Source: Verrucomicrobiota bacterium (GTDB lineage Bacteria > Verrucomicrobiota > Verrucomicrobiia > JADLBR01). Taken from it: DNA of 64,000 nt. A program made the position numbers and the translations under genes. Each line of letters starts with the position of its first letter. Within the stretch, counting starts at the first letter, position 1. Location of the stretch: positions 1-64,000 of the forward strand of contig JAKQKQ010000259.1 of NCBI GenBank assembly GCA_029560585.1, written 5' to 3'. Positions 1 to 64,000 of the stretch are shown piece by piece. The notes beneath the pieces are model-generated. The model was not told the origin of the DNA. It made no database searches and saw nothing but the letters and a program-made list of their open reading frames with translations.

Positions 1-52
1 CCATCACGCTCAACCGTTCCCTCTCCTTCCGACTCATCCTTAACGTCTCCAT
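1..52 (-). CDS. N-terminal fragment of a putative IS transposase (cut by window edge)
   Basis: Reading leftwards from an ATG at 52, the first 17 codons give METLRMSRKERERLSVM before the window ends. This resembles the start of helix-turn-helix transposases of the ISNCY type, which begin with a short M-S-x-K-E-x-x-R-L segment; that comparison is from memory of the family. The adjacent GGGGACATT-type repeats at 86-133 look like the terminus of the same element. Only 17 residues are visible, so the family is tentative. Confidence 0.4.
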   Translation of the reverse strand, partial: METLRMSRKERERLSVM

Positions 53-85
53 TTTGTGGGCAGGGTGGCTGCTGCCGCCTCGCCA

Positions 86-133
86 AAAAGGGGACATTTC
101 TATCGAGTCCAAAAGGGGACATTCTCAAAGAGT
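86..133. repeat. Tandem AAAAGGGGACATT repeat, probable insertion-sequence end
   Basis: Two 23-nt units, 86-108 and 111-133, both begin AAAAGGGGACATT and both end in GAGT or AGAGT. A third, inverted and weaker match (AAATGTCC, then ATTTCTATAGAG) lies at 182-212. Repeated GGGGACATTT motifs are typical of IS termini. Together with the transposase-like start at 1-52, this suggests that an insertion sequence occupies the left edge of the window and that its right boundary lies near 133-215. Confidence 0.5.
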
Positions 134-155
134 TCCGACACGCCAGAGAACGTTA

Positions 156-184
156 TTGACACGGGACCCGGTGCTTGGCATAAA
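156..184 (+). promoter_or_regulatory. Putative sigma-70-type promoter for the first HTH-EIIA gene
   Basis: TTGACA at 156-161 and CATAAA at 179-184 are separated by 17 bp, a near-consensus arrangement. They lie about 50 bp upstream of the ATG at 233. The site sits right beside the IS end, so it may be an outward-reading promoter supplied by the element or created at the junction. No transcription data are available. Confidence 0.45.
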
Positions 185-232
185 TGTCCAGAAATATCCA
201 TTTCTATAGAGTTTTAGGATATTTTAGGCAGA

Positions 233-937
233 ATGAAGTTAACTGTCAGAGATGTGTCCGAAATGTTGGACGTTTCGGAAAAGACGGTATACCGGTGGTT
301 GACGGAGCGGAAACTGCCGGGCTATCGGATGAGCGGCCAGTATCGGTTCAGCCGCGCCGAAGTTCTGGAGTGGGCGACGGCCAACAAACTCAACGTGTCG
401 GTGGGTGCGCTGCAGGAGGCAGAGGAGCAGGGGCAGCCCCTGCCGACGCTCGCCGATGGTCTTCAGGTGGGGGGCATCTTTTATCGGCTCGGGGGTTCGG
501 ACAAGGAGTCCGCGCTCCGGAGCGTCGTGGAGGTCGTGCGGTTGCCGGATGAGGTGGATCGGGAGTTTCTGCTGCAGGTGCTTCTTGCGCGGGAGCAGTT
601 GGCCTCGACCGGCATTGGGGATGGCATCGCCATTCCGCACGCGCGCAATCCGATCGTGCTGCATTTGGAGAAGCCGTTGGTCGCGCTGTGTTTCCTGGAG
701 CGGGCCATCGATTTCGGCGCATTGGATGGTCGGCCGGTGCAGACTTTGTTTGCCGTGATCAGCCCGAGCGTGCGCGCGCATCTGCATCTGCTTTCGCGGG
801 TCTCGTTTGCGCTGCGCGATCCAGAATTCAAGGCGCTGCTGCTGGCGCAGGCGGGTCGCGAGGAATTGCTGGTGGCGATTCGGCGGATCAGCGCCAGCCA
901 GCCAAGGCCGCACGGGGTTCAAACTGCGGATGGATAG
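233..937 (+). CDS. HTH domain fused to PtsN-like EIIA domain (putative regulator of the Ehr-type operon)
   Basis: This 234-aa protein has two parts. Residues 1-50 are a small excisionase/MerR-like DNA-binding domain (LTVRDVSEMLDVSEKTVYRW, then GQYRFSRAEVLEW). Residues from about 78 to 225 match the fructose/nitrogen-type EIIA fold, with the phosphorylatable histidine at H136 in GIAIPHAR and a later S-x-x-x-R-A-H-L-H-L-L-x-R segment. EIIA-Ntr proteins normally take phosphate from NPr/HPr and act as regulators. The fusion suggests a DNA-binding protein controlled by a phosphorelay. No EIIB, EIIC, HPr or EI gene is nearby, so sugar transport is unlikely. It precedes the NuoL-like gene by 60 bp and is probably co-transcribed with it. 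Confidence 0.8.
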   Translation: MKLTVRDVSEMLDVSEKTVYRWLTERKLPGYRMSGQYRFSRAEVLEWATANKLNVSVGALQEAEEQGQPLPTLADGLQVGGIFYRLGGSDKESALRSVVEVVRLPDEVDREFLLQVLLAREQLASTGIGDGIAIPHARNPIVLHLEKPLVALCFLERAIDFGALDGRPVQTLFAVISPSVRAHLHLLSRVSFALRDPEFKALLLAQAGREELLVAIRRISASQPRPHGVQTADG

Positions 938-997
938 GTTCGCTCAAAGAAGATCTGGAGGGGCGAACTGGGCTGAGCTGGGAGAACCCATGGGGGT

Positions 998-2950
998 GTG
1001 TCCGTGAGCCCGGGCGCGGTGCTTCTCGTTGCTGCCTGCGCTGTCGCGCTCAGTCTGTTGGGCGCGGTCCGTGCGCCGCGCTGGTGGCTGGCGTCGTTGC
1101 TCGTGGGTTCATTTGCCGCGCTTATCGCGGGGGCGTGGGTGCTGGGCGCGGGGGTCGCCTGGGAGTGGCGGAGCGCATTTCGGATCGCCGGGGAGCCGTT
1201 GCACCTGCGGCTGGATGGCGTGAGCGCGCTATTTCTGGTCGCGGTCGCGGTGGTGGGCGGTGCCGGTGCCGCATATTCGAGGGAGTATTGGGGGGATCGG
1301 GCTCATCCCGTTTCGGCGGGGGCGGGCCGGTGGTGGTGGAGTGCGCTGCAGTTCTGCATGGGGCTGCTATTGCTGTGCTCCAACGGCCTCCATTTTCTCA
1401 TGGCATGGGAGGCGTTCGCCATCAGTGGCTATTTCCTCATCACCCTCGATCGGCAGAAGACCGAGGTCCGGTCGGCGGGCTGGCTCTATCTGGCGGCATC
1501 GCACGCGGGCACGCTGGGGCTGTTCGCGTTTTTTGCGTTGCTGGCCGCGCGCACGGGGACCTGGGACCTGGGACCGGTGCGCGATCAGGCGGGGTTGGCG
1601 CCGTTGTTCTGGCTGGCGCTGGTGGGCTTTGGCGTGAAGGCCGGCATGTTTCCGCTGCACATCTGGCTGCCGTCGGCGCACGCGAATGCGCCGAGCCACG
1701 TCTCCGCGATCCTCTCGGGGGTGGCGATCAAGATGGGCATTTATGGCATCGTGCGTTTCAGCGGTTGGCTGCCGTCGTCGGCGGGGACCGGGTGGGTCGT
1801 CGCTCTGTTGGGCGTGGTGAGCGCGGTGCTGGGCGTGGCGTTTGCGCTGGGGCAGCACGACATCAAGAGGCTCTTGGCCTATCACAGCGTCGAGAACATC
1901 GGGATCATCTTGATCGGGGTTGGGTTTGCGATGGTGGCGTCGGTGCACGGTCATCCGGCATGGGGGCCCCTGGCTCTGGCGGGGGGGCTCCTGCACGTGT
2001 GGAACCATGCGCTGTTCAAATCGCTGCTGTTCTTTGGCGCCGGGTCGGTGGTGCACGCGGTTGGCACGAGGGAGATGAGCCTGCTCGGCGGTTTGTGGCG
2101 GCGGATGCCGTGGACGGCGTCACTGTTCGCGTTGGGCGCGGTGGCGATTTCTGGGCTGCCGCCGCTGAATGGATTCGTGAGCGAGTGGCTCATCTATCTG
2201 GGATTATTCGATGCGGTCAACCAACCGGGTGCTGCGGTCTGGGCGGCAATACCCGCCATCGTGCTGCTGGCGATGACCGGTGCGCTGGCGCTGGCTTGTT
2301 TCGTGAAGGTCTGCGGCGTGGTATTTCTTGGGGCGCCACGGGCACAGTCGGCCAAAGGGGCGCACGAGTGCGGCCTTTGGATGCGCGGATCGATGGTCGT
2401 CCTGGCCGCGGGCTGCGTGGCGATAGGACTGGTACCCGTCGTTTTTTGGAGGGCGACACACTCGGCGGTGGCGGCATGGCAGGGGGCGTGGGGCGGGGAT
2501 CCGGCCCCGGAATCATTGGCGACGCTGGGCCTGATCCATCTGACGCTGGCCGCATCGGCGGTCGCGGGGGCGGTCTGGCTGTGGCGGCGGGCGCGGCGGG
2601 GTGGCTGTGTGCGCGGGCCGACCTGGGACTGTGGCTATGCGGCGCCGACGGCGCGGATGCAATACACGGCGGGTTCGTTCGCGGGCATCATCACGGAATG
2701 GTTTGCGTGGATCCTTCAGCCGCGGCGGCACGCGCATCGGCCCGAGGGTGTTTTTCCCCGGCATGCCTTTTTTGAAGAGCACACGCCGGAGACCGTCCTG
2801 GAGCGCGTGATCGAACCGGTCGGGCGGGGCGTGATGCTGGTCTCTGGACTGGCCCGGCGATTGCAGCACGGGAGCGTGCAAGCCTATGTGCTTTATCTGA
2901 TCGTGGGTCTGGCGGCCGTGGCGGCCATGGCGTTGGCTTGGTGCGGGTGA
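998..2950 (+). CDS. NuoL/HyfB-like ion-translocating membrane subunit, Ehr-type complex 1
   Basis: This 650-aa hydrophobic protein of the proton-conducting antiporter-like family starts at GTG 998; GTG 1004 is an alternative. The hallmark charged residues are present: E138 in the MAWEAFAISGYF helix and K214 in GVKAGMFPLHIWLP, followed by a second lysine helix (GVAIKMGIYGI). The WDCGYAAPTARMQYTAGSF segment and the long tail are typical of hydrogenase-4 component B or NuoL relatives. By family it should form a proton or sodium channel driven by the redox arm of the complex. It is separated from the other membrane subunits by a second HTH-EIIA gene, which is unusual. Confidence 0.88.
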   Translation: MSVSPGAVLLVAACAVALSLLGAVRAPRWWLASLLVGSFAALIAGAWVLGAGVAWEWRSAFRIAGEPLHLRLDGVSALFLVAVAVVGGAGAAYSREYWGDRAHPVSAGAGRWWWSALQFCMGLLLLCSNGLHFLMAWEAFAISGYFLITLDRQKTEVRSAGWLYLAASHAGTLGLFAFFALLAARTGTWDLGPVRDQAGLAPLFWLALVGFGVKAGMFPLHIWLPSAHANAPSHVSAILSGVAIKMGIYGIVRFSGWLPSSAGTGWVVALLGVVSAVLGVAFALGQHDIKRLLAYHSVENIGIILIGVGFAMVASVHGHPAWGPLALAGGLLHVWNHALFKSLLFFGAGSVVHAVGTREMSLLGGLWRRMPWTASLFALGAVAISGLPPLNGFVSEWLIYLGLFDAVNQPGAAVWAAIPAIVLLAMTGALALACFVKVCGVVFLGAPRAQSAKGAHECGLWMRGSMVVLAAGCVAIGLVPVVFWRATHSAVAAWQGAWGGDPAPESLATLGLIHLTLAASAVAGAVWLWRRARRGGCVRGPTWDCGYAAPTARMQYTAGSFAGIITEWFAWILQPRRHAHRPEGVFPRHAFFEEHTPETVLERVIEPVGRGVMLVSGLARRLQHGSVQAYVLYLIVGLAAVAAMALAWCG

Positions 2951-2995
2951 AGGGGAGCGAGGCCGGTGAATGGAATAGCGGATTACTGACGAATC

Positions 2996-3703
2996 ATGTA
3001 TTTAAATCTGGTTGAGATAGCCGAGTCGTTCGGTGTTGCAGAGAGGGTCGTCGAAGACTGGATACGCGACGAGGGCCTTCCGCATGTTCCGGATCGTGGA
3101 CGACTGTTATTTGACCGGGCGCGCGTGGTCCAGTGGGCGACCGAGCACGGGTTGGCGGCGCGGGCGGGATTCCTCGCCCCCGAAAACGCGGCGTTCAAGA
3201 CTGGTTTTGCGCTGGGGCCGATGTTGCGGGCCGGTGGGATCTGGCGCGATGTTCCCGCCGGGGGCGTGATCGGGGTTCTGGAACGGGTGATCGGCTCCCT
3301 GGCGGGAGTTCCCGGGCCCGTGCGCGCGCTGTTGGCGCAACGATTGAAGTCCGACGGCGGTGTCAATTGGGCGCCTGTGGGCCTGGGGTTCGCCCTGCCT
3401 CATTTCAGCACGCGGGTTACGCTGGGACCGGGCGGGGGCGTGGTCGCTCTGGTATTGTTGCGCGACGCATTGCCGGTGGCGGAGGCGCCGGCCGATCTCG
3501 TGCCGGTGAGGCGGCTTTTCTTTTTTGTTCCGCCTTCGCCGCGCGCGCATCTCGATACGCTGGGGCGGCTCAGTCGGGCGATCGTGAGGGGGCCTTTGCG
3601 CGACGCGGTGGAGAAGGGCGCGGCTGACGAGGAAGTTTTTCGGGCGCTGGATGCGGCCGACGCATCCGGCGGCACCGGGCAAGAAAGCGGGGATCCTTCG
3701 TGA
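2996..3703 (+). CDS. Second HTH-EIIA fusion protein inside the Ehr-type operon
   Basis: This 235-aa protein has the same architecture as the gene at 233-937: an N-terminal helix-turn-helix region (residues 1-52, LVEIAESFGVAERVVEDWIR) and a diverged EIIA-like domain. A histidine is kept at H136 in GFALPHFST, the same residue number as in the first copy. The domain retains the late P-S-P-R-A-H-L-D-T-L-G-R-L-S-R segment, but the rest has diverged strongly. The two are probably paralogues from duplication. Its position between the NuoL-like and NuoH-like genes, 45 bp and 75 bp from its neighbours, ties it to the complex. Whether it regulates transcription or enzyme activity cannot be told from sequence. 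Confidence 0.72.
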   Translation: MYLNLVEIAESFGVAERVVEDWIRDEGLPHVPDRGRLLFDRARVVQWATEHGLAARAGFLAPENAAFKTGFALGPMLRAGGIWRDVPAGGVIGVLERVIGSLAGVPGPVRALLAQRLKSDGGVNWAPVGLGFALPHFSTRVTLGPGGGVVALVLLRDALPVAEAPADLVPVRRLFFFVPPSPRAHLDTLGRLSRAIVRGPLRDAVEKGAADEEVFRALDAADASGGTGQESGDPS

Positions 3704-3778
3704 GGTTGGCTGGGTTCAGCAGGTTGCTGGCTCCGTCGCCCCAGCGTGGCCGATCCCGGCCCTTGATGGGAGCATGCG

Positions 3779-4687
3779 ATGATTGCGGTGCTTGACTTCG
3801 CTTCCCGGCTATTGGTGTGGCTTCTGGTAGCACCGCTGCTGCCCGGCATCATCAACAGGGTCAAGGCGTGGGTGGCGGGGCGGCAGGGGCCGCCGGTGCT
3901 GCAACTCTACTATGATCTGGCGCGCCTGTGGCGGAAGGGCGTCGTGCTGAGCACGCTCGCCTCGCCGGGTTTTGTGGCCGGGCCAGCCGTCGCGTGGCTG
4001 GCGGTGGTGGCGGCGGCGCTGCTAATGCCGCTGGGTTCGCTCGGCGGAACTCTGAGTTTTCGCGGCGACGTGATCCTGCTGGTCTACCTGCTGGCACTGG
4101 CGCGTTTCTGCACGGCCTGGGCGGCCCTGGAAACGGGATCGGCATTCGAGGGGATGGGCGCGGCGCGGGAAGTGAGCTACGCCGTACTCGCGGAGGCGTC
4201 GGTGATCACGGCGGTGCTGGTCTTGGGTGTGCAAAGCGGAACCGTGTCATTGGCCGCCATGTTGGGTCCCTCTGCCGGGACCGGTTCCGTGTTGTTGGCC
4301 GTTGGATTGTTCATGGTTCTGTTGGCCGAGAATTGCCGGGTGCCGTTCGACGATCCCAACACCCATCTGGAATTGACGATGATTCACGAGGTGATGGTGC
4401 TGGACCACAGCGGGCCGCCTTTGGCCGCGGTGCTCCATGGGGCCGCGATCAAGCTGATGCTGTTCTCCGTGCTGCTGGTTCAGGCTGTCTTGCCCCTGGG
4501 TGACATGCGCGCGGCAACGGCCTGGGCGGTGCTGGTCGCGGGCGTGCTGGCGGTGACCGTCGCGGTCGGCCTGGTGGAATCGCTGCTGGCGCGCTACGCG
4601 TTCCGCAGGGTGCCGTTGTTGCTCACGACCGGATTCCTGCTCTGCCTTTTCTCCTTGCTGGTGGCGTGGAAGGGGGGCTCCGCATGA
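3779..4687 (+). CDS. NuoH/HyfC-like membrane subunit, Ehr-type complex 1
   Basis: This 302-aa integral membrane protein belongs to the respiratory complex I subunit 1 family. The diagnostic cytoplasmic loop is present (AENCRVPFDDPNTHLELTMIHE), as is the early R-x-G-P-P-V-L-Q-x-Y-Y-D-L segment that contacts the redox arm. In this superfamily NuoH joins the redox module to the ion-pumping module. ATG 3779 was chosen because an overlapping ATG at 3774 is out of frame. The stop overlaps the next start in an ATGA, indicating translational coupling. Confidence 0.88.
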   Translation: MIAVLDFASRLLVWLLVAPLLPGIINRVKAWVAGRQGPPVLQLYYDLARLWRKGVVLSTLASPGFVAGPAVAWLAVVAAALLMPLGSLGGTLSFRGDVILLVYLLALARFCTAWAALETGSAFEGMGAAREVSYAVLAEASVITAVLVLGVQSGTVSLAAMLGPSAGTGSVLLAVGLFMVLLAENCRVPFDDPNTHLELTMIHEVMVLDHSGPPLAAVLHGAAIKLMLFSVLLVQAVLPLGDMRAATAWAVLVAGVLAVTVAVGLVESLLARYAFRRVPLLLTTGFLLCLFSLLVAWKGGSA

Positions 4688-5325
4688 CAGGGCACCTGAA
4701 TGTGCTGATCGGGCTGGCCATGGGCCTGAATCTCGTCGCACTGGGCAGCAGCCGACTGCCGTCGCTGATCCGCCTGGCGGCGATGCAGGGCGTGGTGCTG
4801 GGCATCATGCCGCTGGTCATGGGGCACGCTCCGGGTGCGATGGTAATGCTGGTGGCGGTGGCCACTGTGGCCATCAAAGGCTTTGTGATCCCGTGGCTGT
4901 TGCGCCGCGCGATGCGCGCCGCCAACATCGATCGCGACCTGTTTCCTCTCATTGGATTCCTGCAATCGTTGCTGCTCGGCGCGGCCGGGATGATCGGGGC
5001 GGTGGTGCTGGCGCGATGGCTGCCCCTCCTGCCGGAACACCACGAGTCGCTGCTGGTGGCCGGCGCGCTGGCGTCGGTTTTCACCGGCCTGTTGCTGCTC
5101 ATCGGGCGGTCCAAGGCCATTTCGCAGGTCTGCGGCTATCTCATTTTGGAAAATGGCATTTATCTTTTTGGTCTACTGCTGATCCGGTCGACCCCGCTCC
5201 TGGTGGAGGGGGGCATCCTGCTGGATCTTACCGTGGCGGTTTTCGTGACGGGCATCATCGTGGACCGGATCCAACGGGCGTTCGACTCGCTCGACACCCG
5301 AAAACTGACTGTGCTCCGAGAATGA
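4684..5325 (+). CDS. HyfE-like membrane subunit, Ehr-type complex 1
   Basis: This 213-aa, almost wholly hydrophobic protein resembles hydrogenase-4 component E. The C-terminal half (LILENGIYLFGLLL, then VEGGILLDLTVAVFVTGII) corresponds to a NuoK-like unit with its membrane-buried glutamate in LENG. The N-terminal half adds further helices. ATG 4684 overlaps the preceding stop (ATGA) and is preferred over an in-frame upstream start at 4666, which would lie inside the previous gene. Its own stop overlaps the next start in the same way. Confidence 0.82.
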   Translation: MTGHLNVLIGLAMGLNLVALGSSRLPSLIRLAAMQGVVLGIMPLVMGHAPGAMVMLVAVATVAIKGFVIPWLLRRAMRAANIDRDLFPLIGFLQSLLLGAAGMIGAVVLARWLPLLPEHHESLLVAGALASVFTGLLLLIGRSKAISQVCGYLILENGIYLFGLLLIRSTPLLVEGGILLDLTVAVFVTGIIVDRIQRAFDSLDTRKLTVLRE

Positions 5326-6764
5326 TCGAATCGCTCTTGATTCTGGTGCCGATGCTGGCGGCCGCGGCGGCGGCGGTCTGGCCGGACAATCGCACGCGCC
5401 AATGGTTTTTGCCGGCGGCGGGGCTGGCGCACGCGGTGTTGGCGGTCGGGCTGCTGGTGCATCCGCCGGCGGCGCCGATGCACGCGTGGATCGGTTTCGA
5501 TCCGCTGGCCCGGGCGATGTTGCCGGCGGTGTCGCTGCTATTCCTGGGGTGCGCGGCCTATGGCGTGCCCTATCTGCGGCTGCGCGCGGAACGATCGAAT
5601 CGCATGTTCGTGGCGGGTTTTCTTGCGGCGCTGGGCCTGATGAGTGCGGCGCACATGGCGAGGCATCTCGGCGTGCTATGGATCGCGACGGAGGCGCTGA
5701 CCCTGGCCTCCGTGCCCCTGCTGCACTTCAACAACACCCCGCGCGCGTTCGAGGCAACGTGGAAATACCTCCTCGTTGGCGGCACGGGCATCGCGCTTTC
5801 GCTGCTGGGATCGTTTTGCCTGGGCTACGCGTCGTTGCACGGGGGCGGCGCGGGCGACCTGACTTTCGCCGCCCTGATGGGGCAGGGCGGCGGTCTTTCT
5901 CGGCCGTGGGTCCTGATCGCATGGGTGCTGCTGCTGGTGGGCTATGGGACGAAGATGGGTTTGGCGCCGATGCACACTTGGAAACCCGATGCCTACGGTG
6001 AGGCGCCGGGGATCGTGGGCGCGATGCTGGCGGGAGGGGTCACTACGGTGGCGTTCACGGCGGTGCTGCGCGTCCGCGCGGTGGTGGATGCCGCCGGCGC
6101 GGGCGTCGTGGCCAATAGGACGCTGCTGGCCATCGGCCTATTCTCGACCCTGGTGGCCGCGCTGTTCCTTCTGTCGACCCGTGATTTCAAACGGATGCTG
6201 GCGTATTCGAGCGTCGAGCACATGGGCATCCTGAGCCTGGGTACGGCGCTGGGTGGCGCGGGCATGTGGGCGGCGTTCTTTCACGTCTGGAACAACAGCA
6301 TGACCAAGGGAGCGCTCTTCCTGAGCGCCGGGAACATCCGTCGCGCGGCGGGGGCGCGAACCATCGATGATGTCGGGGGCATGTCCGTCATCACGCCGCG
6401 GTCGGCGGCGCTGTTTGTGGCGGGGCTGTTTGCGGTGACGGCGTGTCCGCCCTTTGGGCCATTCTTCAGCGAGTTGCTCATCGTGAAGACGGCATTTGGC
6501 ACGGGGCACGGCGGGGCGGCGGGTCTATTTCTGGTCTGTCTGTTGCTGGCGTTTTTCGGTCTGACGCGGGTTGTGTTCGCCATTGTCCATGGTCGGCCGC
6601 GCCATGCCGCGCGGGCTGGTGGACGGCGATTCAAGGAAACGGTGGACGTGCTTGTGCCGCCCCTGGCGATGCTGATTTTTGCGCTGTGGCTTGGGGTGGC
6701 GACGCCGGACGTGCTGCGGGAGGCCTGGTCGGCGGCGGTCAGACAACTGTGTGCGACGCCATGA
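5322..6764 (+). CDS. NuoM/HyfF-like ion-translocating membrane subunit, Ehr-type complex 1
   Basis: This 480-aa antiporter-like subunit starts at ATG 5322, overlapping the previous stop. The longer open frame that begins at 4893 is inside the upstream gene. E124 lies in LWIATEALTLASVPLL and K211 in YGTKMGLAPMHTWKPDAYGEAPG; the TWKPDAYGEAPG form is typical of hydrogenase-4 component F rather than complex I NuoM. A further lysine-bearing helix (FKRMLAYSSVEHMG) and N-N-S-M-T-K-G-A complete the channel signature. It should provide a second proton or sodium path, and is coupled to the large-subunit gene by an ATGA overlap. Confidence 0.88.
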   Translation: MIESLLILVPMLAAAAAAVWPDNRTRQWFLPAAGLAHAVLAVGLLVHPPAAPMHAWIGFDPLARAMLPAVSLLFLGCAAYGVPYLRLRAERSNRMFVAGFLAALGLMSAAHMARHLGVLWIATEALTLASVPLLHFNNTPRAFEATWKYLLVGGTGIALSLLGSFCLGYASLHGGGAGDLTFAALMGQGGGLSRPWVLIAWVLLLVGYGTKMGLAPMHTWKPDAYGEAPGIVGAMLAGGVTTVAFTAVLRVRAVVDAAGAGVVANRTLLAIGLFSTLVAALFLLSTRDFKRMLAYSSVEHMGILSLGTALGGAGMWAAFFHVWNNSMTKGALFLSAGNIRRAAGARTIDDVGGMSVITPRSAALFVAGLFAVTACPPFGPFFSELLIVKTAFGTGHGGAAGLFLVCLLLAFFGLTRVVFAIVHGRPRHAARAGGRRFKETVDVLVPPLAMLIFALWLGVATPDVLREAWSAAVRQLCATP

Positions 6765-8242
6765 GCGACCGAACCCCATTTGCCCTGTTGACGAACGGCA
6801 CGGCGCTTCCATGGGCCGATGTGCCCGAGTCGCCGGTGATCGAGTTTGTGCGCGCCGTTGGTTCCGAACTGGACCGCGGCGGGCGGTTGAGCAGTCTTTT
6901 CGGCGTGGCGGAGGGCGATGCCGTGCGGCTGGTTGCGGTGATAGCCTTCGACGCCGACAGCGTGTTGTCCGTGGGGCGAAGCGAGCCGTTCTCGGCCCGC
7001 TATCCGGCGCTGTCCGCGAGGCATCCGCAGGCGCATCTGTTCGAACGCGAGGTATGGGAGCAGCACGGGGTTGTTCCCGAGGGGCACCCTTGGCTGAAGC
7101 CGGTGCGATTGGACCACGGAAGCGGTCCCGCGGTGATGGATTTCTTCCGCGTGGATGGGCGCGAGATTCACGAGGTGGCCGTCGGCCCGGTGCACGCGGG
7201 CATTATCGAGCCCGGGCACTTTCGTTTTCAATGCGCCGGGGAAGAGGTGGTCCATCTTGAGATCGCGCTGGGCTACCAGCACCGGGGCATCGAGGAAGCG
7301 ATGGCCGGTGGTCCCGGGCGCGCGACGGTCTATCAGATGGAGACCGTGGCGGGCGATTCGACGATTGCCCATGCCACCGCGTATGCCGTGGCCCTCGAGG
7401 CACTGGGGGGGACGGAGGCGCCGTTGCGTGCCCAATGGCTGCGGGCGATCGCCCTCGAACTGGAACGGCTGGCCAACCACACGGGCGACCTCGGGGCCTT
7501 GGCTGGAGACGTGGCATTCCTGCCGACGTCCTCGGCGTGCGGCAAGATCCGCGGCGATTTCCTCAACCTGACGGCGATCCTCTGCGGGAATAGGTTCGGG
7601 CGGGGGCTGGTCCGGCCCGGCGGCTGTGCGATGGATCTCGAGCCGGAGCGCCTGGGCCGGTTGCGCGAACGCCTGGGGGTGGCGTTGGCCGACGTGGATC
7701 AGGCGGCGGCGTGGCTGTGGGACGCCGCGTCGGTGCGGGCGCGGTTTGAAGGCACCGGGCGCCTGGACGGCAGGCAGGCTGCCGAAATCGGCCTTGTCGG
7801 ACCACCGGCGCGCGCGTGCGGCCTGGTGCGGGACGGGCGGTTCGATCATCCCATCGGCTGGCATCGTTTCGCGCAGGTCCCCGTCTCGGTTTGGCCGGAC
7901 GGGGACGTGTTTGCGCGCGCGCGCGTGCGGTGGTTAGAGACACAGCGATCGGGCGAATTCCTGAGGGAACAGTTGGAGGCCGGGCCGGAGGGCGACGCCC
8001 GGGGCGGATTGGCCGCTGCGGCAGCCGACACCCTCGCGGTGGCATTGGTCGAAGGGTGGCGTGGCGAGGTCTGTCACGTGGCGCTCACGGATGGGGCGGG
8101 GCGGCTGCGGCGCTACAAGATCACCGATCCGTCATTCCACAACTGGACGGGTTTGGCCCTCGCGCTGCGGGGGCAGGCCATATCGGATTTTCCGCTCTGC
8201 AATAAGAGTTTCAACCTGAGCTATTGTGGCTTTGACCTATAG
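6761..8242 (+). CDS. NuoC-NuoD fused large subunit lacking NiFe ligands, Ehr-type complex 1
   Basis: This 493-aa protein starts at the ATGA overlap (6761). Residues 1-125 are a 30-kDa NuoC-like domain; the rest is a hydrogenase-large-subunit/NuoD-like domain (VGPVHAGIIEPGHF at about 141-154, NKSFNLSY near the C-terminus). In true NiFe enzymes the metal is held by an N-terminal CxxC and a C-terminal DPCxxC. Here those positions read AGDS (197-200) and DPSFHNW (456-462), so all four cysteines are missing. Known Ehr-type complexes show the same loss. The protein therefore probably forms a redox or quinone-like pocket rather than a hydrogen-active centre. Its substrate is unknown. Confidence 0.85.
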   Translation: MSDRTPFALLTNGTALPWADVPESPVIEFVRAVGSELDRGGRLSSLFGVAEGDAVRLVAVIAFDADSVLSVGRSEPFSARYPALSARHPQAHLFEREVWEQHGVVPEGHPWLKPVRLDHGSGPAVMDFFRVDGREIHEVAVGPVHAGIIEPGHFRFQCAGEEVVHLEIALGYQHRGIEEAMAGGPGRATVYQMETVAGDSTIAHATAYAVALEALGGTEAPLRAQWLRAIALELERLANHTGDLGALAGDVAFLPTSSACGKIRGDFLNLTAILCGNRFGRGLVRPGGCAMDLEPERLGRLRERLGVALADVDQAAAWLWDAASVRARFEGTGRLDGRQAAEIGLVGPPARACGLVRDGRFDHPIGWHRFAQVPVSVWPDGDVFARARVRWLETQRSGEFLREQLEAGPEGDARGGLAAAAADTLAVALVEGWRGEVCHVALTDGAGRLRRYKITDPSFHNWTGLALALRGQAISDFPLCNKSFNLSYCGFDL

Positions 8243-8259
8243 AGTAGCGCGGTGCGGCA

Positions 8260-9057
8260 ATGTTCATCCACGACACAATCCTAAACCGGCTGAAGCGCGG
8301 ATGCGAGACGATGGACTATCCGGCGGGCGACGCGCCCGCGCTGCCCGACCGCCATGGCGGGGGACTGCGGGTGGAGTCCGCGCGATGCGCCGCCGACTGC
8401 TCCGCCTGCGTGAGCGTCTGTCCCACCGAGGCCATCACGCGGGCCTCGGGGCAAGCCGTTGCGCTGGATCTGGGCCGATGCCTATTTTGCGCCGAATGCG
8501 TCAGGGCGTGTCCGGACCGGGCGATCACGCAGACCGGAGATCATCGCCTCGCGGCGCGCCTCCGCGAAGACCTTGTGCTCGGCGGGACCGGGAAGGAGCA
8601 GGTGCGTCTGGCGGCGGCGCTGAATGAGAGGTTACGCGGGCTTTTCGGGCGCTCGCTAAAGCTCAGGCAGGTCAGCGCCGGCGGCTGCAATGCCTGCGAG
8701 GCCGACACCAACGTGCTCGGCACCATTGGTTGGGATCTCGGACGTTTCGGCATCCAGTTTGTCGCTTCGCCGCGGCATGCCGATGGGTTGCTCATCACGG
8801 GACCTGTCTCGAAGAACATGGCGTTGGCGCTCCAGAAGACTTATGCCGCGGTGCCTGATCCAAAGATCGTGATAGCGGTGGGGGCCTGTGCCATCGCGGG
8901 TGGGCCATTCGTGGGTCACTCGCAGGTGAGCGACGGGGCGGGCGCCCTGGTGCCCGTGGACCTCTTCGTCCCCGGTTGTCCGCCGCATCCGCTGACCATC
9001 CTCGACGGACTGTTGAGGCTCTTGGACCGGTTGGGTGGTCCTTCGGGAAAGGGCTAG
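8260..9057 (+). CDS. Ferredoxin-NuoB fused small subunit, Ehr-type complex 1
   Basis: This 265-aa protein joins two [4Fe-4S] ferredoxin sites to a NuoB/HyfI-like domain. Site 1 uses C43, C47, C50 and C54 (one extra residue between the first two); site 2 uses C74, C77, C80 and C84 with the usual spacing. The NuoB-like domain has C143 and C146 (GGCNACE), C210 (GACA) and C240 (PGCPPHP), the ligands for the cluster next to the large subunit. The fusion merges what are usually separate NuoI-like and NuoB-like subunits, giving a plausible electron path from soluble ferredoxin. Its stop codon lies in the first arm of a palindrome at 9056-9089. Confidence 0.86.
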   Translation: MFIHDTILNRLKRGCETMDYPAGDAPALPDRHGGGLRVESARCAADCSACVSVCPTEAITRASGQAVALDLGRCLFCAECVRACPDRAITQTGDHRLAARLREDLVLGGTGKEQVRLAAALNERLRGLFGRSLKLRQVSAGGCNACEADTNVLGTIGWDLGRFGIQFVASPRHADGLLITGPVSKNMALALQKTYAAVPDPKIVIAVGACAIAGGPFVGHSQVSDGAGALVPVDLFVPGCPPHPLTILDGLLRLLDRLGGPSGKG

Positions 9058-9089
9058 GAATCTGTCGGGACTTAGGCCGACAGATTCCT
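9056..9089. terminator. Perfect 13-bp palindrome at the end of Ehr-type operon 1
   Basis: AGGAATCTGTCGG (9056-9068) and CCGACAGATTCCT (9077-9089) are perfect inverse complements around an 8-nt loop. No U-run follows, so it is either a weak terminator or a copy of a dispersed palindromic element. The CTGTCGG core recurs at 9232-9259. Confidence 0.55.
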
Positions 9090-9231
9090 CTGGCAAAACC
9101 GCCTGTTTGTTTGAAGGTGAAAGAGTTAGACAAAATGACACGTCTCGATGTCAGGGTGGAGATCGGGCGATTTCGCTTGTCCCGCATGTATCGCAACCAA
9201 TTAGGTGCCGGGCGATTTTGCTTACTAGGAG

Positions 9232-9259
9232 CCTGTCGGACTTTCCAAAGTCCGACAGG
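9232..9259. repeat. Perfect 13-bp palindrome upstream of Ehr-type operon 2
   Basis: CCTGTCGGACTTT (9232-9244) pairs exactly with AAAGTCCGACAGG (9247-9259) around a 2-nt centre. It lies 18 bp before the ATG at 9277 and would form a strong hairpin just upstream of the ribosome-binding purine run (about 9264-9271). A diverged relative with the same AAAGTCCG...GGTTGC right arm is at 34871-34906, suggesting a dispersed element. Confidence 0.6.
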
Positions 9260-9276
9260 TTGCTAGGGGGGGTGCG

Positions 9277-11322
9277 ATGGATTACCCTGCCATTTTGCTG
9301 ATCGTCGCGGCCTGCGCGTACGTTGCGGGGATGGCGGGGGCGCTGCTGCTGCGGCGCGTCGGGCGGCTGGCCTTGAGTGTCGGCTTCGGCCTGGCGGCAG
9401 TGGGCGGGGCATGCGGATTCCTTTCCGGGGTTACGTCCCTGGCGACTGGCCAGGCGGCGGCCCGTGGGGCGGTGACGTTTTGGTCGGGGCCGGCACCCAA
9501 CCTGCGGCTTGTTATTCAGGCAGATCCACTGTCGTGTTTCTTTGTGACGATCGTCTCGATGCTGGGAGCCGCGATCGCAATCTACTCGCTGGGCTATTCC
9601 GGGGCCTACCTCGGGCGCAAGAGCGTCGGTCTGCTCGCGGCCCTCTACAACGCCTTGCTGTTGGCCACGACGTTGACCTTTGTCGCGGGGAATGTGTGGG
9701 TATTCCTTATCGCCTGGGAGATGATGGCGCTGCTGGCCTACGGTCTGGTGACGTTCGAGCACGAGGACCGGGAGACGAGAGGTGCCGCGGTTTTCTATTT
9801 CATCATGTCACACATAGACGCGGTGTGCGTCATGCTTGGCTTTCTCGTGCTGTTTCAGGCCGCGGGTGATTTCAGCTTTGATGGCCTGCGCGGCGTCGGG
9901 GCAAAGCTATCGTCGGGCCAGCGGGATACGGCGTTCTTGCTGTTCGTGGTTGGGTTCGGGATCAAGGCGGGCCTCGTGCCGTTGCACGTCTGGCTGCCGG
10001 TGGCGCACCCGGTGGCGCCCAGCAACGTCTCGGCCCTGATGTCGGGCGTGCTGATCAAGACCGGCATCTATGGCATCGCGCGGGTCTGTTTCGAGTTTCT
10101 TGGGGGGCCGCCGCTGTGGTGGGGTGCCCTGCTGTTGGCGCTGGGCACCGTGTCGGCCGTGCTGGGTGTGCTCTACGCGCTGATGGAGCACGACCTCAAA
10201 CGCCTCCTCGCCTACCACAGCATCGAGAACATCGGGATCATCGTGATGGGGCTCGGGGCGTCACTCATGTTCGTGTCCACGGGGCATCCCGTCCTGGCGG
10301 CGCTCGCGCTGGCGGCGGCGCTCTACCACACGATCAATCACGCGTCATTCAAGGGGCTGTTGTTTCTCGGGGCAGGCTCGGTGCTTCACGCGACGCACAC
10401 CCGCAACATGGAGGAGATGGGTGGGCTGGTGAAGCGGATGCCCCAGACCGCGATGCTGTTCTTGCTCGGGGCCGTGGCCATCTCTGCGCTGCCGCCGTTG
10501 AATGGTTTTGTGAGCGAGTGGCTCACCTACCAGGCGCTGCTGCAGGGATTCGGTTCGACCGACAGCCTGCTCCGCCTGATGTTTCCGGTGGGCGGTGCGA
10601 TGCTGGCCCTGACGGGCGCGCTGGCGGCGGCATGTTTTGTGAAGGCGTTTGGTATTTCCTTCCTGGCCCAACCCCGGAGCCAGGCTGCGGAGCGGGCCCG
10701 GGAGGTTCCGGCCAGCATGCGGTTGGGGATGGCGCTGCTGGCGATCGCGTGCCTGTTCCTCGGGTTGTTCCCGACCGTTTTTCTCGGATGGCTCGGGCCC
10801 GTGATGAACCAGTTGACGGGCGAGGCCCTCGCGGGCCGGCTCTCGTTGGCCGGTGGCTGGGTGCTGGCCGCTCCCGGCGCGAACGCCGGAAGCGTCTCCA
10901 CCGCGGCCATGACGCTGTTCGGCTTGAGTTTCCTGCTGGTGCCATTGTTCTTGCGGCGGATGCTGGGGCGCCGCGCCAAGACGGTGCGGGGACCGACGTG
11001 GGATTGCGGGTTGCAGGGCCTGACGCCGCGCATGGAGTATTCGGCCACGGGCTTTTCGAAGCCGCTCCGGATGATTTTCAAGGCGCTGTTTCGGCCGCAC
11101 CGGGAGGTCCAGCGCGAATATGAATTCTCACCGTATTTTGCGCGCTCGTTGCGATTCGAGAGCCACGTCGAGGAGGTTTTCGAGGAACGCATCTATCGGC
11201 CGACGCGTTTTTGGATCCTGAGGGTTTCGCGCCGGGTTCGGGCCCTGCAGCAGGGGAGCTTGCAGGTGTACCTCCTCTACATTTTCCTGACCCTGTTGGG
11301 GCTGTTGCTCTGGGCCGTATGA
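9277..11322 (+). CDS. NuoL/HyfB-like ion-translocating membrane subunit, Ehr-type complex 2
   Basis: This 681-aa antiporter-like subunit is homologous to the one at 998-2950. E148 lies in LIAWEMMALLAYGLVT and K230 in GIKAGLVPLHVWLPVAHPVAPS; a further lysine lies in GVLIKTGIYGIA. The C-terminal segment (GPTWDCGLQGLTPRMEYSATGFS) again matches hydrogenase-4 component B. The start at ATG 9277 is supported by a strong purine run (AGGGGGGG) just upstream. It opens the second operon and its stop overlaps the next start. Unlike in operon 1, it is directly followed by the NuoH-like gene with no EIIA-type gene between. Confidence 0.88.
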   Translation: MDYPAILLIVAACAYVAGMAGALLLRRVGRLALSVGFGLAAVGGACGFLSGVTSLATGQAAARGAVTFWSGPAPNLRLVIQADPLSCFFVTIVSMLGAAIAIYSLGYSGAYLGRKSVGLLAALYNALLLATTLTFVAGNVWVFLIAWEMMALLAYGLVTFEHEDRETRGAAVFYFIMSHIDAVCVMLGFLVLFQAAGDFSFDGLRGVGAKLSSGQRDTAFLLFVVGFGIKAGLVPLHVWLPVAHPVAPSNVSALMSGVLIKTGIYGIARVCFEFLGGPPLWWGALLLALGTVSAVLGVLYALMEHDLKRLLAYHSIENIGIIVMGLGASLMFVSTGHPVLAALALAAALYHTINHASFKGLLFLGAGSVLHATHTRNMEEMGGLVKRMPQTAMLFLLGAVAISALPPLNGFVSEWLTYQALLQGFGSTDSLLRLMFPVGGAMLALTGALAAACFVKAFGISFLAQPRSQAAERAREVPASMRLGMALLAIACLFLGLFPTVFLGWLGPVMNQLTGEALAGRLSLAGGWVLAAPGANAGSVSTAAMTLFGLSFLLVPLFLRRMLGRRAKTVRGPTWDCGLQGLTPRMEYSATGFSKPLRMIFKALFRPHREVQREYEFSPYFARSLRFESHVEEVFEERIYRPTRFWILRVSRRVRALQQGSLQVYLLYIFLTLLGLLLWAV

Positions 11323-12263
11323 ACATCGACATCACATCGCTGATCGCGCAGACCGCACTGGTTCTCCTGTTGTCGCCGTTGCTCAGCGGCCTGATCGCGA
11401 GCCTGAAGGCGAAGTTGCAGAACCGCCGGGGCCCGCGGGTGTGGCAGCCATTTTTCGATCTGATCAAGTTCTTTCGCAAGGACATGGTCATTTCGGAGCA
11501 CGCGTCGGGGGTCTTCGCGGCTGTGCCCCACGTCGTGTTTGCGACTGCGCTGATGGCGGGGCTGATGGTGCCATTGGCCTGGGTGCCGGCGCCGCTGCAG
11601 CTTTTTGGCGGGGCGTTGGCGCTCGTGGGCCTGCTGGCGCTGGGGCGGTTCTTTTTGGCGCTTGGCGGATTGGATCCGGGGAGCGCATTCGGGGGCATGG
11701 GCAGCAGCCGCGAGATGACGATTTCCGCCATCGCCGAACCGGCCATGATGCTGGCCATTTTCACGGCGGCCATCGCGGGCGGTTCGACCAATCTGAGCCA
11801 GATCGTGATGGCGGGCGATGGCCACGCCGGGCGTTTCTTGGAGCCCGCGCACACGCTCGCGTTCTCCGCCATGTTCATCGTCCTGCTGGCCGAGACGGGC
11901 CGCGTGCCGGTGGACAATCCGGCCACCCACCTCGAGCTGACAATGATCCACGAGGCGATGATCCTCGAGTACTCGGGCCGGTATTTGGCGATGCTGGAGT
12001 GGGCAGCCTCCATGAAGCAGCTGGTCCTGTTTGGCCTGCTGGCGAACCTGTTTTTCCCATTCGGGCTGGCGCCGGGGATGCTTCCCGCGGCGGTGGCGCA
12101 GGGCATGGGCTGGCTCGCCATCAAACTAGTGGGGCTTGCGGTGGCGGTGGTCCTGGTGGAATTCACGAATGCGAAGCTGCGCCTGTTCAGGGTGCCCGAC
12201 CTGTTGGGCGCGGCGTTTGTCCTGGCGACGCTGGCCCTGGTCTCCTTGTTTCTGTTCCGATGA
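11319..12263 (+). CDS. NuoH/HyfC-like membrane subunit, Ehr-type complex 2
   Basis: This 314-aa NuoH-family protein starts at the ATGA overlap with the preceding gene. It has the early NRRGPRVWQPFFDLIKFF segment and the loop LAETGRVPVDNPATHLELTMIHEA. Both match complex I subunit 1 and HyfC/EchB. It is a clear paralogue of the protein at 3779-4687 and serves as the hinge between the redox arm and the membrane pump. Its stop overlaps the next start. Confidence 0.88.
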   Translation: MNIDITSLIAQTALVLLLSPLLSGLIASLKAKLQNRRGPRVWQPFFDLIKFFRKDMVISEHASGVFAAVPHVVFATALMAGLMVPLAWVPAPLQLFGGALALVGLLALGRFFLALGGLDPGSAFGGMGSSREMTISAIAEPAMMLAIFTAAIAGGSTNLSQIVMAGDGHAGRFLEPAHTLAFSAMFIVLLAETGRVPVDNPATHLELTMIHEAMILEYSGRYLAMLEWAASMKQLVLFGLLANLFFPFGLAPGMLPAAVAQGMGWLAIKLVGLAVAVVLVEFTNAKLRLFRVPDLLGAAFVLATLALVSLFLFR

Positions 12264-12934
12264 ACTCATCCCCTCAGGTTGTTGATTTCGCCGTTGGGCT
12301 GATTCCGCTACTGGCGGCGATCATGCTGGTGCTCCAGCTCTTGCTTCTGGCGCAGCGAATGCTGGTCACCGTCATCCGGGTGTTCGCCCTGCAGTCGCTG
12401 CTGCTGGCGGTGATCGCGGGGGTGGTCGGATACACGTGCCATGCGTGGCACGTGACGCTCGTCGCGGTGTTGACGGTCATGGGCAAGGTGCTGTTCCTGC
12501 CGTGGCTGCTGGAGCGGCTCATCCGCCGGGTCCGGATCGAGCAGGAGATCAGCCCGTGGCTGAACATGCCGGCCTCGCTGTTCCTGTGCGGCGGTCTAAC
12601 ACTTCTGGGCTATCTGGTGGCGCGGCCATTCGCTTCGGCGGAACGGGTGGGCGGCAATACGCTGGCCGTGGCGGTGGCGCTTGTGCTGACGGGGTTCTTC
12701 CTGCTGATCAATCGCCGCAAAGCCCTCACGCAGGTGCTGGCGCTGCTGACGATGGAGAACGGCGTGATGCTGGCGGCCATCGCGTTCAGCAGCCACGGGA
12801 TGCCGCTGGTGGTGGAGCTGGGGATCTTTTTCGACGTGGTGATCGCGGTCATGGTGCTCGGATTGCTGGTATTTCGGATCCGCGAGACGTTCGCCTCGAT
12901 GGACACGAGCCGGTTGAACGAATTGAAGGGATGA
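12260..12934 (+). CDS. HyfE-like membrane subunit, Ehr-type complex 2
   Basis: This 224-aa hydrophobic protein is the counterpart of the gene at 4684-5325, with the NuoK-like C-terminal unit (LTMENGVMLAAIAF, then VELGIFFDVVIAVMVLGLLVFRI) and the buried glutamate in MENG. ATG 12260 overlaps the upstream stop and gives a length normal for the family; longer upstream reading would lie inside the NuoH-like gene. Confidence 0.82.
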   Translation: MNSSPQVVDFAVGLIPLLAAIMLVLQLLLLAQRMLVTVIRVFALQSLLLAVIAGVVGYTCHAWHVTLVAVLTVMGKVLFLPWLLERLIRRVRIEQEISPWLNMPASLFLCGGLTLLGYLVARPFASAERVGGNTLAVAVALVLTGFFLLINRRKALTQVLALLTMENGVMLAAIAFSSHGMPLVVELGIFFDVVIAVMVLGLLVFRIRETFASMDTSRLNELKG

Positions 12935-12938
12935 CGCC

Positions 12939-14420
12939 ATGTCGCTGATAGTCCTTCTCTGTGTTCCGCTGGTGGCCGGGCTTCTGAGCCTGGTGGTGCG
13001 GCACGTTCGCGCGCTGGAGGCCATCAACCTCTTGGCTTTCGGGACCGTGACATTTCTGGCGGTGCGCCTCGTGGGGGCGGTCTTGGTTGCGCCGGGTGGG
13101 GTGGTGCTGGGCTGGGGGGAGTTTCTCCGGGCGGACGCGCTGAGCGCCTGGATGGCGCTGGTCGTGGGGGTGGTTTCCCTGGGGTCCTCATTCTATGCGG
13201 TGGGATACTTCCGGCGCGAATTGGTCGAGGGCCAACTGACGGTGGGGAGATGCCGGGAGTTCTACCGGCTCACGCATTTCTTTGCGACCGCGATGCTGCT
13301 GGTGGTTCTGGTCAACAACCTCGGCGTGATGTGGGTGGCGGTGGAGGGCACCGCGCTGTCCAGCGTGCTGCTGGTGGCTCTATACAACCGGAAGACGTCG
13401 CTGGAGGCCGCCTGGAAATACATAATGCTCGGGGGTGTGGGGTTGGTCCTGGCCCTGTTTGGGACCGTGCTGACATATGCCGCGGCGCTCGGCCACGCGG
13501 GCGGCGAGGCGCTGCCGAGTTTCGATTGGTCCAGCATGCGCGGCATGGCGTCGCAGCTCGACCCGAAACTGATGCGCCTCGCGTTCATATTCCTTTTCGT
13601 CGGGTACGGGACGAAGGCGGGGCTAGCGCCGATGCACAGCTGGTTGCCCGACGCGCACAGCGAGGCGCCTTCACCGACGAGCGCGATGCTGTCGGGTGTG
13701 TCCCTGAAGGTTGCGGTATACGCGCTTTTGCGCGGACACATGCTGGCGACGGCGTGCTTGCACTCGGACTTCAGTCGGCATCTGCTGCTGGGGTTCGGTC
13801 TGCTGTCGATGATTATCGCCGGCCCGTTCGTGCTGACGCAGAAGAACCTCAAGCGGATGCTGGCCTATTCGAGCCTCGAGCATGTCGGGCTCGTGTGCGT
13901 GGGTTTTGGCCTGAACACGCCCCTGACCGTGTTCGGTGCATTGCTCCACATGGGTTACCACGCGTTGGCCAAGCCGGTCTTGTTCTTCGCCGCAGGCAAC
14001 ATTCACCAGAGGTATCATGCCCTGGATTTCCGGCGTCTTGGCGGGGGTTTAGGCCGCACCATGCCGATGACGGCGCTGTTGCTCGCGGTGGCGGCGGTGG
14101 CGATCAGCGGTCTGCCCCCGTTCGGATTATTCTATAGCGAACTGACGATTTTCGCGGGTGCGTTTGTCTCGCATCAGGCGTGGGCTGGCGCGGTGGCGCT
14201 GCTCGCGCTGCTGGTGGTGTTCTGCGGCATGCTGAAGCGATTTGCGCATCTGCTCTTGGGGCGGCCTGGCGCCGAGATCTCGCGGGAGAGCTGGGCGACC
14301 GGCAACGTTCTGGCCATGGTGCTGCCACTGGTCGTGCTGCTGGTGCTGAGCATCTGGCTGCCGGCGCCCGCCCGGCAACTCTTGGAGCGGGCCGCTGGAA
14401 TCATCGGGGGAGCACCATGA
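12939..14420 (+). CDS. NuoM/HyfF-like ion-translocating membrane subunit, Ehr-type complex 2
   Basis: This 493-aa antiporter-like subunit has E136 in VMWVAVEGTALSSVLLV and K226 in YGTKAGLAPMHSWLPDAHSEAP. The S-E-A-P-S-P-T-S-A-M-L-S-G stretch and FVLTQKNLKRMLAYSSLEHVG are typical of hydrogenase-4 component F. It starts 4 bp after the previous stop, with GAAGGGA as a ribosome-binding site, and its stop overlaps the large-subunit start. Confidence 0.88.
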   Translation: MSLIVLLCVPLVAGLLSLVVRHVRALEAINLLAFGTVTFLAVRLVGAVLVAPGGVVLGWGEFLRADALSAWMALVVGVVSLGSSFYAVGYFRRELVEGQLTVGRCREFYRLTHFFATAMLLVVLVNNLGVMWVAVEGTALSSVLLVALYNRKTSLEAAWKYIMLGGVGLVLALFGTVLTYAAALGHAGGEALPSFDWSSMRGMASQLDPKLMRLAFIFLFVGYGTKAGLAPMHSWLPDAHSEAPSPTSAMLSGVSLKVAVYALLRGHMLATACLHSDFSRHLLLGFGLLSMIIAGPFVLTQKNLKRMLAYSSLEHVGLVCVGFGLNTPLTVFGALLHMGYHALAKPVLFFAAGNIHQRYHALDFRRLGGGLGRTMPMTALLLAVAAVAISGLPPFGLFYSELTIFAGAFVSHQAWAGAVALLALLVVFCGMLKRFAHLLLGRPGAEISRESWATGNVLAMVLPLVVLLVLSIWLPAPARQLLERAAGIIGGAP

Positions 14421-16042
14421 GTTCATCCGGATCCAAATCCTTCTCGGCCGCGCTGAAGCCCGGGCTGCGGCGCGCGATGGAAGCGCTGGCGAAGCAGTTT
14501 CGCGGCCGGATCACGCGTGTCGATGCGCCCCGGCCGGACGAAGTTTATCTGGACGCCGATCCAGTGATGGCGGGCGCCCTGTGCTCCACCCTCTACAAGA
14601 AACATGGGGCGCGGCTCGCCGGGGTATTCGCCGAGGATGCGCGAACGTCAGAGCGGGCCTTCCTCGTTTACCAGATTTACGCCCTCGATGCCGTCGGGGG
14701 ATTCGTGGTGGTGAGGCTGGCGCTGCCGCCGGAGGATCCGGCACTGGCATCGCTGACCAGCGCCGTGCCGGCGGTCAACTGGCAGGAGCGCGAGATCCAG
14801 GATTGGTTCGGCATTCGGCTGCTGGGCCATTCCAACCCCCGCCGGTGCGCGATGCACGACGACTGGCCCCCGGTTCACCCGATGCGAAAGGATTTTGATC
14901 TGCGGGCGACGTTGCCGCCATTTCGGGGCGAGAGGCACAAGTTCCGGGAGGTCGAGGGCGAGGGCGTATTCCAGGTGCCCGTCGGGCCGGTGCATGCGGG
15001 CATCATCGAGCCGGGGCACTTCCTGTTCAGCGTCGCGGGCGAACCCGTGCTCTATCTGCAGTTGCGCCTGTTCTACGTGCACAAGGGCACCGAGAAGCTG
15101 TTCGAGAGCCTGCTGATCCCGCATGGGGTGAGGTTGGCCGAGAGCATATCGGGCGATTCGGGCTTTGCGCACGCCACGGCATTCTGCCATGCGGTGGAGC
15201 GCGCGGCGGGCGTCGAGATACCGGCGCGGGCGCGCGCGCTGCGGACGATCTGCCTGGAGCTGGAGCGGCTATACAATCACGTGGCCGATATCGGCGCCAT
15301 CTGCACGGACGTGGCGTTCGTGACCGCCAACATGCACGCGATGCGCCTGAAGGAGCGCGTGCTGCGGACGAACGAGCACCTCACCGGCAATCGCCTGCTC
15401 CGTGGCATGGCGTGCCTCGGCGGGGTGCGGTTCGATTTCGACGCGGGGCGGATCGGTGCGCTGTCGGGACTGCTGGACGAATTGGGGAACGAGTTCAACG
15501 ACCTGGTCGAAATCATACGCTCGCATTCCGGCACCCGGGACAGACTCGAAACCACCGGGGTGCTGAGTCCCAAGGTGGCGCGCGACCTGGGGATCGTCGG
15601 CGTCGCGGGGAGGGCCTCGGGAATCGACCGGGACATGCGGCGTGATTTCCCCCACGACTTTTATGACGAGGTGCAGTTTACGGTGCCGGTGTTTTCCGAG
15701 GGCGACGTGCAGAGGCGGCTCGCGGTGCGGCGCGAGGAGGTCTATCAGGCGATCTCCATCATCCGCCAGACGTTGAACAAGCTGCCGGATGGGCCCTTGC
15801 GCACCGAGGTCAGGGAGGTGCCGCCGGACCGGGTGGCGCTCGGCTTTGTCGAGGGTTGGCGCGGCGAGATCTTTCACTGGGTTCACACTGCTCCCGGCAA
15901 TCGGCTGGCCCGCTGCAAGGTGAAAGACCCATCGCTTCAAAACTGGCCGGCCCTGAGCGAGGCGATCCTCGGGAACATCATCCCAGATTTTCCCGTCGTG
16001 AATAAGAGCTTCAATCTATCCTATTCGGGAACGGACCGGTGA
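14417..16042 (+). CDS. NuoC-NuoD fused large subunit lacking NiFe ligands, Ehr-type complex 2
   Basis: This 541-aa protein starts at the ATGA overlap. A NuoC-like domain spans roughly residues 20-175, with the family stretch WQEREIQDWFGIRLLGH at 122-138. The NuoD/hydrogenase-like domain begins at VGPVHAGIIEPGHF. As in copy 1, the metal motifs are gone: SGDS replaces the first CxxC (245-248) and DPSLQNW replaces DPCxxC (504-510). Loss of all four ligands in both copies, with otherwise well-kept sequence, argues for a stable non-hydrogenase function. The conserved NKSFNLSYSGTD tail is retained. Confidence 0.85.
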   Translation: MSSSGSKSFSAALKPGLRRAMEALAKQFRGRITRVDAPRPDEVYLDADPVMAGALCSTLYKKHGARLAGVFAEDARTSERAFLVYQIYALDAVGGFVVVRLALPPEDPALASLTSAVPAVNWQEREIQDWFGIRLLGHSNPRRCAMHDDWPPVHPMRKDFDLRATLPPFRGERHKFREVEGEGVFQVPVGPVHAGIIEPGHFLFSVAGEPVLYLQLRLFYVHKGTEKLFESLLIPHGVRLAESISGDSGFAHATAFCHAVERAAGVEIPARARALRTICLELERLYNHVADIGAICTDVAFVTANMHAMRLKERVLRTNEHLTGNRLLRGMACLGGVRFDFDAGRIGALSGLLDELGNEFNDLVEIIRSHSGTRDRLETTGVLSPKVARDLGIVGVAGRASGIDRDMRRDFPHDFYDEVQFTVPVFSEGDVQRRLAVRREEVYQAISIIRQTLNKLPDGPLRTEVREVPPDRVALGFVEGWRGEIFHWVHTAPGNRLARCKVKDPSLQNWPALSEAILGNIIPDFPVVNKSFNLSYSGTDR

Positions 16043-16055
16043 CCGTTGGCGACCT

Positions 16056-16934
16056 ATGTTTGATATTCTTCGCAAGAGTCTTCGAACGGGCGTTGTGACG
16101 ACGCGCTACCCCGCGGCGTCACCCGAAGGGACGTGCCATGCGCGCGGTCGGCCGGAGATCGATTGGGCCAACTGGAAAGACGCGCGCACCGCGGCCGCCG
16201 TCTGTCCGACGGGCGCGATATCGCACGTTGAGGCGGGTGGCTGCAGGGTGGCCCGGCTGGATTTGGCCAAGTGCGTCTTTTGTGGGCTCTGCGCGGACGT
16301 GGACGACGCGATCCGCATGAGCACCGGCTGGGAATACGCGGTGCGGCGGCGCGATGCGCTGGCCTGGGGGGCGCGGTATCGGCTGAATGGCGACGGCACC
16401 CACGGTGGACTTGTGGATGGCCCGATGACGCCGGGCGTGGCGCGGGAGGGGGATGCCGCCCCGGGCGCCTCAGACTCGATCGAGGCTTTGGGCGAAGCGA
16501 TCAGGCGGCGAACCCGCGAGATATTTGGCCGATCGCTCCACATTCGGGAGGTGGATGCCGGTTCATGCAACGGCTGCGAGATCGAAATCGTTGGCCTGAA
16601 CAGCCCGGTGTACGACGTGGAGCGATTCGGCATCCGTTTTGTTGCGTCCCCGCGCCACGCCGACATGCTACTGGTGACGGGTCCCGTGACGCGCAACATG
16701 GAACTGGCGCTGAAGAAGACATACGAGGCGACACCGGAGCCGAGACTGGTCGTGGCGGTTGGAGCGTGCGGGTGCAGCGGCGGTATTTTTGGTGTGAACT
16801 ATGCGACGCGCGGTCCGGTGGATGCCGTCATTCCGGTGGATGTCTATATCCCGGGCTGTCCGCCAAGTCCGAACGCCCTGCTGCACGGGATCCTGAAAGC
16901 CATTGGGCACGACATTTCGGGGCAGATCCGGTAG
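16056..16934 (+). CDS. NuoB-like small subunit with degenerate ferredoxin domain, Ehr-type complex 2
   Basis: This 292-aa protein is a paralogue of the one at 8260-9057. The NuoB-like domain keeps C171 and C174 (GSCNGCE), C238 (GACG) and C268 (PGCPPSP). The N-terminal ferredoxin part has decayed: at site 1 only C50 remains, the aligned positions being N39, A43 and A46; at site 2 C73, C76 and C79 remain but the fourth ligand is D83. Ferredoxins with an aspartate in place of one cysteine are known, so site 2 may still hold a cluster; site 1 cannot in the usual way. A longer linker (about residues 90-150) separates the domains. The electron-entry route probably differs from complex 1. Confidence 0.85.
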   Translation: MFDILRKSLRTGVVTTRYPAASPEGTCHARGRPEIDWANWKDARTAAAVCPTGAISHVEAGGCRVARLDLAKCVFCGLCADVDDAIRMSTGWEYAVRRRDALAWGARYRLNGDGTHGGLVDGPMTPGVAREGDAAPGASDSIEALGEAIRRRTREIFGRSLHIREVDAGSCNGCEIEIVGLNSPVYDVERFGIRFVASPRHADMLLVTGPVTRNMELALKKTYEATPEPRLVVAVGACGCSGGIFGVNYATRGPVDAVIPVDVYIPGCPPSPNALLHGILKAIGHDISGQIR

Positions 16935-16946
16935 AGAGGGGGCACC

Positions 16947-17567
16947 ATGGAACGGCTGACGGACTTAGCACGGGATTTGAATCGGTCCGTCCCGGTCCTG
17001 AGGGCGATGCAGGCCAAGCTGGGGTTGCCGGTGTTGCGAGGGGACCGGTATCCGGGCCAGTACGTTGTTTTTCTCCGCAAGGTGATGGCGCTTCGTCGCC
17101 TCGGTGTGGGGGAGGATCGGCTAGTGCGACTGTTCGACCTGGAAAAGAAGCTGATGGTGCTGCTCAATGCCGATGCGCTGGGTTCTGAGACTTGGTTCTT
17201 GGATTCCGTGATGCAGGCTGGCGGTGGCGCGAGACGTCTGCTGTTGACGAATTTTGATGTGGGGTGCGACCTGGGCGCACGGGCGCTCCAGCCGGGCCTG
17301 GATTTGAGGGGGCGCTCTCGCGAACTCTTCGGAGCGGCGGAGATGGGGGAAGATGCGCTGCGGATCCTGAGGAAGTACCTCGCGGAGTACCGGGCGGTGA
17401 TCGAGGCAATCAAAGGAGAATTGCCCCTTCTGCACGGCGCGCTTGCCTGGGGCAAGAGACTCATCGGGCGACGATGCGTGGCCGACGACAAGAAAGCGCC
17501 AGGCCAGACCAGAAGACACCGCCACAAGATGGGCGGGATGGGGGATCTCCTGCCGGGGATGGGGTGA
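16947..17567 (+). CDS. Uncharacterised 206-aa protein at the end of Ehr-type operon 2
   Basis: I do not recognise this protein. It starts 12 bp after the small-subunit stop, behind a GAGAGGGGG ribosome-binding site, so it is almost certainly co-transcribed with complex 2. The N-terminal part (LARDLNRSVPVLRAMQAKLG, then VFLRKVMALRRLGVGEDRL) could be a MerR-like or excisionase-like helix-turn-helix. The middle has amphipathic helices and the tail is basic (R-R-H-R-H-K). No signal peptide or membrane helix is seen. By position it corresponds functionally to the HTH-EIIA genes of operon 1 and may be the regulator of complex 2, but this is inference. Confidence 0.65.
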   Translation: MERLTDLARDLNRSVPVLRAMQAKLGLPVLRGDRYPGQYVVFLRKVMALRRLGVGEDRLVRLFDLEKKLMVLLNADALGSETWFLDSVMQAGGGARRLLLTNFDVGCDLGARALQPGLDLRGRSRELFGAAEMGEDALRILRKYLAEYRAVIEAIKGELPLLHGALAWGKRLIGRRCVADDKKAPGQTRRHRHKMGGMGDLLPGMG

Positions 17568-17659
17568 TTTGAATATCTCGGGTTGCGGGCGCGCAAAAGG
17601 GTGATGTGGCCACGTTTCTGCTCGGTTTGTGGGGGCGGGTGCGGTAAGGTGGTTTTTCG

Positions 17660-18088
17660 ATGAGAAGAGACAAGGGCAGATCCGCCTCGGGCCTTACGCT
17701 GTTGGGGCGGAGCGTGGGGGAGTGGCCGACGAGTCCGGAGGAGGCGCGGCTTGAGTGTTTCCCGAATCCCGCGAAACGGGGCTACAGGATTCATTTTGAG
17801 ACCGGCGAGTTCACGTCGCTCTGTCCGGTGACGGGACAACCGGATTTTGCGAAGATTTCGATCGAGTACGCGCCGGCGAAGCTGTGCGTTGAGAGCAAGT
17901 CGCTGAAGCTGTATCTGGCCTCGTTCCGCAACGTGCGGGCGTTCAACGAGGCGGTGATCAACAGGATCCTCGATGATTTCGTGGGGGTCTGCGGGCCGAG
18001 ATTTGCGCAGGTGACCGGGGAATTTGCGTCGCGCGGGGGGGTGGCGATACGGGTGGTGGCGACGCACCGGGCGAAGGGGGTCAACTAG
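17660..18088 (+). CDS. queF: NADPH-dependent preQ0 reductase QueF
   Basis: This 142-aa unimodular QueF converts 7-cyano-7-deazaguanine (preQ0) to preQ1. The catalytic C55 and D62 lie in SLCPVTGQPDFAKI, and ESKSLKLYLASFRN (78-91) is the QueF signature; E97 matches the substrate-binding glutamate. These positions coincide with those of the well-studied Bacillus enzyme. It heads a four-gene cluster with queC, queE and queD. No clear preQ1 riboswitch could be recognised in the 92 bp upstream. Confidence 0.95.
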   Translation: MRRDKGRSASGLTLLGRSVGEWPTSPEEARLECFPNPAKRGYRIHFETGEFTSLCPVTGQPDFAKISIEYAPAKLCVESKSLKLYLASFRNVRAFNEAVINRILDDFVGVCGPRFAQVTGEFASRGGVAIRVVATHRAKGVN

Positions 18089-18141
18089 GGGTCTGGTGCC
18101 GCGGCCTTTCATATGGGGCGGTGTGACGCTAGATTGGGTGC

Positions 18142-18852
18142 GTGAGTGGTGCCCGGAAGGTGATCGTTCTGGTGAGTGGCGGAGTGGATTCCGTCTCGGC
18201 GTTGTACTGGGCGCGTCGAGAGCGCGATGTGGTCGGGGCGCTGAGTTTTCACTATGGGGCGAAGCACAACGACCGGGAGATCCCTTTCGCGGAGTGGCAC
18301 TGTCGTGAACAAGGGGTGCATCATAGGCTGGTGCGATTGGATATCATCGGGGAATGTTTTGCGTCCGATCTGTTGACGGGGGGCGGGGACGTGCCGGATG
18401 GGCATTACGAGGAGGCGTCGATGCGGCGCACGGTGGTGCCGTTCCGCAACGGCATCATGCTGTCGGTCGCCGCCGGATACGCGGAGAGCGTCGGGGCGGA
18501 GGGTGTGGTGATCGCGGCGCACGCTGGGGACCACGCGATTTATCCGGACTGCCGCGAGGCCTTCATGAGGGCAATGGAGGATGCGCTGCGGCTCGGGACG
18601 TATGCGGGGATCGAACTCGTCCGGCCGTTCATCGCGATGAAGAAGGCGGAGATCGTTGCGGCGGGACACGGCTTCGGTGTCGATTTTTCACGGACGTGGT
18701 CGTGCTACAAGGGTGGAGCGGTTCACTGCGGGCGGTGCGGGACATGCGTCGAGCGGCGCGAGGCATTCCTGCTGGCGGGATTGGCCGATCCGACCGAGTA
18801 TGGAGATAGCGGACCGCTGCCGGCAAGACCTGGATTCGAGGCCCGATGCTAG
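18142..18852 (+). CDS. queC: 7-cyano-7-deazaguanine synthase QueC
   Basis: This 236-aa ATP-dependent enzyme makes preQ0 from 7-carboxy-7-deazaguanine and ammonia. The PP-loop SGGVDS lies at residues 12-17, and the zinc-binding cysteines C188, C196, C199 and C202 lie in SCYKGGAVHCGRCGTC. The start is GTG 18142. Its last 7 bp overlap the queE start, indicating coupling. Confidence 0.95.
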   Translation: MSGARKVIVLVSGGVDSVSALYWARRERDVVGALSFHYGAKHNDREIPFAEWHCREQGVHHRLVRLDIIGECFASDLLTGGGDVPDGHYEEASMRRTVVPFRNGIMLSVAAGYAESVGAEGVVIAAHAGDHAIYPDCREAFMRAMEDALRLGTYAGIELVRPFIAMKKAEIVAAGHGFGVDFSRTWSCYKGGAVHCGRCGTCVERREAFLLAGLADPTEYGDSGPLPARPGFEARC

Positions 18853-19538
18853 TCTCCGAGATATTCCATTCGATCCAGGGCGAGGGCGAGTTCACGGGCG
18901 TGCCGTCGGTGTTCGTCAGGACCTCGGGCTGCAATCTGCGCTGCCGTTGGTGCGACACGCCCTACGCGTCTTGGGAGCCCGAGGGGGAGGATCTGGAGGT
19001 CGGTGAGATCCTGCGGCGAGTCGATCGGTGCCCGTCGCGGTACTGCGTGCTGACGGGCGGAGAGCCGATGGTCGCGAGGGGAATCCATGAATTGGCGGGG
19101 TCACTCCAGGCGGGCGGCAGGCACGTCACGATCGAGACCGCCGGCACGTTGGCGCCCGGGGGGATCGCCTGCGATCTGGCCTCGCTCAGCCCGAAGCTGC
19201 GAAACTCGACGCCGGATGCGGCAACGGCCGGGGCGTGGGCGGCGAGGCACGAGCGCGATCGATGGCGCCCGAAGGCGGTCCGGGAGTGGATCGAAAGATA
19301 TCCCTACCAGTTGAAGTTTGTGGTGCAGGGGCCAGACGATATCGGGGAGATCGAGGGCATGATTGGCGCGCTTGGCATCCCGGTGCCGGCGCACAAGATC
19401 CTGCTCATGCCCGAGGGACGCGAGGCTGCGGTGTTGCGTGCGCGCAAGGCGTGGCTCGTGGAGGAGTGCAAGGCGCGCGGCCATCGTTTCTGCGACCGGC
19501 TGCAGATCGAGCTGTTCGGCAACACACGAGGTACGTGA
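18846..19538 (+). CDS. queE: 7-carboxy-7-deazaguanine synthase QueE (radical SAM)
   Basis: This 230-aa radical SAM enzyme converts 6-carboxy-tetrahydropterin to 7-carboxy-7-deazaguanine. The [4Fe-4S] motif C29-x3-C33-x2-C36 lies in SGCNLRCRWCDTPYASW, preceded by the family start IFHSIQGEGEFTGVPSVFVR. The TGGEPM motif for SAM binding follows. ATG 18846 lies inside the queC stop region (ATGCTAG). Confidence 0.95.
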   Translation: MLVSEIFHSIQGEGEFTGVPSVFVRTSGCNLRCRWCDTPYASWEPEGEDLEVGEILRRVDRCPSRYCVLTGGEPMVARGIHELAGSLQAGGRHVTIETAGTLAPGGIACDLASLSPKLRNSTPDAATAGAWAARHERDRWRPKAVREWIERYPYQLKFVVQGPDDIGEIEGMIGALGIPVPAHKILLMPEGREAAVLRARKAWLVEECKARGHRFCDRLQIELFGNTRGT

Positions 19539-19540
19539 TC

Positions 19541-19996
19541 ATGGCCTACCGCATCTGCAAGACATTCGAGATAGAGCATGGGCACATGCTTTCGAAACAT
19601 CCGGACAAGTGCCGTTTCCCGCATGGCCACAGCCGGAGGGTCGAATTCGTTCTGGAGGCCGACGAACTGGACGCGAATGGCATGGTCTGTGATTTCAAGA
19701 TCCTCAGGGATATCATGGAGGGTTTCTTGGATGGTTGGGACCACTCGCTGGCGATGAACACCGAGGATCCTCGATTTGGGATGATGCGGGAGGCGTACGG
19801 CGATCGGATCATTGCTTTCGAGGGCGTTGATCCCACCACGGAGGTGATGGCCAGGACCCTTTTTGATGTCTGTTCTAAAGGGCTGGGCACCTACCTGCGG
19901 CGGAAAGATCTGCCATATCCGCTGAGGCGCGCGGTGCGCCTCATCTCGGTGCGGCTCTGGGAAACATCCAGCTCGTGGGCCGAGTATCGGGGGTGA
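19541..19996 (+). CDS. queD: 6-carboxy-5,6,7,8-tetrahydropterin synthase-like QueD
   Basis: This 151-aa protein of the 6-pyruvoyl-tetrahydropterin synthase family supplies the pterin precursor for QueE. Likely zinc ligands are H13, H28 and H30 (FEIEHGHML and FPHGHS) and C24 is the catalytic cysteine (PDKCRFPHGHS). DHSLAMN (67-73) and PTTEVMARTLF are further family motifs. ATG 19541 lies 2 bp after queE; a GTG at 19535 is a less likely start. With queF, C and E it completes preQ1 synthesis from the GTP cyclohydrolase product; folE is not in the window. Confidence 0.9.
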   Translation: MAYRICKTFEIEHGHMLSKHPDKCRFPHGHSRRVEFVLEADELDANGMVCDFKILRDIMEGFLDGWDHSLAMNTEDPRFGMMREAYGDRIIAFEGVDPTTEVMARTLFDVCSKGLGTYLRRKDLPYPLRRAVRLISVRLWETSSSWAEYRG

Positions 19997-20009
19997 AAAA
20001 CCGATAACC

Positions 20010-20082
20010 GATAGGAATTTGGTTTCGGCCGCCCTGCGGCCGCAACCGCCCCCCACCGTCCTCCTGGGGGCTACCAGCCCCG
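20010..20082. repeat. 73-bp direct repeat, copy A (disrupts the URO-D 3' end)
   Basis: This stretch matches 24541-24613 over 73 bp with two mismatches (20022 and 20071). It begins GATAGGAATTTG, contains the GC-rich palindromic stretch CGGCCGCCCTGCGGCCG and ends CCAGCCCCG. The stop codon of the URO-D-like gene lies in this repeat, so the repeat or a recombination at it removed the native C-terminus. Confidence 0.85.
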
Positions 20083-21147
20083 CCACAGGCGGGCAGGCTC
20101 CATGCCGCCCCAAAACGTTAGCCGACCGCCGAAGTCGACCTTGAGCTCCCGCGGTGCCATGCCCACACAGGAGACCTGCACCGGGTTGATCGCGTCGAGT
20201 CCGGCTTCAATCAGGTCGCCCAACAATGGGCGCACGCCGCCGCAGCAGTGGAGCATGACCTTCACGTCGGCCAGCTCCTTCGCCCGCCGCCACATCGCCG
20301 CGTGGCGTGGCTTGAAAAACTCCCGGTACATCGCCGGGGAGATCTGCGGGCCCGCCTGCATCCCCAGATCGTCGCCGAAGAGCACGATGTCGATCGAGTC
20401 GCCGACGGCAGCCAGATAGTTTTCCAGATTGGCCATGTGCAGCGCGAGAATCCGGTCGAGGAACTCATGTGCCCTCCCGGGTCGCTCGGCGAGCAGCATG
20501 AGGAACTGGTCATTCCGATAGAGAAACTGGCCCATCTCCAATAGATTGCCGCCGAAGAGCCCTACGATCGCCCTGTCGGTCCGCGCGCGCAGGCGGCGCG
20601 CCCCTTCGGCCAGAACTCGCGACCCATTCTTTCCCGCCACGAGCGGCCCCGGGGGCGATTGGACGGCACACCACATGCACTCCGACATGGCCTCCGGTAT
20701 CCGCTCGAGATCATCCCGCTCGAGAAAGGGCCAATGACATTGCTCGAAATAGATCGCGCCATCAGGCATCCGCGCGATCGCACGACCACTCGCGGAACGG
20801 ATCACCCATTGCGCGTCTTCGCGCCCGGGCAACGCCCAGCGCGGCATCTGGCAGGCGGTGCCGTCCGGAAGGACCCAGTCGGCCCAGTCATCATCATCCA
20901 GCGCAAAGCCGCGGCCCAACTCGATCGTGTCGACGCCGAACCGATCCAACACGTCGTCGTCGATAATGGCCAATTGCTGGACCGGGTCATAGACGCGGAT
21001 CGGCCGGTGTGGGAGAGCGAGCGCCCTGCGAAGCCTCGCATATGCGATCGCCGCGATACCCGAAGACCGGTGGCCACCAAAGTCGATGGGCACGCGATCC
21101 GACTCACGGTGGTTCAGCGCCGCAAGGACCCGCTCACGTGATGTCAT
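20071..21147 (-). CDS. Uroporphyrinogen decarboxylase-family protein, C-terminally truncated
   Basis: This 358-aa protein of the URO-D superfamily includes methyltransferases such as MtaA/MtbA among its relatives. It starts MTSRERVLAALNHRESDRVPIDFGG, a typical opening, and includes FGDDLGMQAGP and HCCGGVRPLL, where H and C could bind a metal or cobalamin-linked substrate. Family members normally continue 35-50 residues past the TFWGG strand; here the frame runs into the 73-bp repeat and stops after EPARLWRGW. The start at 21147 overlaps the stop of the GH38 gene (ATGA), so they form an operon. It is not expected to be a heme enzyme; its role may lie in the sugar locus. Confidence 0.75.
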   Translation of the reverse strand: MTSRERVLAALNHRESDRVPIDFGGHRSSGIAAIAYARLRRALALPHRPIRVYDPVQQLAIIDDDVLDRFGVDTIELGRGFALDDDDWADWVLPDGTACQMPRWALPGREDAQWVIRSASGRAIARMPDGAIYFEQCHWPFLERDDLERIPEAMSECMWCAVQSPPGPLVAGKNGSRVLAEGARRLRARTDRAIVGLFGGNLLEMGQFLYRNDQFLMLLAERPGRAHEFLDRILALHMANLENYLAAVGDSIDIVLFGDDLGMQAGPQISPAMYREFFKPRHAAMWRRAKELADVKVMLHCCGGVRPLLGDLIEAGLDAINPVQVSCVGMAPRELKVDFGGRLTFWGGMEPARLWRGW

Positions 21148-24100
21148 GGCGACGGCTCCACGCGCAAGGTGATTATTCCCAATGACGGAAGCTCGAAGAC
21201 CCCTTCCACCTGGGAACCCCGCTCCTCCTTGGGGCTGCTCCGCATCACACGGGGCGCAGACGGCCCCGGCCATTTCATCGCGACCTGCTCGGGCGAGGCG
21301 GCGGCGTTAAATAGCCGCACCATGAGTGCCTTGCCATCCAGGCTCGGCTTCAAAGACGTGACCAACACACCCGGCGGCTCCACGGTGAAAAGCGACGGTT
21401 GCACGGGCGCGCCGCGATCGACCGGCACAACGACCAGCGGCTGACTTCGCTCCATGCCGAACCGCGCGGCGGCCGCTTGATCATGCTTTCCGTGCGGCTG
21501 CAACGCATATCGGAAGGTCGTTGGACCTTCCTGCGAAGCTTTGTAATTCGTTTCCCAATAATTGTTCATCACATACGAGTAGAAGGTTCCGCCTGGCCGA
21601 AGCTTCTCGATCCAGACCTTGGGATCGAACGGAGTGGGAACGTCGACCGTGATGTCGCCGATCTCGACCAACGGCGCATCGACGGTCGCCCAAGTCACGC
21701 CGAACCGGGTGTTCGAGAGATCGATCCAGCGGCCGATCGTCAGGTAGTTCTTGCATGCGCCGGGCAGTTGGTCCTCTTCGGGACGCACGACCGCCCAGGG
21801 GGCATCCATGCGTATCTGTCCGTCGGGAACAGCGAAGGCAAAACCGAAATGGACAGACTCCTTTTCGCGAATATCCCGTTTGTCGAGCGTGTTGATAAGA
21901 TCCACGCGATTCAGGCCATCTATCAGACGCATCTCCCGCACGAGCCCCTGGCAACCGGGGGCCTCCGACTCGACCCGCAGCGAGGCGACCAGAGGTCCGG
22001 CATCCTGCACCGTGATCGTCGCCGGGCCGCTGGATAATATATTTGTTGGACTTCGACCAGTCTCATAGAAGTACTCATTCAGACCGCGGCCGGATTTGCC
22101 ATCAACCAAGTCGGAGGCCACTCCTTCTGCGACAAAGCCGGATATCGCGCCATTCGCCGGGTTGAGCGACAATCGCACCTGGCCGTTGCTCAGTGTCGTC
22201 TTATCGGCATGGGCGCTTCCGGCGGCCTCGGCCTTGCCGGGAGAGAAGTGGAATCGTTTCGCGGCGAGCGGCGGGACGTCGTCGGCACGAAAGGCGAGTT
22301 CGCCCGTCGATAGCCGCTGCGAGGGAACCGGTGCGCCCTCGGCCGTTAGGACCGCGTCGCCCGATACGGCATATTCTGGCGGCAAAATCACTAGATCGGT
22401 CCGCGGCCAGCTGCACGTATTGAATACGTCCATCGCATCGATCTTCGCGCCCGCGGCCCGCGTCCCGGTCAGGGCGTCCTCGATGAGCCGCCGGGACTGC
22501 TTGTCGGCCTCCAGCGCAAATGCCTGTTTGATGGCCCACTGATCCTTGGTGAACTGGCTGTCGGGCTGCCTGATGCTGCAGTTGGCGCCCCACGTGTGCT
22601 CATTGTAAAGGATCACGTTGCGCCAGGTGGTGTAGAAGGCCGCATCGGGATAATGTTTGGGATCGAGCATCGACCAGAGGATCTCGGCCTGGACGAGCCG
22701 TTCGCTGGCGTTCCGGGCGATCGCTGTCTCTCGGGCCGACGATCCCGCGCCATCTTCCCAGTACGGTGTGAAATCTCCGCGCACCTCGGGAATCTTGTCG
22801 CCATGGCGCCGTTCCAGATCCCGCATCAGTTCCGAGGTCAGCGCGATCCGCATCTTTGGCCACTTGTAGCGGTCGTTCCATTGTCGGACGAACGCTGGCA
22901 GCTCGGGATCAGGAGGGCCATTGTCACCGCCGATCGAATAGCGCAACTGCACGAGGTCATAGGGGTAATCGGCAGCGGTCAATTGCTCGAGATACTCGAA
23001 GAAGACGGCGTCATTCACGTCGCCGGCCTTTCCGAGCCGCCCCTTGTGAAACCAGGAGTATCCATGCCCGGCGATCCAACAGAGCACGCGCTCCTGACCG
23101 CTGGGCGAGATCCAGTAAAATGGACGGTCACCCCACGCCGACAGCGTGCGGCCGATGCGGTGGATATAATTCGGGCCGATCGAGAAGTACTTGATCCCGC
23201 TGTGCGCGAGGGCCGGCACGATGCCCCAGGTGTAGCCAGGCACGTCGCTGATCATCGCCGTGTCGATCGCGAGTCCATGCTGCCGTGATATGCGTGCCGC
23301 GCAATCGACCAGGCGGAAAAGTTCCTCCGGCCGGCAGAGCGCGGTCAGCTCGTTGCCGTAGAGGCCGTCAAGGCCGATCCAGCCCTTGCGCACCGCCTCG
23401 AGCAGGGCCTCCCTCTTCTCCGGCGAGGCCTGTTGCAGGTAGCTGTCGACCGCCCAAAGCACTTCGCTGTTCCATCGGAAGCGTGCCTCAGGCGGATTTC
23501 CCTCCGTCTGTCTCGCTAATTCGATCGCCTGTTCCAGGTGGTCCCACTGCTTCTTCTCAACCTCGGTCTGAACGTGTGTATAGCCGATGTCCACGTGCGA
23601 ATGCGGCAGCAGGACCAGTTCCCAATGCCGGACCGGCTTGACGCCGGTGCGCGATGTTGTGACCACCTGATCGCCGATGCGGAGAGATACTTCCAACGGG
23701 GTCTCGCGGTCGACCGGCGGAACGCTCAATTCGACCGTCTGCTGATCGAACGAGAGCCGCACGGGTATCGATTGGCCTCCGGCGATCTCCAGTTTCGCGT
23801 CGGCCGGTTCGACATAGGGATGCCGAATCGTCACGCGCACCGGTTGTCTCTCACCCTCGCCGGAACGGACGACGGCCGGAAGAGCGCGGACCCCGAGCAC
23901 ATCGTGCGTCGGCGCGGCTTCGACATCCCCCGCGGCGAAGAAAGAGATCGCGGCCCCTCCCACCGTGCCATGCCCCTTCGGGCCAACCCGGGTTATGCGC
24001 CAGCGCGCATACCGGGCCGTGATGGGTCGCGGGAACAGGCAGAGAGTCGTGCCCGCCCGCAACGCCTCATGGTCGATTCCCTGGCGGCCCAGGATCGCGC

Positions 24101-24503
24101 CGAAGTCGGGCTCGTTGGAAAAAGTCAATTCGGACTCATCCACCGTGGCCGGGTCATTGCGGTCGATGTGCTTCATGCCGGCGATCGCCACCGGCTCCCC
24201 GAAATCGAAATCGACGAACGTCTGAACGCCTTTGCCGGCAGAGGAATATTCCGTCTTGGGATCACCGTCGATGAGGTTGATCGCCTCATAGCGCCCACCG
24301 GGAAACGCGGTCGCATGGGCAATGATTTGCACCCGATCGATCGCGGCCAGCCGGGTGAATCGCGCATCGGGGGCCGCATGCGCCACCGGGGCGGCGACCG
24401 GAAGAAGGAGAAGCATCTTCGCCCAAGATGCCCTCGTTCGCCATAATAACGCCCGGCACATCGCGATCGCCTCCCGGCTATCGTCAGCAGCAGTGGTTTT
24501 CAT
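21144..24503 (-). CDS. Secreted GH38-type alpha-mannosidase-like protein
   Basis: This 1119-aa protein has an N-terminal signal peptide (the hydrophobic run LLLLPVAAPVAHA ends near residue 43). Translation may start at M15 rather than M1. Residues about 50-195 resemble a discoidin-like domain; a beta-sandwich follows, and the catalytic region opens at about 300 with LPHSHVDIGYTH (H301, H303, D305), the GH38 zinc-site pattern. DVPGYTWGIVPALAHSGIKYF fits the nucleophile aspartate region. The C-terminal half has the beta-rich domains usual in GH38. It probably removes alpha-mannosyl groups outside the cytoplasm. It is flanked by the 73-bp repeats together with the URO-D gene. Confidence 0.8.
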   Translation of the reverse strand: MKTTAADDSREAIAMCRALLWRTRASWAKMLLLLPVAAPVAHAAPDARFTRLAAIDRVQIIAHATAFPGGRYEAINLIDGDPKTEYSSAGKGVQTFVDFDFGEPVAIAGMKHIDRNDPATVDESELTFSNEPDFGAILGRQGIDHEALRAGTTLCLFPRPITARYARWRITRVGPKGHGTVGGAAISFFAAGDVEAAPTHDVLGVRALPAVVRSGEGERQPVRVTIRHPYVEPADAKLEIAGGQSIPVRLSFDQQTVELSVPPVDRETPLEVSLRIGDQVVTTSRTGVKPVRHWELVLLPHSHVDIGYTHVQTEVEKKQWDHLEQAIELARQTEGNPPEARFRWNSEVLWAVDSYLQQASPEKREALLEAVRKGWIGLDGLYGNELTALCRPEELFRLVDCAARISRQHGLAIDTAMISDVPGYTWGIVPALAHSGIKYFSIGPNYIHRIGRTLSAWGDRPFYWISPSGQERVLCWIAGHGYSWFHKGRLGKAGDVNDAVFFEYLEQLTAADYPYDLVQLRYSIGGDNGPPDPELPAFVRQWNDRYKWPKMRIALTSELMRDLERRHGDKIPEVRGDFTPYWEDGAGSSARETAIARNASERLVQAEILWSMLDPKHYPDAAFYTTWRNVILYNEHTWGANCSIRQPDSQFTKDQWAIKQAFALEADKQSRRLIEDALTGTRAAGAKIDAMDVFNTCSWPRTDLVILPPEYAVSGDAVLTAEGAPVPSQRLSTGELAFRADDVPPLAAKRFHFSPGKAEAAGSAHADKTTLSNGQVRLSLNPANGAISGFVAEGVASDLVDGKSGRGLNEYFYETGRSPTNILSSGPATITVQDAGPLVASLRVESEAPGCQGLVREMRLIDGLNRVDLINTLDKRDIREKESVHFGFAFAVPDGQIRMDAPWAVVRPEEDQLPGACKNYLTIGRWIDLSNTRFGVTWATVDAPLVEIGDITVDVPTPFDPKVWIEKLRPGGTFYSYVMNNYWETNYKASQEGPTTFRYALQPHGKHDQAAAARFGMERSQPLVVVPVDRGAPVQPSLFTVEPPGVLVTSLKPSLDGKALMVRLFNAAASPEQVAMKWPGPSAPRVMRSSPKEERGSQVEGVFELPSLGIITLRVEPSP

Positions 24504-24540
24504 TTCGCTTCCTCCAACAGCTTGCGGATCCGATCAAACG

Positions 24541-24613
24541 GATAGGAATTTGCTTTCGGCCGCCCTGCGGCCGCAACCGCCCCCCACCGTCCTCCTGGGG
24601 GTTACCAGCCCCG
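24541..24613. repeat. 73-bp direct repeat, copy B
   Basis: This copy has 71 of 73 identities to 20010-20082 and lies in the same orientation, 38 bp upstream of the GH38 start codon. The pair brackets the GH38 and URO-D genes over about 4.5 kb. Confidence 0.85.
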
Positions 24614-24719
24614 TCTGAACCCGTCCCACCACGGGAATATCGCAGCAGACGGACCACCGGAGGTCGAGCGGGAATGCCGACAGGCCCGAAATGTCCAAGG
24701 GTCGCAAGCCCTTCGCTAT

Positions 24720-24843
24720 GCGGAAATCCCCGGGAGGGCCCGCGGCCTCGCGGGCCGGGTTGGCCTGGATGGCGCGCGATGCGGCCTGGTGGGATGCGGA
24801 CGCCGGGGCCGGCGTCCCTCCCGCGTGTGTGCGGGAATCCGCG
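24720..24843. repeat. Imperfect GC-rich palindromic block
   Basis: The ends are imperfect inverse complements: GCGGAAATCCCCGGGAGGG at the left, and CCCTCCCGCG with GCGGGAATCCGC at the right. Inside are CCCGCGGCCTCGCGGG and GACGCCGG/CCGGCGTC stems. It resembles a REP/MITE-like element, but only one copy is seen in the window. It could also act as a transcription terminator for the epimerase gene. Confidence 0.4.
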
Positions 24844-24863
24844 GGAGCGGGCGGCAGGTATCG

Positions 24864-26231
24864 TTATTCCTCCGCCATGGTCCGCAATGTTTCGACCACA
24901 TTGAGCAGGGCCCTGCCGTTGTGATAGGCGGCTTTCCAGTAGGAACCCTTGGGCCGATCGTGTTCGGGCTCGCCCTGGGGCGAAACCGTCTGGAACCATT
25001 CTCCGCTGGTGTGGTCGATCTGGTAGTTCCAGATGAACGCCCACTGTTGCAGGAACGCCTCATAGTACTTTGGGGTTTCATTGCCGAAATGTTCGTGCAT
25101 GAGGAGGAGGGCGTTGAGGCCCTCGGCCTGGGTCCACCAGATCTTGTCCTTCGAGCGGTTTTGGCCGAAGGGCGAGCCGGAGTCGTAGAAACCGCCGAGG
25201 GCGTGATCCCAACCGTGGCGGAGGGGGTTGTCGACAAGTGATCTGGCGATGGCAAGGGTCTTCGCGCCATCCTCGCGTTTGAGGGCGTGATGAGCCTCGA
25301 TGAGCAGATAGGCGGTCTCGACATCGTGCCCGTAGGAATCGAGGCCGGGGACGGGTCGCCAGTCGGGGGCGAAGAAGAGGTGCAGGGCGCCGGGCGGGAC
25401 GGCGATTCGATCCCGGACGATTTCGAAGACCTCGTTCAGTCGGGCCGTGACGACCGGATCTGGCCAAACGCCGTGGAGGGCCGTGAGGGCCTCGAGGAGG
25501 TGGATGTGGGCGTTCATGGACTTGAAGCCGTACGGGGCGCCGAGGATGCCCATTTCGCTCTTGGCGTTGGGTGGGCGGGAGAGGATGGGCGTGCCACTGC
25601 GGGCCAATGTCTCGTGATAGCCGCCGTGGTCCGAGTCGCGCGCGTGCTGGTCGAGCCAGCGGAAGGTGCTTCGGGCGAGGTCCATGGCCCGTTCGGAACC
25701 GATGGCCTGGCGGGCCGCCGCGGCGGCGTAGATGCAAAACGCGACGCCATAGAGGTGTTTGTCGCCCGGATCGCCGGGGCGGAGGTGGCCCGTGGGATCC
25801 AGTTGCCAGAAGGGCCCACCGAATTCCTTGTCCCACATCTTTTCGGCGAGGAAGCCCACGCCGTGTTCCGCATAGGGACGGAACTCCTCCGCGAGGTCGG
25901 GGCAGCGAAGGGCGACCTGTGCGGCCACCCAGGTCATTCGCGATTGGAACACGATCGTCTTGTCGTTTTCGGTGCCCGGCGATCCGTCGTCGAGGAAGTT
26001 GGGCCGAAAGCCGCCGTGTTCCCGATCCACGCATCGTGGGAACCAGAAGCGCAGCACCCCCTGGCGAAGGTGCGCCTCCATCTGCTCGGCCAGGAGCGTA
26101 TAGCCGGTGTTTCCGGCGGGGTACTGCATGGGATCGAGGCGCTCTGCAGCCGGTGCGACCACGGTTGGGAACAGAAAGGCGAGGGGCGCAAAAATGCGCG
26201 CGCGGCGTCGGCCTAGTCGGAGTTCTGCCAT
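24864..26231 (-). CDS. AGE-family epimerase/isomerase, exported
   Basis: This 455-aa protein of the N-acylglucosamine 2-epimerase / cellobiose 2-epimerase (alpha/alpha barrel) family has repeated family motifs: DREHGGFRPNF, SRMTWVAAQVA, WDKEFGGPFWQLD, DHGGYHETL and MNAHIHLLEALTAL. A hydrophobic N-terminus (IFAPLAFLFPTVVAPAAA-like) suggests a signal peptide, which is uncommon because most AGE enzymes are cytoplasmic. With GH38 downstream it may epimerise a manno- or gluco-oligosaccharide outside the cytoplasm. The substrate cannot be fixed from sequence. Confidence 0.82.
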   Translation of the reverse strand: MAELRLGRRRARIFAPLAFLFPTVVAPAAERLDPMQYPAGNTGYTLLAEQMEAHLRQGVLRFWFPRCVDREHGGFRPNFLDDGSPGTENDKTIVFQSRMTWVAAQVALRCPDLAEEFRPYAEHGVGFLAEKMWDKEFGGPFWQLDPTGHLRPGDPGDKHLYGVAFCIYAAAAARQAIGSERAMDLARSTFRWLDQHARDSDHGGYHETLARSGTPILSRPPNAKSEMGILGAPYGFKSMNAHIHLLEALTALHGVWPDPVVTARLNEVFEIVRDRIAVPPGALHLFFAPDWRPVPGLDSYGHDVETAYLLIEAHHALKREDGAKTLAIARSLVDNPLRHGWDHALGGFYDSGSPFGQNRSKDKIWWTQAEGLNALLLMHEHFGNETPKYYEAFLQQWAFIWNYQIDHTSGEWFQTVSPQGEPEHDRPKGSYWKAAYHNGRALLNVVETLRTMAEE

Positions 26232-26359
26232 GGGAATATCGTACCAAGGCTGGGGTCGGGGCTTCCGCGGTCAAGGGCGGAGTGCGTCGCCGCTTGCAAT
26301 CGGGCCGACCTGTCGGTATTCTTCCCACGCGGTTCCGTCATGCGAATCGCGGTTGTTTT

Positions 26360-26451
26360 GGTGAGATGGCTGAGCGGTCGAAAGCGGCGGTTTGCTAAAC
26401 CGTTGTAGGGTTGTAAAGACTCTACCGAGGGTTCGAATCCCTCTCTCACCG
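26360..26451 (+). tRNA. tRNA-Ser (anticodon GCU)
   Basis: This is a 92-nt class II tRNA. The acceptor stem GGTGAGA (26360-26366) pairs with TCTCACC (26444-26450), with discriminator G at 26451. The anticodon stem 26387-26391/26399-26403 encloses the loop TTGCTAA with anticodon GCT at 26394-26396. A long variable arm follows, and GGTTCGAATCC forms the T loop. CCA is not encoded. Confidence 0.95.
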
Positions 26452-26592
26452 CTTATCCGATGTTCGTCTGGCGCTTGGGGAGATCCGCGTGTTAGCATCG
26501 CCACGGCTGGTCGGAGTTTGAAGAGAGGCCCCGCTGGGGATTGGTAGCGGATGGTGCCTGGAGGGCGGCTTCGATCATCCTGGTAAGTTCTC

Positions 26593-28329
26593 GTGACAAA
26601 CGGTGTTGGATTGAAGGGGCAGGCGTGGCGCCGTCTAGGTCGGGCGGTGAGGGAATTCCGCGCTTCGGATGCCGGCGGCAAGGCGCTGGCACTCTTCACG
26701 ATCCTGATGCTGCTTTTGCTCGCTATCAATGGCCTCAATGTGCTCAACAGCTACGTGGGCCGCGATTTCATGTCCGCGATCGAAATCAGGGACATGGATG
26801 GGTTCACGCGTTTCGCGATCTATTACGGCGTGGTGTTCGCGGGGCAGACTACGGCGGCGGTGTTCTTCCGATTCGCGGAGGAGCGGCTGGGTTTACTGTG
26901 GCGGGAGTGGCTGACGCGGCGCTGGGTGGACATGTACCTGTCGAACCGGATGTACTATCGCCTGGCGGGGGAGGGTGGGGTCGCGAATCCGGACCAGCGG
27001 ATCGCCGAGGACGTGAAGGCCTTCACGGTGACCACGCTGTCATTCGTGCTGATGGTGCTGAACGGGACAGTCACCGTGCTGTCGTTCTCCGGCGTTCTCT
27101 ACTCGATCAGCCCGGTCCTGTTGTTGGTGGCGGTGCTGTATGCGGTGATGGGGACCGCGCTGACCATCGTGCTTGGCAAGCCGCTGGTGCGACTCAACTA
27201 CCACCAGTTCGACAAGGAGGCCAACTTTCGTTCCGAACTGATCCACGTCCGGGAGCGGGCGGAGGCGCTGGCGATCCTTGGCCGGGAGGGGCCGATGCGG
27301 GAGAGGCTCATGGCGCGGATCGATGATCTGGTTCAGAACTTCCGGCGGATCATTGGCGTGAATCGGAACCTGTCGTTTTTCACGACCGGCTACAACTATC
27401 TGATACAGATCATCCCCGCGCTATTCGTGGCCCCGATGTTCATCGAGGGGAAGGTCGAGTTCGGCGTGATCGGGCAATCGGCGATGGCATTTGCGACGCT
27501 GCTGGGCGCGTTCTCATTGATCGTGACGCAGTTCCAGTCCATATCGACTTACACGGCTGTGATCGCTCGGCTTGGCATGCTTGCCGAGGGGATGGATAAA
27601 GTGCGGGGGCGGAAGGTGCCGAATCTGGAAATTGTGCCGAGGCACAAGACCGTGGAGTACGACCGTGTGACACTCCGGACGTTGGACGAGTCTGTGGTGC
27701 TAACGGCAGATCTTTCGGTGACGATACAGATGGGTTGCCGGGTGCTCGTCGGGGGCGATGGCAGGGAGGCGAAGCGCGCTTTGTTTGGGGCGACGGCCGG
27801 TTTGTATGAGTCGTGGGACGGTCGCATCGTTCGGCCCACGCCCGACGGGATCCTCTTCCTGCCGGAGCAGCCGTTTGTGCCGCACGGGACCCTGCGGGAA
27901 TTCCTTTTGGGGCGAGGTGGGGAGAGGCGCGCCGACGAAGAGGCGGTGGCGGCCACGCTGAAGGCGCTGGGGATCGATGGTGTCGTTGCAGAGGTTGGCG
28001 GGTTGGACGTGGAGCGGGTCTGGGACGAGGTTCTGTCGCTGGGGCAGCAGCAACTTTTGGCGGTGGGTCGGCTGCTGCTGTGCCGTCCCAAGTTCGCGTT
28101 TCTGGATCGGGCGAGCACCGCGCTGGAGACGGGCGAACTGGCCAAGGTGGTGCGGCTCTTGGCTGAGCATTCGATCACCTGCATTGCCATTGGCGGCGGC
28201 GAGGACGAGGAGGGTTGGTACGATGCGGTCCTGGACTTGCGGCGGGACGGGTCGTGGAAGTGGCGGCCCGCGCTGCAACCTTCTCCGCGGCGCGCGTCGC
28301 CGGCCAACGATCACCCGACGCTCTTTTGA
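26593..28329 (+). CDS. ABC permease-ATPase fusion (SbmA/BacA/YddA-like) with degenerate ATPase motifs
   Basis: This 578-aa protein (GTG start) has an N-terminal six-helix permease of the SbmA/YddA type (residues 30-340; FRFAEERLGLLWREWLT and NPDQRIAEDV are family motifs) and a C-terminal nucleotide-binding domain. The expected ATPase motifs are all altered. Walker A reads GDGREAKR (388-395; G to A and S/T to R), the Q-loop glutamine is E425 in FLPEQP, the signature is LSLGQQQ (481-487), the Walker B glutamate is R506 in FAFLDRAST, and the switch histidine is absent (CIAIGGGE). The fold seems kept but ATP hydrolysis is unlikely. It may work as an SbmA-like proton-driven transporter or be a decaying gene. 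Confidence 0.8.
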   Translation: MTNGVGLKGQAWRRLGRAVREFRASDAGGKALALFTILMLLLLAINGLNVLNSYVGRDFMSAIEIRDMDGFTRFAIYYGVVFAGQTTAAVFFRFAEERLGLLWREWLTRRWVDMYLSNRMYYRLAGEGGVANPDQRIAEDVKAFTVTTLSFVLMVLNGTVTVLSFSGVLYSISPVLLLVAVLYAVMGTALTIVLGKPLVRLNYHQFDKEANFRSELIHVRERAEALAILGREGPMRERLMARIDDLVQNFRRIIGVNRNLSFFTTGYNYLIQIIPALFVAPMFIEGKVEFGVIGQSAMAFATLLGAFSLIVTQFQSISTYTAVIARLGMLAEGMDKVRGRKVPNLEIVPRHKTVEYDRVTLRTLDESVVLTADLSVTIQMGCRVLVGGDGREAKRALFGATAGLYESWDGRIVRPTPDGILFLPEQPFVPHGTLREFLLGRGGERRADEEAVAATLKALGIDGVVAEVGGLDVERVWDEVLSLGQQQLLAVGRLLLCRPKFAFLDRASTALETGELAKVVRLLAEHSITCIAIGGGEDEEGWYDAVLDLRRDGSWKWRPALQPSPRRASPANDHPTLF

Positions 28330-28461
28330 GCGGAGGGGCGGGAGACCCTTCCGTTGGCGGCGGCAGACCTGGGGTGCCGTTGAGGGCAAAATCCTTGCGC
28401 GGATCGGTCCTTGCGGTTCGTGTTTGCGTGTAGTGGGTCGGGCGGCATATTGGCGCTTCGG

Positions 28462-29586
28462 ATGACGGCGGAATCACAGGTTTTCGAAAGGGCGGGAATC
28501 CGCGACATTGCGGGGCGGGTCCTCGCGAGCGAACGGGTGAGTGCCGGCGACGGGGCGCGGCTCTTCCGCTGCCGGGACCTGCCGGCGCTGGGGATGCTGG
28601 CCGATGCGGTGCGCCGCCGGATGAACGATGATCGGGCGACCTACATCCGCAACAGGTATATCAACTACTCGAACATCTGCATCCTGGACTGCCAGTTTTG
28701 CGCATTTGCGCGCAGGCGCCGGGAGCCCGGGGCGTGGGAGTACACTTTGCCGGAGATGGTGGAGCTGGCGCGAAAGGCGGCGAGGGAGGGCGTGACCGAG
28801 CTGCACATCGTGGGCGGCCTGCATCCGACCCTGCCATTTGACTACTATCTCGGCATGATGCGCGAGCTGCGTGTGGCGGCACCGGGGGTGCACCTGAAGG
28901 CGTTCACGGCGATCGAGATTCGGCACATGGCGGAGCGGGTCGCGAAGCGTCCGATCCCCGAGGTGTTGGAGGCGCTTCGAGACGCGGGGCTGGGATCGTT
29001 GACCGGCGGGGGGGCCGAGATTTTCGACGCGGGAGTCCGCGATCGGATTTGCCGTGGCAAAGAGACGGCGGAGGAGTGGCTCGGAGTGCATCGCGAATGG
29101 CATAGGATGGGGGGGCGGAGCACGTGCACCATGCTCTATGGCCATGTCGAGATGGCCGAGCACCGGGCCGATCACCTTTGCCGGCTGCGGGCGCTGCAGG
29201 ACGAGACGGGGGGATTCACGGGCTTTATTCCGCTGCCGTTCCAGCCCGAGGACAACGAGCTGGCGCACGTGCGGCGGTGCTCAGGTTTCGAGGATCTTCG
29301 CGCCATCGCGGTGAGCCGCATCATGTTGGACAACGTGCGGCACGTGACCGCCTATTGGGTCGGCCTGGGGCTTCCGATGGCGCAGGTCGCGCTGGGTTTT
29401 GGCGCCGATGACCTTCACGGGACCATCATGGAGGAGCACATCTTCCACATGGCCGGCGCGGACAGCCCGCAGGCGGTGACCGTGTCCCTACTGGAGCGGG
29501 TGATTCGCGAGGCGGGGAAAGTGCCCTTCGAGCGCGACAGCCATTATGGCGTATTGTCCGAGGGGCGGGCAACCGCCGTGGCCTGA
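28462..29586 (+). CDS. mqnE: Aminodeoxyfutalosine synthase MqnE
   Basis: This 374-aa radical SAM enzyme of the futalosine menaquinone pathway acts on 3-[(1-carboxyvinyl)oxy]benzoate and SAM. The cluster motif is C73-x3-C77-x2-C80 in NICILDCQFCAF, preceded by YIRNRYINYSN. GGLHPTLPFDYY and the GADDLHGTIMEEHI tail are family signatures. ATG 28462 gives the usual length; the open frame extends upstream to 28411 without added family sequence. It forms a unit with mqnA and mqnC. Confidence 0.93.
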   Translation: MTAESQVFERAGIRDIAGRVLASERVSAGDGARLFRCRDLPALGMLADAVRRRMNDDRATYIRNRYINYSNICILDCQFCAFARRRREPGAWEYTLPEMVELARKAAREGVTELHIVGGLHPTLPFDYYLGMMRELRVAAPGVHLKAFTAIEIRHMAERVAKRPIPEVLEALRDAGLGSLTGGGAEIFDAGVRDRICRGKETAEEWLGVHREWHRMGGRSTCTMLYGHVEMAEHRADHLCRLRALQDETGGFTGFIPLPFQPEDNELAHVRRCSGFEDLRAIAVSRIMLDNVRHVTAYWVGLGLPMAQVALGFGADDLHGTIMEEHIFHMAGADSPQAVTVSLLERVIREAGKVPFERDSHYGVLSEGRATAVA

Positions 29587-29590
29587 GGCT

Positions 29591-30319
29591 ATGGGCATCG
29601 CGCGGTTTGGATCGGTGAGTTTCCTGAATGCCCGGCCTCTGGTCGAGGGCCTGGGTGAAACCGTGCTGGACACCCCCGCCGGCCTGGTGGATCGCATGCG
29701 CTCGGGCGAACTGGATGCGGCGGTGCTGCCGGTCGTGGAACTTTTCGCGCGCCCCGGTTATTCGGCGGTGCGGGGGGCGGGCATCTTTGCCCGGCGAGAC
29801 GTGTGGTCGGTCCTCCTGATCCACGAGTGCCCGCTGCGGGAGATCCGGAGGGTGGCCCTGGATCCGGCCTCGCGCACGTCGGCGATGCTGGTGCGACTGA
29901 TATTGGAGCATCACGAGAGATTGCACCCGGAATACGTTCCCGAGAATGAACCGGCAGATGGGCGCCTGCTGATCGGCGACCGCGCACTGGAGTGGCAGCG
30001 CCAGCACCAAGGAAGAGGCAGCCTGGATCTGGGATTGGATTGGCACAGGCGCTACGGGATGCCATTCGTGTTTGCCGTGTGGGCAATACGGGATGGCGCG
30101 CCGGACAGGGCAGGGATCGCGGAGGCGCTTCGGGCCGCGCGCCGGGCGGGCGAGGCCCGGCGCGCCGAGTACGCTCGGGATGATTTTGAGCTGGAGTATC
30201 TGACGCGGGTGCTCGCATACGATGTGGCCGATGCCGAGATTGTGAGCGTGAGTCACTTCCAGTCTGTGCTCTTTAATGCCGGATTGATCGACGAGATGCT
30301 GGAGTTGAAGTGGATATGA
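29591..30319 (+). CDS. mqnA: Chorismate dehydratase MqnA
   Basis: This 242-aa periplasmic-binding-protein-like enzyme dehydrates chorismate at the first step of the futalosine pathway. GSVSFLNARPL near the N-terminus and the R-S-G-E-L-D-A-A-V-L-P-V-V segment are characteristic. ATG 29591 lies 4 bp after mqnE, with GAGG as ribosome-binding site. The 3' end overlaps the mqnC start. Confidence 0.9.
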   Translation: MGIARFGSVSFLNARPLVEGLGETVLDTPAGLVDRMRSGELDAAVLPVVELFARPGYSAVRGAGIFARRDVWSVLLIHECPLREIRRVALDPASRTSAMLVRLILEHHERLHPEYVPENEPADGRLLIGDRALEWQRQHQGRGSLDLGLDWHRRYGMPFVFAVWAIRDGAPDRAGIAEALRAARRAGEARRAEYARDDFELEYLTRVLAYDVADAEIVSVSHFQSVLFNAGLIDEMLELKWI

Positions 30320-31410
30320 TTGGCGTCGCGCGGGATGAGGAATTGAGGCAGAAGGTGCTTGCGGGTGGCAGGGTGAGCCGCGAGGAGGCCAACCGCCTCT
30401 ATCGCTTTCCGCTCAGCGAACTGGGCGCACTGGCCGACGCGCGGAGGCGCGCGGCAAAGGCAGCCGCGTATGGCGGACGGGGCAACGAGGTGGTCACGTA
30501 CATCGTCGACCGAAACATCAACTACACCAATGTTTGTAATGTTTATTGCAAATTTTGCGCGTTCTACCGGACCGAGAAAGACGCGGACCACTATACGCTT
30601 TCGTACGATGAGATCGGCGAGAAGATCCGGGAACTGCGGGAGGCGGGAGGCACGCAGATCTTGCTCCAGGGGGGGCATCATCCGAATCTAAAGATCGACT
30701 ACTACCTTGGACTTTTGCGTTACGTGCGGGAGAGGTTTCCCGAGGTGAACGTGCACGGGTTCTCGCCGCCAGAGTTCCAGCATTTTGCGGGGGTATTTCG
30801 AATGCCGCTGGAGCGGGTGATTCGGACATTTCGCGATGCGGGGCTGGGTTCGATACCCGGGGGCGGGGCGGAGATACTCGTGGACCGAGTCCGGGGTCGG
30901 ATAGCGCCGCTGAAGTGTTCGGCGGATGGCTGGCTGCGGGTGATGGAGGTGGCGCATGGGCTGGGACTGCGCTCGAGTGCCACGATGATGTTTGGCCACG
31001 TGGAGAGCCTGGACGACCGTCTCGAGCACCTGCAGCGGTTGAGGGACCTCCAGGATCGGACCGGTGGGTTCACGGCGTTCATCTGTTGGACCTTTCAGCC
31101 GGAGAACACGCGGCTGAAGGCGTCCGTGGTTGGCCCCCACGAGTATCTGCGGATGCAGGCGCTGGGCCGGATTTTCCTGGATAATTTTGAGAACATCCAG
31201 GCGTCCTGGGTGACGCAGGGGCCGCGGATCGGGCAGGTGGCGCTCCAGTTTGGAGCGAATGATTTTGGGTCGCTGATGATGGAGGAGAATGTCGTCTCCA
31301 GCGCGGGGACGACCCATCGCATGACGATCGAGCAGATGCGGTCATTGATTTCGGAATTGGGGTACGAGCCGCGACAGCGGGATAACTGGTATCGGCTGAT
31401 CGGGGCCTGA
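30316..31410 (+). CDS. mqnC: Cyclic dehypoxanthinyl futalosine synthase MqnC
   Basis: This 364-aa radical SAM enzyme closes the ring of dehypoxanthine futalosine. The cluster motif is C74-x3-C78-x2-C81 in NVCNVYCKFCAFYRT; LLQGGHHPNLKIDYY and GANDFGSLMMEENVVSSAG are family hallmarks. ATG 30316 overlaps the mqnA stop (ATGA); GTG 30310 is a possible alternative. mqnB and mqnD lie outside the window. Confidence 0.93.
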   Translation: MIGVARDEELRQKVLAGGRVSREEANRLYRFPLSELGALADARRRAAKAAAYGGRGNEVVTYIVDRNINYTNVCNVYCKFCAFYRTEKDADHYTLSYDEIGEKIRELREAGGTQILLQGGHHPNLKIDYYLGLLRYVRERFPEVNVHGFSPPEFQHFAGVFRMPLERVIRTFRDAGLGSIPGGGAEILVDRVRGRIAPLKCSADGWLRVMEVAHGLGLRSSATMMFGHVESLDDRLEHLQRLRDLQDRTGGFTAFICWTFQPENTRLKASVVGPHEYLRMQALGRIFLDNFENIQASWVTQGPRIGQVALQFGANDFGSLMMEENVVSSAGTTHRMTIEQMRSLISELGYEPRQRDNWYRLIGA

Positions 31411-31489
31411 GGCGCAGCCCATCACAAGATGCCGCTGGTGTGGCCGTGGTTGGGCCACGGTGGCGCAAGCGGGAGGGGACCCCGCGGGA

Positions 31490-32353
31490 TCACTTGGGCC
31501 GGAGGACAAACGTCGGACAACGGACTCCAAGCTCATAGTCTGGCACGTGGCATTCTGGCTCGATGAAGTGCAAGCTGAGGACATCGCGGAGTTCGTCGAT
31601 GGTGGGGAAGGTGTAGCAGGCATTCGAGTCCCGATAGGCGTCGATGGTTGCGATCTCGTCGATTGACCAGCGGAGTGAGCGCGCCAGGGCGTCCGCATCG
31701 GGCACGCACCGGTGCCAAGTCGTCCAGATATCGGAGAGGCGGACGCCGCGAGCCGCCGATTCTTGGAGGGCCATGGCGAGGCGGAGTTTGAAGGCGTGGA
31801 AGTTGTTGATCTGGCCAGAGCGCAGTGCGTCGAAGACGGAGGAAGGGCGTTCGGTGTTTTTGGGCCGGATGAACGCGCGCGCCACATACACCCCGTCCGT
31901 TTTAAGAACGCGGCGGATCTCGCGCCCGACCCTGGTGTAGCCCGAGGGATAAGCGAGCGGCGTATAGAATCCGTCGCCGATCACGGCGTCCATTTCGGCG
32001 CTGCCGACGGGAAGGTGCTCCCATCGCCCGCACACCGCCCTGGCGGTGTCGGGAAGGGCGGCGTTCGGCCAGACATGGCGAATCATCGCCGGAGAATGAT
32101 CGATGGCCACCAGCGTGGTGCCTTGGGGCCAACGCATGAGCGCCAGCTCAGGCGTGACACCAAGCATCAGCGCCCGGAAACCGTCGCCGGGAATCTCGCC
32201 GCGCCGCCGCGCGATCGCCCGCTCGGTGAACGCGACGTCCTCCGGGGATGGGCGCAGGGGGCGGCCAACGCGATCCCACTGCGTGGCGTGACGCTGCCAG
32301 TGGTCGTCCCGGGTTGTGGGACCCTGTTCTTGGGGAGACATCGGCGCGGACAT
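31490..32353 (-). CDS. Class I SAM-dependent methyltransferase-like protein
   Basis: This 287-aa protein starts at ATG 32353, 5 bp after the upstream methyltransferase stop. A Rossmann-type SAM-binding region is visible: RALMLGVTPELALMRWPQ as motif I (glycine-poor), TTLVAIDHSPAMI as motif II, and MDAVIGDGFYTPLAYPSGYTRVGREIRRVLKTDG further on. The substrate is unknown. It is the last gene of a three-gene operon with an O-methyltransferase and an asparagine-synthetase-like protein, suggesting a tailoring step on a small molecule. Confidence 0.75.
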   Translation of the reverse strand: MSAPMSPQEQGPTTRDDHWQRHATQWDRVGRPLRPSPEDVAFTERAIARRRGEIPGDGFRALMLGVTPELALMRWPQGTTLVAIDHSPAMIRHVWPNAALPDTARAVCGRWEHLPVGSAEMDAVIGDGFYTPLAYPSGYTRVGREIRRVLKTDGVYVARAFIRPKNTERPSSVFDALRSGQINNFHAFKLRLAMALQESAARGVRLSDIWTTWHRCVPDADALARSLRWSIDEIATIDAYRDSNACYTFPTIDELRDVLSLHFIEPECHVPDYELGVRCPTFVLRPK

Positions 32354-32358
32354 GGCGA

Positions 32359-33405
32359 CTAGTTGGGTGTTGCCTCGATGATGGCGAAGTTCATGCGGGT
32401 GTGGACAATGCGGCGCAGACTGAGCCGGTGGGCCGCCAGCAGGGCGCGGAGTTCGGCCTCCGTTCTCTCCCGCGAGCCGTGGGCGACAAGCATGTTGAGG
32501 TCCATCCGCGAGAGGCTCTGATGGAAGGCGGTGGGCTCCATTCGCTCGGGCATGATATGTTCGACCAAGAGCAGCCGCGCGCCAGGGGACATGGCGCGCC
32601 GACAATTCTCGAGAATGTCTCCGGCGCGGTCATCGTCCCAGTCGTGGATGATGCTTTTCAACAGATAGGCATCGGCGCCCGTGGGGATGGAATCAAAAAA
32701 GTCTCCGGCGATGATATCGCAGCGGTCGCGGACACCGGCGGTTTCCAGATGTTGTCGGGCACCCCGGAGCGCGTGGGGGAGATCTATGAGGATGCCGCGC
32801 ATGGCCGGGTGGGCCTTCAGGATGGTCGCCAGAAGCTCCCCGTATCCGCCGCCGATATCGGCGATGCATCGGATGGGCGAGAAATCGTACGAGTCGGTGG
32901 CCGTTCCGGCGATCAGGCGCGTGAGTTCGACCATGGCCGCGTTAAATGTGTCGGCCATGGCGGCGTCATTCTCGAGGGGACGGAAGCCGGGGGTTCCCGT
33001 GACGAGGCTTCTGGCGGGCTCGCCGGTGGTGATGCTGTGGAGGAGGTGACCCCAGACGGGCCAGAGGTATGTTCCCCACCAGATGGCCCAGGCGCGCAGG
33101 GAATTCTGCGTGCTGGTACGAAGGAGGGCGCCCATCGGTGTCAGCTCATAGCGCTCGTCCTCGCGCTGTCGGCAGACGTCGAGGCTGACGAGGGCGCGGA
33201 GGAGACGGTTGAGCGAAGGCGCATGGCAACCGATCTTCGTGGCGAGGGCGTCTGCCCGTTGGGGGCCTTTGGTGAGGTGATCGGCGATGCCGAGGCGGGC
33301 CGCGACACACACGGCCTGGGACATCCAGCTGCTGTTGATGATGCCCATGAGCCTCGCGGCCAGGTCGGGCTTCTCGGTGTCCATAGGGTTACCGGGAGTG
33401 GTCAT
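32359..33405 (-). CDS. O-methyltransferase (dimerising, class I SAM family)
   Basis: This 348-aa protein resembles plant/polyketide-type O-methyltransferases. An N-terminal winged-helix dimerisation domain (SQAVCVAARLGIADHLTKGPQRADALATKIG, given here as a region at about 30-62) is followed by the SAM motif CIADIGGGYGELLATILK and DAYLLKSIIHDWDDDRAGDIL. The start at 33405 overlaps the upstream stop (ATGA); an internal ATG seven codons later is also possible. Family members methylate hydroxyl groups of aromatic or polyketide products. The actual substrate is unknown. Confidence 0.82.
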   Translation of the reverse strand: MTTPGNPMDTEKPDLAARLMGIINSSWMSQAVCVAARLGIADHLTKGPQRADALATKIGCHAPSLNRLLRALVSLDVCRQREDERYELTPMGALLRTSTQNSLRAWAIWWGTYLWPVWGHLLHSITTGEPARSLVTGTPGFRPLENDAAMADTFNAAMVELTRLIAGTATDSYDFSPIRCIADIGGGYGELLATILKAHPAMRGILIDLPHALRGARQHLETAGVRDRCDIIAGDFFDSIPTGADAYLLKSIIHDWDDDRAGDILENCRRAMSPGARLLLVEHIMPERMEPTAFHQSLSRMDLNMLVAHGSRERTEAELRALLAAHRLSLRRIVHTRMNFAIIEATPN

Positions 33406-34874
33406 GGGTGTGGCGGGGGTTCTGGCGGATGGGGGATGGGATCGGCATTGAAAGGGACGCAGAGCAGTTCGGGCCAAGCGAATCGGATGAGGTCATCTGT
33501 CATCGCATTGCGGCGCTGATACGCCGGGGGCAGCCGGAGCATGATATCGAAAAGCTCGTGCCCGCAGAGGGGGAGCAATTTCATGGCGAATGGCGCGCCG
33601 CCATAGAGATGTGCGGAGGCCCATGCGCCGAGGCGGTGCTCGATGTAGCCGAGGGTTAGATGCAGGATAGAGTTGCCGGGAGGCACATCTGCGAGCCAGT
33701 CGGCCAGGGGGCCAAGGAATTCCTTGCGACGTCCGAGGGCCAGACGTCCGAGCAGAACCTGCGGTTCGAGGGGGCCCTCGGGCGGGGGCTTCTTTGTCCA
33801 GTAGACGGCGCGCCCGACCTCTCCCCCGTGACCGGATAACCAGGTGGCCGACATATCCAGATTCCGGCGGCAAGCGAGATCGAAATTTCGCGCCTTGGCC
33901 GGGTTGAGCACGAAGCCGGTTCTGCGATGATAGGCCAGCGTGGCCTCCGGGGGCACCGGGCCGCGTGTTTCGAGGATGGTGTGGCGAAAACCGAGGCGCG
34001 CGGCCAGGAGCGCCGGGATTTCCCTGTCGATGCGTTTGGCGTCGATGAGGGTGTCCCCGTGGAAGCTTACGCACTCGATGCGGTCCATGAAGTCGCGGGC
34101 GCAGGCAAGGAGGATGCGGCTATCGCGCCCCGCCGTAAGGGTCAGGTAGGTCCGGCCGTGTGATTTGACGGCCGCCTCGATCTGTCGCCTGATGGCGCGG
34201 TGGATGCGCCGGATGCAATCCGCCATATCAGTCTCGGGAAACGGATCGATGGGTCTGTCGGGGAAATGTCGGGAGACGATCCAGTGGTCGAGGTCGAGGT
34301 GATGGTTGGGGAGGAGGCGCATGATCTCGGGGTCGCAGGTGAGACCGGCGGGAAAAAACTGGTCGGCCTGGTCGGCGGGGAACGCGGTGGGATCGCGCGC
34401 GAACACAGGGTTGGGATGCTCGTCAAACACAAGAAGTCCTGGGGTGGATGCGACGCGGTGGCGCCGCCGACAGAAGACCGCCGCGAGCGTGCCGGCGGCA
34501 TCCAGGTAAATACGGCCCGAGCCTGGTCGCAGAATGGCGACCACATAACGGCCGTCGACATGGTACAGGCGAGAGCGTATGTCGCTGTCGGCTTGGGCGG
34601 GATCGGCTGAGAGGGGCCACTTGAGATCGCCTCGGAGCAGGGATGCGCTCTCGTCGATCATGTGCCCTAGCGCGAAGCCGATGTGGGCACCGTCACCAGA
34701 GATGATCCGGTTCACCGGCAGGCCCGGATGGGCGGACACGCGCCACTGGCCGCATTCCCACGATGGCCAGCCCGGAACTGGCGCATCGGCAGAGGGGCTC
34801 AACAGGAACTGGCCATGAAAATCGTCAAACAGCATCTTCGTTGCGACCCGGCGATCAGACGGCCACCCTAGCAA
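33402..34874 (-). CDS. Asparagine-synthetase-like amide/amidine-forming enzyme
   Basis: This 490-aa protein of the asparagine synthase superfamily has an N-terminal half resembling an Ntn glutaminase domain without the catalytic Cys2. The C-terminal half has a variant PP-loop, TAGRDSR (247-253), in place of SGGxDS, followed by CVSFHGD and an alpha-helical synthetase domain. Loss of the N-terminal cysteine is typical of relatives that act on a substrate carboxylate without glutamine, such as beta-lactam synthetase and lasso cyclases. The start is at 34874 or internal ATG 34835. It heads the operon with two methyltransferases, pointing to an unrecognised small-molecule pathway. Confidence 0.72.
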   Translation of the reverse strand: MLGWPSDRRVATKMLFDDFHGQFLLSPSADAPVPGWPSWECGQWRVSAHPGLPVNRIISGDGAHIGFALGHMIDESASLLRGDLKWPLSADPAQADSDIRSRLYHVDGRYVVAILRPGSGRIYLDAAGTLAAVFCRRRHRVASTPGLLVFDEHPNPVFARDPTAFPADQADQFFPAGLTCDPEIMRLLPNHHLDLDHWIVSRHFPDRPIDPFPETDMADCIRRIHRAIRRQIEAAVKSHGRTYLTLTAGRDSRILLACARDFMDRIECVSFHGDTLIDAKRIDREIPALLAARLGFRHTILETRGPVPPEATLAYHRRTGFVLNPAKARNFDLACRRNLDMSATWLSGHGGEVGRAVYWTKKPPPEGPLEPQVLLGRLALGRRKEFLGPLADWLADVPPGNSILHLTLGYIEHRLGAWASAHLYGGAPFAMKLLPLCGHELFDIMLRLPPAYQRRNAMTDDLIRFAWPELLCVPFNADPIPHPPEPPPHP

Positions 34875-34906
34875 CCCACGGGGCTTTGGAAAGTCCGCCG
34901 GGTTGC
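34871..34906. repeat. Imperfect palindrome related to the 9232 element
   Basis: GCAACCC (34871-34877) pairs with GGGTTGC (34900-34906), and the inner GGGCTTT/AAAGTCC arms pair around a GG centre, with three mismatched positions between. The right arm AAAGTCCGCCGGGTTGC closely resembles the one at 9247-9263 (AAAGTCCGACAGGTTGC). It lies between two minus-strand genes and covers the first codons of the asparagine-synthetase-like frame if the upstream start is used, which favours the internal start at 34835. Confidence 0.5.
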
Positions 34907-34935
34907 CCGAAACCGCTCCTGGATAAAGCGGTTGC

Positions 34936-35463
34936 TCATTTGGAGAGGGACTCGACGGCGGCTAGGACGGCGGCGGACTGTTCTTCGGGCTTGGGCTTGA
35001 GGTCGCGCCAGACGACCTTGCCGTCCTTGGCGAGGAACGAGACGCGCTTGGAGAACCCCATGGGGAGCTTCTCGACGCCGAATGCATCGATGACCTTGCC
35101 ATCCTTGTCGGCGATCAGGGTGAAGGGAAACGAGAACTTCTCCTTGAACTTCTTTTGCGCCTCGACGGTGTCGGCGGAAATGCCGACGATCCTGACACCT
35201 TTGGCTGCGAGGCCGGCGTGATTATCGCGGAGGTTGCAGCCCTGTTTGGTGCAGCCCGGGGTGTCGGCCTTCGGGTAGAAGTAGAAAAGTGTCCATCCTT
35301 TCGCCGCTGTGGCGGCCAGGTCAACCGTGTTGCCCGAGTCGTCCGAGGCGGTGATCCTGGGCACCGGGTCCCCTTCCTTGAGGGTTTCGGCACGGGCACC
35401 GGTGGTAGTGAGAGCCGCCATGCTGGCGGAGAGGAGCATGCTGATGTTTTTTAAGTATTTCAT
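34936..35463 (-). CDS. Exported BCP-type peroxiredoxin
   Basis: This 175-aa thiol peroxidase has a signal peptide (MKYLKNISMLLSASMAALTT, cleavage near ARA at 23-25). The peroxidatic C71 lies in PKADTPGC and a resolving C76 follows four residues later, the atypical 2-Cys BCP arrangement. It reduces hydroperoxides, probably in the periplasm. ATG 35463 overlaps the stop of the GH5 gene (ATGA), so it is translated from the same message. Confidence 0.9.
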   Translation of the reverse strand: MKYLKNISMLLSASMAALTTTGARAETLKEGDPVPRITASDDSGNTVDLAATAAKGWTLFYFYPKADTPGCTKQGCNLRDNHAGLAAKGVRIVGISADTVEAQKKFKEKFSFPFTLIADKDGKVIDAFGVEKLPMGFSKRVSFLAKDGKVVWRDLKPKPEEQSAAVLAAVESLSK

Positions 35464-37004
35464 GGCTGGCGGTAGGATAGCAGCAAATCCAACATTTTCC
35501 TGTCCAGTTTGTGGCCGCGGAAATCCTCGTAGGCGACGTCGGCGCGGTCGCTGTCGAGGACGCCAAAAGGGCCCCGGAAGTTCCACATGGCCCAGCCGAA
35601 GCCGGCGCGTTTCCAATTCTTGAGACAATCCTCCAGCCAGGCCATGGCGATGGGGTGGGGTGTCTTGTTGTAACAACCGAACTCACCGACGATGACGCCA
35701 ACGCCGGAATCGCGCAATCCCACGAAGGGCTCGACGTACTTGTCCCAGAGGGTCGAGGCATCGATCATGGGCACGCCGGAAAAAGCCGATGCCGCATTCG
35801 CTGGATCGAACCGGACGGGGGGCATGGGTTTTGCGGACCAGTCGTTCTGGAGAGGCAGAGTGGCGGATCGGGTGTTCTGACCGTCGGAGATTTCGATGGT
35901 GATGAGCGACAGGGATATCCATGTGCCATTGGTGTTGGCGACCGTGATGTCCCGCGTGCCGCCGGGCAGCTTGGCCTCGTAGTCGCGGTCGTAGGCGCAC
36001 TGGTAGGTCTTCCATTGCTCGTGGTGCTTGGACGACTTCCACTCGCCCTTGCCGGCAGGTCCGGTGGTGAAGGCGCGGTCGAAGATGGGATTGCCGTTGG
36101 CGGCGACGACGAGGTGTGCGCGGCCGAAGACCTCGGCGACACGGAGGCGCAGCGTGGCGGCGGTGGGCTTCAAGAACTCGACCGCGATGGCGTGCTGCTT
36201 CCCTTCGGCACTCGAGCCGTGGAGAAACCCGCTGATCTGCGGCGTCGGCCATGATGGGGGCGGCATCGTCCCCCCGTTGACCCAGCTGGCCTTGTAGTGG
36301 GTGATGCCCCCCGGCTGGTATCCCCGAGTTGCCTGGGCGACTTTGAGTGGCACCAGTTCGGGGCATGGCACGTTGCCCCATTCGCGGGCATCGCAGATGA
36401 CCAGGCGGTCGGGATCCTCTTGCCGAATTGCGTCGGTGACGATCTTGACCACTTGGGCGTGCTGATCGGGCGGCACGTGGGCTGGCTCGTTGAAGAGGTT
36501 AAAGCTGAGCTGGTCATTTGGCACCCCCCTGTAACGTCTTGCAAATGCCGCCCAGTGCATGGCGCAGACGCGCTGTGCGTCGGGATCGGTCCAGAGGTCT
36601 TTGGGTTCCGGTGGCCTCGCGACCGTGTAGCCCGGCGCGCGATGAAAGTTCATGCAGACGTGGATGCCGTGGCGTTTCCCGAATTCCAGCGCCTCGTCAA
36701 TCTCGGCGAGGGCCGCCTCGTCGATCTTCTCCCAGTCCTTGTCCTTGATCCAAATACGGTAATCCATCGGCAGGCGGACAAAATTGAAGCCCAGTTCCGA
36801 GATGAGCCGGAAGTCTTCCTCAACAAATCGCTCGTTCTTGCCGACATTGAACTTCTCCAGCAGGTTGAAGCCGTGCCAGCGTGGGAGTCTATTCCACGAG
36901 GCGGGCGGTAGCTGGGGTGACTCGACAGCCGGGGCGGGGCTCAGGGTGGTGGCAGCGGCCAGCATCAAGAATGCGTAGGTCTTGTTCATAGGATTGCGGA
37001 TCAT
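35460..37004 (-). CDS. Secreted GH5-family glycoside hydrolase with inserted beta-domain
   Basis: This 514-aa protein has a signal peptide (MNKTYAFLMLAAATT region). The TIM barrel has the acid/base E173 in FNLFNEP and the nucleophile E441 in VIVGEFG, both GH5 signatures. Between them, at about residues 255-385, is an inserted beta-rich stretch resembling a carbohydrate-binding sandwich, making the spacing much longer than usual. The enzyme probably cleaves a beta-glucan or mannan. ATG 37004 or 36989 may be the start. It is coupled to the peroxiredoxin downstream. Confidence 0.85.
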   Translation of the reverse strand: MIRNPMNKTYAFLMLAAATTLSPAPAVESPQLPPASWNRLPRWHGFNLLEKFNVGKNERFVEEDFRLISELGFNFVRLPMDYRIWIKDKDWEKIDEAALAEIDEALEFGKRHGIHVCMNFHRAPGYTVARPPEPKDLWTDPDAQRVCAMHWAAFARRYRGVPNDQLSFNLFNEPAHVPPDQHAQVVKIVTDAIRQEDPDRLVICDAREWGNVPCPELVPLKVAQATRGYQPGGITHYKASWVNGGTMPPPSWPTPQISGFLHGSSAEGKQHAIAVEFLKPTAATLRLRVAEVFGRAHLVVAANGNPIFDRAFTTGPAGKGEWKSSKHHEQWKTYQCAYDRDYEAKLPGGTRDITVANTNGTWISLSLITIEISDGQNTRSATLPLQNDWSAKPMPPVRFDPANAASAFSGVPMIDASTLWDKYVEPFVGLRDSGVGVIVGEFGCYNKTPHPIAMAWLEDCLKNWKRAGFGWAMWNFRGPFGVLDSDRADVAYEDFRGHKLDRKMLDLLLSYRQP

Positions 37005-37175
37005 GTTGGGGGATGTTTATGGCAACGGGCATTAGCTCGAGGACCGTCAGTTCTCTGTGGGAGGGCTGGCTGATCGAGAGTCCCGCCCAATGGCTGGTGA
37101 ACGGCCGAGGGGCCTGACACCCACTCGGGCGAACGGTGGGAGGCACCAATTCGGATCGCTTTTTCGTTTCACCTT

Positions 37176-37184
37176 TGTTATAAT
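37176..37184 (+). promoter_or_regulatory. Extended -10 promoter for the aldehyde dehydrogenase operon
   Basis: TG at 37176-37177 and TATAAT at 37179-37184 form a perfect extended -10 element in an AT-rich island of otherwise GC-rich DNA. It lies 77 bp upstream of ATG 37261. No strong -35 is visible, as is usual for extended -10 promoters. Confidence 0.6.
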
Positions 37185-37260
37185 GGGAAAGGAAGAGGCA
37201 TGAAACAATCCAATTGGATGGGAGGATATCGCAGGGGGGTCTCTTGCTAGAGGGGGCAGC

Positions 37261-38694
37261 ATGGCGGACGTGACGGCAGCCAACGTGGGGATGGTAATGG
37301 AGAGGGCGGCCAGTGCCGCGGCGATCTTCAGCCAGCTCGATCAGGCACAGGTCGATCGTATTGTGAGGGCTGTCTACGAGGCCGGTTTCAGGGAAAGGAT
37401 CCGGCTGGCCAAGATGGCGCGCGAGGAAACCGGGCTTGGCCGATGGCAGGACAAGGTGATGAAGAATGTCCTGGCCACCCAGTTCGTGTACGAGGGCATC
37501 CGGGATCTGCGCACCGTCGGCATCATTCGCGAGGACGAGCGGTTGGGCCTCGTGGAGATCGCCCAGCCGATTGGCCCTATCCTGGCCATCGTGCCGGTCA
37601 CCAACCCCACGTCCACCGTGTTGTTCAAAGTGCTGATCGCGATGAAGACGCGCAATCCCATCATCGTCAAACCACATCGTCGCGCCGAAAGATGCTCCCA
37701 TGAAACGGCGCGCGTATGCTACGAAGCCGCACTGAAGGCGGACGCCCCTGAAGACTGCGTCCAGTGGCTGGGCGGCATGTCCCGGGAGGATACGCAGTCC
37801 CTGATGAGTCATGAGAAAATGGCGCTGATCCTGGCGACGGGCGGCGGCAGCCTAGTGAAGGCGGCCTACAGTTCGGGGACACCGGCCATCGGGGTGGGTG
37901 CGGGGAATGTGCCGGTCTACATTGAGGGTAGCGCCGACGTCCCATTTGCCGTTGATCAGATACTCCTTTCAAAGACTTTCGACAACGGGACGGTCTGCGC
38001 CAGCGAACAGGCGGTGGTCGTGGAGAAGGCGATCGCCGAGCGGGTCATCTCTGAGTTCAAGGCAAAGAGGGCACACTTTCTATCGAAGGCGGAGATCGGA
38101 AAACTGGAGGCCGTGGCCTTCGATACTCGGACCAGGGTGATGAGAATGGAAGTGATCGGCCAGGAGGTCGCGGCGATCGCCGCCATGGCGGGCATCACCG
38201 TGCCAGAGGAGACCGTCTTGCTGATTGCGCCGCTGGAGGGCGTGGGCGAGGCGTATCCCTTGTCCCACGAGATCCTGGCCCCGATCCTCGCGTTTTACGT
38301 GGCCGATGATTTCGATCACGCACTCAGACTCAGCCTGGACCTGAACTACAATGGTGGCATCGGACACACGGCCAGCATTTTCTCCAACAATGAGGCCCGG
38401 ATACGGGAATTCTCCATGCTCATGAACGCGGGGCGGGTGTGCGTCAATCTGCCCTCGTCCCAGGGAGCGGTTGGCGGACTCTTCAACACTCTCCCAACAT
38501 CGTTCACCCTTGGCTGTGGGACGGGTGGAAAGAACATCACCACCGACAACATAACGGCAGCCCACCTCATAAACATCCAGCGCATAACGCGGCGGCGGGT
38601 CAATGAGCGTTTCGAGCGCTTCGACAAGAGGCTCTATTTCGACGATGGCCTAGACGCAACGGCCATCGAAACCGTGTACAACCTAAACTATTGA
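37261..38694 (+). CDS. Acylating (CoA-dependent) aldehyde dehydrogenase
   Basis: This 477-aa protein matches the aldehyde-dehydrogenase half of AdhE and the EutE/PduP family. The catalytic C246 lies in NGTVCASEQAVVV; PVTNPTSTVLFKVLIAMKTRNP and LATGGGSLVKAAYSSGTPAIGVGAGN are cofactor-site hallmarks. It converts an aldehyde, CoA and NAD+ to acyl-CoA, or the reverse, in ethanol-forming fermentation. There is no C-terminal alcohol dehydrogenase domain and no obvious microcompartment targeting helix, and no shell genes are nearby. A purine-rich GAGGGGG site precedes the ATG. Confidence 0.9.
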   Translation: MADVTAANVGMVMERAASAAAIFSQLDQAQVDRIVRAVYEAGFRERIRLAKMAREETGLGRWQDKVMKNVLATQFVYEGIRDLRTVGIIREDERLGLVEIAQPIGPILAIVPVTNPTSTVLFKVLIAMKTRNPIIVKPHRRAERCSHETARVCYEAALKADAPEDCVQWLGGMSREDTQSLMSHEKMALILATGGGSLVKAAYSSGTPAIGVGAGNVPVYIEGSADVPFAVDQILLSKTFDNGTVCASEQAVVVEKAIAERVISEFKAKRAHFLSKAEIGKLEAVAFDTRTRVMRMEVIGQEVAAIAAMAGITVPEETVLLIAPLEGVGEAYPLSHEILAPILAFYVADDFDHALRLSLDLNYNGGIGHTASIFSNNEARIREFSMLMNAGRVCVNLPSSQGAVGGLFNTLPTSFTLGCGTGGKNITTDNITAAHLINIQRITRRRVNERFERFDKRLYFDDGLDATAIETVYNLNY

Positions 38695-38711
38695 TTGTCT
38701 GGAGGTGATGC

Positions 38712-39005
38712 GTGACGACAGCCGAGCGAGATAACAATCGTATCGTGATCACCTTTCCGCAGCGCGTTGATACCGCCTATTGTCAGGAAAACGAGAAAGC
38801 CATTCTCGGATCGGCGGGCCAAGGATGCCGCGGTGTTGACTTTGACCTTCGTGGCGTGGAATACGTCTGCTCCGCCTTCCTCAGGATCTGCATGCAGGTG
38901 CTGAAGCTCGTGGGCAAAGACCGTTTCCGGATTACGGGGTGTTCTCCAGGGCTGAGGAAGGTTTTCAAGATAGCCTGCTACGACGGGCTGATGATCATCG
39001 AGTAG
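38712..39005 (+). CDS. STAS-domain protein (anti-sigma factor antagonist-like)
   Basis: This 97-aa single-domain protein has the STAS core VDFDLRGVEYVCSAFLRIC (43-60 region). S54 is at the position phosphorylated by a partner kinase in SpoIIAA-like proteins; the preceding residue is C53 where D is common. The start is GTG 38712 behind a strong GGAGGTGATG site, 17 bp after the aldehyde dehydrogenase, suggesting co-transcription. No anti-sigma kinase gene lies nearby. Confidence 0.82.
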   Translation: MTTAERDNNRIVITFPQRVDTAYCQENEKAILGSAGQGCRGVDFDLRGVEYVCSAFLRICMQVLKLVGKDRFRITGCSPGLRKVFKIACYDGLMIIE

Positions 39006-39021
39006 GAGACCGGCGAGTCAG

Positions 39022-39447
39022 GTGGAACCGGGACATTCTATTCTTGTCGCGGTGTTGGCGTTTCTGGTTGGGGCGGTCGCGCATGGCGCGCGCGGTCCGG
39101 CGCCCGGACTGACCGCGAAGGGAAGTCGGGGGCCGATCCCACTGTACGTATTCAATGCGAAGGCGGATGCCGTGCCGAAGGAGATCATCATTTTCGGAAG
39201 CGGGGACGGGGGTTGGAGTTCGGTGGAGACGCGCATATGCGGGGCGATGTCGGATTGGGGCTATCTTGTTCTTGGCGTGGACTGCCAGAAGTATGCGGCG
39301 AGCGACTATGACGAGACGGTCTTGGCCGCCGACGTGGCGGCCGTCGTGGGGGCGGCGTGGCCGGCCTCATCGGGCTGTTTTCGCTTGGGCGGGGCCTGGC
39401 GCGGCGGAAGCGGATGGCGTGGGCATTGGTTGTATCTCTGCTCGTAA
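39022..39447 (+). pseudogene. Remnant of a VirJ/AcvB-like gene (N-terminal part)
   Basis: The frame starts with a signal-like segment (LVAVLAFLVGAVAHGARG) and contains IIIFGSGDGGWSS and GYLVLGVDCQKYAAS, matching the first strand-loop elements of the VirJ/AcvB alpha-beta hydrolase family. After about residue 112 (ADVAAVVGAA) the family match ends, the frame becomes low-complexity (SGWRGHW) and it stops. The remainder of the VirJ domain is missing. It abuts an MprF-like remnant in another frame, consistent with a large deletion across an acvB-lpiA-type pair. Confidence 0.6.
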
Positions 39448-39863
39448 CCCTGCCGCTGTTGCACATCGGGCACGCATTGGATTGGCACCATCTCCCAGCG
39501 GCTTTTCTGGCAATAGGGGTGCTGATTTGGAGACGAAGGGACTTCGTGGCGCAGTCGGATGCGTCCTCGGTGCGGGTGGCACTGCGGTGGGGAGGCATCT
39601 TCCTGGCGGCCGTGGTTGCCTACGGGGTTCTGGAGGTGAAACGGTGCGAGGGCGCGCTCCCGGATCAGGCGGTCCGCTACTTCTTCGAGAACTTCAACCG
39701 CATCTATGGGTACAAGAGCCTGTTTGAGTTTAAGAAAAAATATTGTCCGCAATGGCGCGGGCGGTTTCTTGGGTATGTCAGCGCGGCGGCGTTGCCGCTG
39801 GTGATCTATGGTGCGGTGCGAGTGCATCTGCCGGAGGGGATCCGGAAGTTCTTGCGATCGTGA
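39357..39863 (+). pseudogene. Remnant of an MprF/LpiA-like lysylphosphatidylglycerol synthase gene
   Basis: The 168-aa frame begins LIGLFSLGRGLARRKRMAWA with LDWHHLPAAFLAIGVLIWRRRDF, the transmembrane-linker section of MprF-type proteins. It ends IYGYKSLFEFKKKYCPQW with RFLGYVSAAALP, matching the extreme C-terminus of the DUF2156 synthase domain. The roughly 250 residues that should lie between (the catalytic GNAT-like core) are absent, as are the upstream flippase helices. It is therefore a doubly deleted gene. The family transfers lysine from tRNA to membrane lipid. Confidence 0.62.
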
Positions 39864-42252
39864 GGCGCCGAAGGCTGGCGTCATCGATGTGCAGCTCGTC
39901 CTCCGGCGCCTGTCCATTTGCGCAGATGCATAGGACGAGCCGCCCTGCGGCCGGGGGAACCGTTGCGAAGGCGGCGAGGCGTGTCCACCCGGCAACGTCG
40001 GTGCCGGGCAGCGCCGAGGATGGCTTGGCGGCCCCAGTCAGCCACTTGCCCGAGGCATCCTGCCACTGGAGCAGCAGTTGTGCTTCTCCCTGGGGGGCAT
40101 GCCAGGGTCGCGGGATTCGTACGAGCACTGAAGCGACGTACTGCTCGCCGGGCTTGACCGGGATGGACTGAAGGACGCTAGAGGCGATCGCGCCGCGCAG
40201 CGTGACGCCGAGCGCACCGCCGTGCGCGGCTTCGGCCGACCATTGCAGTTCTCCCGGCGTGTTTGGTCGGAACCACGAGTTCCAGCCGACAGGCCGGGCG
40301 GTCTTCTTCGGGGCGCCGTCTGTGCCAGAAGCTTCGAAGCCCGGGTTGGCGAGCACCTCGGGCGCTTTGTCGGGATGCTCCTGCAGGGTGAGGGCGGCGC
40401 GGGCGGCCGCAGAAGATTCCGGATCCTGGTCGTTTGCCGCCAATTCGCGGAGGGCCGCGTCTGCGCCGGGTTTGTCGGCCAACCGCAGGAGGGCGCCGAC
40501 GAGTGACCTGCCCGGGAGGTTGCGGGCGCGTGACTCGAACGCGATGGGCGCCCTGTGCAGGGGGTTGGGCTTGATGACTGCGCGCTGGATGTCCGCGAGG
40601 TCCGCCTGTGCCTTCAGGCAGCGCCGCACATCGGAGACGGATTCGAGCGATTTCTCGCCATGGTAGAGCGCCGACCAAAGTTCGGTCTGGCGGAAACCGT
40701 CGCTGTAGAGCCGCACCCGGCGTCGAACCACTTCGTCGAGCTGGGCGGCAGACTCTGTGGCCGCGTCGAGGAGAGATCGTGCCTTGGCGCAGACGCCCGG
40801 CGGCCAGAGATCGAGCTGTTTGGCATCGAAGAATCCTGCCCACATGACCGTCGAGCCCGGGGGACGAGCCATCCAGCATCCTTCGACAAAGAGGAAGTAG
40901 TCGCGCATCGGCGCCGCAGCTGCGCCAAAGAGGCCCCGACAGAAATCATCCACAAGCGCTTCGGCGCTCTGATTGACGTTCCAGAGCATTTGAGAGGCGA
41001 CCCATGCCTTGGGACCGTCGAGCGACCAGGTGGAGTAGATTTCCGCATAGAACGCATTGGCGCCGGCCGCGCTGGCGTACTTTAGGCTTTCCTCAGTCAG
41101 CCGCGTAAACAGCCGCGGCGACACAAAGCCGGCGCCGTAGTAATAGTCATAGATCCCCACGATGGGGACTTTCTTGGTCCAGGCGGCGATGAGTCGCTGG
41201 TCGCCCTCGCGGATGGCGGGGTCGGTCCAGTTTGCGCGGCCGGCCGTCAGGTAGGGGATGACGCATGGTTGGACATCGAATTCGGGCGGCGGCTCCGTCA
41301 CATGGTAGGCGAGGCAGCCGAGGAATTTGCCGGGATGCGTTTTCTGTACGTCGGCTGCGACTCGGTTCACGAATGTGAAAAAACGATTAGAGTAATTTGG
41401 CAGATCGCGGGGCGTTTTGCGCAGTGTCGGATCGGTCGGATCGAGCGACCGACAGGCCGCGCATTCGCAAAAGCCGTGGGCGGCGGTGTCGTTCATGCCG
41501 AGTGAGAAACTGGCGGCATCGGGGTTGGCATCGAAGTGCTTGCGGGCCGCCGCGGCGGCATAGTGGGCGACGTCGGGATTCGCGAAGCACGGCTGCCAGT
41601 TGTGGGCGTGATCGTCCGCGGGACGGAATCGATTTCCGTCGATTTCGGGAAACCAATCCGGGTGTTTGTCGTAAAGCGTCGAGGGCACGAAGATCTTCAG
41701 CAGATTGTGGTGGAAATTGTAGCGGCCGCGGCAGAGATTGTGGCGTTCCCATGCGCCCCCGTCGAAAGGCGCCGCCGAACTCCAGAGGCGCGAGCGGAAC
41801 GATGGCTCCTCGCGGTCGGAAAGATCGCCGACGGCGAAGCTCTGTTGGCGTGGCACGACCTCCCCGAGTTCTGTTGGGAAGTACCACCGCGCGCCCGCGT
41901 ATTTGTGGAGGAAACGATAGACGGCGAACTCCGTGCCGTGCGGCGTTCGCCCAGCCAGAATCAGGTGGCCAGGGCTTGGGGTCCGGATGACAAAGCCATC
42001 CTCGTCGAGTTGGTCGAGGCCGAGGGCGACCCCCTCAACGAAGGAGTCGCGCCCCACGTGGATAACGGGCGATCCGGCCGGGCCATCCGTGGGCAGGGCA
42101 GCGTCCGTCATCTTTTCGATGACCCGACGAAATTCTGTCACGGATCGGCGCACCTCGACTGGGGCGTCGGGCGGTGGTGCAGGAAGCACCGCGCGGGGCT
42201 GTCCGTTCTCCACGATTGGGAAGGCGGCGGCGGCCAACAGGATGCCGAGCAT
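39778..42252 (-). CDS. DUF4838-family secreted glycosidase-like protein with C-terminal carbohydrate-binding-like domain
   Basis: This 824-aa protein has a short hydrophobic N-terminus (MLGILLAAAAFPIV). It has the GH20-like N-domain seen with DUF4838 (HGTEFAVYRFLHKYAGARWYFP), then the barrel with the C-x-C-x-x-C signature FCECAACRS (about residue 261). From about 633 to 795 is a jelly-roll-like module (VLANPGFEASG, then TRLAAFATVPPAAGRLVLC and DELHIDDASL). The last 30 or so residues are atypical and overlap the MprF remnant on the opposite strand by 86 bp, so its native stop was probably lost. Substrate unknown. Confidence 0.78.
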   Translation of the reverse strand: MLGILLAAAAFPIVENGQPRAVLPAPPPDAPVEVRRSVTEFRRVIEKMTDAALPTDGPAGSPVIHVGRDSFVEGVALGLDQLDEDGFVIRTPSPGHLILAGRTPHGTEFAVYRFLHKYAGARWYFPTELGEVVPRQQSFAVGDLSDREEPSFRSRLWSSAAPFDGGAWERHNLCRGRYNFHHNLLKIFVPSTLYDKHPDWFPEIDGNRFRPADDHAHNWQPCFANPDVAHYAAAAARKHFDANPDAASFSLGMNDTAAHGFCECAACRSLDPTDPTLRKTPRDLPNYSNRFFTFVNRVAADVQKTHPGKFLGCLAYHVTEPPPEFDVQPCVIPYLTAGRANWTDPAIREGDQRLIAAWTKKVPIVGIYDYYYGAGFVSPRLFTRLTEESLKYASAAGANAFYAEIYSTWSLDGPKAWVASQMLWNVNQSAEALVDDFCRGLFGAAAAPMRDYFLFVEGCWMARPPGSTVMWAGFFDAKQLDLWPPGVCAKARSLLDAATESAAQLDEVVRRRVRLYSDGFRQTELWSALYHGEKSLESVSDVRRCLKAQADLADIQRAVIKPNPLHRAPIAFESRARNLPGRSLVGALLRLADKPGADAALRELAANDQDPESSAAARAALTLQEHPDKAPEVLANPGFEASGTDGAPKKTARPVGWNSWFRPNTPGELQWSAEAAHGGALGVTLRGAIASSVLQSIPVKPGEQYVASVLVRIPRPWHAPQGEAQLLLQWQDASGKWLTGAAKPSSALPGTDVAGWTRLAAFATVPPAAGRLVLCICANGQAPEDELHIDDASLRRLTIARTSGSPPADALAPHHRSPAATPPR

Positions 42253-42320
42253 GACCGCCTCTTATCGAATTCCCGTGATCGTCACAAATCTTTTCGAGGA
42301 GACGCCGGTTTCGCGAATGT

Positions 42321-43793
42321 CTATTGGCCCGCGCAAGCGTTGCGGAGAATGAATCCCACAATGGGCGAGGGATCTTCCAGACCGTGCGGGTGATGGCCAA
42401 CGCCGGGCTTGCGGATGAGCGTGATGGAGCCCCCAAGTTCCCTGTAGCGTTTCTCGACGATGCCCGTGTTCTCTTCCCACGGGACGACATCGTCGGCGTC
42501 GCCGAAAACGTGCAGCAGAGGGACGCCGGCTTTTGCGAGGGGTGCCAAGTTGTCGATGGGGTTGACTTTTGCGGCGAGCGCTTCGGCCTCGTTTTTGAAA
42601 CCCCATAGGCTCATCACCAGCGCCCAGTTCTTGGGATCGCCCTTGCCCATACCCTTGCCGCCGGGCCACGACTTGAAGTCGCAGACGGGCGCATCGGCAT
42701 ATATGCAGGACACTTTTTCAGGATTTGCGATGGCCCAGTTATAACAGTACAAGCCGCCGCGGCTGAGGCCGACGAGCGCGGGTTTGCCGTCGGATACGAA
42801 GTCATATTAGTCGTAGCCGTTCCACGTGGATCTGGTGCCGGAGAAAGGGGATGGAACGACGGCCATTCGCACGATCGCGGCCGCGGCACCGATCTGTGGG
42901 TCGAGTTCATGTGCCTGCCGCAGGGCCTCCGCAAGGGGCAGGCCGGGGGCGACGCCGGGCCGCTTGTGCCCCGCCTCGGCCAGGTAGGATGCGCCCAGCA
43001 GGCGCTGTCGTTTTGAGACGAGTTCGTAGAGGTCGTGGAGCGTCCCGATCTGCGCGATGAAACTTTCCACGGTTTGGTTGGATGGAACTCCCCAGTACCT
43101 CAGGATCTGTTGCGCCATCAACCAGTGTCCTTCCGCGCCCGGGTGCACGCCGTCCTTGGCGAGGAAAGCGGCCGGGTCACGCCCCCGCATCTCGGAGAGA
43201 AGCGCGTCCATGGGCCCGTGTATGTCGATGACCTGCCAACCATTCGTGCGCTGGGACAGCAGCCATAGGCCATAGGTGGCGAGCACGCTGTTGTAGTATG
43301 GCGCCTCTCCTTTTCTCTGCTGAGTGTCGTAGGTCGGGGGAGTCAGATGGATGATGTCGGCGGCGGCGGTCTTGGCCTTGTCGTGCAACCATTGGATGCC
43401 GTCCTTGAACTTCTGGAAGCGGCCATCATCGAGTGGTTGATAGATGCCGCAGTTCATTCCGTAGCACGCGAGGATCAGGTCCGGCTTTGTCTTTGCCAGC
43501 ACGCGGTCGAGGCGCTCGTGGAGGTCGGGGCGGGGGAATTTGCCCCCGGCGTGACCATCCTCAGAGAGGCCGGACACCGTCTCGCTGCTCAGGCCGAGGT
43601 TGAGGAACTGGAAACGCCTGTCGGTTTCGGCCAAGAGCATTGTTTCGAGGAACGCGATATACTGGCCTGAATGCGTAATACTATCTCCGAGGAAGAGTAC
43701 GGTTTTTGCGTCCGGGAGATCCCCAGCCTTGAGGAGGGCGGTTGAGAGAAGAATGTGCGCGATCAGGAGTGCGTTGATTCTCTTCATGGCCAA
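42321..43793 (-). pseudogene. SGNH hydrolase-alpha/beta hydrolase fusion interrupted by in-frame stop
   Basis: The 5' part (43793-42807, 328 aa) is a secreted SGNH/GDSL esterase (LFLGDSITHSGQYI, then DGVHPGAEGHWLMAQ). It ends STWNGYD followed by TAA at 42807-42809. Reading on in the same frame gives YDFVSDGKPALVGLSRGGLYCYNWA and a good alpha/beta-hydrolase C-terminus to 42321 (HVFGDADDVVPWEEN, then GVGHHPHG). Related fused proteins have about 100 residues between the STWxGxD and GLSRGG motifs; here only about 15 remain. So there is a nonsense codon plus an in-frame internal deletion. The SGNH part could still be made as a free enzyme. Confidence 0.78.
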
Positions 43794-43881
43794 GCGGACT
43801 TATGCCGGGGGGTGCATTGCCCTGCAAGCATCGAGCATCGGGGTGCGGAGAGCCCATAGCGGGGCACCACCTGCGATGAAC

Positions 43882-45933
43882 TTACTTCAATTCGCCACTG
43901 TAGACTTGGATGGATTCGATCAGGCCGGAGAAGTTGGGCAGGGGCTCGGGCACGACCGGAGATCGTCCATCGGCGCCGATCTGCATGCCATCATTGGGGT
44001 CGGTGGCGATGAGCGCGGGGAGTTTGCCGCTAGCGACGACCTGGCCATCGACGGCGAGGGTGACAGTGTGGTCGGCGCGGATGCAGCCGACGAGATCGAC
44101 CCATCTGCCCGTCACCGTCAATTCACCCGTGATGATGGTGCGTTTGTTATTCGTGGTGACAGCGAATGAAGGCTTGCCGCCTTTGAGATACAGGCAGTAG
44201 CCGTCGGTCTTGCCGCCGCGTGCCAAGACGACGCCATCGGCAGCGTCGGCCTGGATCGACGCCCTCACGCTCCACGCCCGGTTGTTGGGGTCGAGCGCCG
44301 GAGCCTTGGGCACATCGATTGAACCCTTGCCGTCAAAGTGGCGCGCCTTGCGACCCTCGCGGCCCTCGGCGAGGTGGACGCCGATTGCCTTGCCGTCATT
44401 CTTCAAGCCGGAGGCGTCGGTCACCCTGTCCGCCTCGTCATGGGCGAAGTCATAATCCAGCACGAAGCGATCGGCGGGCGCGAGGGTTGGCGCCTTCGAG
44501 GCCTTGCGGGACTTCTTTGCGGCGGCCGGGGCCGTGTCGGGTTTGTCCGCGAAATCGGGCACGTGGAAGTCGATGGCCTTGGCCTGCCGATCGTATTCGG
44601 CCTCGAGTTGGCGGCGGAGATCTGCGGCGGCGGGTTCGCCATAGAGGTTCCTTAACTCATATGGGTCGCTGGCGACATCGAACATCTCGGTCCATTCGGG
44701 GTGGTTGGGATACTTGATGAGTTTGGCGGTTTCGGTGCGGACGGCGATGGTCATCGGTGTGCCGAACCTGCTCTCCAAGAAATAGCAGTAGAACCAGGCC
44801 TTGCGCCAATCGGCGTGGGGCTTGCTCTCGAGCAGGGGTCTCCAGCTCCGACCGTGCATCTGTTGGGGGACGGCGGTGCCGCCGAAATCCACCAGTGTCG
44901 GCGCAAGGTCGATGTTCAGGACCATCTGGTCGATGAGCCGATTGCCGCCGCCGATTTTGGGGTAGCGGAGCAGCAGTGGGATGCGCAGGGACTCTTCGTA
45001 GGCCGAGCGCTTGTCGCCGAGCTTGTGTTCGCCCAGGTAATAGCCGTTATCAGAGGCGAAGATCACTAGGGTGTTGTCGGCGAGCTTGAGTTCGTCGAGC
45101 AGGCCGAGAAGACGCCCGAGGTTATCGTCGGCCGCCGTGATGCATCGGAAGTACCCGAGGTTGGTTTTCACGTCGCCCGCGGCGAGCGCCGTGTCAGTGG
45201 GGCTGAGTCTGACGGGACCGCCATCGCGATCCCTGTAGATCGCCGGGACGGTGAGGTTGGGCACGGGGCGGGCGAGCTGGCCCTCGTAATCGTTGGCGCG
45301 CCGGGGAGGCGGCTCAAATGGCCCGTGAGTGGCCTTGAAGCCGACGGTCACGGAAAATGGCCGATCCTTGTTTTTCCGGATGAATTCGATGGCGTAATCG
45401 GTGGTGACATCGTCCACCCATCCGGTGCTGGGGGTTTCCTTGCCATTCACGTGGATGGGACAGTTGAGATACTTGCCCTGGCCGAGGAAACTGGCGGAGA
45501 AGTCGAAGCCCGGGCGCTCGAGCTGTTTGCCCATGTGCCATTTGCCCACGTATGCGGTGGTGTAGCCGGCCTTGCGGAGTTCGGTGGCATACGTGACCGA
45601 GTCGATTGGAAAGTCGGTGTGATTGTTGACGACGCCGTTGGCGTGGCCGTAGCGGCCGGACAGGAACGTGGCGCGGCTTGGCGCACACAGGGAGTTAACG
45701 ACAAACGCGTTGCGGAAGCGAAAACCTTCGGCGGCCAGCCGGTCCATGTTCGGTGTCTTGAGCCATGGGAAGCGGGCCTTGTCACCCTGTTCGCGCTGGA
45801 CAACGCTCATCGCATCGTAGCGCTGATCGTCAGTGAAGACGAACAGGAAGTTGGGGCGGTCGGCGGCACGGCTAACGGTCGCCAGGGCGAACAGGATGAC
45901 AAATGCGCGGCGCATGCGCCATCGAAGCCGCAT
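43882..45933 (-). CDS. Secreted formylglycine sulfatase with LamG-like C-terminal domain
   Basis: This 683-aa type I sulfatase has a signal peptide (AFVILFALATVSRA). C83 in SLCAPSRATFLSGRYG is the cysteine converted to formylglycine; FTDDQRYD supplies metal ligands and GKWHMGK is a further active-site motif. The family resembles iduronate/aryl-sulfatase-like enzymes acting on sulfated polysaccharides. Residues about 480-683 form a LamG/concanavalin-like domain (LDYDFAHDEADRV, then RAWSVRASIQADAADG). The start could be M1 or M7. It needs a formylglycine-generating or anaerobic maturase not seen here. Confidence 0.9.
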   Translation of the reverse strand: MRLRWRMRRAFVILFALATVSRAADRPNFLFVFTDDQRYDAMSVVQREQGDKARFPWLKTPNMDRLAAEGFRFRNAFVVNSLCAPSRATFLSGRYGHANGVVNNHTDFPIDSVTYATELRKAGYTTAYVGKWHMGKQLERPGFDFSASFLGQGKYLNCPIHVNGKETPSTGWVDDVTTDYAIEFIRKNKDRPFSVTVGFKATHGPFEPPPRRANDYEGQLARPVPNLTVPAIYRDRDGGPVRLSPTDTALAAGDVKTNLGYFRCITAADDNLGRLLGLLDELKLADNTLVIFASDNGYYLGEHKLGDKRSAYEESLRIPLLLRYPKIGGGNRLIDQMVLNIDLAPTLVDFGGTAVPQQMHGRSWRPLLESKPHADWRKAWFYCYFLESRFGTPMTIAVRTETAKLIKYPNHPEWTEMFDVASDPYELRNLYGEPAAADLRRQLEAEYDRQAKAIDFHVPDFADKPDTAPAAAKKSRKASKAPTLAPADRFVLDYDFAHDEADRVTDASGLKNDGKAIGVHLAEGREGRKARHFDGKGSIDVPKAPALDPNNRAWSVRASIQADAADGVVLARGGKTDGYCLYLKGGKPSFAVTTNNKRTIITGELTVTGRWVDLVGCIRADHTVTLAVDGQVVASGKLPALIATDPNDGMQIGADGRSPVVPEPLPNFSGLIESIQVYSGELK

Positions 45934-46086
45934 GGCAATTTGGAGTCGAGAGCAAATGGCTCATCCGGATGGACGCCGGGATCAGGATGAGTGAGATCTT
46001 ATCGACTGCCGCGTGGGTTTCTCAACGGGCTAGCGTCTTGGCGGACATTTCCGTAGAGTCCCATCTACTTGGAGGAGGAGGCGACC

Positions 46087-47076
46087 TTGGGCTTACGAAC
46101 TTCGGCGATGACACAGGTGCTTCTTGCGGTCATTCTTGCCGCCTGCTCGGCCGGGGAAAGGGTCCCGGGGCGGACGACCTCGAAGCATAGGCGTGATCCG
46201 AGGGCAACGCTGTCGGTGCCGGACGCCCTGCAGATCATCAACCGCATCCATCCCGGCAGGTCGATGGTGCCAGTCTCCTGGCCGGGGGGAAAGGGCGTGG
46301 CGGTTGCGCTGACTTTTGATCTCGACGCAGAACTGGTCTGGATGAGATCGCCGGAGAAGGCCACGCCATCCAATCTGTCGCAAGGCCAGTTTGGGCCGCG
46401 GGCCGGGGTCGGACGAATCTTGCGATTACTCGACGCAAGGAAGATCCCCGCGACATTTTTCCTGCCGGCGCTGACGCTGGAACTTCATCCTGATACGGTT
46501 GTGGCAATCCGGCAGAGCGGGCTTCACGAGATCGGCTATCATGGGCATGCCCACGAGGATGTCCGGACCCTTTCGGCTGGGGATGAACGCGGAGCGATGG
46601 CGCGGGGGCTGGCGATGTTCGCAAAGGTGGGGTTGAGGCCCCGGGTCCACCGGTCTGCGGCCTGGAACTTCAGCGAGAACACCCTGGGCCTGCTGCGCGA
46701 ATTCGGGTTTCTTTTCGACAGCAGTCTGATGGCGGATGATCGGCCCTATGAGATCATGAGCGGCGCCTCGCCCGCGGGGATCGTCGAGCTTCCTGTGGAT
46801 TGGTCGCTGGATGACTGGCCGTACTTTCAGGCCGACGGGGCCGGGGCGTCCATGGGGCCGCGCAACCCCGACGACGTTCTTGCGATCTGGAGGGGGGAGT
46901 TCGATGGCGAGCGCGCCGCGGGCGGGCTCTTCGTGCTGACCATGCATCCCCAGGTCATCGGCCGATGGGGCCGCATCAGAATGCTGGAACGACTATTGGA
47001 CCATATCGACCATTCGGGGGGCGCATGGTACGGGTCGTTGTCCCAGATTGGCGAGCATGTGAAGACGGCCCAGTGA
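46087..47076 (+). CDS. Polysaccharide deacetylase-like lipoprotein
   Basis: This 329-aa CE4/NodB-fold protein has the metal and catalytic motifs ALTFDLDAE, GYHGHAHED and RSAAWNFSENT. The N-terminus has a signal with lipobox-like LAAC (VLLAVILAAC), so it is probably lipid-anchored. TTG 46087 was chosen because GGAGGAGGAG ends 7 nt before it; ATG 46108 is an alternative but too far from that site, and TTG 46069 would overlap it. Relatives deacetylate N- or O-acetylated sugars, or act as allantoinase-like hydrolases. Confidence 0.8.
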   Translation: MGLRTSAMTQVLLAVILAACSAGERVPGRTTSKHRRDPRATLSVPDALQIINRIHPGRSMVPVSWPGGKGVAVALTFDLDAELVWMRSPEKATPSNLSQGQFGPRAGVGRILRLLDARKIPATFFLPALTLELHPDTVVAIRQSGLHEIGYHGHAHEDVRTLSAGDERGAMARGLAMFAKVGLRPRVHRSAAWNFSENTLGLLREFGFLFDSSLMADDRPYEIMSGASPAGIVELPVDWSLDDWPYFQADGAGASMGPRNPDDVLAIWRGEFDGERAAGGLFVLTMHPQVIGRWGRIRMLERLLDHIDHSGGAWYGSLSQIGEHVKTAQ

Positions 47077-47083
47077 TCAGGGG

Positions 47084-47176
47084 GACGCCTTCAACGACAA
47101 GGTCGTGGCGGAGAACGCGCGGGAGCCCACGTATCCGTTTCAGTCGCCGGATACGGTGATCTTCGAACTGCGTTGA
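47084..47176 (+). pseudogene. Possible C-terminal fragment of a lost gene
   Basis: Between the deacetylase stop and the next start is a 30-codon open stretch ending in TGA 47174-47176 that reads DAFNDKVVAENAREP then TYPFQSPDTVIFELR. It looks like the tail of a secreted hydrolase (the DTVIFEL ending is common in glycosidase C-termini), with the rest missing. It is too short for firm assignment. Confidence 0.3.
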
Positions 47177-47180
47177 GTGG

Positions 47181-48833
47181 ATGGACCACATGATCCGTCT
47201 CGATTTTGGTCGGCTCATTCACTACCATGTCAAAGTGAAATCCCTCGTGATCGCCCTCGGCATCGTTCCCGCGTTTATATCGTTGGCTATGGGGCAGGTG
47301 GCAAGGGCTGCCGAGGAACCGGCGCTTTGGAACCTCGCGAAGACGAAGGGTCCGATCCACCGGTTCTCCACGCTCATCACGGCACAGAACGTCGGTGATC
47401 TTCTTTCCGGCGAGGAAGGCATCTCCGCCGCGATCGATTGGTGCCGGCAGACCGCCGTTACGAAGGTCTATATCGAGACGTTCCGCAGTGGCTACCAGGC
47501 CGAACGGGCCACCCTGGTGCGCGCCAAGCAGAGGTTTTTGGCCGCCGGTTTTGATGTTTCGGGCTGTGTGACGACCACCACCGTCGGCAAGAAGTCCACG
47601 GGCTGGAACCTCATCTCCTGCTACAGCGACCAGGCCACCCAGAAGAGGCTCCAGGAGATCTTCGAGTTCACGGCCGCGGTGTTCGACGAGATCATGATCG
47701 ATGACTTCTGGTTCACCGATTGCAAGTGCGGCGACTGCGATGCGTCGCGGCAGGCCAAGACGGCCACGATAGGCGAGCGGAGGTACCCCGTGGCGGGCGA
47801 CACGTGGGACGATTACCGCTGCGAGCTGCTGGTCCGTTTATCGCGCGATCGGATTTTGGGACCGGCGAGGGCGGTGAATCCGCGGGCGCGGATAATCATC
47901 AAGTATCCGCAGTGGTACGACCGGTTCCACGAGCGGGGCTACGATGTGCTGCGCGAGACGGCCGACTTTGACCGGATCTGGGTCGGTACCGAGACGCGCG
48001 ACTACGGCGACAAACGTTGGGGCGGCACGCCCCAGTACGAGGCGTATTTCATCATGCGCTGGCTGGGGGGGATCGGCGGGGACAAGTGCGGCGGCGGTTG
48101 GTACGATCCGTTCGGCACCACGGAGAGCACCTATTTGGAACAGGCCCGGCAGACGGTGCTGGGTGGCGCGCGGGAATCGCTGCTCTTCTGCTACGGCTCG
48201 CTGCTGAAGGAGACGGGGCCGAAGAATATCGGGGCCCTGCGGTCGCAGATCCCCGAGTTGTATGAGGTCGCCCAGGAAGTGGGACGTCGCAAGATCGTGG
48301 GCGTCGCCGCGTACAAGCCGGCGGGCAGCCAACCGGAAAAGGAACAGCGGGTCTTCGATTTCGTTGGCATGCTGGGCTTTCCCCTTGTCCCGTGCCACGA
48401 GTTTCCCTCCGGGGCCAAGGCGGCGTTCTTCTCCGTGCATGCGATGAAGGATCCCGACGTGGTCGGCAGGCTGGCGGCGTTTGTTGGCGCTGGCAAACCG
48501 GTCCTTGTGACCGATGGGCTCGCCGAGCGTTTGGCGGGAAAAGTCTCGCTCGATGCGCCCAATGTCAGGATCCTGCGGGTCGCGGGCGCTCCCAATTCCC
48601 TGCTGGCGCTGCCCCAGGCAGAGCTGGACGCGCTCCGCGCAGCAATGCTCAAGCCTCTCGGGCAGGAACTTCGGGCGCCGAACAGGGTGGGCCTATACCT
48701 GTTCGAGGATCGGAGCTGGGTGATCGAGAACTTCAACGACGGGCCGGTCACCGTGCGACTGAATGGCGAAACCCACCAGGTGGCAGCCCGGCAGTGGAAG
48801 CATCACTGGGTGGGATCGGGCAAGGGAGGATGA
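47181..48833 (+). CDS. Secreted glycosidase-like protein of unrecognised family
   Basis: This 550-aa protein has a signal peptide (VIALGIVPAFISLAMGQVARA). Residues about 60-330 look like a TIM barrel (KVYIETFR, then EIMIDDFWFTDCKCGDC and ARIIIKYPQWYDRF). The middle resembles a glutamine-amidotransferase-like fold (FVGMLGFPLVPCHEF, then GKPVLVTDGLAERLAG) and the end is a small beta-domain (GLYLFEDRSWVIENFNDGPV), an order known from GH42-like enzymes. C181, C183 and C186 form a C-x-C-x-x-C motif similar to that of DUF4838 proteins. The family and substrate cannot be named. Confidence 0.65.
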   Translation: MDHMIRLDFGRLIHYHVKVKSLVIALGIVPAFISLAMGQVARAAEEPALWNLAKTKGPIHRFSTLITAQNVGDLLSGEEGISAAIDWCRQTAVTKVYIETFRSGYQAERATLVRAKQRFLAAGFDVSGCVTTTTVGKKSTGWNLISCYSDQATQKRLQEIFEFTAAVFDEIMIDDFWFTDCKCGDCDASRQAKTATIGERRYPVAGDTWDDYRCELLVRLSRDRILGPARAVNPRARIIIKYPQWYDRFHERGYDVLRETADFDRIWVGTETRDYGDKRWGGTPQYEAYFIMRWLGGIGGDKCGGGWYDPFGTTESTYLEQARQTVLGGARESLLFCYGSLLKETGPKNIGALRSQIPELYEVAQEVGRRKIVGVAAYKPAGSQPEKEQRVFDFVGMLGFPLVPCHEFPSGAKAAFFSVHAMKDPDVVGRLAAFVGAGKPVLVTDGLAERLAGKVSLDAPNVRILRVAGAPNSLLALPQAELDALRAAMLKPLGQELRAPNRVGLYLFEDRSWVIENFNDGPVTVRLNGETHQVAARQWKHHWVGSGKGG

Positions 48834-48873
48834 GGGCTGCGGCCGCGAGGCGCAGCCGGAGGTCATCGCCATC

Positions 48874-49617
48874 ATGAACACGGCCAGAGCGGCACTGCGG
48901 GGCAAGACTTCCCTGGTCACCGGTGGAAGTCGCGGGATCGGCAGGGCCGTGGCCTTGGCGCTCGCAAACGCGGGAAGCGCGGTTGCCGTGAATTTCCAAA
49001 GGCATGCGGACGAGGCCGAGGGGGTCTGCACCGCGATCCGCGAACTGGGCGGCGAGGCGATCGCCGTCGGTGCGGATGTCTCATCAGCGGCGCAGGTCGC
49101 CGGGATGGTTCGGCATGTCGAGCGACAACTTGGCAGAATCGGGATCCTGGTGAACAACGCTGGCATCACGCGCCCGCAGCCGGTTGAGCAGATCACGGAG
49201 CGGGATTGGGACGAGGTGCTGGCCGTCAACCTAAAGTCGGTGTTTCTCGTCACGCAGGCGGTATTGCCCGGGATGCGATCCCAGGGGTGGGGCCGGATCA
49301 TCAACCTCTCGTCGGTGGCCGCGCAGACCGGAGGCGTTGTCGGCCCGCACTATGCCGCTTCGAAGGCGGGCATCCATGGCTTGACGCACTCCTATGCGTC
49401 GCTTCTGGCGAAGGAGGGAATCACCGTGAACGCCATCGCCCCGGCACTGATCGAGACCGATATGACGCGCGACAACCCTCGAGCTCGGCCTGACCTTATC
49501 CCCGTGGGTCGCTTTGGCGGTGTCGATGAGGTGGCCGATGTCGTGATGCTGCTGGCCGAGAATGGCTATATCACCGGACAGACGATCAACGTCAACGGCG
49601 GCTGGTACATGAGCTGA
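48874..49617 (+). CDS. Short-chain dehydrogenase/reductase (FabG-like)
   Basis: This 247-aa NAD(P)-dependent SDR has the cofactor motif TGGSRGIG (16-23), NNAG at 94-97, and catalytic S147, Y160 and K164 (HYAASKAG). The sequence is close to 3-oxoacyl-ACP reductases, but a lone copy in a carbohydrate region may instead be a sugar or alcohol dehydrogenase. ATG 48874 follows CCGGAGGTC at 48856-48864; upstream in-frame sequence lies within the preceding gene. Confidence 0.9.
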   Translation: MNTARAALRGKTSLVTGGSRGIGRAVALALANAGSAVAVNFQRHADEAEGVCTAIRELGGEAIAVGADVSSAAQVAGMVRHVERQLGRIGILVNNAGITRPQPVEQITERDWDEVLAVNLKSVFLVTQAVLPGMRSQGWGRIINLSSVAAQTGGVVGPHYAASKAGIHGLTHSYASLLAKEGITVNAIAPALIETDMTRDNPRARPDLIPVGRFGGVDEVADVVMLLAENGYITGQTINVNGGWYMS

Positions 49618-49656
49618 GGGGGTGCGGCCTTAGGCTGTGCGCTGTCCAGTGACCGG

Positions 49657-52600
49657 TCACTCGAGAATGAGTTCAACTCCCGACAGGACGGGCCCGAGGC
49701 GGGAGGCGCGGGATTTCTGCAGCCGCACATCCAGTTCGTCGCCGACGTCGACGCCCTTGAATTCCCTCACGATGCCGCTGTCGCAGGCGCCGCCCGCCTT
49801 GACGATGTCGAAACCCGTGAGGGCGGAATGACCTTGGAGGAGGACGTCGAAGATGCGCTGGCCTGGCGCGACAGGATCGGGTTCAAGGAAATACAGGCGA
49901 ACCGTGTAGCGGGCGGGCGCCATGCGAATCGGCGGGGGATCGGCGATGGGGGCCGTGCGGGCCGGATCCTTCTTCGGTGCGCTCTTTCCGGCCGCATCCT
50001 CCTCCTCGCTGTCGGAGGCGGACGACGGCACGGCCTCGGTTTTCAGCGTCCGTGGCGAGATCTTGACCGATTCGATGTCGCGCAAGCCGGACGCGAAGAT
50101 CCAGGTGGGGCCTTCGCCAGAAACGGTGCTGGCGTGGTGCCGGAAGGGGGAGACATTGTCGGGCTGAATGGCCACGGGCAATCGCGGAGAGATCCCCGGG
50201 CTGGGAGGGTATTCGAGCCAGAGCGTGCCGGCGTCATCGATCCGATCGCCGGGCGCGCCGAGATTCAATCCGATGCGCCTGACGCGGCGTCCCGCCGGCG
50301 TATCGAGCCCCGAGAGGTTGCATGTCCAGAGTTCGGCCTCTGGCATCGGAACGAGGGCCAACGATGTCTGGTTCTGGTAGGGGCAACTGCACGTTCGGGT
50401 GTAGTCGGGGGCGTTCAGGACACCATCGGCGACGATGAGGTTGGCGCTGCAACCCGATTTGAAGCCGCCCAGGTTGCCGGTGCCACCGTGTCTGGCCAAG
50501 TCATAGAAACCGGCCGCGCCTGAGCGGAATGTCATGAGGTATTCCGACGCCACAGGAGTGTTGCAGCCGTAGGTGCGATAGACGCGCCAGGGCTGGAGAT
50601 CGCCCGTCAGGGGATTGGTGATGCAGTGGGGTTTCCCGTCGAGCAAGCCGAAGGCGCCGGCGGACTGGCGGTAGGACCCCGGTGTGGTGAGGATCAGGCC
50701 GTGATATAAAATACAAGGTCCATTGTATTTTAGTGAGTCATCCCTCCAGACCTCGGTCCCATCTTTCGCGCGGAGGACCGCCATGCCCTGGGTGGCCTCG
50801 TCCTTGAGCCGATCGGTGGCGCTGGCGCCGGCCTGGAGCAGGAGGTCGTGCTCCTTCGAATAGCTGAGCCACGTGCCGAAGACCGCATTGGTATTCTCCC
50901 AGAGTTGTCTGCCGGTGCGCTGATCGAACGCGGCGATGCGGTAGGTGCCCGGGGCATAGCCCCGGCGGGCAGCCTTGGTTTCCGCGCTTCTGGGCAAGCG
51001 GTCCAGGCAGTAGATTCGCCCGCCGCCGGCGGCGATACCATTATGGATGAAGGAATGGTGAGCGTCGGTGCGCCAGAGCTGGCGACCGGTGTGGCGATCA
51101 AATGCGGCGAGCCCGGTGCTGGCGGCATAATCGGCCATGCCCACGAGGGATTCTAGGGTGGGCTGGGCAAAGCGCCTGTTGAAATAGGCGAAACCCGTCC
51201 CACCCAGGAGCACGTCATCGCACACGGCCAGGTAGGCCCACTCCGGGGCGGGTCTTTCGGGGGACGAGGGCATCGTGACGGTCATGCCGATGTGGCCGGT
51301 TGCGGCATCCAGTACGGTGCAGCGGTTGCTGACGGCGACATAGACGCTGTCGGCGGTCGCCACGAAGTTCGCGCCACGGGCGTTCGCTCCGGGGATGTGT
51401 CTTTGGTTGTAGAGAGTGGTCAGGGGATCGGCGACGTAGGTGCCATCGTGATAGATCCCGCGGGTGTCGAGATCCGGCACGGTCGTCTTCCAGAGCTGCC
51501 GGCCGGTGTAGACATCGCGCGCGCAGAGTCGGTCCATGCCCTCGAGGAACAGGCGTCCGCCGACCACCTGTTCGGAGGGGCCATGGCCATGGCGCGGGAG
51601 GACATCCATGTGCGTGTTGCCGCCGAACCAGAGGATGCCGAGGGGTGGTTTGATCGTGCGGTCGTCGGATTTCAGGGAGTTGGCGGCATCGCCGTACTGA
51701 TGTGTCCAGTCGGCGGTCCCGGGCAGGGCGCCCTCCCGGATGACGCGGATGTGTGGGCCCGCGATTTCGACCTTGGCATTGGGGAGATCCGCGGACCGTA
51801 TTCTAGCCGCCAGGCCCGTGGCGTCTCGCGGGGATATGAACCAGAGGGAACCTCCATAGGGTCGAATCGACTCATAGGTTTTCCGCAGGGCCGCGGGTTC
51901 GGACAGGCCGGCGGTGAAGGTTGTGCCGACGATTGCGAGGTTGGCGATGTAGGGCGGGGCACCGGAGGTATCGGGCGCTGCGGGCAGGAGGGCGACTCGG
52001 GTGCCGTAGGTGCCAACTGCGTCCAGTTCGCGGCGCAAACGATCCACCTTTGATGCATCGGGATCCACGCCGATGATGTGGAGCGAGGATGATGCGGCCA
52101 GCGCGGTGATGGTGGAGGGATCATCGAGGCCAAGGCAGATGGCGTAGCCCCCGCGGGCCCCGGATCGGCTGACGATATCGCCGGCGGTCGATGTGGCGGC
52201 GGGAGCCGGGGTGGCGGCGCGGGGTTGTTCTTTGATGGTCGTCGGCGCCGACTTTGATCCATCGCCGAATGCCAGGATGCGGCCCTCGCGCGTCACCGCG
52301 AAGAGCATGCCGCGGGCGGCCAGGAGTCGGCCGACGTGGCCCTCGAGTGGCAACGACCACGCGATGGATGGCTGCGCGGCGGGCTTTGGCACATTGATTG
52401 CCGCGATGGTGCCCTCGCCCCCGGCGTATAGGCGCGCGCCGGCCCGAATGACATCGCCCGACCCATCGGCTTCGATCTCCCACTCCAGCGACTGATCCGC
52501 GCGCCATGCCTGGACGACTCTCTTGAGCTGGTTTCCAGAAACGCCCTGTCGGGCGCGCGCGACGACGTCCTGTGCCAGAAGGGCCTTTTTGGCGGCGGAC

Positions 52601-53745
52601 TCGAGCGCGGCAGTGGCGCGCTGGATGGACGTGTTATCGCCGGTGTCGCGCGCATCGGAAAGAGTTCCGCGCGCCCTGAGTTCCCCGTATCGGGCGGCCG
52701 CCAATTTCGCCTCGGCATCCGTCAGTGGGCCGCGCGCATGGGGGTGGTCCGCGCCGCAATAATAGTGGTTCTGGGCGAGGACGGGTTCGTCCAACGCGAG
52801 GGAGGATTTCGCACCGGTGGCCAGCTCATGGGCACGGGTGCCCCGGCCGCGGGTGTGCACAAAGAAATCTTTTTCGTCGGCCATCACCGTCGATCCGCCG
52901 GTGCCCTTGCCCGATTCGGCGATCCGGAAATAGAGCAGACGACCCGTGGCGCGCTCGAGTGCGGCGGGGCTCGAGCGGCCGCCGGGAACGAGCAGGAATT
53001 GTTCGGTGGCGACCAGTGCGCCCTGCGGGGCCACACCCCCGAAGGCCGGGGCATTGTGCGGCTGTTTGATGAAATCGGCGCCGGTGCCGTCATTGGTCCA
53101 GATCGGCTTGCCGGTCGCGGCGTCGAGCGCATGGATGAAGGTGCCCATGAAGGGCCAGATGCTGGCGGCGAAGTATACGACCCCGTCGCGGATCACGGGT
53201 CCGCCCCGGGCCGGCCATGCCGAGACGAGGCGCCTATTGCCGAGGACTTTTCGATCCGAGGGAGCGCCGCGGAATTTCCATTCCAGTCGGCCGTCCTCCG
53301 CCCTCAGGCAATAGAGGCAACCGTCGTCGCTGACAAAGTATACTCGGCCCTGCGCGGCCGCGGGCGCCAGCCGCACGGGACCGTCGGCATAGAAGGCCCA
53401 GAGCTCGCGGCCGGAGCGTATGTCGAGCGCGATCAACTTGTCTCGGTCGTTGAAGGGAAGGAACATCCGGTCGCCGAGCACGACGGGTTCGAATACCGCG
53501 TCAAAAGACATGAGGTCTTGGTTGAGGGGATCTTCCCAGGCGGGGACGCGGGGCGCATATGCGCGCGCCCAGAGGGGAGCCAATCGGGCGGGAAGATCCT
53601 CCGGTGAATGGGCGGTGCGGTTTGCGTCGCATCGCCACATGGGCCAATCGGCGACCCCTGCCGACCACATCGGCTGGGAGAGCATCAGGGCGATCGCGAG
53701 CCTCAGGGCGCAACGTGATGTCGCGGGGAGGCGGGGAATCCGCAT
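49657..53745 (-). CDS. Large PQQ-type beta-propeller protein with embedded Rossmann-like and C-terminal malectin-like domains
   Basis: This 1362-aa exported protein starts at ATG 53745 with a signal sequence (LRLAIALMLSQPMWSAG). It has multiple PQQ/BamB-like propeller repeats (LIALDIRSGRELWAF, FIHALDAATGKPIWT, LCARDVYTGRQLWKT, LAAFDRHTGRQLWRT). At about residues 528-680 a Rossmann/methyltransferase-like segment interrupts the propellers (GGYAICLGLDDPSTITAL, then LHIIGVDPDASKVDRLRREL). The last 90 residues are malectin-like (RYTVRLYFLEPDPV, then LSGVELILE). PQQ propellers of this kind often serve as scaffolds; without a visible calcium/PQQ catalytic set, enzymatic activity is uncertain. Confidence 0.78.
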   Translation of the reverse strand: MRIPRLPATSRCALRLAIALMLSQPMWSAGVADWPMWRCDANRTAHSPEDLPARLAPLWARAYAPRVPAWEDPLNQDLMSFDAVFEPVVLGDRMFLPFNDRDKLIALDIRSGRELWAFYADGPVRLAPAAAQGRVYFVSDDGCLYCLRAEDGRLEWKFRGAPSDRKVLGNRRLVSAWPARGGPVIRDGVVYFAASIWPFMGTFIHALDAATGKPIWTNDGTGADFIKQPHNAPAFGGVAPQGALVATEQFLLVPGGRSSPAALERATGRLLYFRIAESGKGTGGSTVMADEKDFFVHTRGRGTRAHELATGAKSSLALDEPVLAQNHYYCGADHPHARGPLTDAEAKLAAARYGELRARGTLSDARDTGDNTSIQRATAALESAAKKALLAQDVVARARQGVSGNQLKRVVQAWRADQSLEWEIEADGSGDVIRAGARLYAGGEGTIAAINVPKPAAQPSIAWSLPLEGHVGRLLAARGMLFAVTREGRILAFGDGSKSAPTTIKEQPRAATPAPAATSTAGDIVSRSGARGGYAICLGLDDPSTITALAASSSLHIIGVDPDASKVDRLRRELDAVGTYGTRVALLPAAPDTSGAPPYIANLAIVGTTFTAGLSEPAALRKTYESIRPYGGSLWFISPRDATGLAARIRSADLPNAKVEIAGPHIRVIREGALPGTADWTHQYGDAANSLKSDDRTIKPPLGILWFGGNTHMDVLPRHGHGPSEQVVGGRLFLEGMDRLCARDVYTGRQLWKTTVPDLDTRGIYHDGTYVADPLTTLYNQRHIPGANARGANFVATADSVYVAVSNRCTVLDAATGHIGMTVTMPSSPERPAPEWAYLAVCDDVLLGGTGFAYFNRRFAQPTLESLVGMADYAASTGLAAFDRHTGRQLWRTDAHHSFIHNGIAAGGGRIYCLDRLPRSAETKAARRGYAPGTYRIAAFDQRTGRQLWENTNAVFGTWLSYSKEHDLLLQAGASATDRLKDEATQGMAVLRAKDGTEVWRDDSLKYNGPCILYHGLILTTPGSYRQSAGAFGLLDGKPHCITNPLTGDLQPWRVYRTYGCNTPVASEYLMTFRSGAAGFYDLARHGGTGNLGGFKSGCSANLIVADGVLNAPDYTRTCSCPYQNQTSLALVPMPEAELWTCNLSGLDTPAGRRVRRIGLNLGAPGDRIDDAGTLWLEYPPSPGISPRLPVAIQPDNVSPFRHHASTVSGEGPTWIFASGLRDIESVKISPRTLKTEAVPSSASDSEEEDAAGKSAPKKDPARTAPIADPPPIRMAPARYTVRLYFLEPDPVAPGQRIFDVLLQGHSALTGFDIVKAGGACDSGIVREFKGVDVGDELDVRLQKSRASRLGPVLSGVELILE

Positions 53746-53954
53746 CAGCCGTGCGCCTCGCGCGGCAGCGCCTTGTTTCGGCGATATAATTCGAGACGCA
53801 ATCTTACTCACGGGGCTGAGGTGATCCGGGGGTCGGCCCGGATTCCGCCGATGCGGCTGAACAGCGCAAACCATGATCACCGTCCTTTTTTCGCTATCGT
53901 GCAACTCCGAGTCGCCGTGGCTCCGTGCGGGGCACTCCTGCTCAAAGCCGCCGG

Positions 53955-55151
53955 TCATGGCTTCTGGAATCGGCTCGCGCCCGTGGTGGGATCCCGGGTG
54001 ATGACATACTCGCGGAACAGCTTTTTCCCGATCCCTCGATACATGCGGACCGTGACCGTGGGACCGTCGATGGCCACGAGGAAGTAGCCGGACATGCCGG
54101 GGGTCTGTTCGTGGTGGACGATACCGGACTGGTATTGGGTCACGAGATTGCGCCCCCACCTGTCCCAGTTCGTCTGGAGCCTTGGGACCACGGCTTCGGG
54201 CGTGTAAGCGATCGTTCGGGTTTCTTGCGGGGGCACGTCCGTGCTGGCGAGGTGGCTATTGGGGATCATCTGCACCAATTGCCGCCCGTTGTCCTCATAT
54301 ACGGTGACGCAGTTGGTGTGCTTGTGGCCGGCAAAGATGGCGCGGACGTTGTGCTTGAGGAGAAGATCGACCAAGGCCCTGTGTCGTGTCGGGTCATTGC
54401 CGTATAGGATGTCGCCGTTGCCAAGGGGCCAGAGCGTGGCATGCGTGAATACGAAGATGTGGCTCTTCGCCTTGTTGGCCTCAAGGTCGGCTTCGAGCCA
54501 GGCCCATTGCTTTTCCCCCAATGCCCAGAGGCGGGTCTCGTGGTCGCCGCCGTTGCGCCCGGGCGGCAGGCCGTCCAGCAAGATGCAATGGGCGTCGCCC
54601 AGGTCGATGCTGTAATGGCGTGCGTCGAGCGGCCGCCCCACTTGCCGCGCCAGGAAGGGGACGAAGATTCTGTCATAGGCTTGCTCCATGCCGGCCTCGG
54701 CCATCTCGTGATTCCCGTTGGCGTTCAAGAGGGGGATGGGCATGCCGATCGATTCGAACTGGCGGATGAAATTGCCGCAGTGGAGATCCGCGCGGACGGC
54801 CGGCCCACCGTGCACCAGATCGCCACAGCTGAATATGGCGGCTGGTTTCGGGGTGGCCGTCTCGGCCTGTTCCTTCAATTCGCGCATTAGCGGCAGGAAG
54901 GTTTGGCGGGAGCGTTCGACGTTGCGCCTGACCCGCACGGCCTCGGTCGCCTGCGATCCTTCGATCTGCGGCCAATCGTATTCCTCTTCCGAGGCGTAGT
55001 GGACGTCATCGACCACCATGAAGGACAATGGCTCGGCCCTGAGCCCAGCGGATGCGATCAGGGCGACCGAGAGGCACAGTGCCGCAGCCCAGCGATGCAC
55101 GGTGAAGCGTGCCCCGCACAACAAGATGGTCAACCGAAGGAATCCGACCAT
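53955..55151 (-). CDS. Secreted calcineurin-like metallophosphoesterase
   Basis: This 398-aa protein has the complete metal-site motif series: VVDDVHYA (D-x-H), CGDLVHG (GD), NGNHEMA (GNHE), FTHATLW and AGHKHTN (GHxH). A signal peptide (LCLSVALIASAGLRA) follows a short basic N-terminus from ATG 55151. It probably hydrolyses phosphoesters outside the cytoplasm. It is transcribed divergently from the glycosidase at 55388. Confidence 0.87.
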   Translation of the reverse strand: MVGFLRLTILLCGARFTVHRWAAALCLSVALIASAGLRAEPLSFMVVDDVHYASEEEYDWPQIEGSQATEAVRVRRNVERSRQTFLPLMRELKEQAETATPKPAAIFSCGDLVHGGPAVRADLHCGNFIRQFESIGMPIPLLNANGNHEMAEAGMEQAYDRIFVPFLARQVGRPLDARHYSIDLGDAHCILLDGLPPGRNGGDHETRLWALGEKQWAWLEADLEANKAKSHIFVFTHATLWPLGNGDILYGNDPTRHRALVDLLLKHNVRAIFAGHKHTNCVTVYEDNGRQLVQMIPNSHLASTDVPPQETRTIAYTPEAVVPRLQTNWDRWGRNLVTQYQSGIVHHEQTPGMSGYFLVAIDGPTVTVRMYRGIGKKLFREYVITRDPTTGASRFQKP

Positions 55152-55269
55152 CGCGCGAGGGTGGGGGAATGAGCCATGGCGTTCCAGACGAATCCGATGG
55201 GCGATCTGCCGCCGCGCATCGGAAAAGGGACGATTCCGCCCAACATCAGGCATGCCCGCCACTACGTCA

Positions 55270-55299
55270 TTGTCTGAGAGGGACAGTCTTGGGCATAAT
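55270..55299 (+). promoter_or_regulatory. Putative promoter for the DUF5060 glycosidase gene
   Basis: TTGTCT (55270-55275) and CATAAT (55294-55299) are spaced by 18 bp in the 236-bp divergent region, about 90 bp upstream of ATG 55388. Each hexamer has one or two deviations from consensus. Confidence 0.45.
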
Positions 55300-55387
55300 G
55301 CGATTATCCTTTGGGTTCCCTTCGGGTTGGATTTATCCGCGGGGGCGCCGAGAACAATTCTCCATCCGCAAGAGGGAAGGCAAGGCC

Positions 55388-58306
55388 ATGAGATGCTGCG
55401 TGATCGGTATTGTCGCGATGATCGTGGCGAGTTCGCTGAGCTATGTGGCGTTGGCCGCGGAGCCTGCGCCGGCGATGTTGGGTTCGATTCCAATGAGTGG
55501 CACGCAGTTGGACGTGCGTTCCGATGGCGGCTTCATCCTTCGGCGCGGTGACCGCGTGCTGATCCGCAACGCCCGTTTGACCGTGGCCGGCGAGGGTTGG
55601 CGCGGGAGCGTGGATCAGGGCTCCATGAAGGCCGCCGGAGGATTTCCCCGGCGCGACGGTGCGGCCTACGTGTTTTGTGGGACCGTGGTGGAACCGGTGG
55701 CGCGCGTGACTTGGGCCATAGAGGAGCGCGTTGAGCCGGTTGCGGGTGGCGCGCGGATTGTCTACACGGCGACCCCGGAGCGGGATTGTGCGGTTTCCGA
55801 GGTGGCCGTCTTCATGGATCTTCCTGTGGTGGAATGGACTGGGAAGCCGCTCGTGCTCTGGCCCTCAGGGGAGGGCGTTTTCCCCGAGCAGGTCCCCGGC
55901 GATCGACATTTCCTCAGCGGCGCAGTCCGCCGGGTGGCGCTGGGCCCGGTTGGTTCCGAGCGACTGGGCATGGCTTTCGACTCGGCCACTCTATGCACCG
56001 TTCAGGATGGTCGCGGGTTTGGCTCGGACTGCTATCAGATCTATCCCCGGCTGAATATCGGTCGAGAGGTTCGCGGTGGCACGCCCTACCGGCTAGGAAT
56101 TGCGATCATCCCGGGCGATGCGACGCCCGTCGTTACGCCTCGGCTAACTCTCGAATGTCGCGGCCAACCCGGCCTTGCCGGGATTGCAGCGGGACCGCAT
56201 CATGTTCCGCAATTCACGCGCTTCGAGGTCGCCTTTCAGGCCAGTGGCACATGGAGCAATCCCTACGATCCTGATCAGGTCGCCATCGATGCGGTGTTCC
56301 ACACCCCGGACAAGCGCGAGGTGGTGGTCCCGGCGTTCTTCTTTCAGGACTATGAGCGCGACGATCTGGCCGGCGCCGAGATCTTGCTTGCCAAAGGGCC
56401 CCCTGGCTGGCGGGTGCGTTTCGCCCCGACGTCGCCCGGCGTGTACCGCTGGTCGCTACGGCTGTGCAACGCCGGGCAGGCCGTGATTTCGCCGGAGGCG
56501 TCTTTCACCTGCACGGTCGCCCGGGACCATCACGGCTATTTGCGCGTTTCCCGGGAGAATCCGCGCTACTTTGTGTTCGACGATGGGGCGCCCTTCTTTG
56601 GCATTGGCATGAACATCGCCACCCTTGACTCGGGACGCCTCGCCTCGGCGGACCGCTGGTACACGCGCTTTGCCGGGGCCGGTGGGAACCTTGTGCGCTC
56701 GTGGTGGTGCGCGTCGGGCACCGACGTGGAGAGCGAGGCGAGCCGTCGGCCGGACGTGGGCCTCGGGCGCTACCGCCAGGAGGACTGTTGGCGCATCGAT
56801 CATCTCGTGACCATGTGCGAGCGGCTGGGCATCCACATGATGTGCTGCATCGAGACGCAGCAGGCCCTGCGGCGCGACGCGTGGTGGGGCCGGTTCGCCT
56901 ACAACCGTGCAAACGGTGGGCCCATAGACGCCCCTGCGAAATTCTTCACGGACGAGGGCGCCCGGCGCATGTTCCGCAATCGCCTGCGCTATCTGGTGGC
57001 GCGATGGTCATATTCGACTTCGGTGTATGCCTGGCAGTTCTGGAATGAGGTCAGTGCCTGCAACGACTACCGTCCCGAACCCGTGGCCGCATGGCACCGC
57101 GAGATGGCCACCTACCTCCGGGGCATCGACCCGGCCGCCCACATTATCCACACCAATTTTGAAAACTTGGACGGCTATCCTGAGGTCGATGGCCTGGCCG
57201 AGATGGAGGTGGTATCGAGCAACAGCTACTCCCGGCGCGACATGGCGCAGACCGGCATCTGGGGCACGCGCTACATGACGGGTCACTACCGCAAGCCATT
57301 CCTTTTGACCGAGTGTGGCGTTGGGCACCATGGCGGCTGGGTGCCCGAGGACCCCACCGGGATCATCGTTCACAATGGACTTTGGGGCCCGCTCATGAGT
57401 GGTGGTGCTGGCACCGGCATGCCATGGGGCTGGGGCGATTGGATCGACAAACAGGATATGTACCACTACTGGAAGCCCGTCGCCGCCCTCGTGGCCGGGG
57501 TGCCGTTTGCGCATCGCAGCTGGATGGAAGTGAAGGTCGAGCGCTTCACGTTTGGCGCGCGGGGCGGGGAACCGTATTACAGCGACGTTTTCATCGAAGG
57601 ATGGCCCCGCAACTACAGCTTCACCCTGTGTCCCGCCCGGCGCCCCGAGGCTTTTCAGATCGATGCGGAGGGCGAACCGCTCGACGAAGAGAGCCTGTCG
57701 GCCGTGCTCCGGCAAGGCGAACGTTGCGCGCTCGATGTCACCTTTCCGGTCGATGGCGCCGTCGTGGTTCACGTGCCAGAGATCTCCGAGTCGGGTGGGC
57801 CGGTGTTGCGCGTGGAGGTCGATGGAAAGCCGGCTCTCTCCCAGCCGCTGGCGCGAGGAGAGGGCAAACCGTGGGCGTATTGGCGATCGTTCTCGGTGCC
57901 GGTTCCCGCGGGGAGCCATCGCCTCGGCATCGTCAATTCCGGCAGTGGCTCCCTGTGGGCCGCGTTCGAACTGCAGCGCTTCCGGCGCCGCGAGGGCCCA
58001 GACCTGGACGTCGCCGGATGGTGCTGTGATGATTTTATCTTGCTCTGGTTGCGGCATCCGAAATTCATTTGGCTCTGCCAGCGCGAGGGCCGCCAACCCA
58101 TCGCCCAACCCGAGGGCGAGCTAACGCTTGAGGGTATCGCCGACGGTTCCTACGCGGTGACGTGGCTCGAAACGACCACAGGCGAAACCCTTTCTGTCGG
58201 CGCCGCCGAGGCCCGCGGTGGACATATGTCCCTGCCCACGCCCGCCGTCACTCGAAGCGCTGCCGCCAAGCTTGTTCGCTACCCGGTTCCGCCATCGCGT
58301 CAGTAG
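55388..58306 (+). CDS. Secreted DUF5060-domain glycoside hydrolase
   Basis: This 972-aa protein has a signal peptide (MRCCVIGIVAMIVASSLSYV, cleavage after ALA). An N-terminal beta-domain (30-265) is followed by a DUF5060-like sandwich (about 270-377: FTRFEVAFQASGTWSNPYDP, then FAPTSPGVYRWSL). A TIM barrel (about 385-690) has E554 in WQFWNEVSA as acid/base and E642 in LLTECGVGHHG as nucleophile, as in clan A glycosidases. C-terminal beta-domains follow. GAAGG precedes ATG 55388; an in-frame upstream extension has no signal peptide. Confidence 0.82.
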   Translation: MRCCVIGIVAMIVASSLSYVALAAEPAPAMLGSIPMSGTQLDVRSDGGFILRRGDRVLIRNARLTVAGEGWRGSVDQGSMKAAGGFPRRDGAAYVFCGTVVEPVARVTWAIEERVEPVAGGARIVYTATPERDCAVSEVAVFMDLPVVEWTGKPLVLWPSGEGVFPEQVPGDRHFLSGAVRRVALGPVGSERLGMAFDSATLCTVQDGRGFGSDCYQIYPRLNIGREVRGGTPYRLGIAIIPGDATPVVTPRLTLECRGQPGLAGIAAGPHHVPQFTRFEVAFQASGTWSNPYDPDQVAIDAVFHTPDKREVVVPAFFFQDYERDDLAGAEILLAKGPPGWRVRFAPTSPGVYRWSLRLCNAGQAVISPEASFTCTVARDHHGYLRVSRENPRYFVFDDGAPFFGIGMNIATLDSGRLASADRWYTRFAGAGGNLVRSWWCASGTDVESEASRRPDVGLGRYRQEDCWRIDHLVTMCERLGIHMMCCIETQQALRRDAWWGRFAYNRANGGPIDAPAKFFTDEGARRMFRNRLRYLVARWSYSTSVYAWQFWNEVSACNDYRPEPVAAWHREMATYLRGIDPAAHIIHTNFENLDGYPEVDGLAEMEVVSSNSYSRRDMAQTGIWGTRYMTGHYRKPFLLTECGVGHHGGWVPEDPTGIIVHNGLWGPLMSGGAGTGMPWGWGDWIDKQDMYHYWKPVAALVAGVPFAHRSWMEVKVERFTFGARGGEPYYSDVFIEGWPRNYSFTLCPARRPEAFQIDAEGEPLDEESLSAVLRQGERCALDVTFPVDGAVVVHVPEISESGGPVLRVEVDGKPALSQPLARGEGKPWAYWRSFSVPVPAGSHRLGIVNSGSGSLWAAFELQRFRRREGPDLDVAGWCCDDFILLWLRHPKFIWLCQREGRQPIAQPEGELTLEGIADGSYAVTWLETTTGETLSVGAAEARGGHMSLPTPAVTRSAAAKLVRYPVPPSRQ

Positions 58307-58327
58307 GCCCTGTCGCGAGAGTCTCGA

Positions 58328-58351
58328 CCGGTGATCGCGCCGGTGATCGCG
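58328..58351. repeat. Tandem 12-bp repeat in the gap before the Tat oxidoreductase
   Basis: CCGGTGATCGCG occurs twice in direct succession in the 289-bp gap 58307-58595. It could be an operator or slippage product. No other clear signal is seen in this gap. Confidence 0.4.
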
Positions 58352-58595
58352 CTCGACCTCCCGAGGCGCGACTGTTAGTTTGAAACCATGGTCGGTGAGC
58401 TTCGGGCCTGCGGTCCCGGCCTTTGGGTGAGCATTGCTCGCGGGGCATGCTCGCAGCATCACCGAAAAGGGAATCCCATTCGTCCATGATTGCTCGCAGA
58501 GAATTCCCGGGTTCTTGGACCGTGGCCGCTGGCGTGACATTTCCGCTGGCGCAACGCGACGATCCGCTTTGTCCACCCATGACGTCAGGGAAAAC

Positions 58596-59912
58596 ATGAA
58601 GAGGACCGATCGCCGCAGGTTTCTCAAGCAGTCCGCCGCCCTGGCCACCGGCGCGGCCGCGTGGCACATCTCCTCCGGGCTGCGCGCTCAAAGCCCAAAC
58701 GAGAAGTTCATCCTTGGGATCATCGGCCCCGGTGGCATGGGGACCAGCCTGCTGAAATCGTTTGCGGGTTTTCAGGATGTCGATATCGCCAGCGTGAGCG
58801 ATGTGGACGAGAGGCGTCTCGCCGCCGCGGTCAAGAATGTCGAGGGCATCAAAGGCAAGGCGCCCAGGGCGGAGGGAGATTTCCGCCGTATTCTGGAAGA
58901 CAAAGCGGTGGATGCCGTCGTCATCGCGACCCCGGATCATTGGCACGCGCCGGCCACGATCTTGGCGTGCGACGCCGGAAAGCATGTCTATGTCGAGAAA
59001 CCCGGCTCGCACAACATCCGCGAGGGTCGGCTGATGATCGAGGCCGCCCGCCGGAACAAGCGGGTGGTACAGGTCGGAACCCAGAGCCGAAGCACGGTGC
59101 ACGTGCGGGACGCGATCGACAAGATCCGGGGCGGTGCCATCGGGGAGGTCCTGACGGTGCGCGTGTGGAACAGCCAACTCCGCGCGAGCATCGGAAAGCG
59201 GCCGCCGTCGCAACCGCCGCCGGGGCTGGATTTCGACGCATGGGTGGGTCCGGCTCCGATGGTGGCCTATCGGGCGAACCTCCTGCCCCATGTGTGGCGC
59301 TGGTGGTTCGCCTTTGGCACCGGCGACATGGGCAACGATGGCGTGCACGATCTCGACCTCGGCCGCTGGGGACTCGGCGTTGGCGACCGGCACCCCAATC
59401 GCGTTTGCGCCCTCGGCGGAAAGTATTTTTTTGATGACGACCAGCAGTTTCCCGACACCCAGACCGTTGTTTTTGAATATGGCCTCGGGGATGGGCAGAG
59501 GAAACAGCTCATTTACGAGCAGCGCCTCTGGGCACCGTACGTGCAGGAGGGTCACGAGAACGGGGACGGCTACTACGGCACCAAGGGCTACGTCATCCTC
59601 GGCAAGGGCGAAGGGTGGGAACTGTTCGCTGAGCGCAACAAGCCCGTGTGCGGGGGCGCGGGCAAGCTGGATCTCGCCGCACACAACCGCAACTTTCTCG
59701 ACTGCATCAAGACCGGTGCGCGCCCCAATGCCGACGTGGAGGTACACCATTATTCGGCGTGCCTCTGCCACCTGGGAAACATTGCCACCCGCCTGGGCCG
59801 CGCCCTGCAGTTCGATCCGGCGCAGGAACGTTTCATTGGCGACGATGAAGCCAACGGGCTGGTTCGGCGCGAATACCGCGCTGGCCACTGGGCCGTGCCC
59901 CGTGGCGTGTGA
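58596..59912 (+). CDS. Tat-exported Gfo/Idh/MocA-family oxidoreductase
   Basis: This 438-aa protein has a twin-arginine signal, DRRRFLKQSAALATGAAAW (residues 5-23). The NAD(P)-binding motif ILGIIGPGGMGTSLL and the EKP motif in VYVEKPGSHNIREG are diagnostic. GNDGVHDLDLGRWGLGV contains the histidine-aspartate pair common in the family. Such proteins fold with bound cofactor before export and act on sugars or cyclitols, including oxidative steps in glycoside cleavage. ATG 58596 follows a TCAGGG site. Confidence 0.9.
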   Translation: MKRTDRRRFLKQSAALATGAAAWHISSGLRAQSPNEKFILGIIGPGGMGTSLLKSFAGFQDVDIASVSDVDERRLAAAVKNVEGIKGKAPRAEGDFRRILEDKAVDAVVIATPDHWHAPATILACDAGKHVYVEKPGSHNIREGRLMIEAARRNKRVVQVGTQSRSTVHVRDAIDKIRGGAIGEVLTVRVWNSQLRASIGKRPPSQPPPGLDFDAWVGPAPMVAYRANLLPHVWRWWFAFGTGDMGNDGVHDLDLGRWGLGVGDRHPNRVCALGGKYFFDDDQQFPDTQTVVFEYGLGDGQRKQLIYEQRLWAPYVQEGHENGDGYYGTKGYVILGKGEGWELFAERNKPVCGGAGKLDLAAHNRNFLDCIKTGARPNADVEVHHYSACLCHLGNIATRLGRALQFDPAQERFIGDDEANGLVRREYRAGHWAVPRGV

Positions 59913-59975
59913 TCGGCTTTGCGCTCGCGGGGCATGGCGGCACAATCGGTTCGACGAAGTTGACGGGAGCCACAG

Positions 59976-62900
59976 GTGCAGGGGGACTGTCTTTTTTGGG
60001 CGATCGCGTTGGGGCTCTGTGTTTCGGATATCACAATGGCCTCCGGGCGGGAGATCCGCGGTCAGGCGGGCGACACGCTGGCCGTGGGAGACGATGGCTG
60101 TTGGGGGCGCGTCCAGATCGAGGGGCATGACTTGGGGGGCGCGGTTGGCTCGCCAGTGGTCAGCGTCTGCGACGTGGGTGGCGGGGGCACCGAGTATGTG
60201 CCGTTGTCGGGCGCGGCGCGCGCGGAAGCGGGCGCTCTGGAGATGTCGCTCGGCTCTGGTGTTCTCGGGATTAGGGCGGATCTCGCGATCGCGCCGAGTG
60301 GCGCCGCGTTCAAGTTCAGCTTGCGCGTCGAAGATACGACGGGAAAGGATCGGGGGTTGCTTGTTCGAGTGGGCATTCCGCTGGATGCCGTGGGCTGGAC
60401 GTGGTGGCACGACATCGGGCGGCGGAGCGAGATTGGTTCGGGGGGGCGCTATGAGGACGCGAAGCCGTTGCGCGGTTTTGCGGCGTTGCCCGAGTGGAAG
60501 GACAAGCCGGACCTGCGGCTGGGATTCCATACGGCGAACTTTTGCACGGTAGTCAGTGGGCCTTGCGGGATCTGCCTTGCTATCCCACTGGATCAGCCGC
60601 GCATATTCCGCACGGCATACGATGCGAGGCAGAGGCTCCTGACCATCACGTATGACCTCGCGCTGTGCAAGGACACCATGCCGCCATCGCGGGCGACGTG
60701 CGAATTCGAACTGTTCGGGTGCGATCCAGGCTGGGGCATGCGAAGCGCGCTGGACATCTACTATCGGCGGCACGAGCAATTCTTTGCGAAGAACCTCAAG
60801 GAGGAGGGGATGTGGGTCGCCTTCACCCACCTCGATTGGATCGACAATCCCACGGAATTTGGCATCGGGATTCAGGAAGGGGCGGGTTCCGTTGGTTACG
60901 ACGACAAGATCGGGGCGAAGAGCCTGAGCTACTACACCCATGCCGGCATGTATGCGGACGTGCCGAATCACAGGCGGGGGGTGGATCCGACGCCGTCGCT
61001 GGAACGACGGATCGCGGCCGTTGAGGCGGCATTTCGACGGAGCACGGGTCGCGACGGCGTTTACGGCGAATGCGGGCTGCACGATGCGACGGGGGCATTA
61101 TCGGCCGAACCCGGCACCGTCTATGGTGACGTGCTGGCGCAGTTTTGCCTGGAACCGGAAATGTTTTACGGCCGGTGGCTGCTGGACCGAATCGAGAAGT
61201 TCTTTGCGGATTTTCGGACGCGGGGCGAGCTGGACGGCTTTTATTACGACGGGCTGACGACCGGCATCAACTATCGCCGCGAGCATTTTCGCCATGCGGC
61301 CTATCCGCCGTCCTGGGATCCGATCGCCAAGAAGCCGTATCTCTACAACTACTTCTCATCGGTCGAATGGGCGCGGCTGGTGGCCGAGAAGCTCCACGCG
61401 CTCGGCAAGATCACGATGATGAACGGCGCGATCGGCGCGAGCCCATTTTGCGCGCCGTTTCTGGATGTCATGGGCGCCGAGACGGGACTCGTGATCCCAC
61501 GCGGCGATTTCAACTTCGTCAAAAGCCTCTGCCACCACAAGACGTTCGTGACATTGCTCAAGGGCAACTACGCCAAGATGACCGGAGGGGATGTCGAACT
61601 GTTCATGAGGCGATGCCTCGCCTTCGGCGTATTCCCCGGATACTTCGACTGGCCGCCGAGCGGCCTTGGGCCAGGAGGAACCTATTGGGATCATCCGGAA
61701 TATTACGAGCGGGACCGCGCGCTCTTCCGGAAGTACGTGCCGCTCGTGAAGGCTATCGCGCGGGCCGGGTGGGAGCCCCTGACCTTGGCCCGTGCGACGA
61801 ATCCGGAACTGCAGGTCGAGCGTTTTGGATCGGGGGAGGGCGTTTTCTTCGCGGTCCTGAATGATTCAAGCGCCCCGGTGACCGATTCCTTGAGGTTCGA
61901 TGGCGAGAAACTGGGATTGCCGGAGGAGATTGTCGTGTTCGAAGAAACCGCCGGACGGAAGATGGCTCCGGCGAAGGAGGGCGGCACTTTGGTCGTGCCG
62001 ATGAAGCTCGATGGGCAAGGGGTCGCGCTCTTCCACATCGCCACGGAAGAGGGTTTTGTTAGGCATCATCGGGGGGCGGCGACCGAGATTCTCAATCTGG
62101 CCGACATTCAGAGGCGGGCCGATGAGGGGCGTCCGGCGATGCCATGCCACTGGCGCGCTAGCGGGAGGGGAGGGTGCTCGAGTTCCGAAGGGGGGCTGCT
62201 GCTGCAGAGTGAAACCGGTACCGCGAATCTATCGGCATCGCAGTGGGTCATGCTCTTTCAGTCCGAGGCGAGGCCGATCACGATCCGCGCGCGGACCAAG
62301 ACGCTGGACGTCGGAGGCAAATTGGGTGAGACCTTCGGACTGCAGGCGACCGTCTGCAGCGTTGACAAGCAGTTCACCTCACGCGAGCGGCGCGTGCGCC
62401 GGTTGGAGCCCGGCACCGGCGATTGGCGCGACATCGAGTGGACGATTGTTCCAGAGAGGCCGGTGCGCAGCATCGAGCTGACGCTCCGACTGGGTGGCCG
62501 GCGCGGGAGCGCATGGTTCGACGACGTTTCCGTGCGCTCGGCCGATGCGGCAGACCGGGAATGTGTGGTGGATGGCGGCTTTGAATCTTGGTACGAGCGA
62601 TTGACGCCAGAGCAGTGGGCGCGAATGGCACCGGCGGTGGATGCATTGCGCGCGGCGGTTGCCGATGACGCCCGCCCGCCGGCGAGGTGGCTGACCGATG
62701 CGCATCGCGCATTGCGGGACGCTTCTGAAATGATCTCCGAGGGCCATCTCGAGAATTCTGCGCGGAGAGTGCGGCGCGATCTGGATGAGGTCTGGGACCA
62801 CATGGGAAGATGTGGCCAGGTACTCGCGGGTATCGAGGGTGTGGAGTTGCTCGCGCCGGAGACGGTGGCTGCCGGTGAAGAGGCCGTGGTCGGGGCGAAG

Positions 62901-63905
62901 GTGTTGGCGCCCGAGGGGCTCGTGCGTCGCGTGGCGCTGTCCATTCGATCGGAACGGGGCTGGAAGATCAGCGGCGGGGGGCAGGACGCATCCTATCGAA
63001 TATTCGTCCCTGCCGATGCGAAGGCCGGGACGGTCTGCGTTTTGCGCGGGGAGGTGGCGGCGGATCTCGTTGCCGGTGGTTGTCTGCCCCTGGCCGCAGC
63101 GCGGTCGATCACGGTCGTGTCTCCGTTCGATGCGGAACTCGTGCCTGCGGGAGTGAGTGAGGCCGACGGCAGCCACGCGTTTCGGCTGCGCGTGACGAAC
63201 AGACTCTCGCGCCCACAGCGGTTTGCATTCGTGATTAGCGCCCCGCCAGGTTGGGCGGCGAGCGAAGTCGGAAAAGAGCAGACTGTCGCCCCGCGGACGA
63301 CGTTCGAGGTTCCGATCGTTATCGTTCCGGGCAAAGTCACGAGGGCAGGCCGCCACAGTCTGGGCGTTGAAGTTCGTGGCGAGGGCGGCGCCAGATCACT
63401 CCGCCGAGAATTGGATCATCTTCCGGCGGCGGCGAACCTTTTGCGAAATGGCGATTTCGAGGTCGGGGATGGCGGGGGATTGGAGCGCTGGTCCCGCTGG
63501 GAGGGCGGGTACGCGGTTGATGCGGGCGTCGCGCGGTCGGGCCGACGGAGCCTGCGATTGCAGAGTGGGCCCTCCGGGGGAAACGCCGGCGCCCATCAGT
63601 CGATTGAACTGCACGGTGCGCCACCTGCGCCACTCATCGTACGCGGGTGGTGCAAGACTGAGAATCTCGGAGGCCAGCGCCAGGGCTGTTGCCTCTATGT
63701 CGACATCTACTATGTCGATGGAACGAAGCTCTATGGGCAAAGGGTCACATTCGATGACGGCACGCACGATTGGCAGTACGGCGAGGCGCGAATCGAAACA
63801 ACGAAACCGATCAGGGCGCTGAGTGTATACGCGATGCTGCGCGGTGCGGTGGGCACCGCGTGGTTCGACGAGGTCTTCGTCGGACGGATGGGTGACGAGG
63901 GTTAG
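59976..63905 (+). CDS. Very large secreted glycosidase-like protein of unrecognised family
   Basis: This 1309-aa protein starts at GTG 59976 after GGGAG; a hydrophobic N-terminus (LFWAIALGLCVSDITMA) suggests export. Residues about 30-270 are a beta-rich domain. About 278-560 looks like a TIM barrel (MWVAFTHLDWID, LDGFYYDGLTTGINY, FGVFPGYFDWPP) with several acidic candidates. A jelly-roll-like module (737-865), a helical hairpin region, Ig/NPCBM-like beta-domains and a final jelly-roll from about 1153 (NLLRNGDFEVGDGG) follow. The family is not recognised. It probably acts on an insoluble polysaccharide. Confidence 0.68.
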   Translation: MQGDCLFWAIALGLCVSDITMASGREIRGQAGDTLAVGDDGCWGRVQIEGHDLGGAVGSPVVSVCDVGGGGTEYVPLSGAARAEAGALEMSLGSGVLGIRADLAIAPSGAAFKFSLRVEDTTGKDRGLLVRVGIPLDAVGWTWWHDIGRRSEIGSGGRYEDAKPLRGFAALPEWKDKPDLRLGFHTANFCTVVSGPCGICLAIPLDQPRIFRTAYDARQRLLTITYDLALCKDTMPPSRATCEFELFGCDPGWGMRSALDIYYRRHEQFFAKNLKEEGMWVAFTHLDWIDNPTEFGIGIQEGAGSVGYDDKIGAKSLSYYTHAGMYADVPNHRRGVDPTPSLERRIAAVEAAFRRSTGRDGVYGECGLHDATGALSAEPGTVYGDVLAQFCLEPEMFYGRWLLDRIEKFFADFRTRGELDGFYYDGLTTGINYRREHFRHAAYPPSWDPIAKKPYLYNYFSSVEWARLVAEKLHALGKITMMNGAIGASPFCAPFLDVMGAETGLVIPRGDFNFVKSLCHHKTFVTLLKGNYAKMTGGDVELFMRRCLAFGVFPGYFDWPPSGLGPGGTYWDHPEYYERDRALFRKYVPLVKAIARAGWEPLTLARATNPELQVERFGSGEGVFFAVLNDSSAPVTDSLRFDGEKLGLPEEIVVFEETAGRKMAPAKEGGTLVVPMKLDGQGVALFHIATEEGFVRHHRGAATEILNLADIQRRADEGRPAMPCHWRASGRGGCSSSEGGLLLQSETGTANLSASQWVMLFQSEARPITIRARTKTLDVGGKLGETFGLQATVCSVDKQFTSRERRVRRLEPGTGDWRDIEWTIVPERPVRSIELTLRLGGRRGSAWFDDVSVRSADAADRECVVDGGFESWYERLTPEQWARMAPAVDALRAAVADDARPPARWLTDAHRALRDASEMISEGHLENSARRVRRDLDEVWDHMGRCGQVLAGIEGVELLAPETVAAGEEAVVGAKVLAPEGLVRRVALSIRSERGWKISGGGQDASYRIFVPADAKAGTVCVLRGEVAADLVAGGCLPLAAARSITVVSPFDAELVPAGVSEADGSHAFRLRVTNRLSRPQRFAFVISAPPGWAASEVGKEQTVAPRTTFEVPIVIVPGKVTRAGRHSLGVEVRGEGGARSLRRELDHLPAAANLLRNGDFEVGDGGGLERWSRWEGGYAVDAGVARSGRRSLRLQSGPSGGNAGAHQSIELHGAPPAPLIVRGWCKTENLGGQRQGCCLYVDIYYVDGTKLYGQRVTFDDGTHDWQYGEARIETTKPIRALSVYAMLRGAVGTAWFDEVFVGRMGDEG

Positions 63906-63943
63906 CCTGCATATTTCACGCTTCCGCGTGAAATATGCAGGCT
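63904..63943. terminator. 18-bp perfect stem, probable bidirectional terminator
   Basis: The arms 63904-63921 and 63926-63943 are exact inverse complements around a TTCC tetraloop; the left arm begins AGCCTGCATATTTCACG. It overlaps the stop codon of the large protein. No clear U-run follows, so it could also be a dispersed palindromic element. Confidence 0.65.
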
Positions 63944-64000
63944 CAAAGGAAAACCGCGCTGCGAAAGACGCGATTTTGGAGGGTCTGGGGCTACCGATCT

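Follow-up and report, generated by a model that had tools for sequence, protein, structure and literature searches.

PtsN (EIIA-Ntr) has no DNA-binding domain and works through protein binding, and the PRD plus EIIA-like factors of the LicR, MtlR, CelR and AtxA type are transcription factors set by PTS phosphorylation that carry an EIIA-type module. The protein PtsN_2 (CT291) of Chlamydia, also a member of the PVC superphylum, is annotated as 'PTS IIA protein + HTH', the same reported domain pair as in the proteins described here; to our knowledge no link between it and Ehr genes has been described, and its function is uncharacterised. Energy-converting-hydrogenase-related (Ehr) complexes have been described in Geobacter (GSU0739-45), Margulisbacteria and comammox Nitrospira (PMC7894505, PMC6349859, PMC10284858), and a search of the text of these three papers turned up no regulator of PTS or EIIA type. 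Searches of openly licensed literature likewise revealed no link between EIIA proteins and Ehr in titles, abstracts or passages, which is weak evidence of novelty.

Organisation of the Ehr operons

The window, by which we mean the whole 64,000-nucleotide stretch of Verrucomicrobiota DNA that was analysed, encodes two Ehr-type operons, each with a complete set of HyfB/C/E/F/G/I subunits (Table 1). The first is opened by the gene of one protein, E1, and interrupted between hyfB and hyfC by that of a second, E2. A preliminary description of the locus had proposed that two HTH-EIIA fusions, both with a histidine at position 136, are encoded here and that one of them lies among the membrane-subunit genes, and the reading frames, domain matches and codons bear this out. 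We assign the complexes to Ehr because their large subunits lack Ni-Fe ligands: the CxxC ligands are present in none of 48 linked large subunits, and an alignment shows both copies in the window to be without them. A true group-4 [NiFe]-hydrogenase is rejected on the same grounds. No shared electron donor gene was recognised by eye behind hyfI in 15 loci, and the unit is therefore just E1 and the pump.

Table 1. Coordinates of promoter elements and genes in the window
Feature	Coordinates	Strand	Remarks
Probable -35 of the E1-ehr promoter, TTGACA	156-161	+	by eye; recurs in other loci
Probable -10, CATAAA	179-184	+	17-bp spacing from TTGACA
Putative operator, TGTCCagaaaTATCCA	185-200	+	direct repeat, 10-bp period; starts 48 bp before E1 start codon
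E1	233-937	+	234 aa; HTH_17 (aa 3-51) fused to PtsN-like EIIA (aa 81-216); H136 codon CAC, 638-640
hyfB/ehrA-type antiporter-like membrane subunit, set 1	998-2950	+	profile matches
E2	2996-3703	+	235 aa; diverged HTH-EIIA paralogue among membrane-subunit genes; H136 codon CAT, 3401-3403
hyfC (NuoH-like), set 1	3779-4687	+	profile matches
hyfE (NuoK-like), set 1	4666-5325	+	profile matches
hyfF antiporter-like subunit, set 1	5322-6764	+	profile matches
hyfG/ehrL, NuoCD-like large subunit without Ni-Fe cysteines, set 1	6761-8242	+	start codon inferred
hyfI/ehrS, 2[4Fe-4S] + NuoB-like small subunit (Fer4 + NuoB), set 1	8260-9057	+	profile matches
Second complete Ehr-type operon	9277-16934	+	no E1-type operator in front
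hyfB, second operon	9277-11322	+	second set
hyfC, second operon	11316-12263	+	second set
hyfE, second operon	12266-12934	+	second set
hyfF, second operon	12939-14420	+	second set
hyfG, second operon	~14408-16042	+	second set
hyfI, second operon	16056-16934	+	second set

The HTH-EIIA protein E1

In a Pfam scan both domains of E1 match above cut-off, the N-terminal one to HTH_17 (4e-15) and the C-terminal one to PTS_EIIA_2 (PF00359; 1.7e-23), with no match to PRD domains in E1 or E2 and none to EIIB in E1. The HTH scores 56.2 bits against a cut-off of 27 (PF12728) and 46.5 bits against 28.8 (TIGR01764), and the EIIA domain has a profile match to PtsN (7e-22). Structure prediction gives an EIIA fold for E1, with PtsN as the top PDB match (target TM ~0.7) of a model with mean pLDDT 71.5, while the corresponding model of E2 (pLDDT 57.6) is too poor for the fold of its EIIA part to be judged. 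We do not class E1 as PtsN itself because it scores below the curated PtsN equivalog cut-offs (63.3 versus 138.7 bits, TIGR01419; 57 versus 221 bits, NF008145). H136, R138 and H183 are invariant in 81 of 81 E1 proteins, as is, across dozens of divergent proteins, the G-x-G...PH motif around the phosphoacceptor histidine. The HTH is also strongly conserved, with W22 and W47 present in 80 and R38 in 71 of the 81. We strongly infer that E1 binds DNA.

Linkage of E1 with Ehr genes

The pairing of E1 with Ehr is not peculiar to the window. Among its 80 closest relatives in public genomes, which span about 20 named phyla, 70 share a strand with hyfB/ehr genes and immediately precede them, hyfB lying no more than 2.6 kb downstream; the other 10 comprise one divergent gene, five at contig ends and four that are unlinked. 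Linkage is thus not widely absent, as it would have to be to refute the preliminary description, and with the position conserved in dozens of genomes we reject chance or an annotation artefact. Across 388 genomes of the window's phylum, Verrucomicrobiota, 29 of the 44 strong E1 matches are followed on their own strand, at 5.0-8.5 kb, by the large-subunit gene, and an HTH-EIIA gene is found upstream of 33 of the 47 best-scoring large-subunit genes. Many more distant Ehr operons have no such gene upstream (it is present in 3 of 35 with large subunits scoring 600-700 bits), and in Kiritimatiellota/Lentisphaerae-type genomes some E1-like proteins stand alone or adjoin Mrp genes. The pair occurs in a named isolate, Geobacter argillaceus (L118), and in Geobacter-type loci E1 is divergent from the main ehr cluster, a layout typical of regulators. 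Distances between E1 proteins and between large subunits show only a moderate correlation (Mantel r 0.39, higher than in any of 2000 permutations).

A putative operator upstream of E1

The preliminary description had singled out the regions 150-232 and 9100-9276 as candidate sites of DNA binding. The first contains a conserved operator-like repeat, TGTCC-N5-TGTCC, that directly follows a TTGACA box and recurs across phyla; the second, in front of the second operon, lacks an E1-type operator and has two palindromes instead. In the window 22 bp separate TTGACA from ATGTCC, and in many other loci TTGAC or TTGACA stands ~21-25 bp before the operator. The sigma70 -10 of the window is weak, and an automatic promoter scan, which insists on a final T that this -10 lacks, did not call the promoter.

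Matches of at least 9/10 to the repeat are present in 23 of 63 E1 upstream regions (mean 0.3 in shuffles) and exact ones in 13 of the 63 (0.0 in shuffles), and the enrichment is seen only at the 10-bp period. In aligned loci the distance from the operator to the start codon is nearly always 32-63 bp, and GGACA half-sites often sit in the spacer of the operator. The pattern was chosen by eye and then tested on held-out loci, where it was found in 5 of 23, versus 0 of 32 for the reversed pattern. A scan of the 388 whole genomes gave 25 matches, of which four lie no more than 40 bp before an E1 gene; in the window, the copy at 185-200 is the only match of this strength that both precedes an operon and stands behind a promoter-like box. 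The operator also accompanies E1 in loci of the other Ehr type (L057, 9/10; G039, 10/10), and it is absent from those E1-less operons, E2-only operons and stand-alone E1-like genes that were looked at. Only some 40% of E1 loci have a recognisable copy; some of the remaining lineages have variants such as TGACAT-N4-TGACAT, and others have nothing clear.

Proposed regulation and alternatives

We regard it as rather probable that E1 is a dedicated autoregulator of the ehr operon, most likely a repressor, with its DNA binding set by phosphorylation of H136 through the PTS, and that E2 acts after transcription. The MerR/excisionase-type HTH of E1 would bind the TGTCC-N5-TGTCC repeat, which overlaps the -10 and start of the operon's own promoter, and most likely repress it; a MerR-like protein could also activate. 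Its EIIA domain would accept phosphate on H136 from P~HPr, supplied through EI/HPr gated by HPr kinase or through GAF-EI, so that PEP/pyruvate and the carbon/energy state would decide whether the Ehr pump is made. E2 probably works at a later step, with its EIIA domain perhaps docking to the pump or to E1.

E2 is not clearly a second DNA-bound regulator: its domains have diverged, and the DNA preceding its gene gave no match to an E1-type operator. Its matches to HTH_17 (2.5e-5) and PTS_EIIA_2 (7.6e-4) are both below cut-off in the Pfam scan, as are its HTH scores of 24.9 (PF12728) and 17.7 bits (TIGR01764). A profile of five E2 orthologues nevertheless matches PtsN structures (1.9e-5) as well as terminase chains of the HTH type, and aligns full-length with E1 (hhalign probability 99.8%, E 1.8e-29) with H136 opposite H136, and H136 and H185 are invariant in the five proteins. 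E2 is a diverged paralogue that may serve the pump as an accessory protein. An alternative, unlikely in our view though deserving some weight, is that the EIIA domains of E1 and E2 act chiefly on the pump, binding an Ehr subunit and gating electron or ion flow, with the HTH autoregulatory or vestigial; the analogy is with enterobacteria, where unphosphorylated PtsN controls TrkA and KdpD. E2 orthologues among the membrane-subunit genes of six other loci (L036, L053, L054, L055, L063 and L152, in the same place as here) and at the head of the operon in L153, their presence in genomes where neither an E1-type protein nor the operator was found, and the less typical HTH of E2 are all consistent with such a role, and PMC9239096 describes PTS-Ntr control of K+ transport via KdpDE. 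However, a purely protein-protein effector would need neither the conserved HTH of E1 nor an operator overlapping the promoter, and the divergent E1 genes of Geobacter-type loci also argue for a regulator.

The search for PTS partners suggested by the preliminary description found EI, an HPr that has the His as well as the Ser site, HPr kinase (HprK) and GAF-EI in the genome, together with a separate plain PtsN-like EIIA gene; there is no match to PF02378 (PTS_EIIC), the one permease family tested. The sole HPr found clusters with HPr kinase and an ordinary EI, with GAF-EI elsewhere, and the 'nitrogen PTS' originally proposed is therefore too narrow a term. That the EIIA fold now serves, independently of phosphorylation, as a sensor of a small ligand or partner, with H136 structural or ligand-binding and the PTS not involved, would accord with the loss of much EIIA sequence signal in E2 and with the failure of both E1 and E2 to reach the curated cut-off of any PtsN/FruA model; we consider it quite improbable, given that EI and HPr are present and that H136, H183 and the G-x-G...PH motif are invariant in E1, a pattern to be expected of phosphotransfer. 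Very improbable is a reading in which the TGTCC repeat is another factor's site or a promoter feature, E1 acts elsewhere and the neighbourhood reflects joint transfer only, for although the motif was initially spotted by eye, many loci lack it and the distances of E1 and the large subunit correlate only moderately, it moves with E1 between two Ehr types, was not found in front of those E2-only operons and free-standing E1-like genes that were inspected, and has the support of the held-out loci.

Returning to E1 as a PTS-responsive autoregulator, we put forward more tentatively that an HTH-EIIA factor with its own operator is the conserved, dedicated regulator of Ehr in some 20 phyla, and that E2 also couples the relay to the assembled pump. 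Taken together, the data suggest a widespread and apparently undescribed switch that ties Ehr to the phosphoenolpyruvate (carbon/energy) state.

Comparison with known systems

The complexes share with described Ehr complexes the complex-I-like HyfB/C/E/F/G/I set and a large subunit without Ni-Fe ligands. The physiological role of Ehr has been described as unknown, and the conservation of a regulator linked to the PTS offers a strong clue to function, pointing to a PEP/pyruvate- and energy-dependent decision as to when cells want the pump. If the proposal is correct, a complex-I-like energy-conserving enzyme has its production placed under the direct control of PEP-dependent phosphorylation; the proposal is directly testable, with the putative operator, the candidate phosphosite and the target operon all named. 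Like PtsN (E. coli 1a6j, Burkholderia 3urr), E1 has an EIIA domain with a GIAIPH phosphoacceptor histidine and a second histidine, but E1 and E2 differ from it in their N-terminal HTH, and both fall far below the PtsN equivalog cut-off. Unlike factors of the LicR, MtlR, CelR and AtxA type, E1 consists of a single ~50-aa excisionase/MerR-type HTH and a single EIIA domain, with no PRD or EIIB match, and its proposed target is an ion pump rather than a sugar operon, which would carry direct transcriptional control by the PTS beyond sugar uptake to an ion pump driven by redox reactions, and beyond the bacteria that have been well studied.

The HTH-EIIA proteins and the Ehr operons

The window covers the opening 64 kb of contig C213 in a 7.06 Mb genome, probably from the Verrucomicrobiota judging by the nearest named matches. 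It contains open reading frames, E1 and E2, at both positions where the preliminary description placed fusions of a helix-turn-helix DNA-binding domain to a PtsN-like EIIA domain. E1 is such an HTH-EIIA protein. Both ORFs have a histidine at residue 136 aligned with the PtsN active-site histidine, and in E1 this residue, R138 and H183 are invariant in 81 of 81 proteins. Structure prediction for E1 returns PtsN as the best structural match, in agreement with the proposed EIIA fold; the E2 model is poor. When five E2 orthologues are combined into a profile, it matches PtsN structures (1.9e-5) and aligns over its full length with the E1 profile (probability 99.8%); E2 is thus a diverged paralogue of E1. 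In a tree, E2 and the Ehr-linked E1 proteins form one group with other HTH-EIIA proteins outside it; a few stand-alone or Mrp-linked members are nested within, and several deep supports are low.

Features of the window in and around the two ehr operons
Feature	Position	Strand	Description
Short repeats	87-125		AAAAGGGGACATT repeats at contig start, upstream of E1 promoter
TTGACA box	156-161		Ahead of putative operator
Putative operator	185-200	+	TGTCCAGAAATATCCA; repeat pattern
E1	233-937	+	234 aa; HTH_17 (4e-15), PTS_EIIA_2 (1.7e-23)
Operon 1	ends 9057	+	E1, hyfB, E2, hyfC, hyfE, hyfF, hyfG (NuoCD-like), hyfI (ferredoxin + NuoB-like)
E2	2996-3703	+	235 aa; HTH_17 and PTS_EIIA_2, both below cut-off
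First palindrome	9058-9089		CTGTCGGGACTTAGGCCGACAG-type; gap between ehr operons
Second palindrome	9229-9264		CCTGTCGGACTTTCCAAAGTCCGACAGG; same gap
Operon 2	9277-16934	+	Second full ehr gene set
MerR-looking ORF	16947-17567		206 aa; at end of second ehr operon; no Pfam match at 1e-3

CxxC Ni-Fe ligand motifs were not found in the large subunits of either gene set, which rules out hydrogenases, and both sets encode energy-converting-hydrogenase-related (Ehr) complexes. Three papers on Ehr complexes present them as candidate charge translocators of unknown physiological role (PMC6349859, PMC7894505, PMC10284858). The two palindromes may represent a terminator, an attenuator or a mobile repeat; the 26-mer core of the second has just two exact occurrences genome-wide.

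At six loci in other genomes (L036, L053, L054, L055, L063 and L152), E2 orthologues are flanked by antiporter-type genes, or by such a gene and hyfC, and in another (L153) the orthologue leads the operon; E2 is also present where no E1-type protein was found. At L153 (3854-19897) the hyfF and hyfG genes of a type-1 operon enclose an entire type-2 ehr operon, which suggests joint use of the two pumps.

Linkage of E1 to ehr genes

E1 is genetically tied to ehr. In same-class relatives that have an E1 at 49-82% identity, it always lies directly upstream of an ehr operon. Among the 80 closest E1 relatives (44-70% identity) in a one-genome-per-species collection, 70 are followed within 2.6 kb by a hyfB-type gene on the same strand, a count that applies to the E1 subfamily and not to HTH-EIIA proteins as a whole; the wide absence of linkage that would have refuted the proposed association is not seen. 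Of the other ten, one is divergent, five are located at contig ends and four are unlinked. Record titles of the 80 name Verrucomicrobiota, Planctomycetota, Lentisphaerae, Kiritimatiellales, Desulfobacterota/'Deltaproteobacteria', Desulfuromonadales, Acidobacteriota, Myxococcota, Gemmatimonadota, Spirochaetota, Omnitrophota, Elusimicrobiota, Fibrobacterota, Latescibacterota, Zixibacteria, Eisenbacteria, Fermentibacteria, Hydrogenedentes, Lindowbacteria and Auribacterota, and include the isolates Geobacter argillaceus (L118) and Geobacter sp. AOG1 (L123).

Within 388 genomes of the window's phylum, 29 of 44 strong E1 matches have the large-subunit gene on their own strand, 5.0-8.5 kb further downstream, and an HTH-EIIA gene lies upstream of 33 of the 47 top-scoring large-subunit genes and of 3/35 more distant ones (600-700 bits); these counts are lower bounds since the contigs are drafts. 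No recurring gene was seen by eye downstream of hyfI at 15 loci, which leaves E1 as the one gene that regularly accompanies the pump. In two related genomes the E1 gene of the ehr operon is immediately preceded by a plain EIIA gene (L040:8451-8897 and L041:8355-8753), so that EIIA and HTH-EIIA genes are neighbours there.

Elsewhere, one HTH-EIIA gene directly precedes a gene set similar to an Mrp Na+/H+ antiporter operon (L143:1353-6441), and another is divergent from genes for a CitMHS/ArsB-family transporter and an EIIA-CBS protein (L146:4441-8146), which hints that the domain pair is more widely employed in ion transport.

A putative operator upstream of E1

A conserved direct repeat is present in the ehr promoter at about 40% of loci with E1. 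The TGTCC repetition was first spotted by eye in the DNA upstream of E1; TGTCC-N5-TGTCC is exact in 13 of 63 upstream regions (0.0 in shuffles) and matches at ≥9/10 positions in 23 of 63 (shuffle mean 0.3), with no comparable excess at other spacings from 2 to 9. In nearly all ≥9/10 sites the distance from the start of the repeat to the start codon is 32-63 bp, with 49 bp the commonest value, and a TTGAC(A) box is typically 21-25 bp ahead, so that the repeat overlaps the expected -10/start region. The window's own repeat starts at -48, and the sister genome has an 8/10 match at that position.

Because the pattern was chosen by eye, upstream regions fetched afterwards served as a held-out test: 5/23 linked loci score ≥9, against 0/32 for the reversed pattern. 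An exact-pattern scan of the 388 genomes gave 25 matches; four are correctly oriented and no more than 40 bp ahead of an E1 gene, and two of these four are new sequences. The repeat is also present at L057 and G039, where the operon behind E1 is of the other Ehr type, and no site of this strength was found before the tested E2-only operons, E1-like genes that stand alone or more distant HTH-EIIA group. L165, a locus with a site that is only nominally unlinked, has a contig end ~7.4 kb away, too near for linkage to be judged.

Phosphorelay partners and proposed regulation

A genome search for partners of the proposed nitrogen-PTS-type phosphorelay shows that HPr, HPr kinase, EI and GAF-EI are all encoded. 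HPr has both His and Ser phosphorylation motifs and is clustered with HPr kinase and EI; GAF-EI is encoded elsewhere, and a plain PtsN-like EIIA gene adjoins an NAD-kinase-like gene. PF02378, the sole permease family searched, has no match in the genome. Given these partners and the invariance of H136, R138 and H183, a phosphate route to E1 is available and may be used.

We propose that E1 likely binds the promoter repeat. Binding may, with moderate likelihood, repress ehr, since the repeat overlaps -10/+1, and a similarly moderate case can be made from residue invariance and the encoded partners that HPr phosphorylates H136 and alters E1 binding. That E2 modulates the pump or E1 is speculation. 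The observation of two HTH-EIIA fusions within the operon is confirmed. PTS-relay control of a redox-driven ion pump, as first suggested, is partly supported, and considerably strengthened by the linkage, the repeat, H136 invariance and the partners. E1 is of the same kind as PTS-controlled transcription factors, but differs from them in its new type of target and its unusual phylogenetic breadth.
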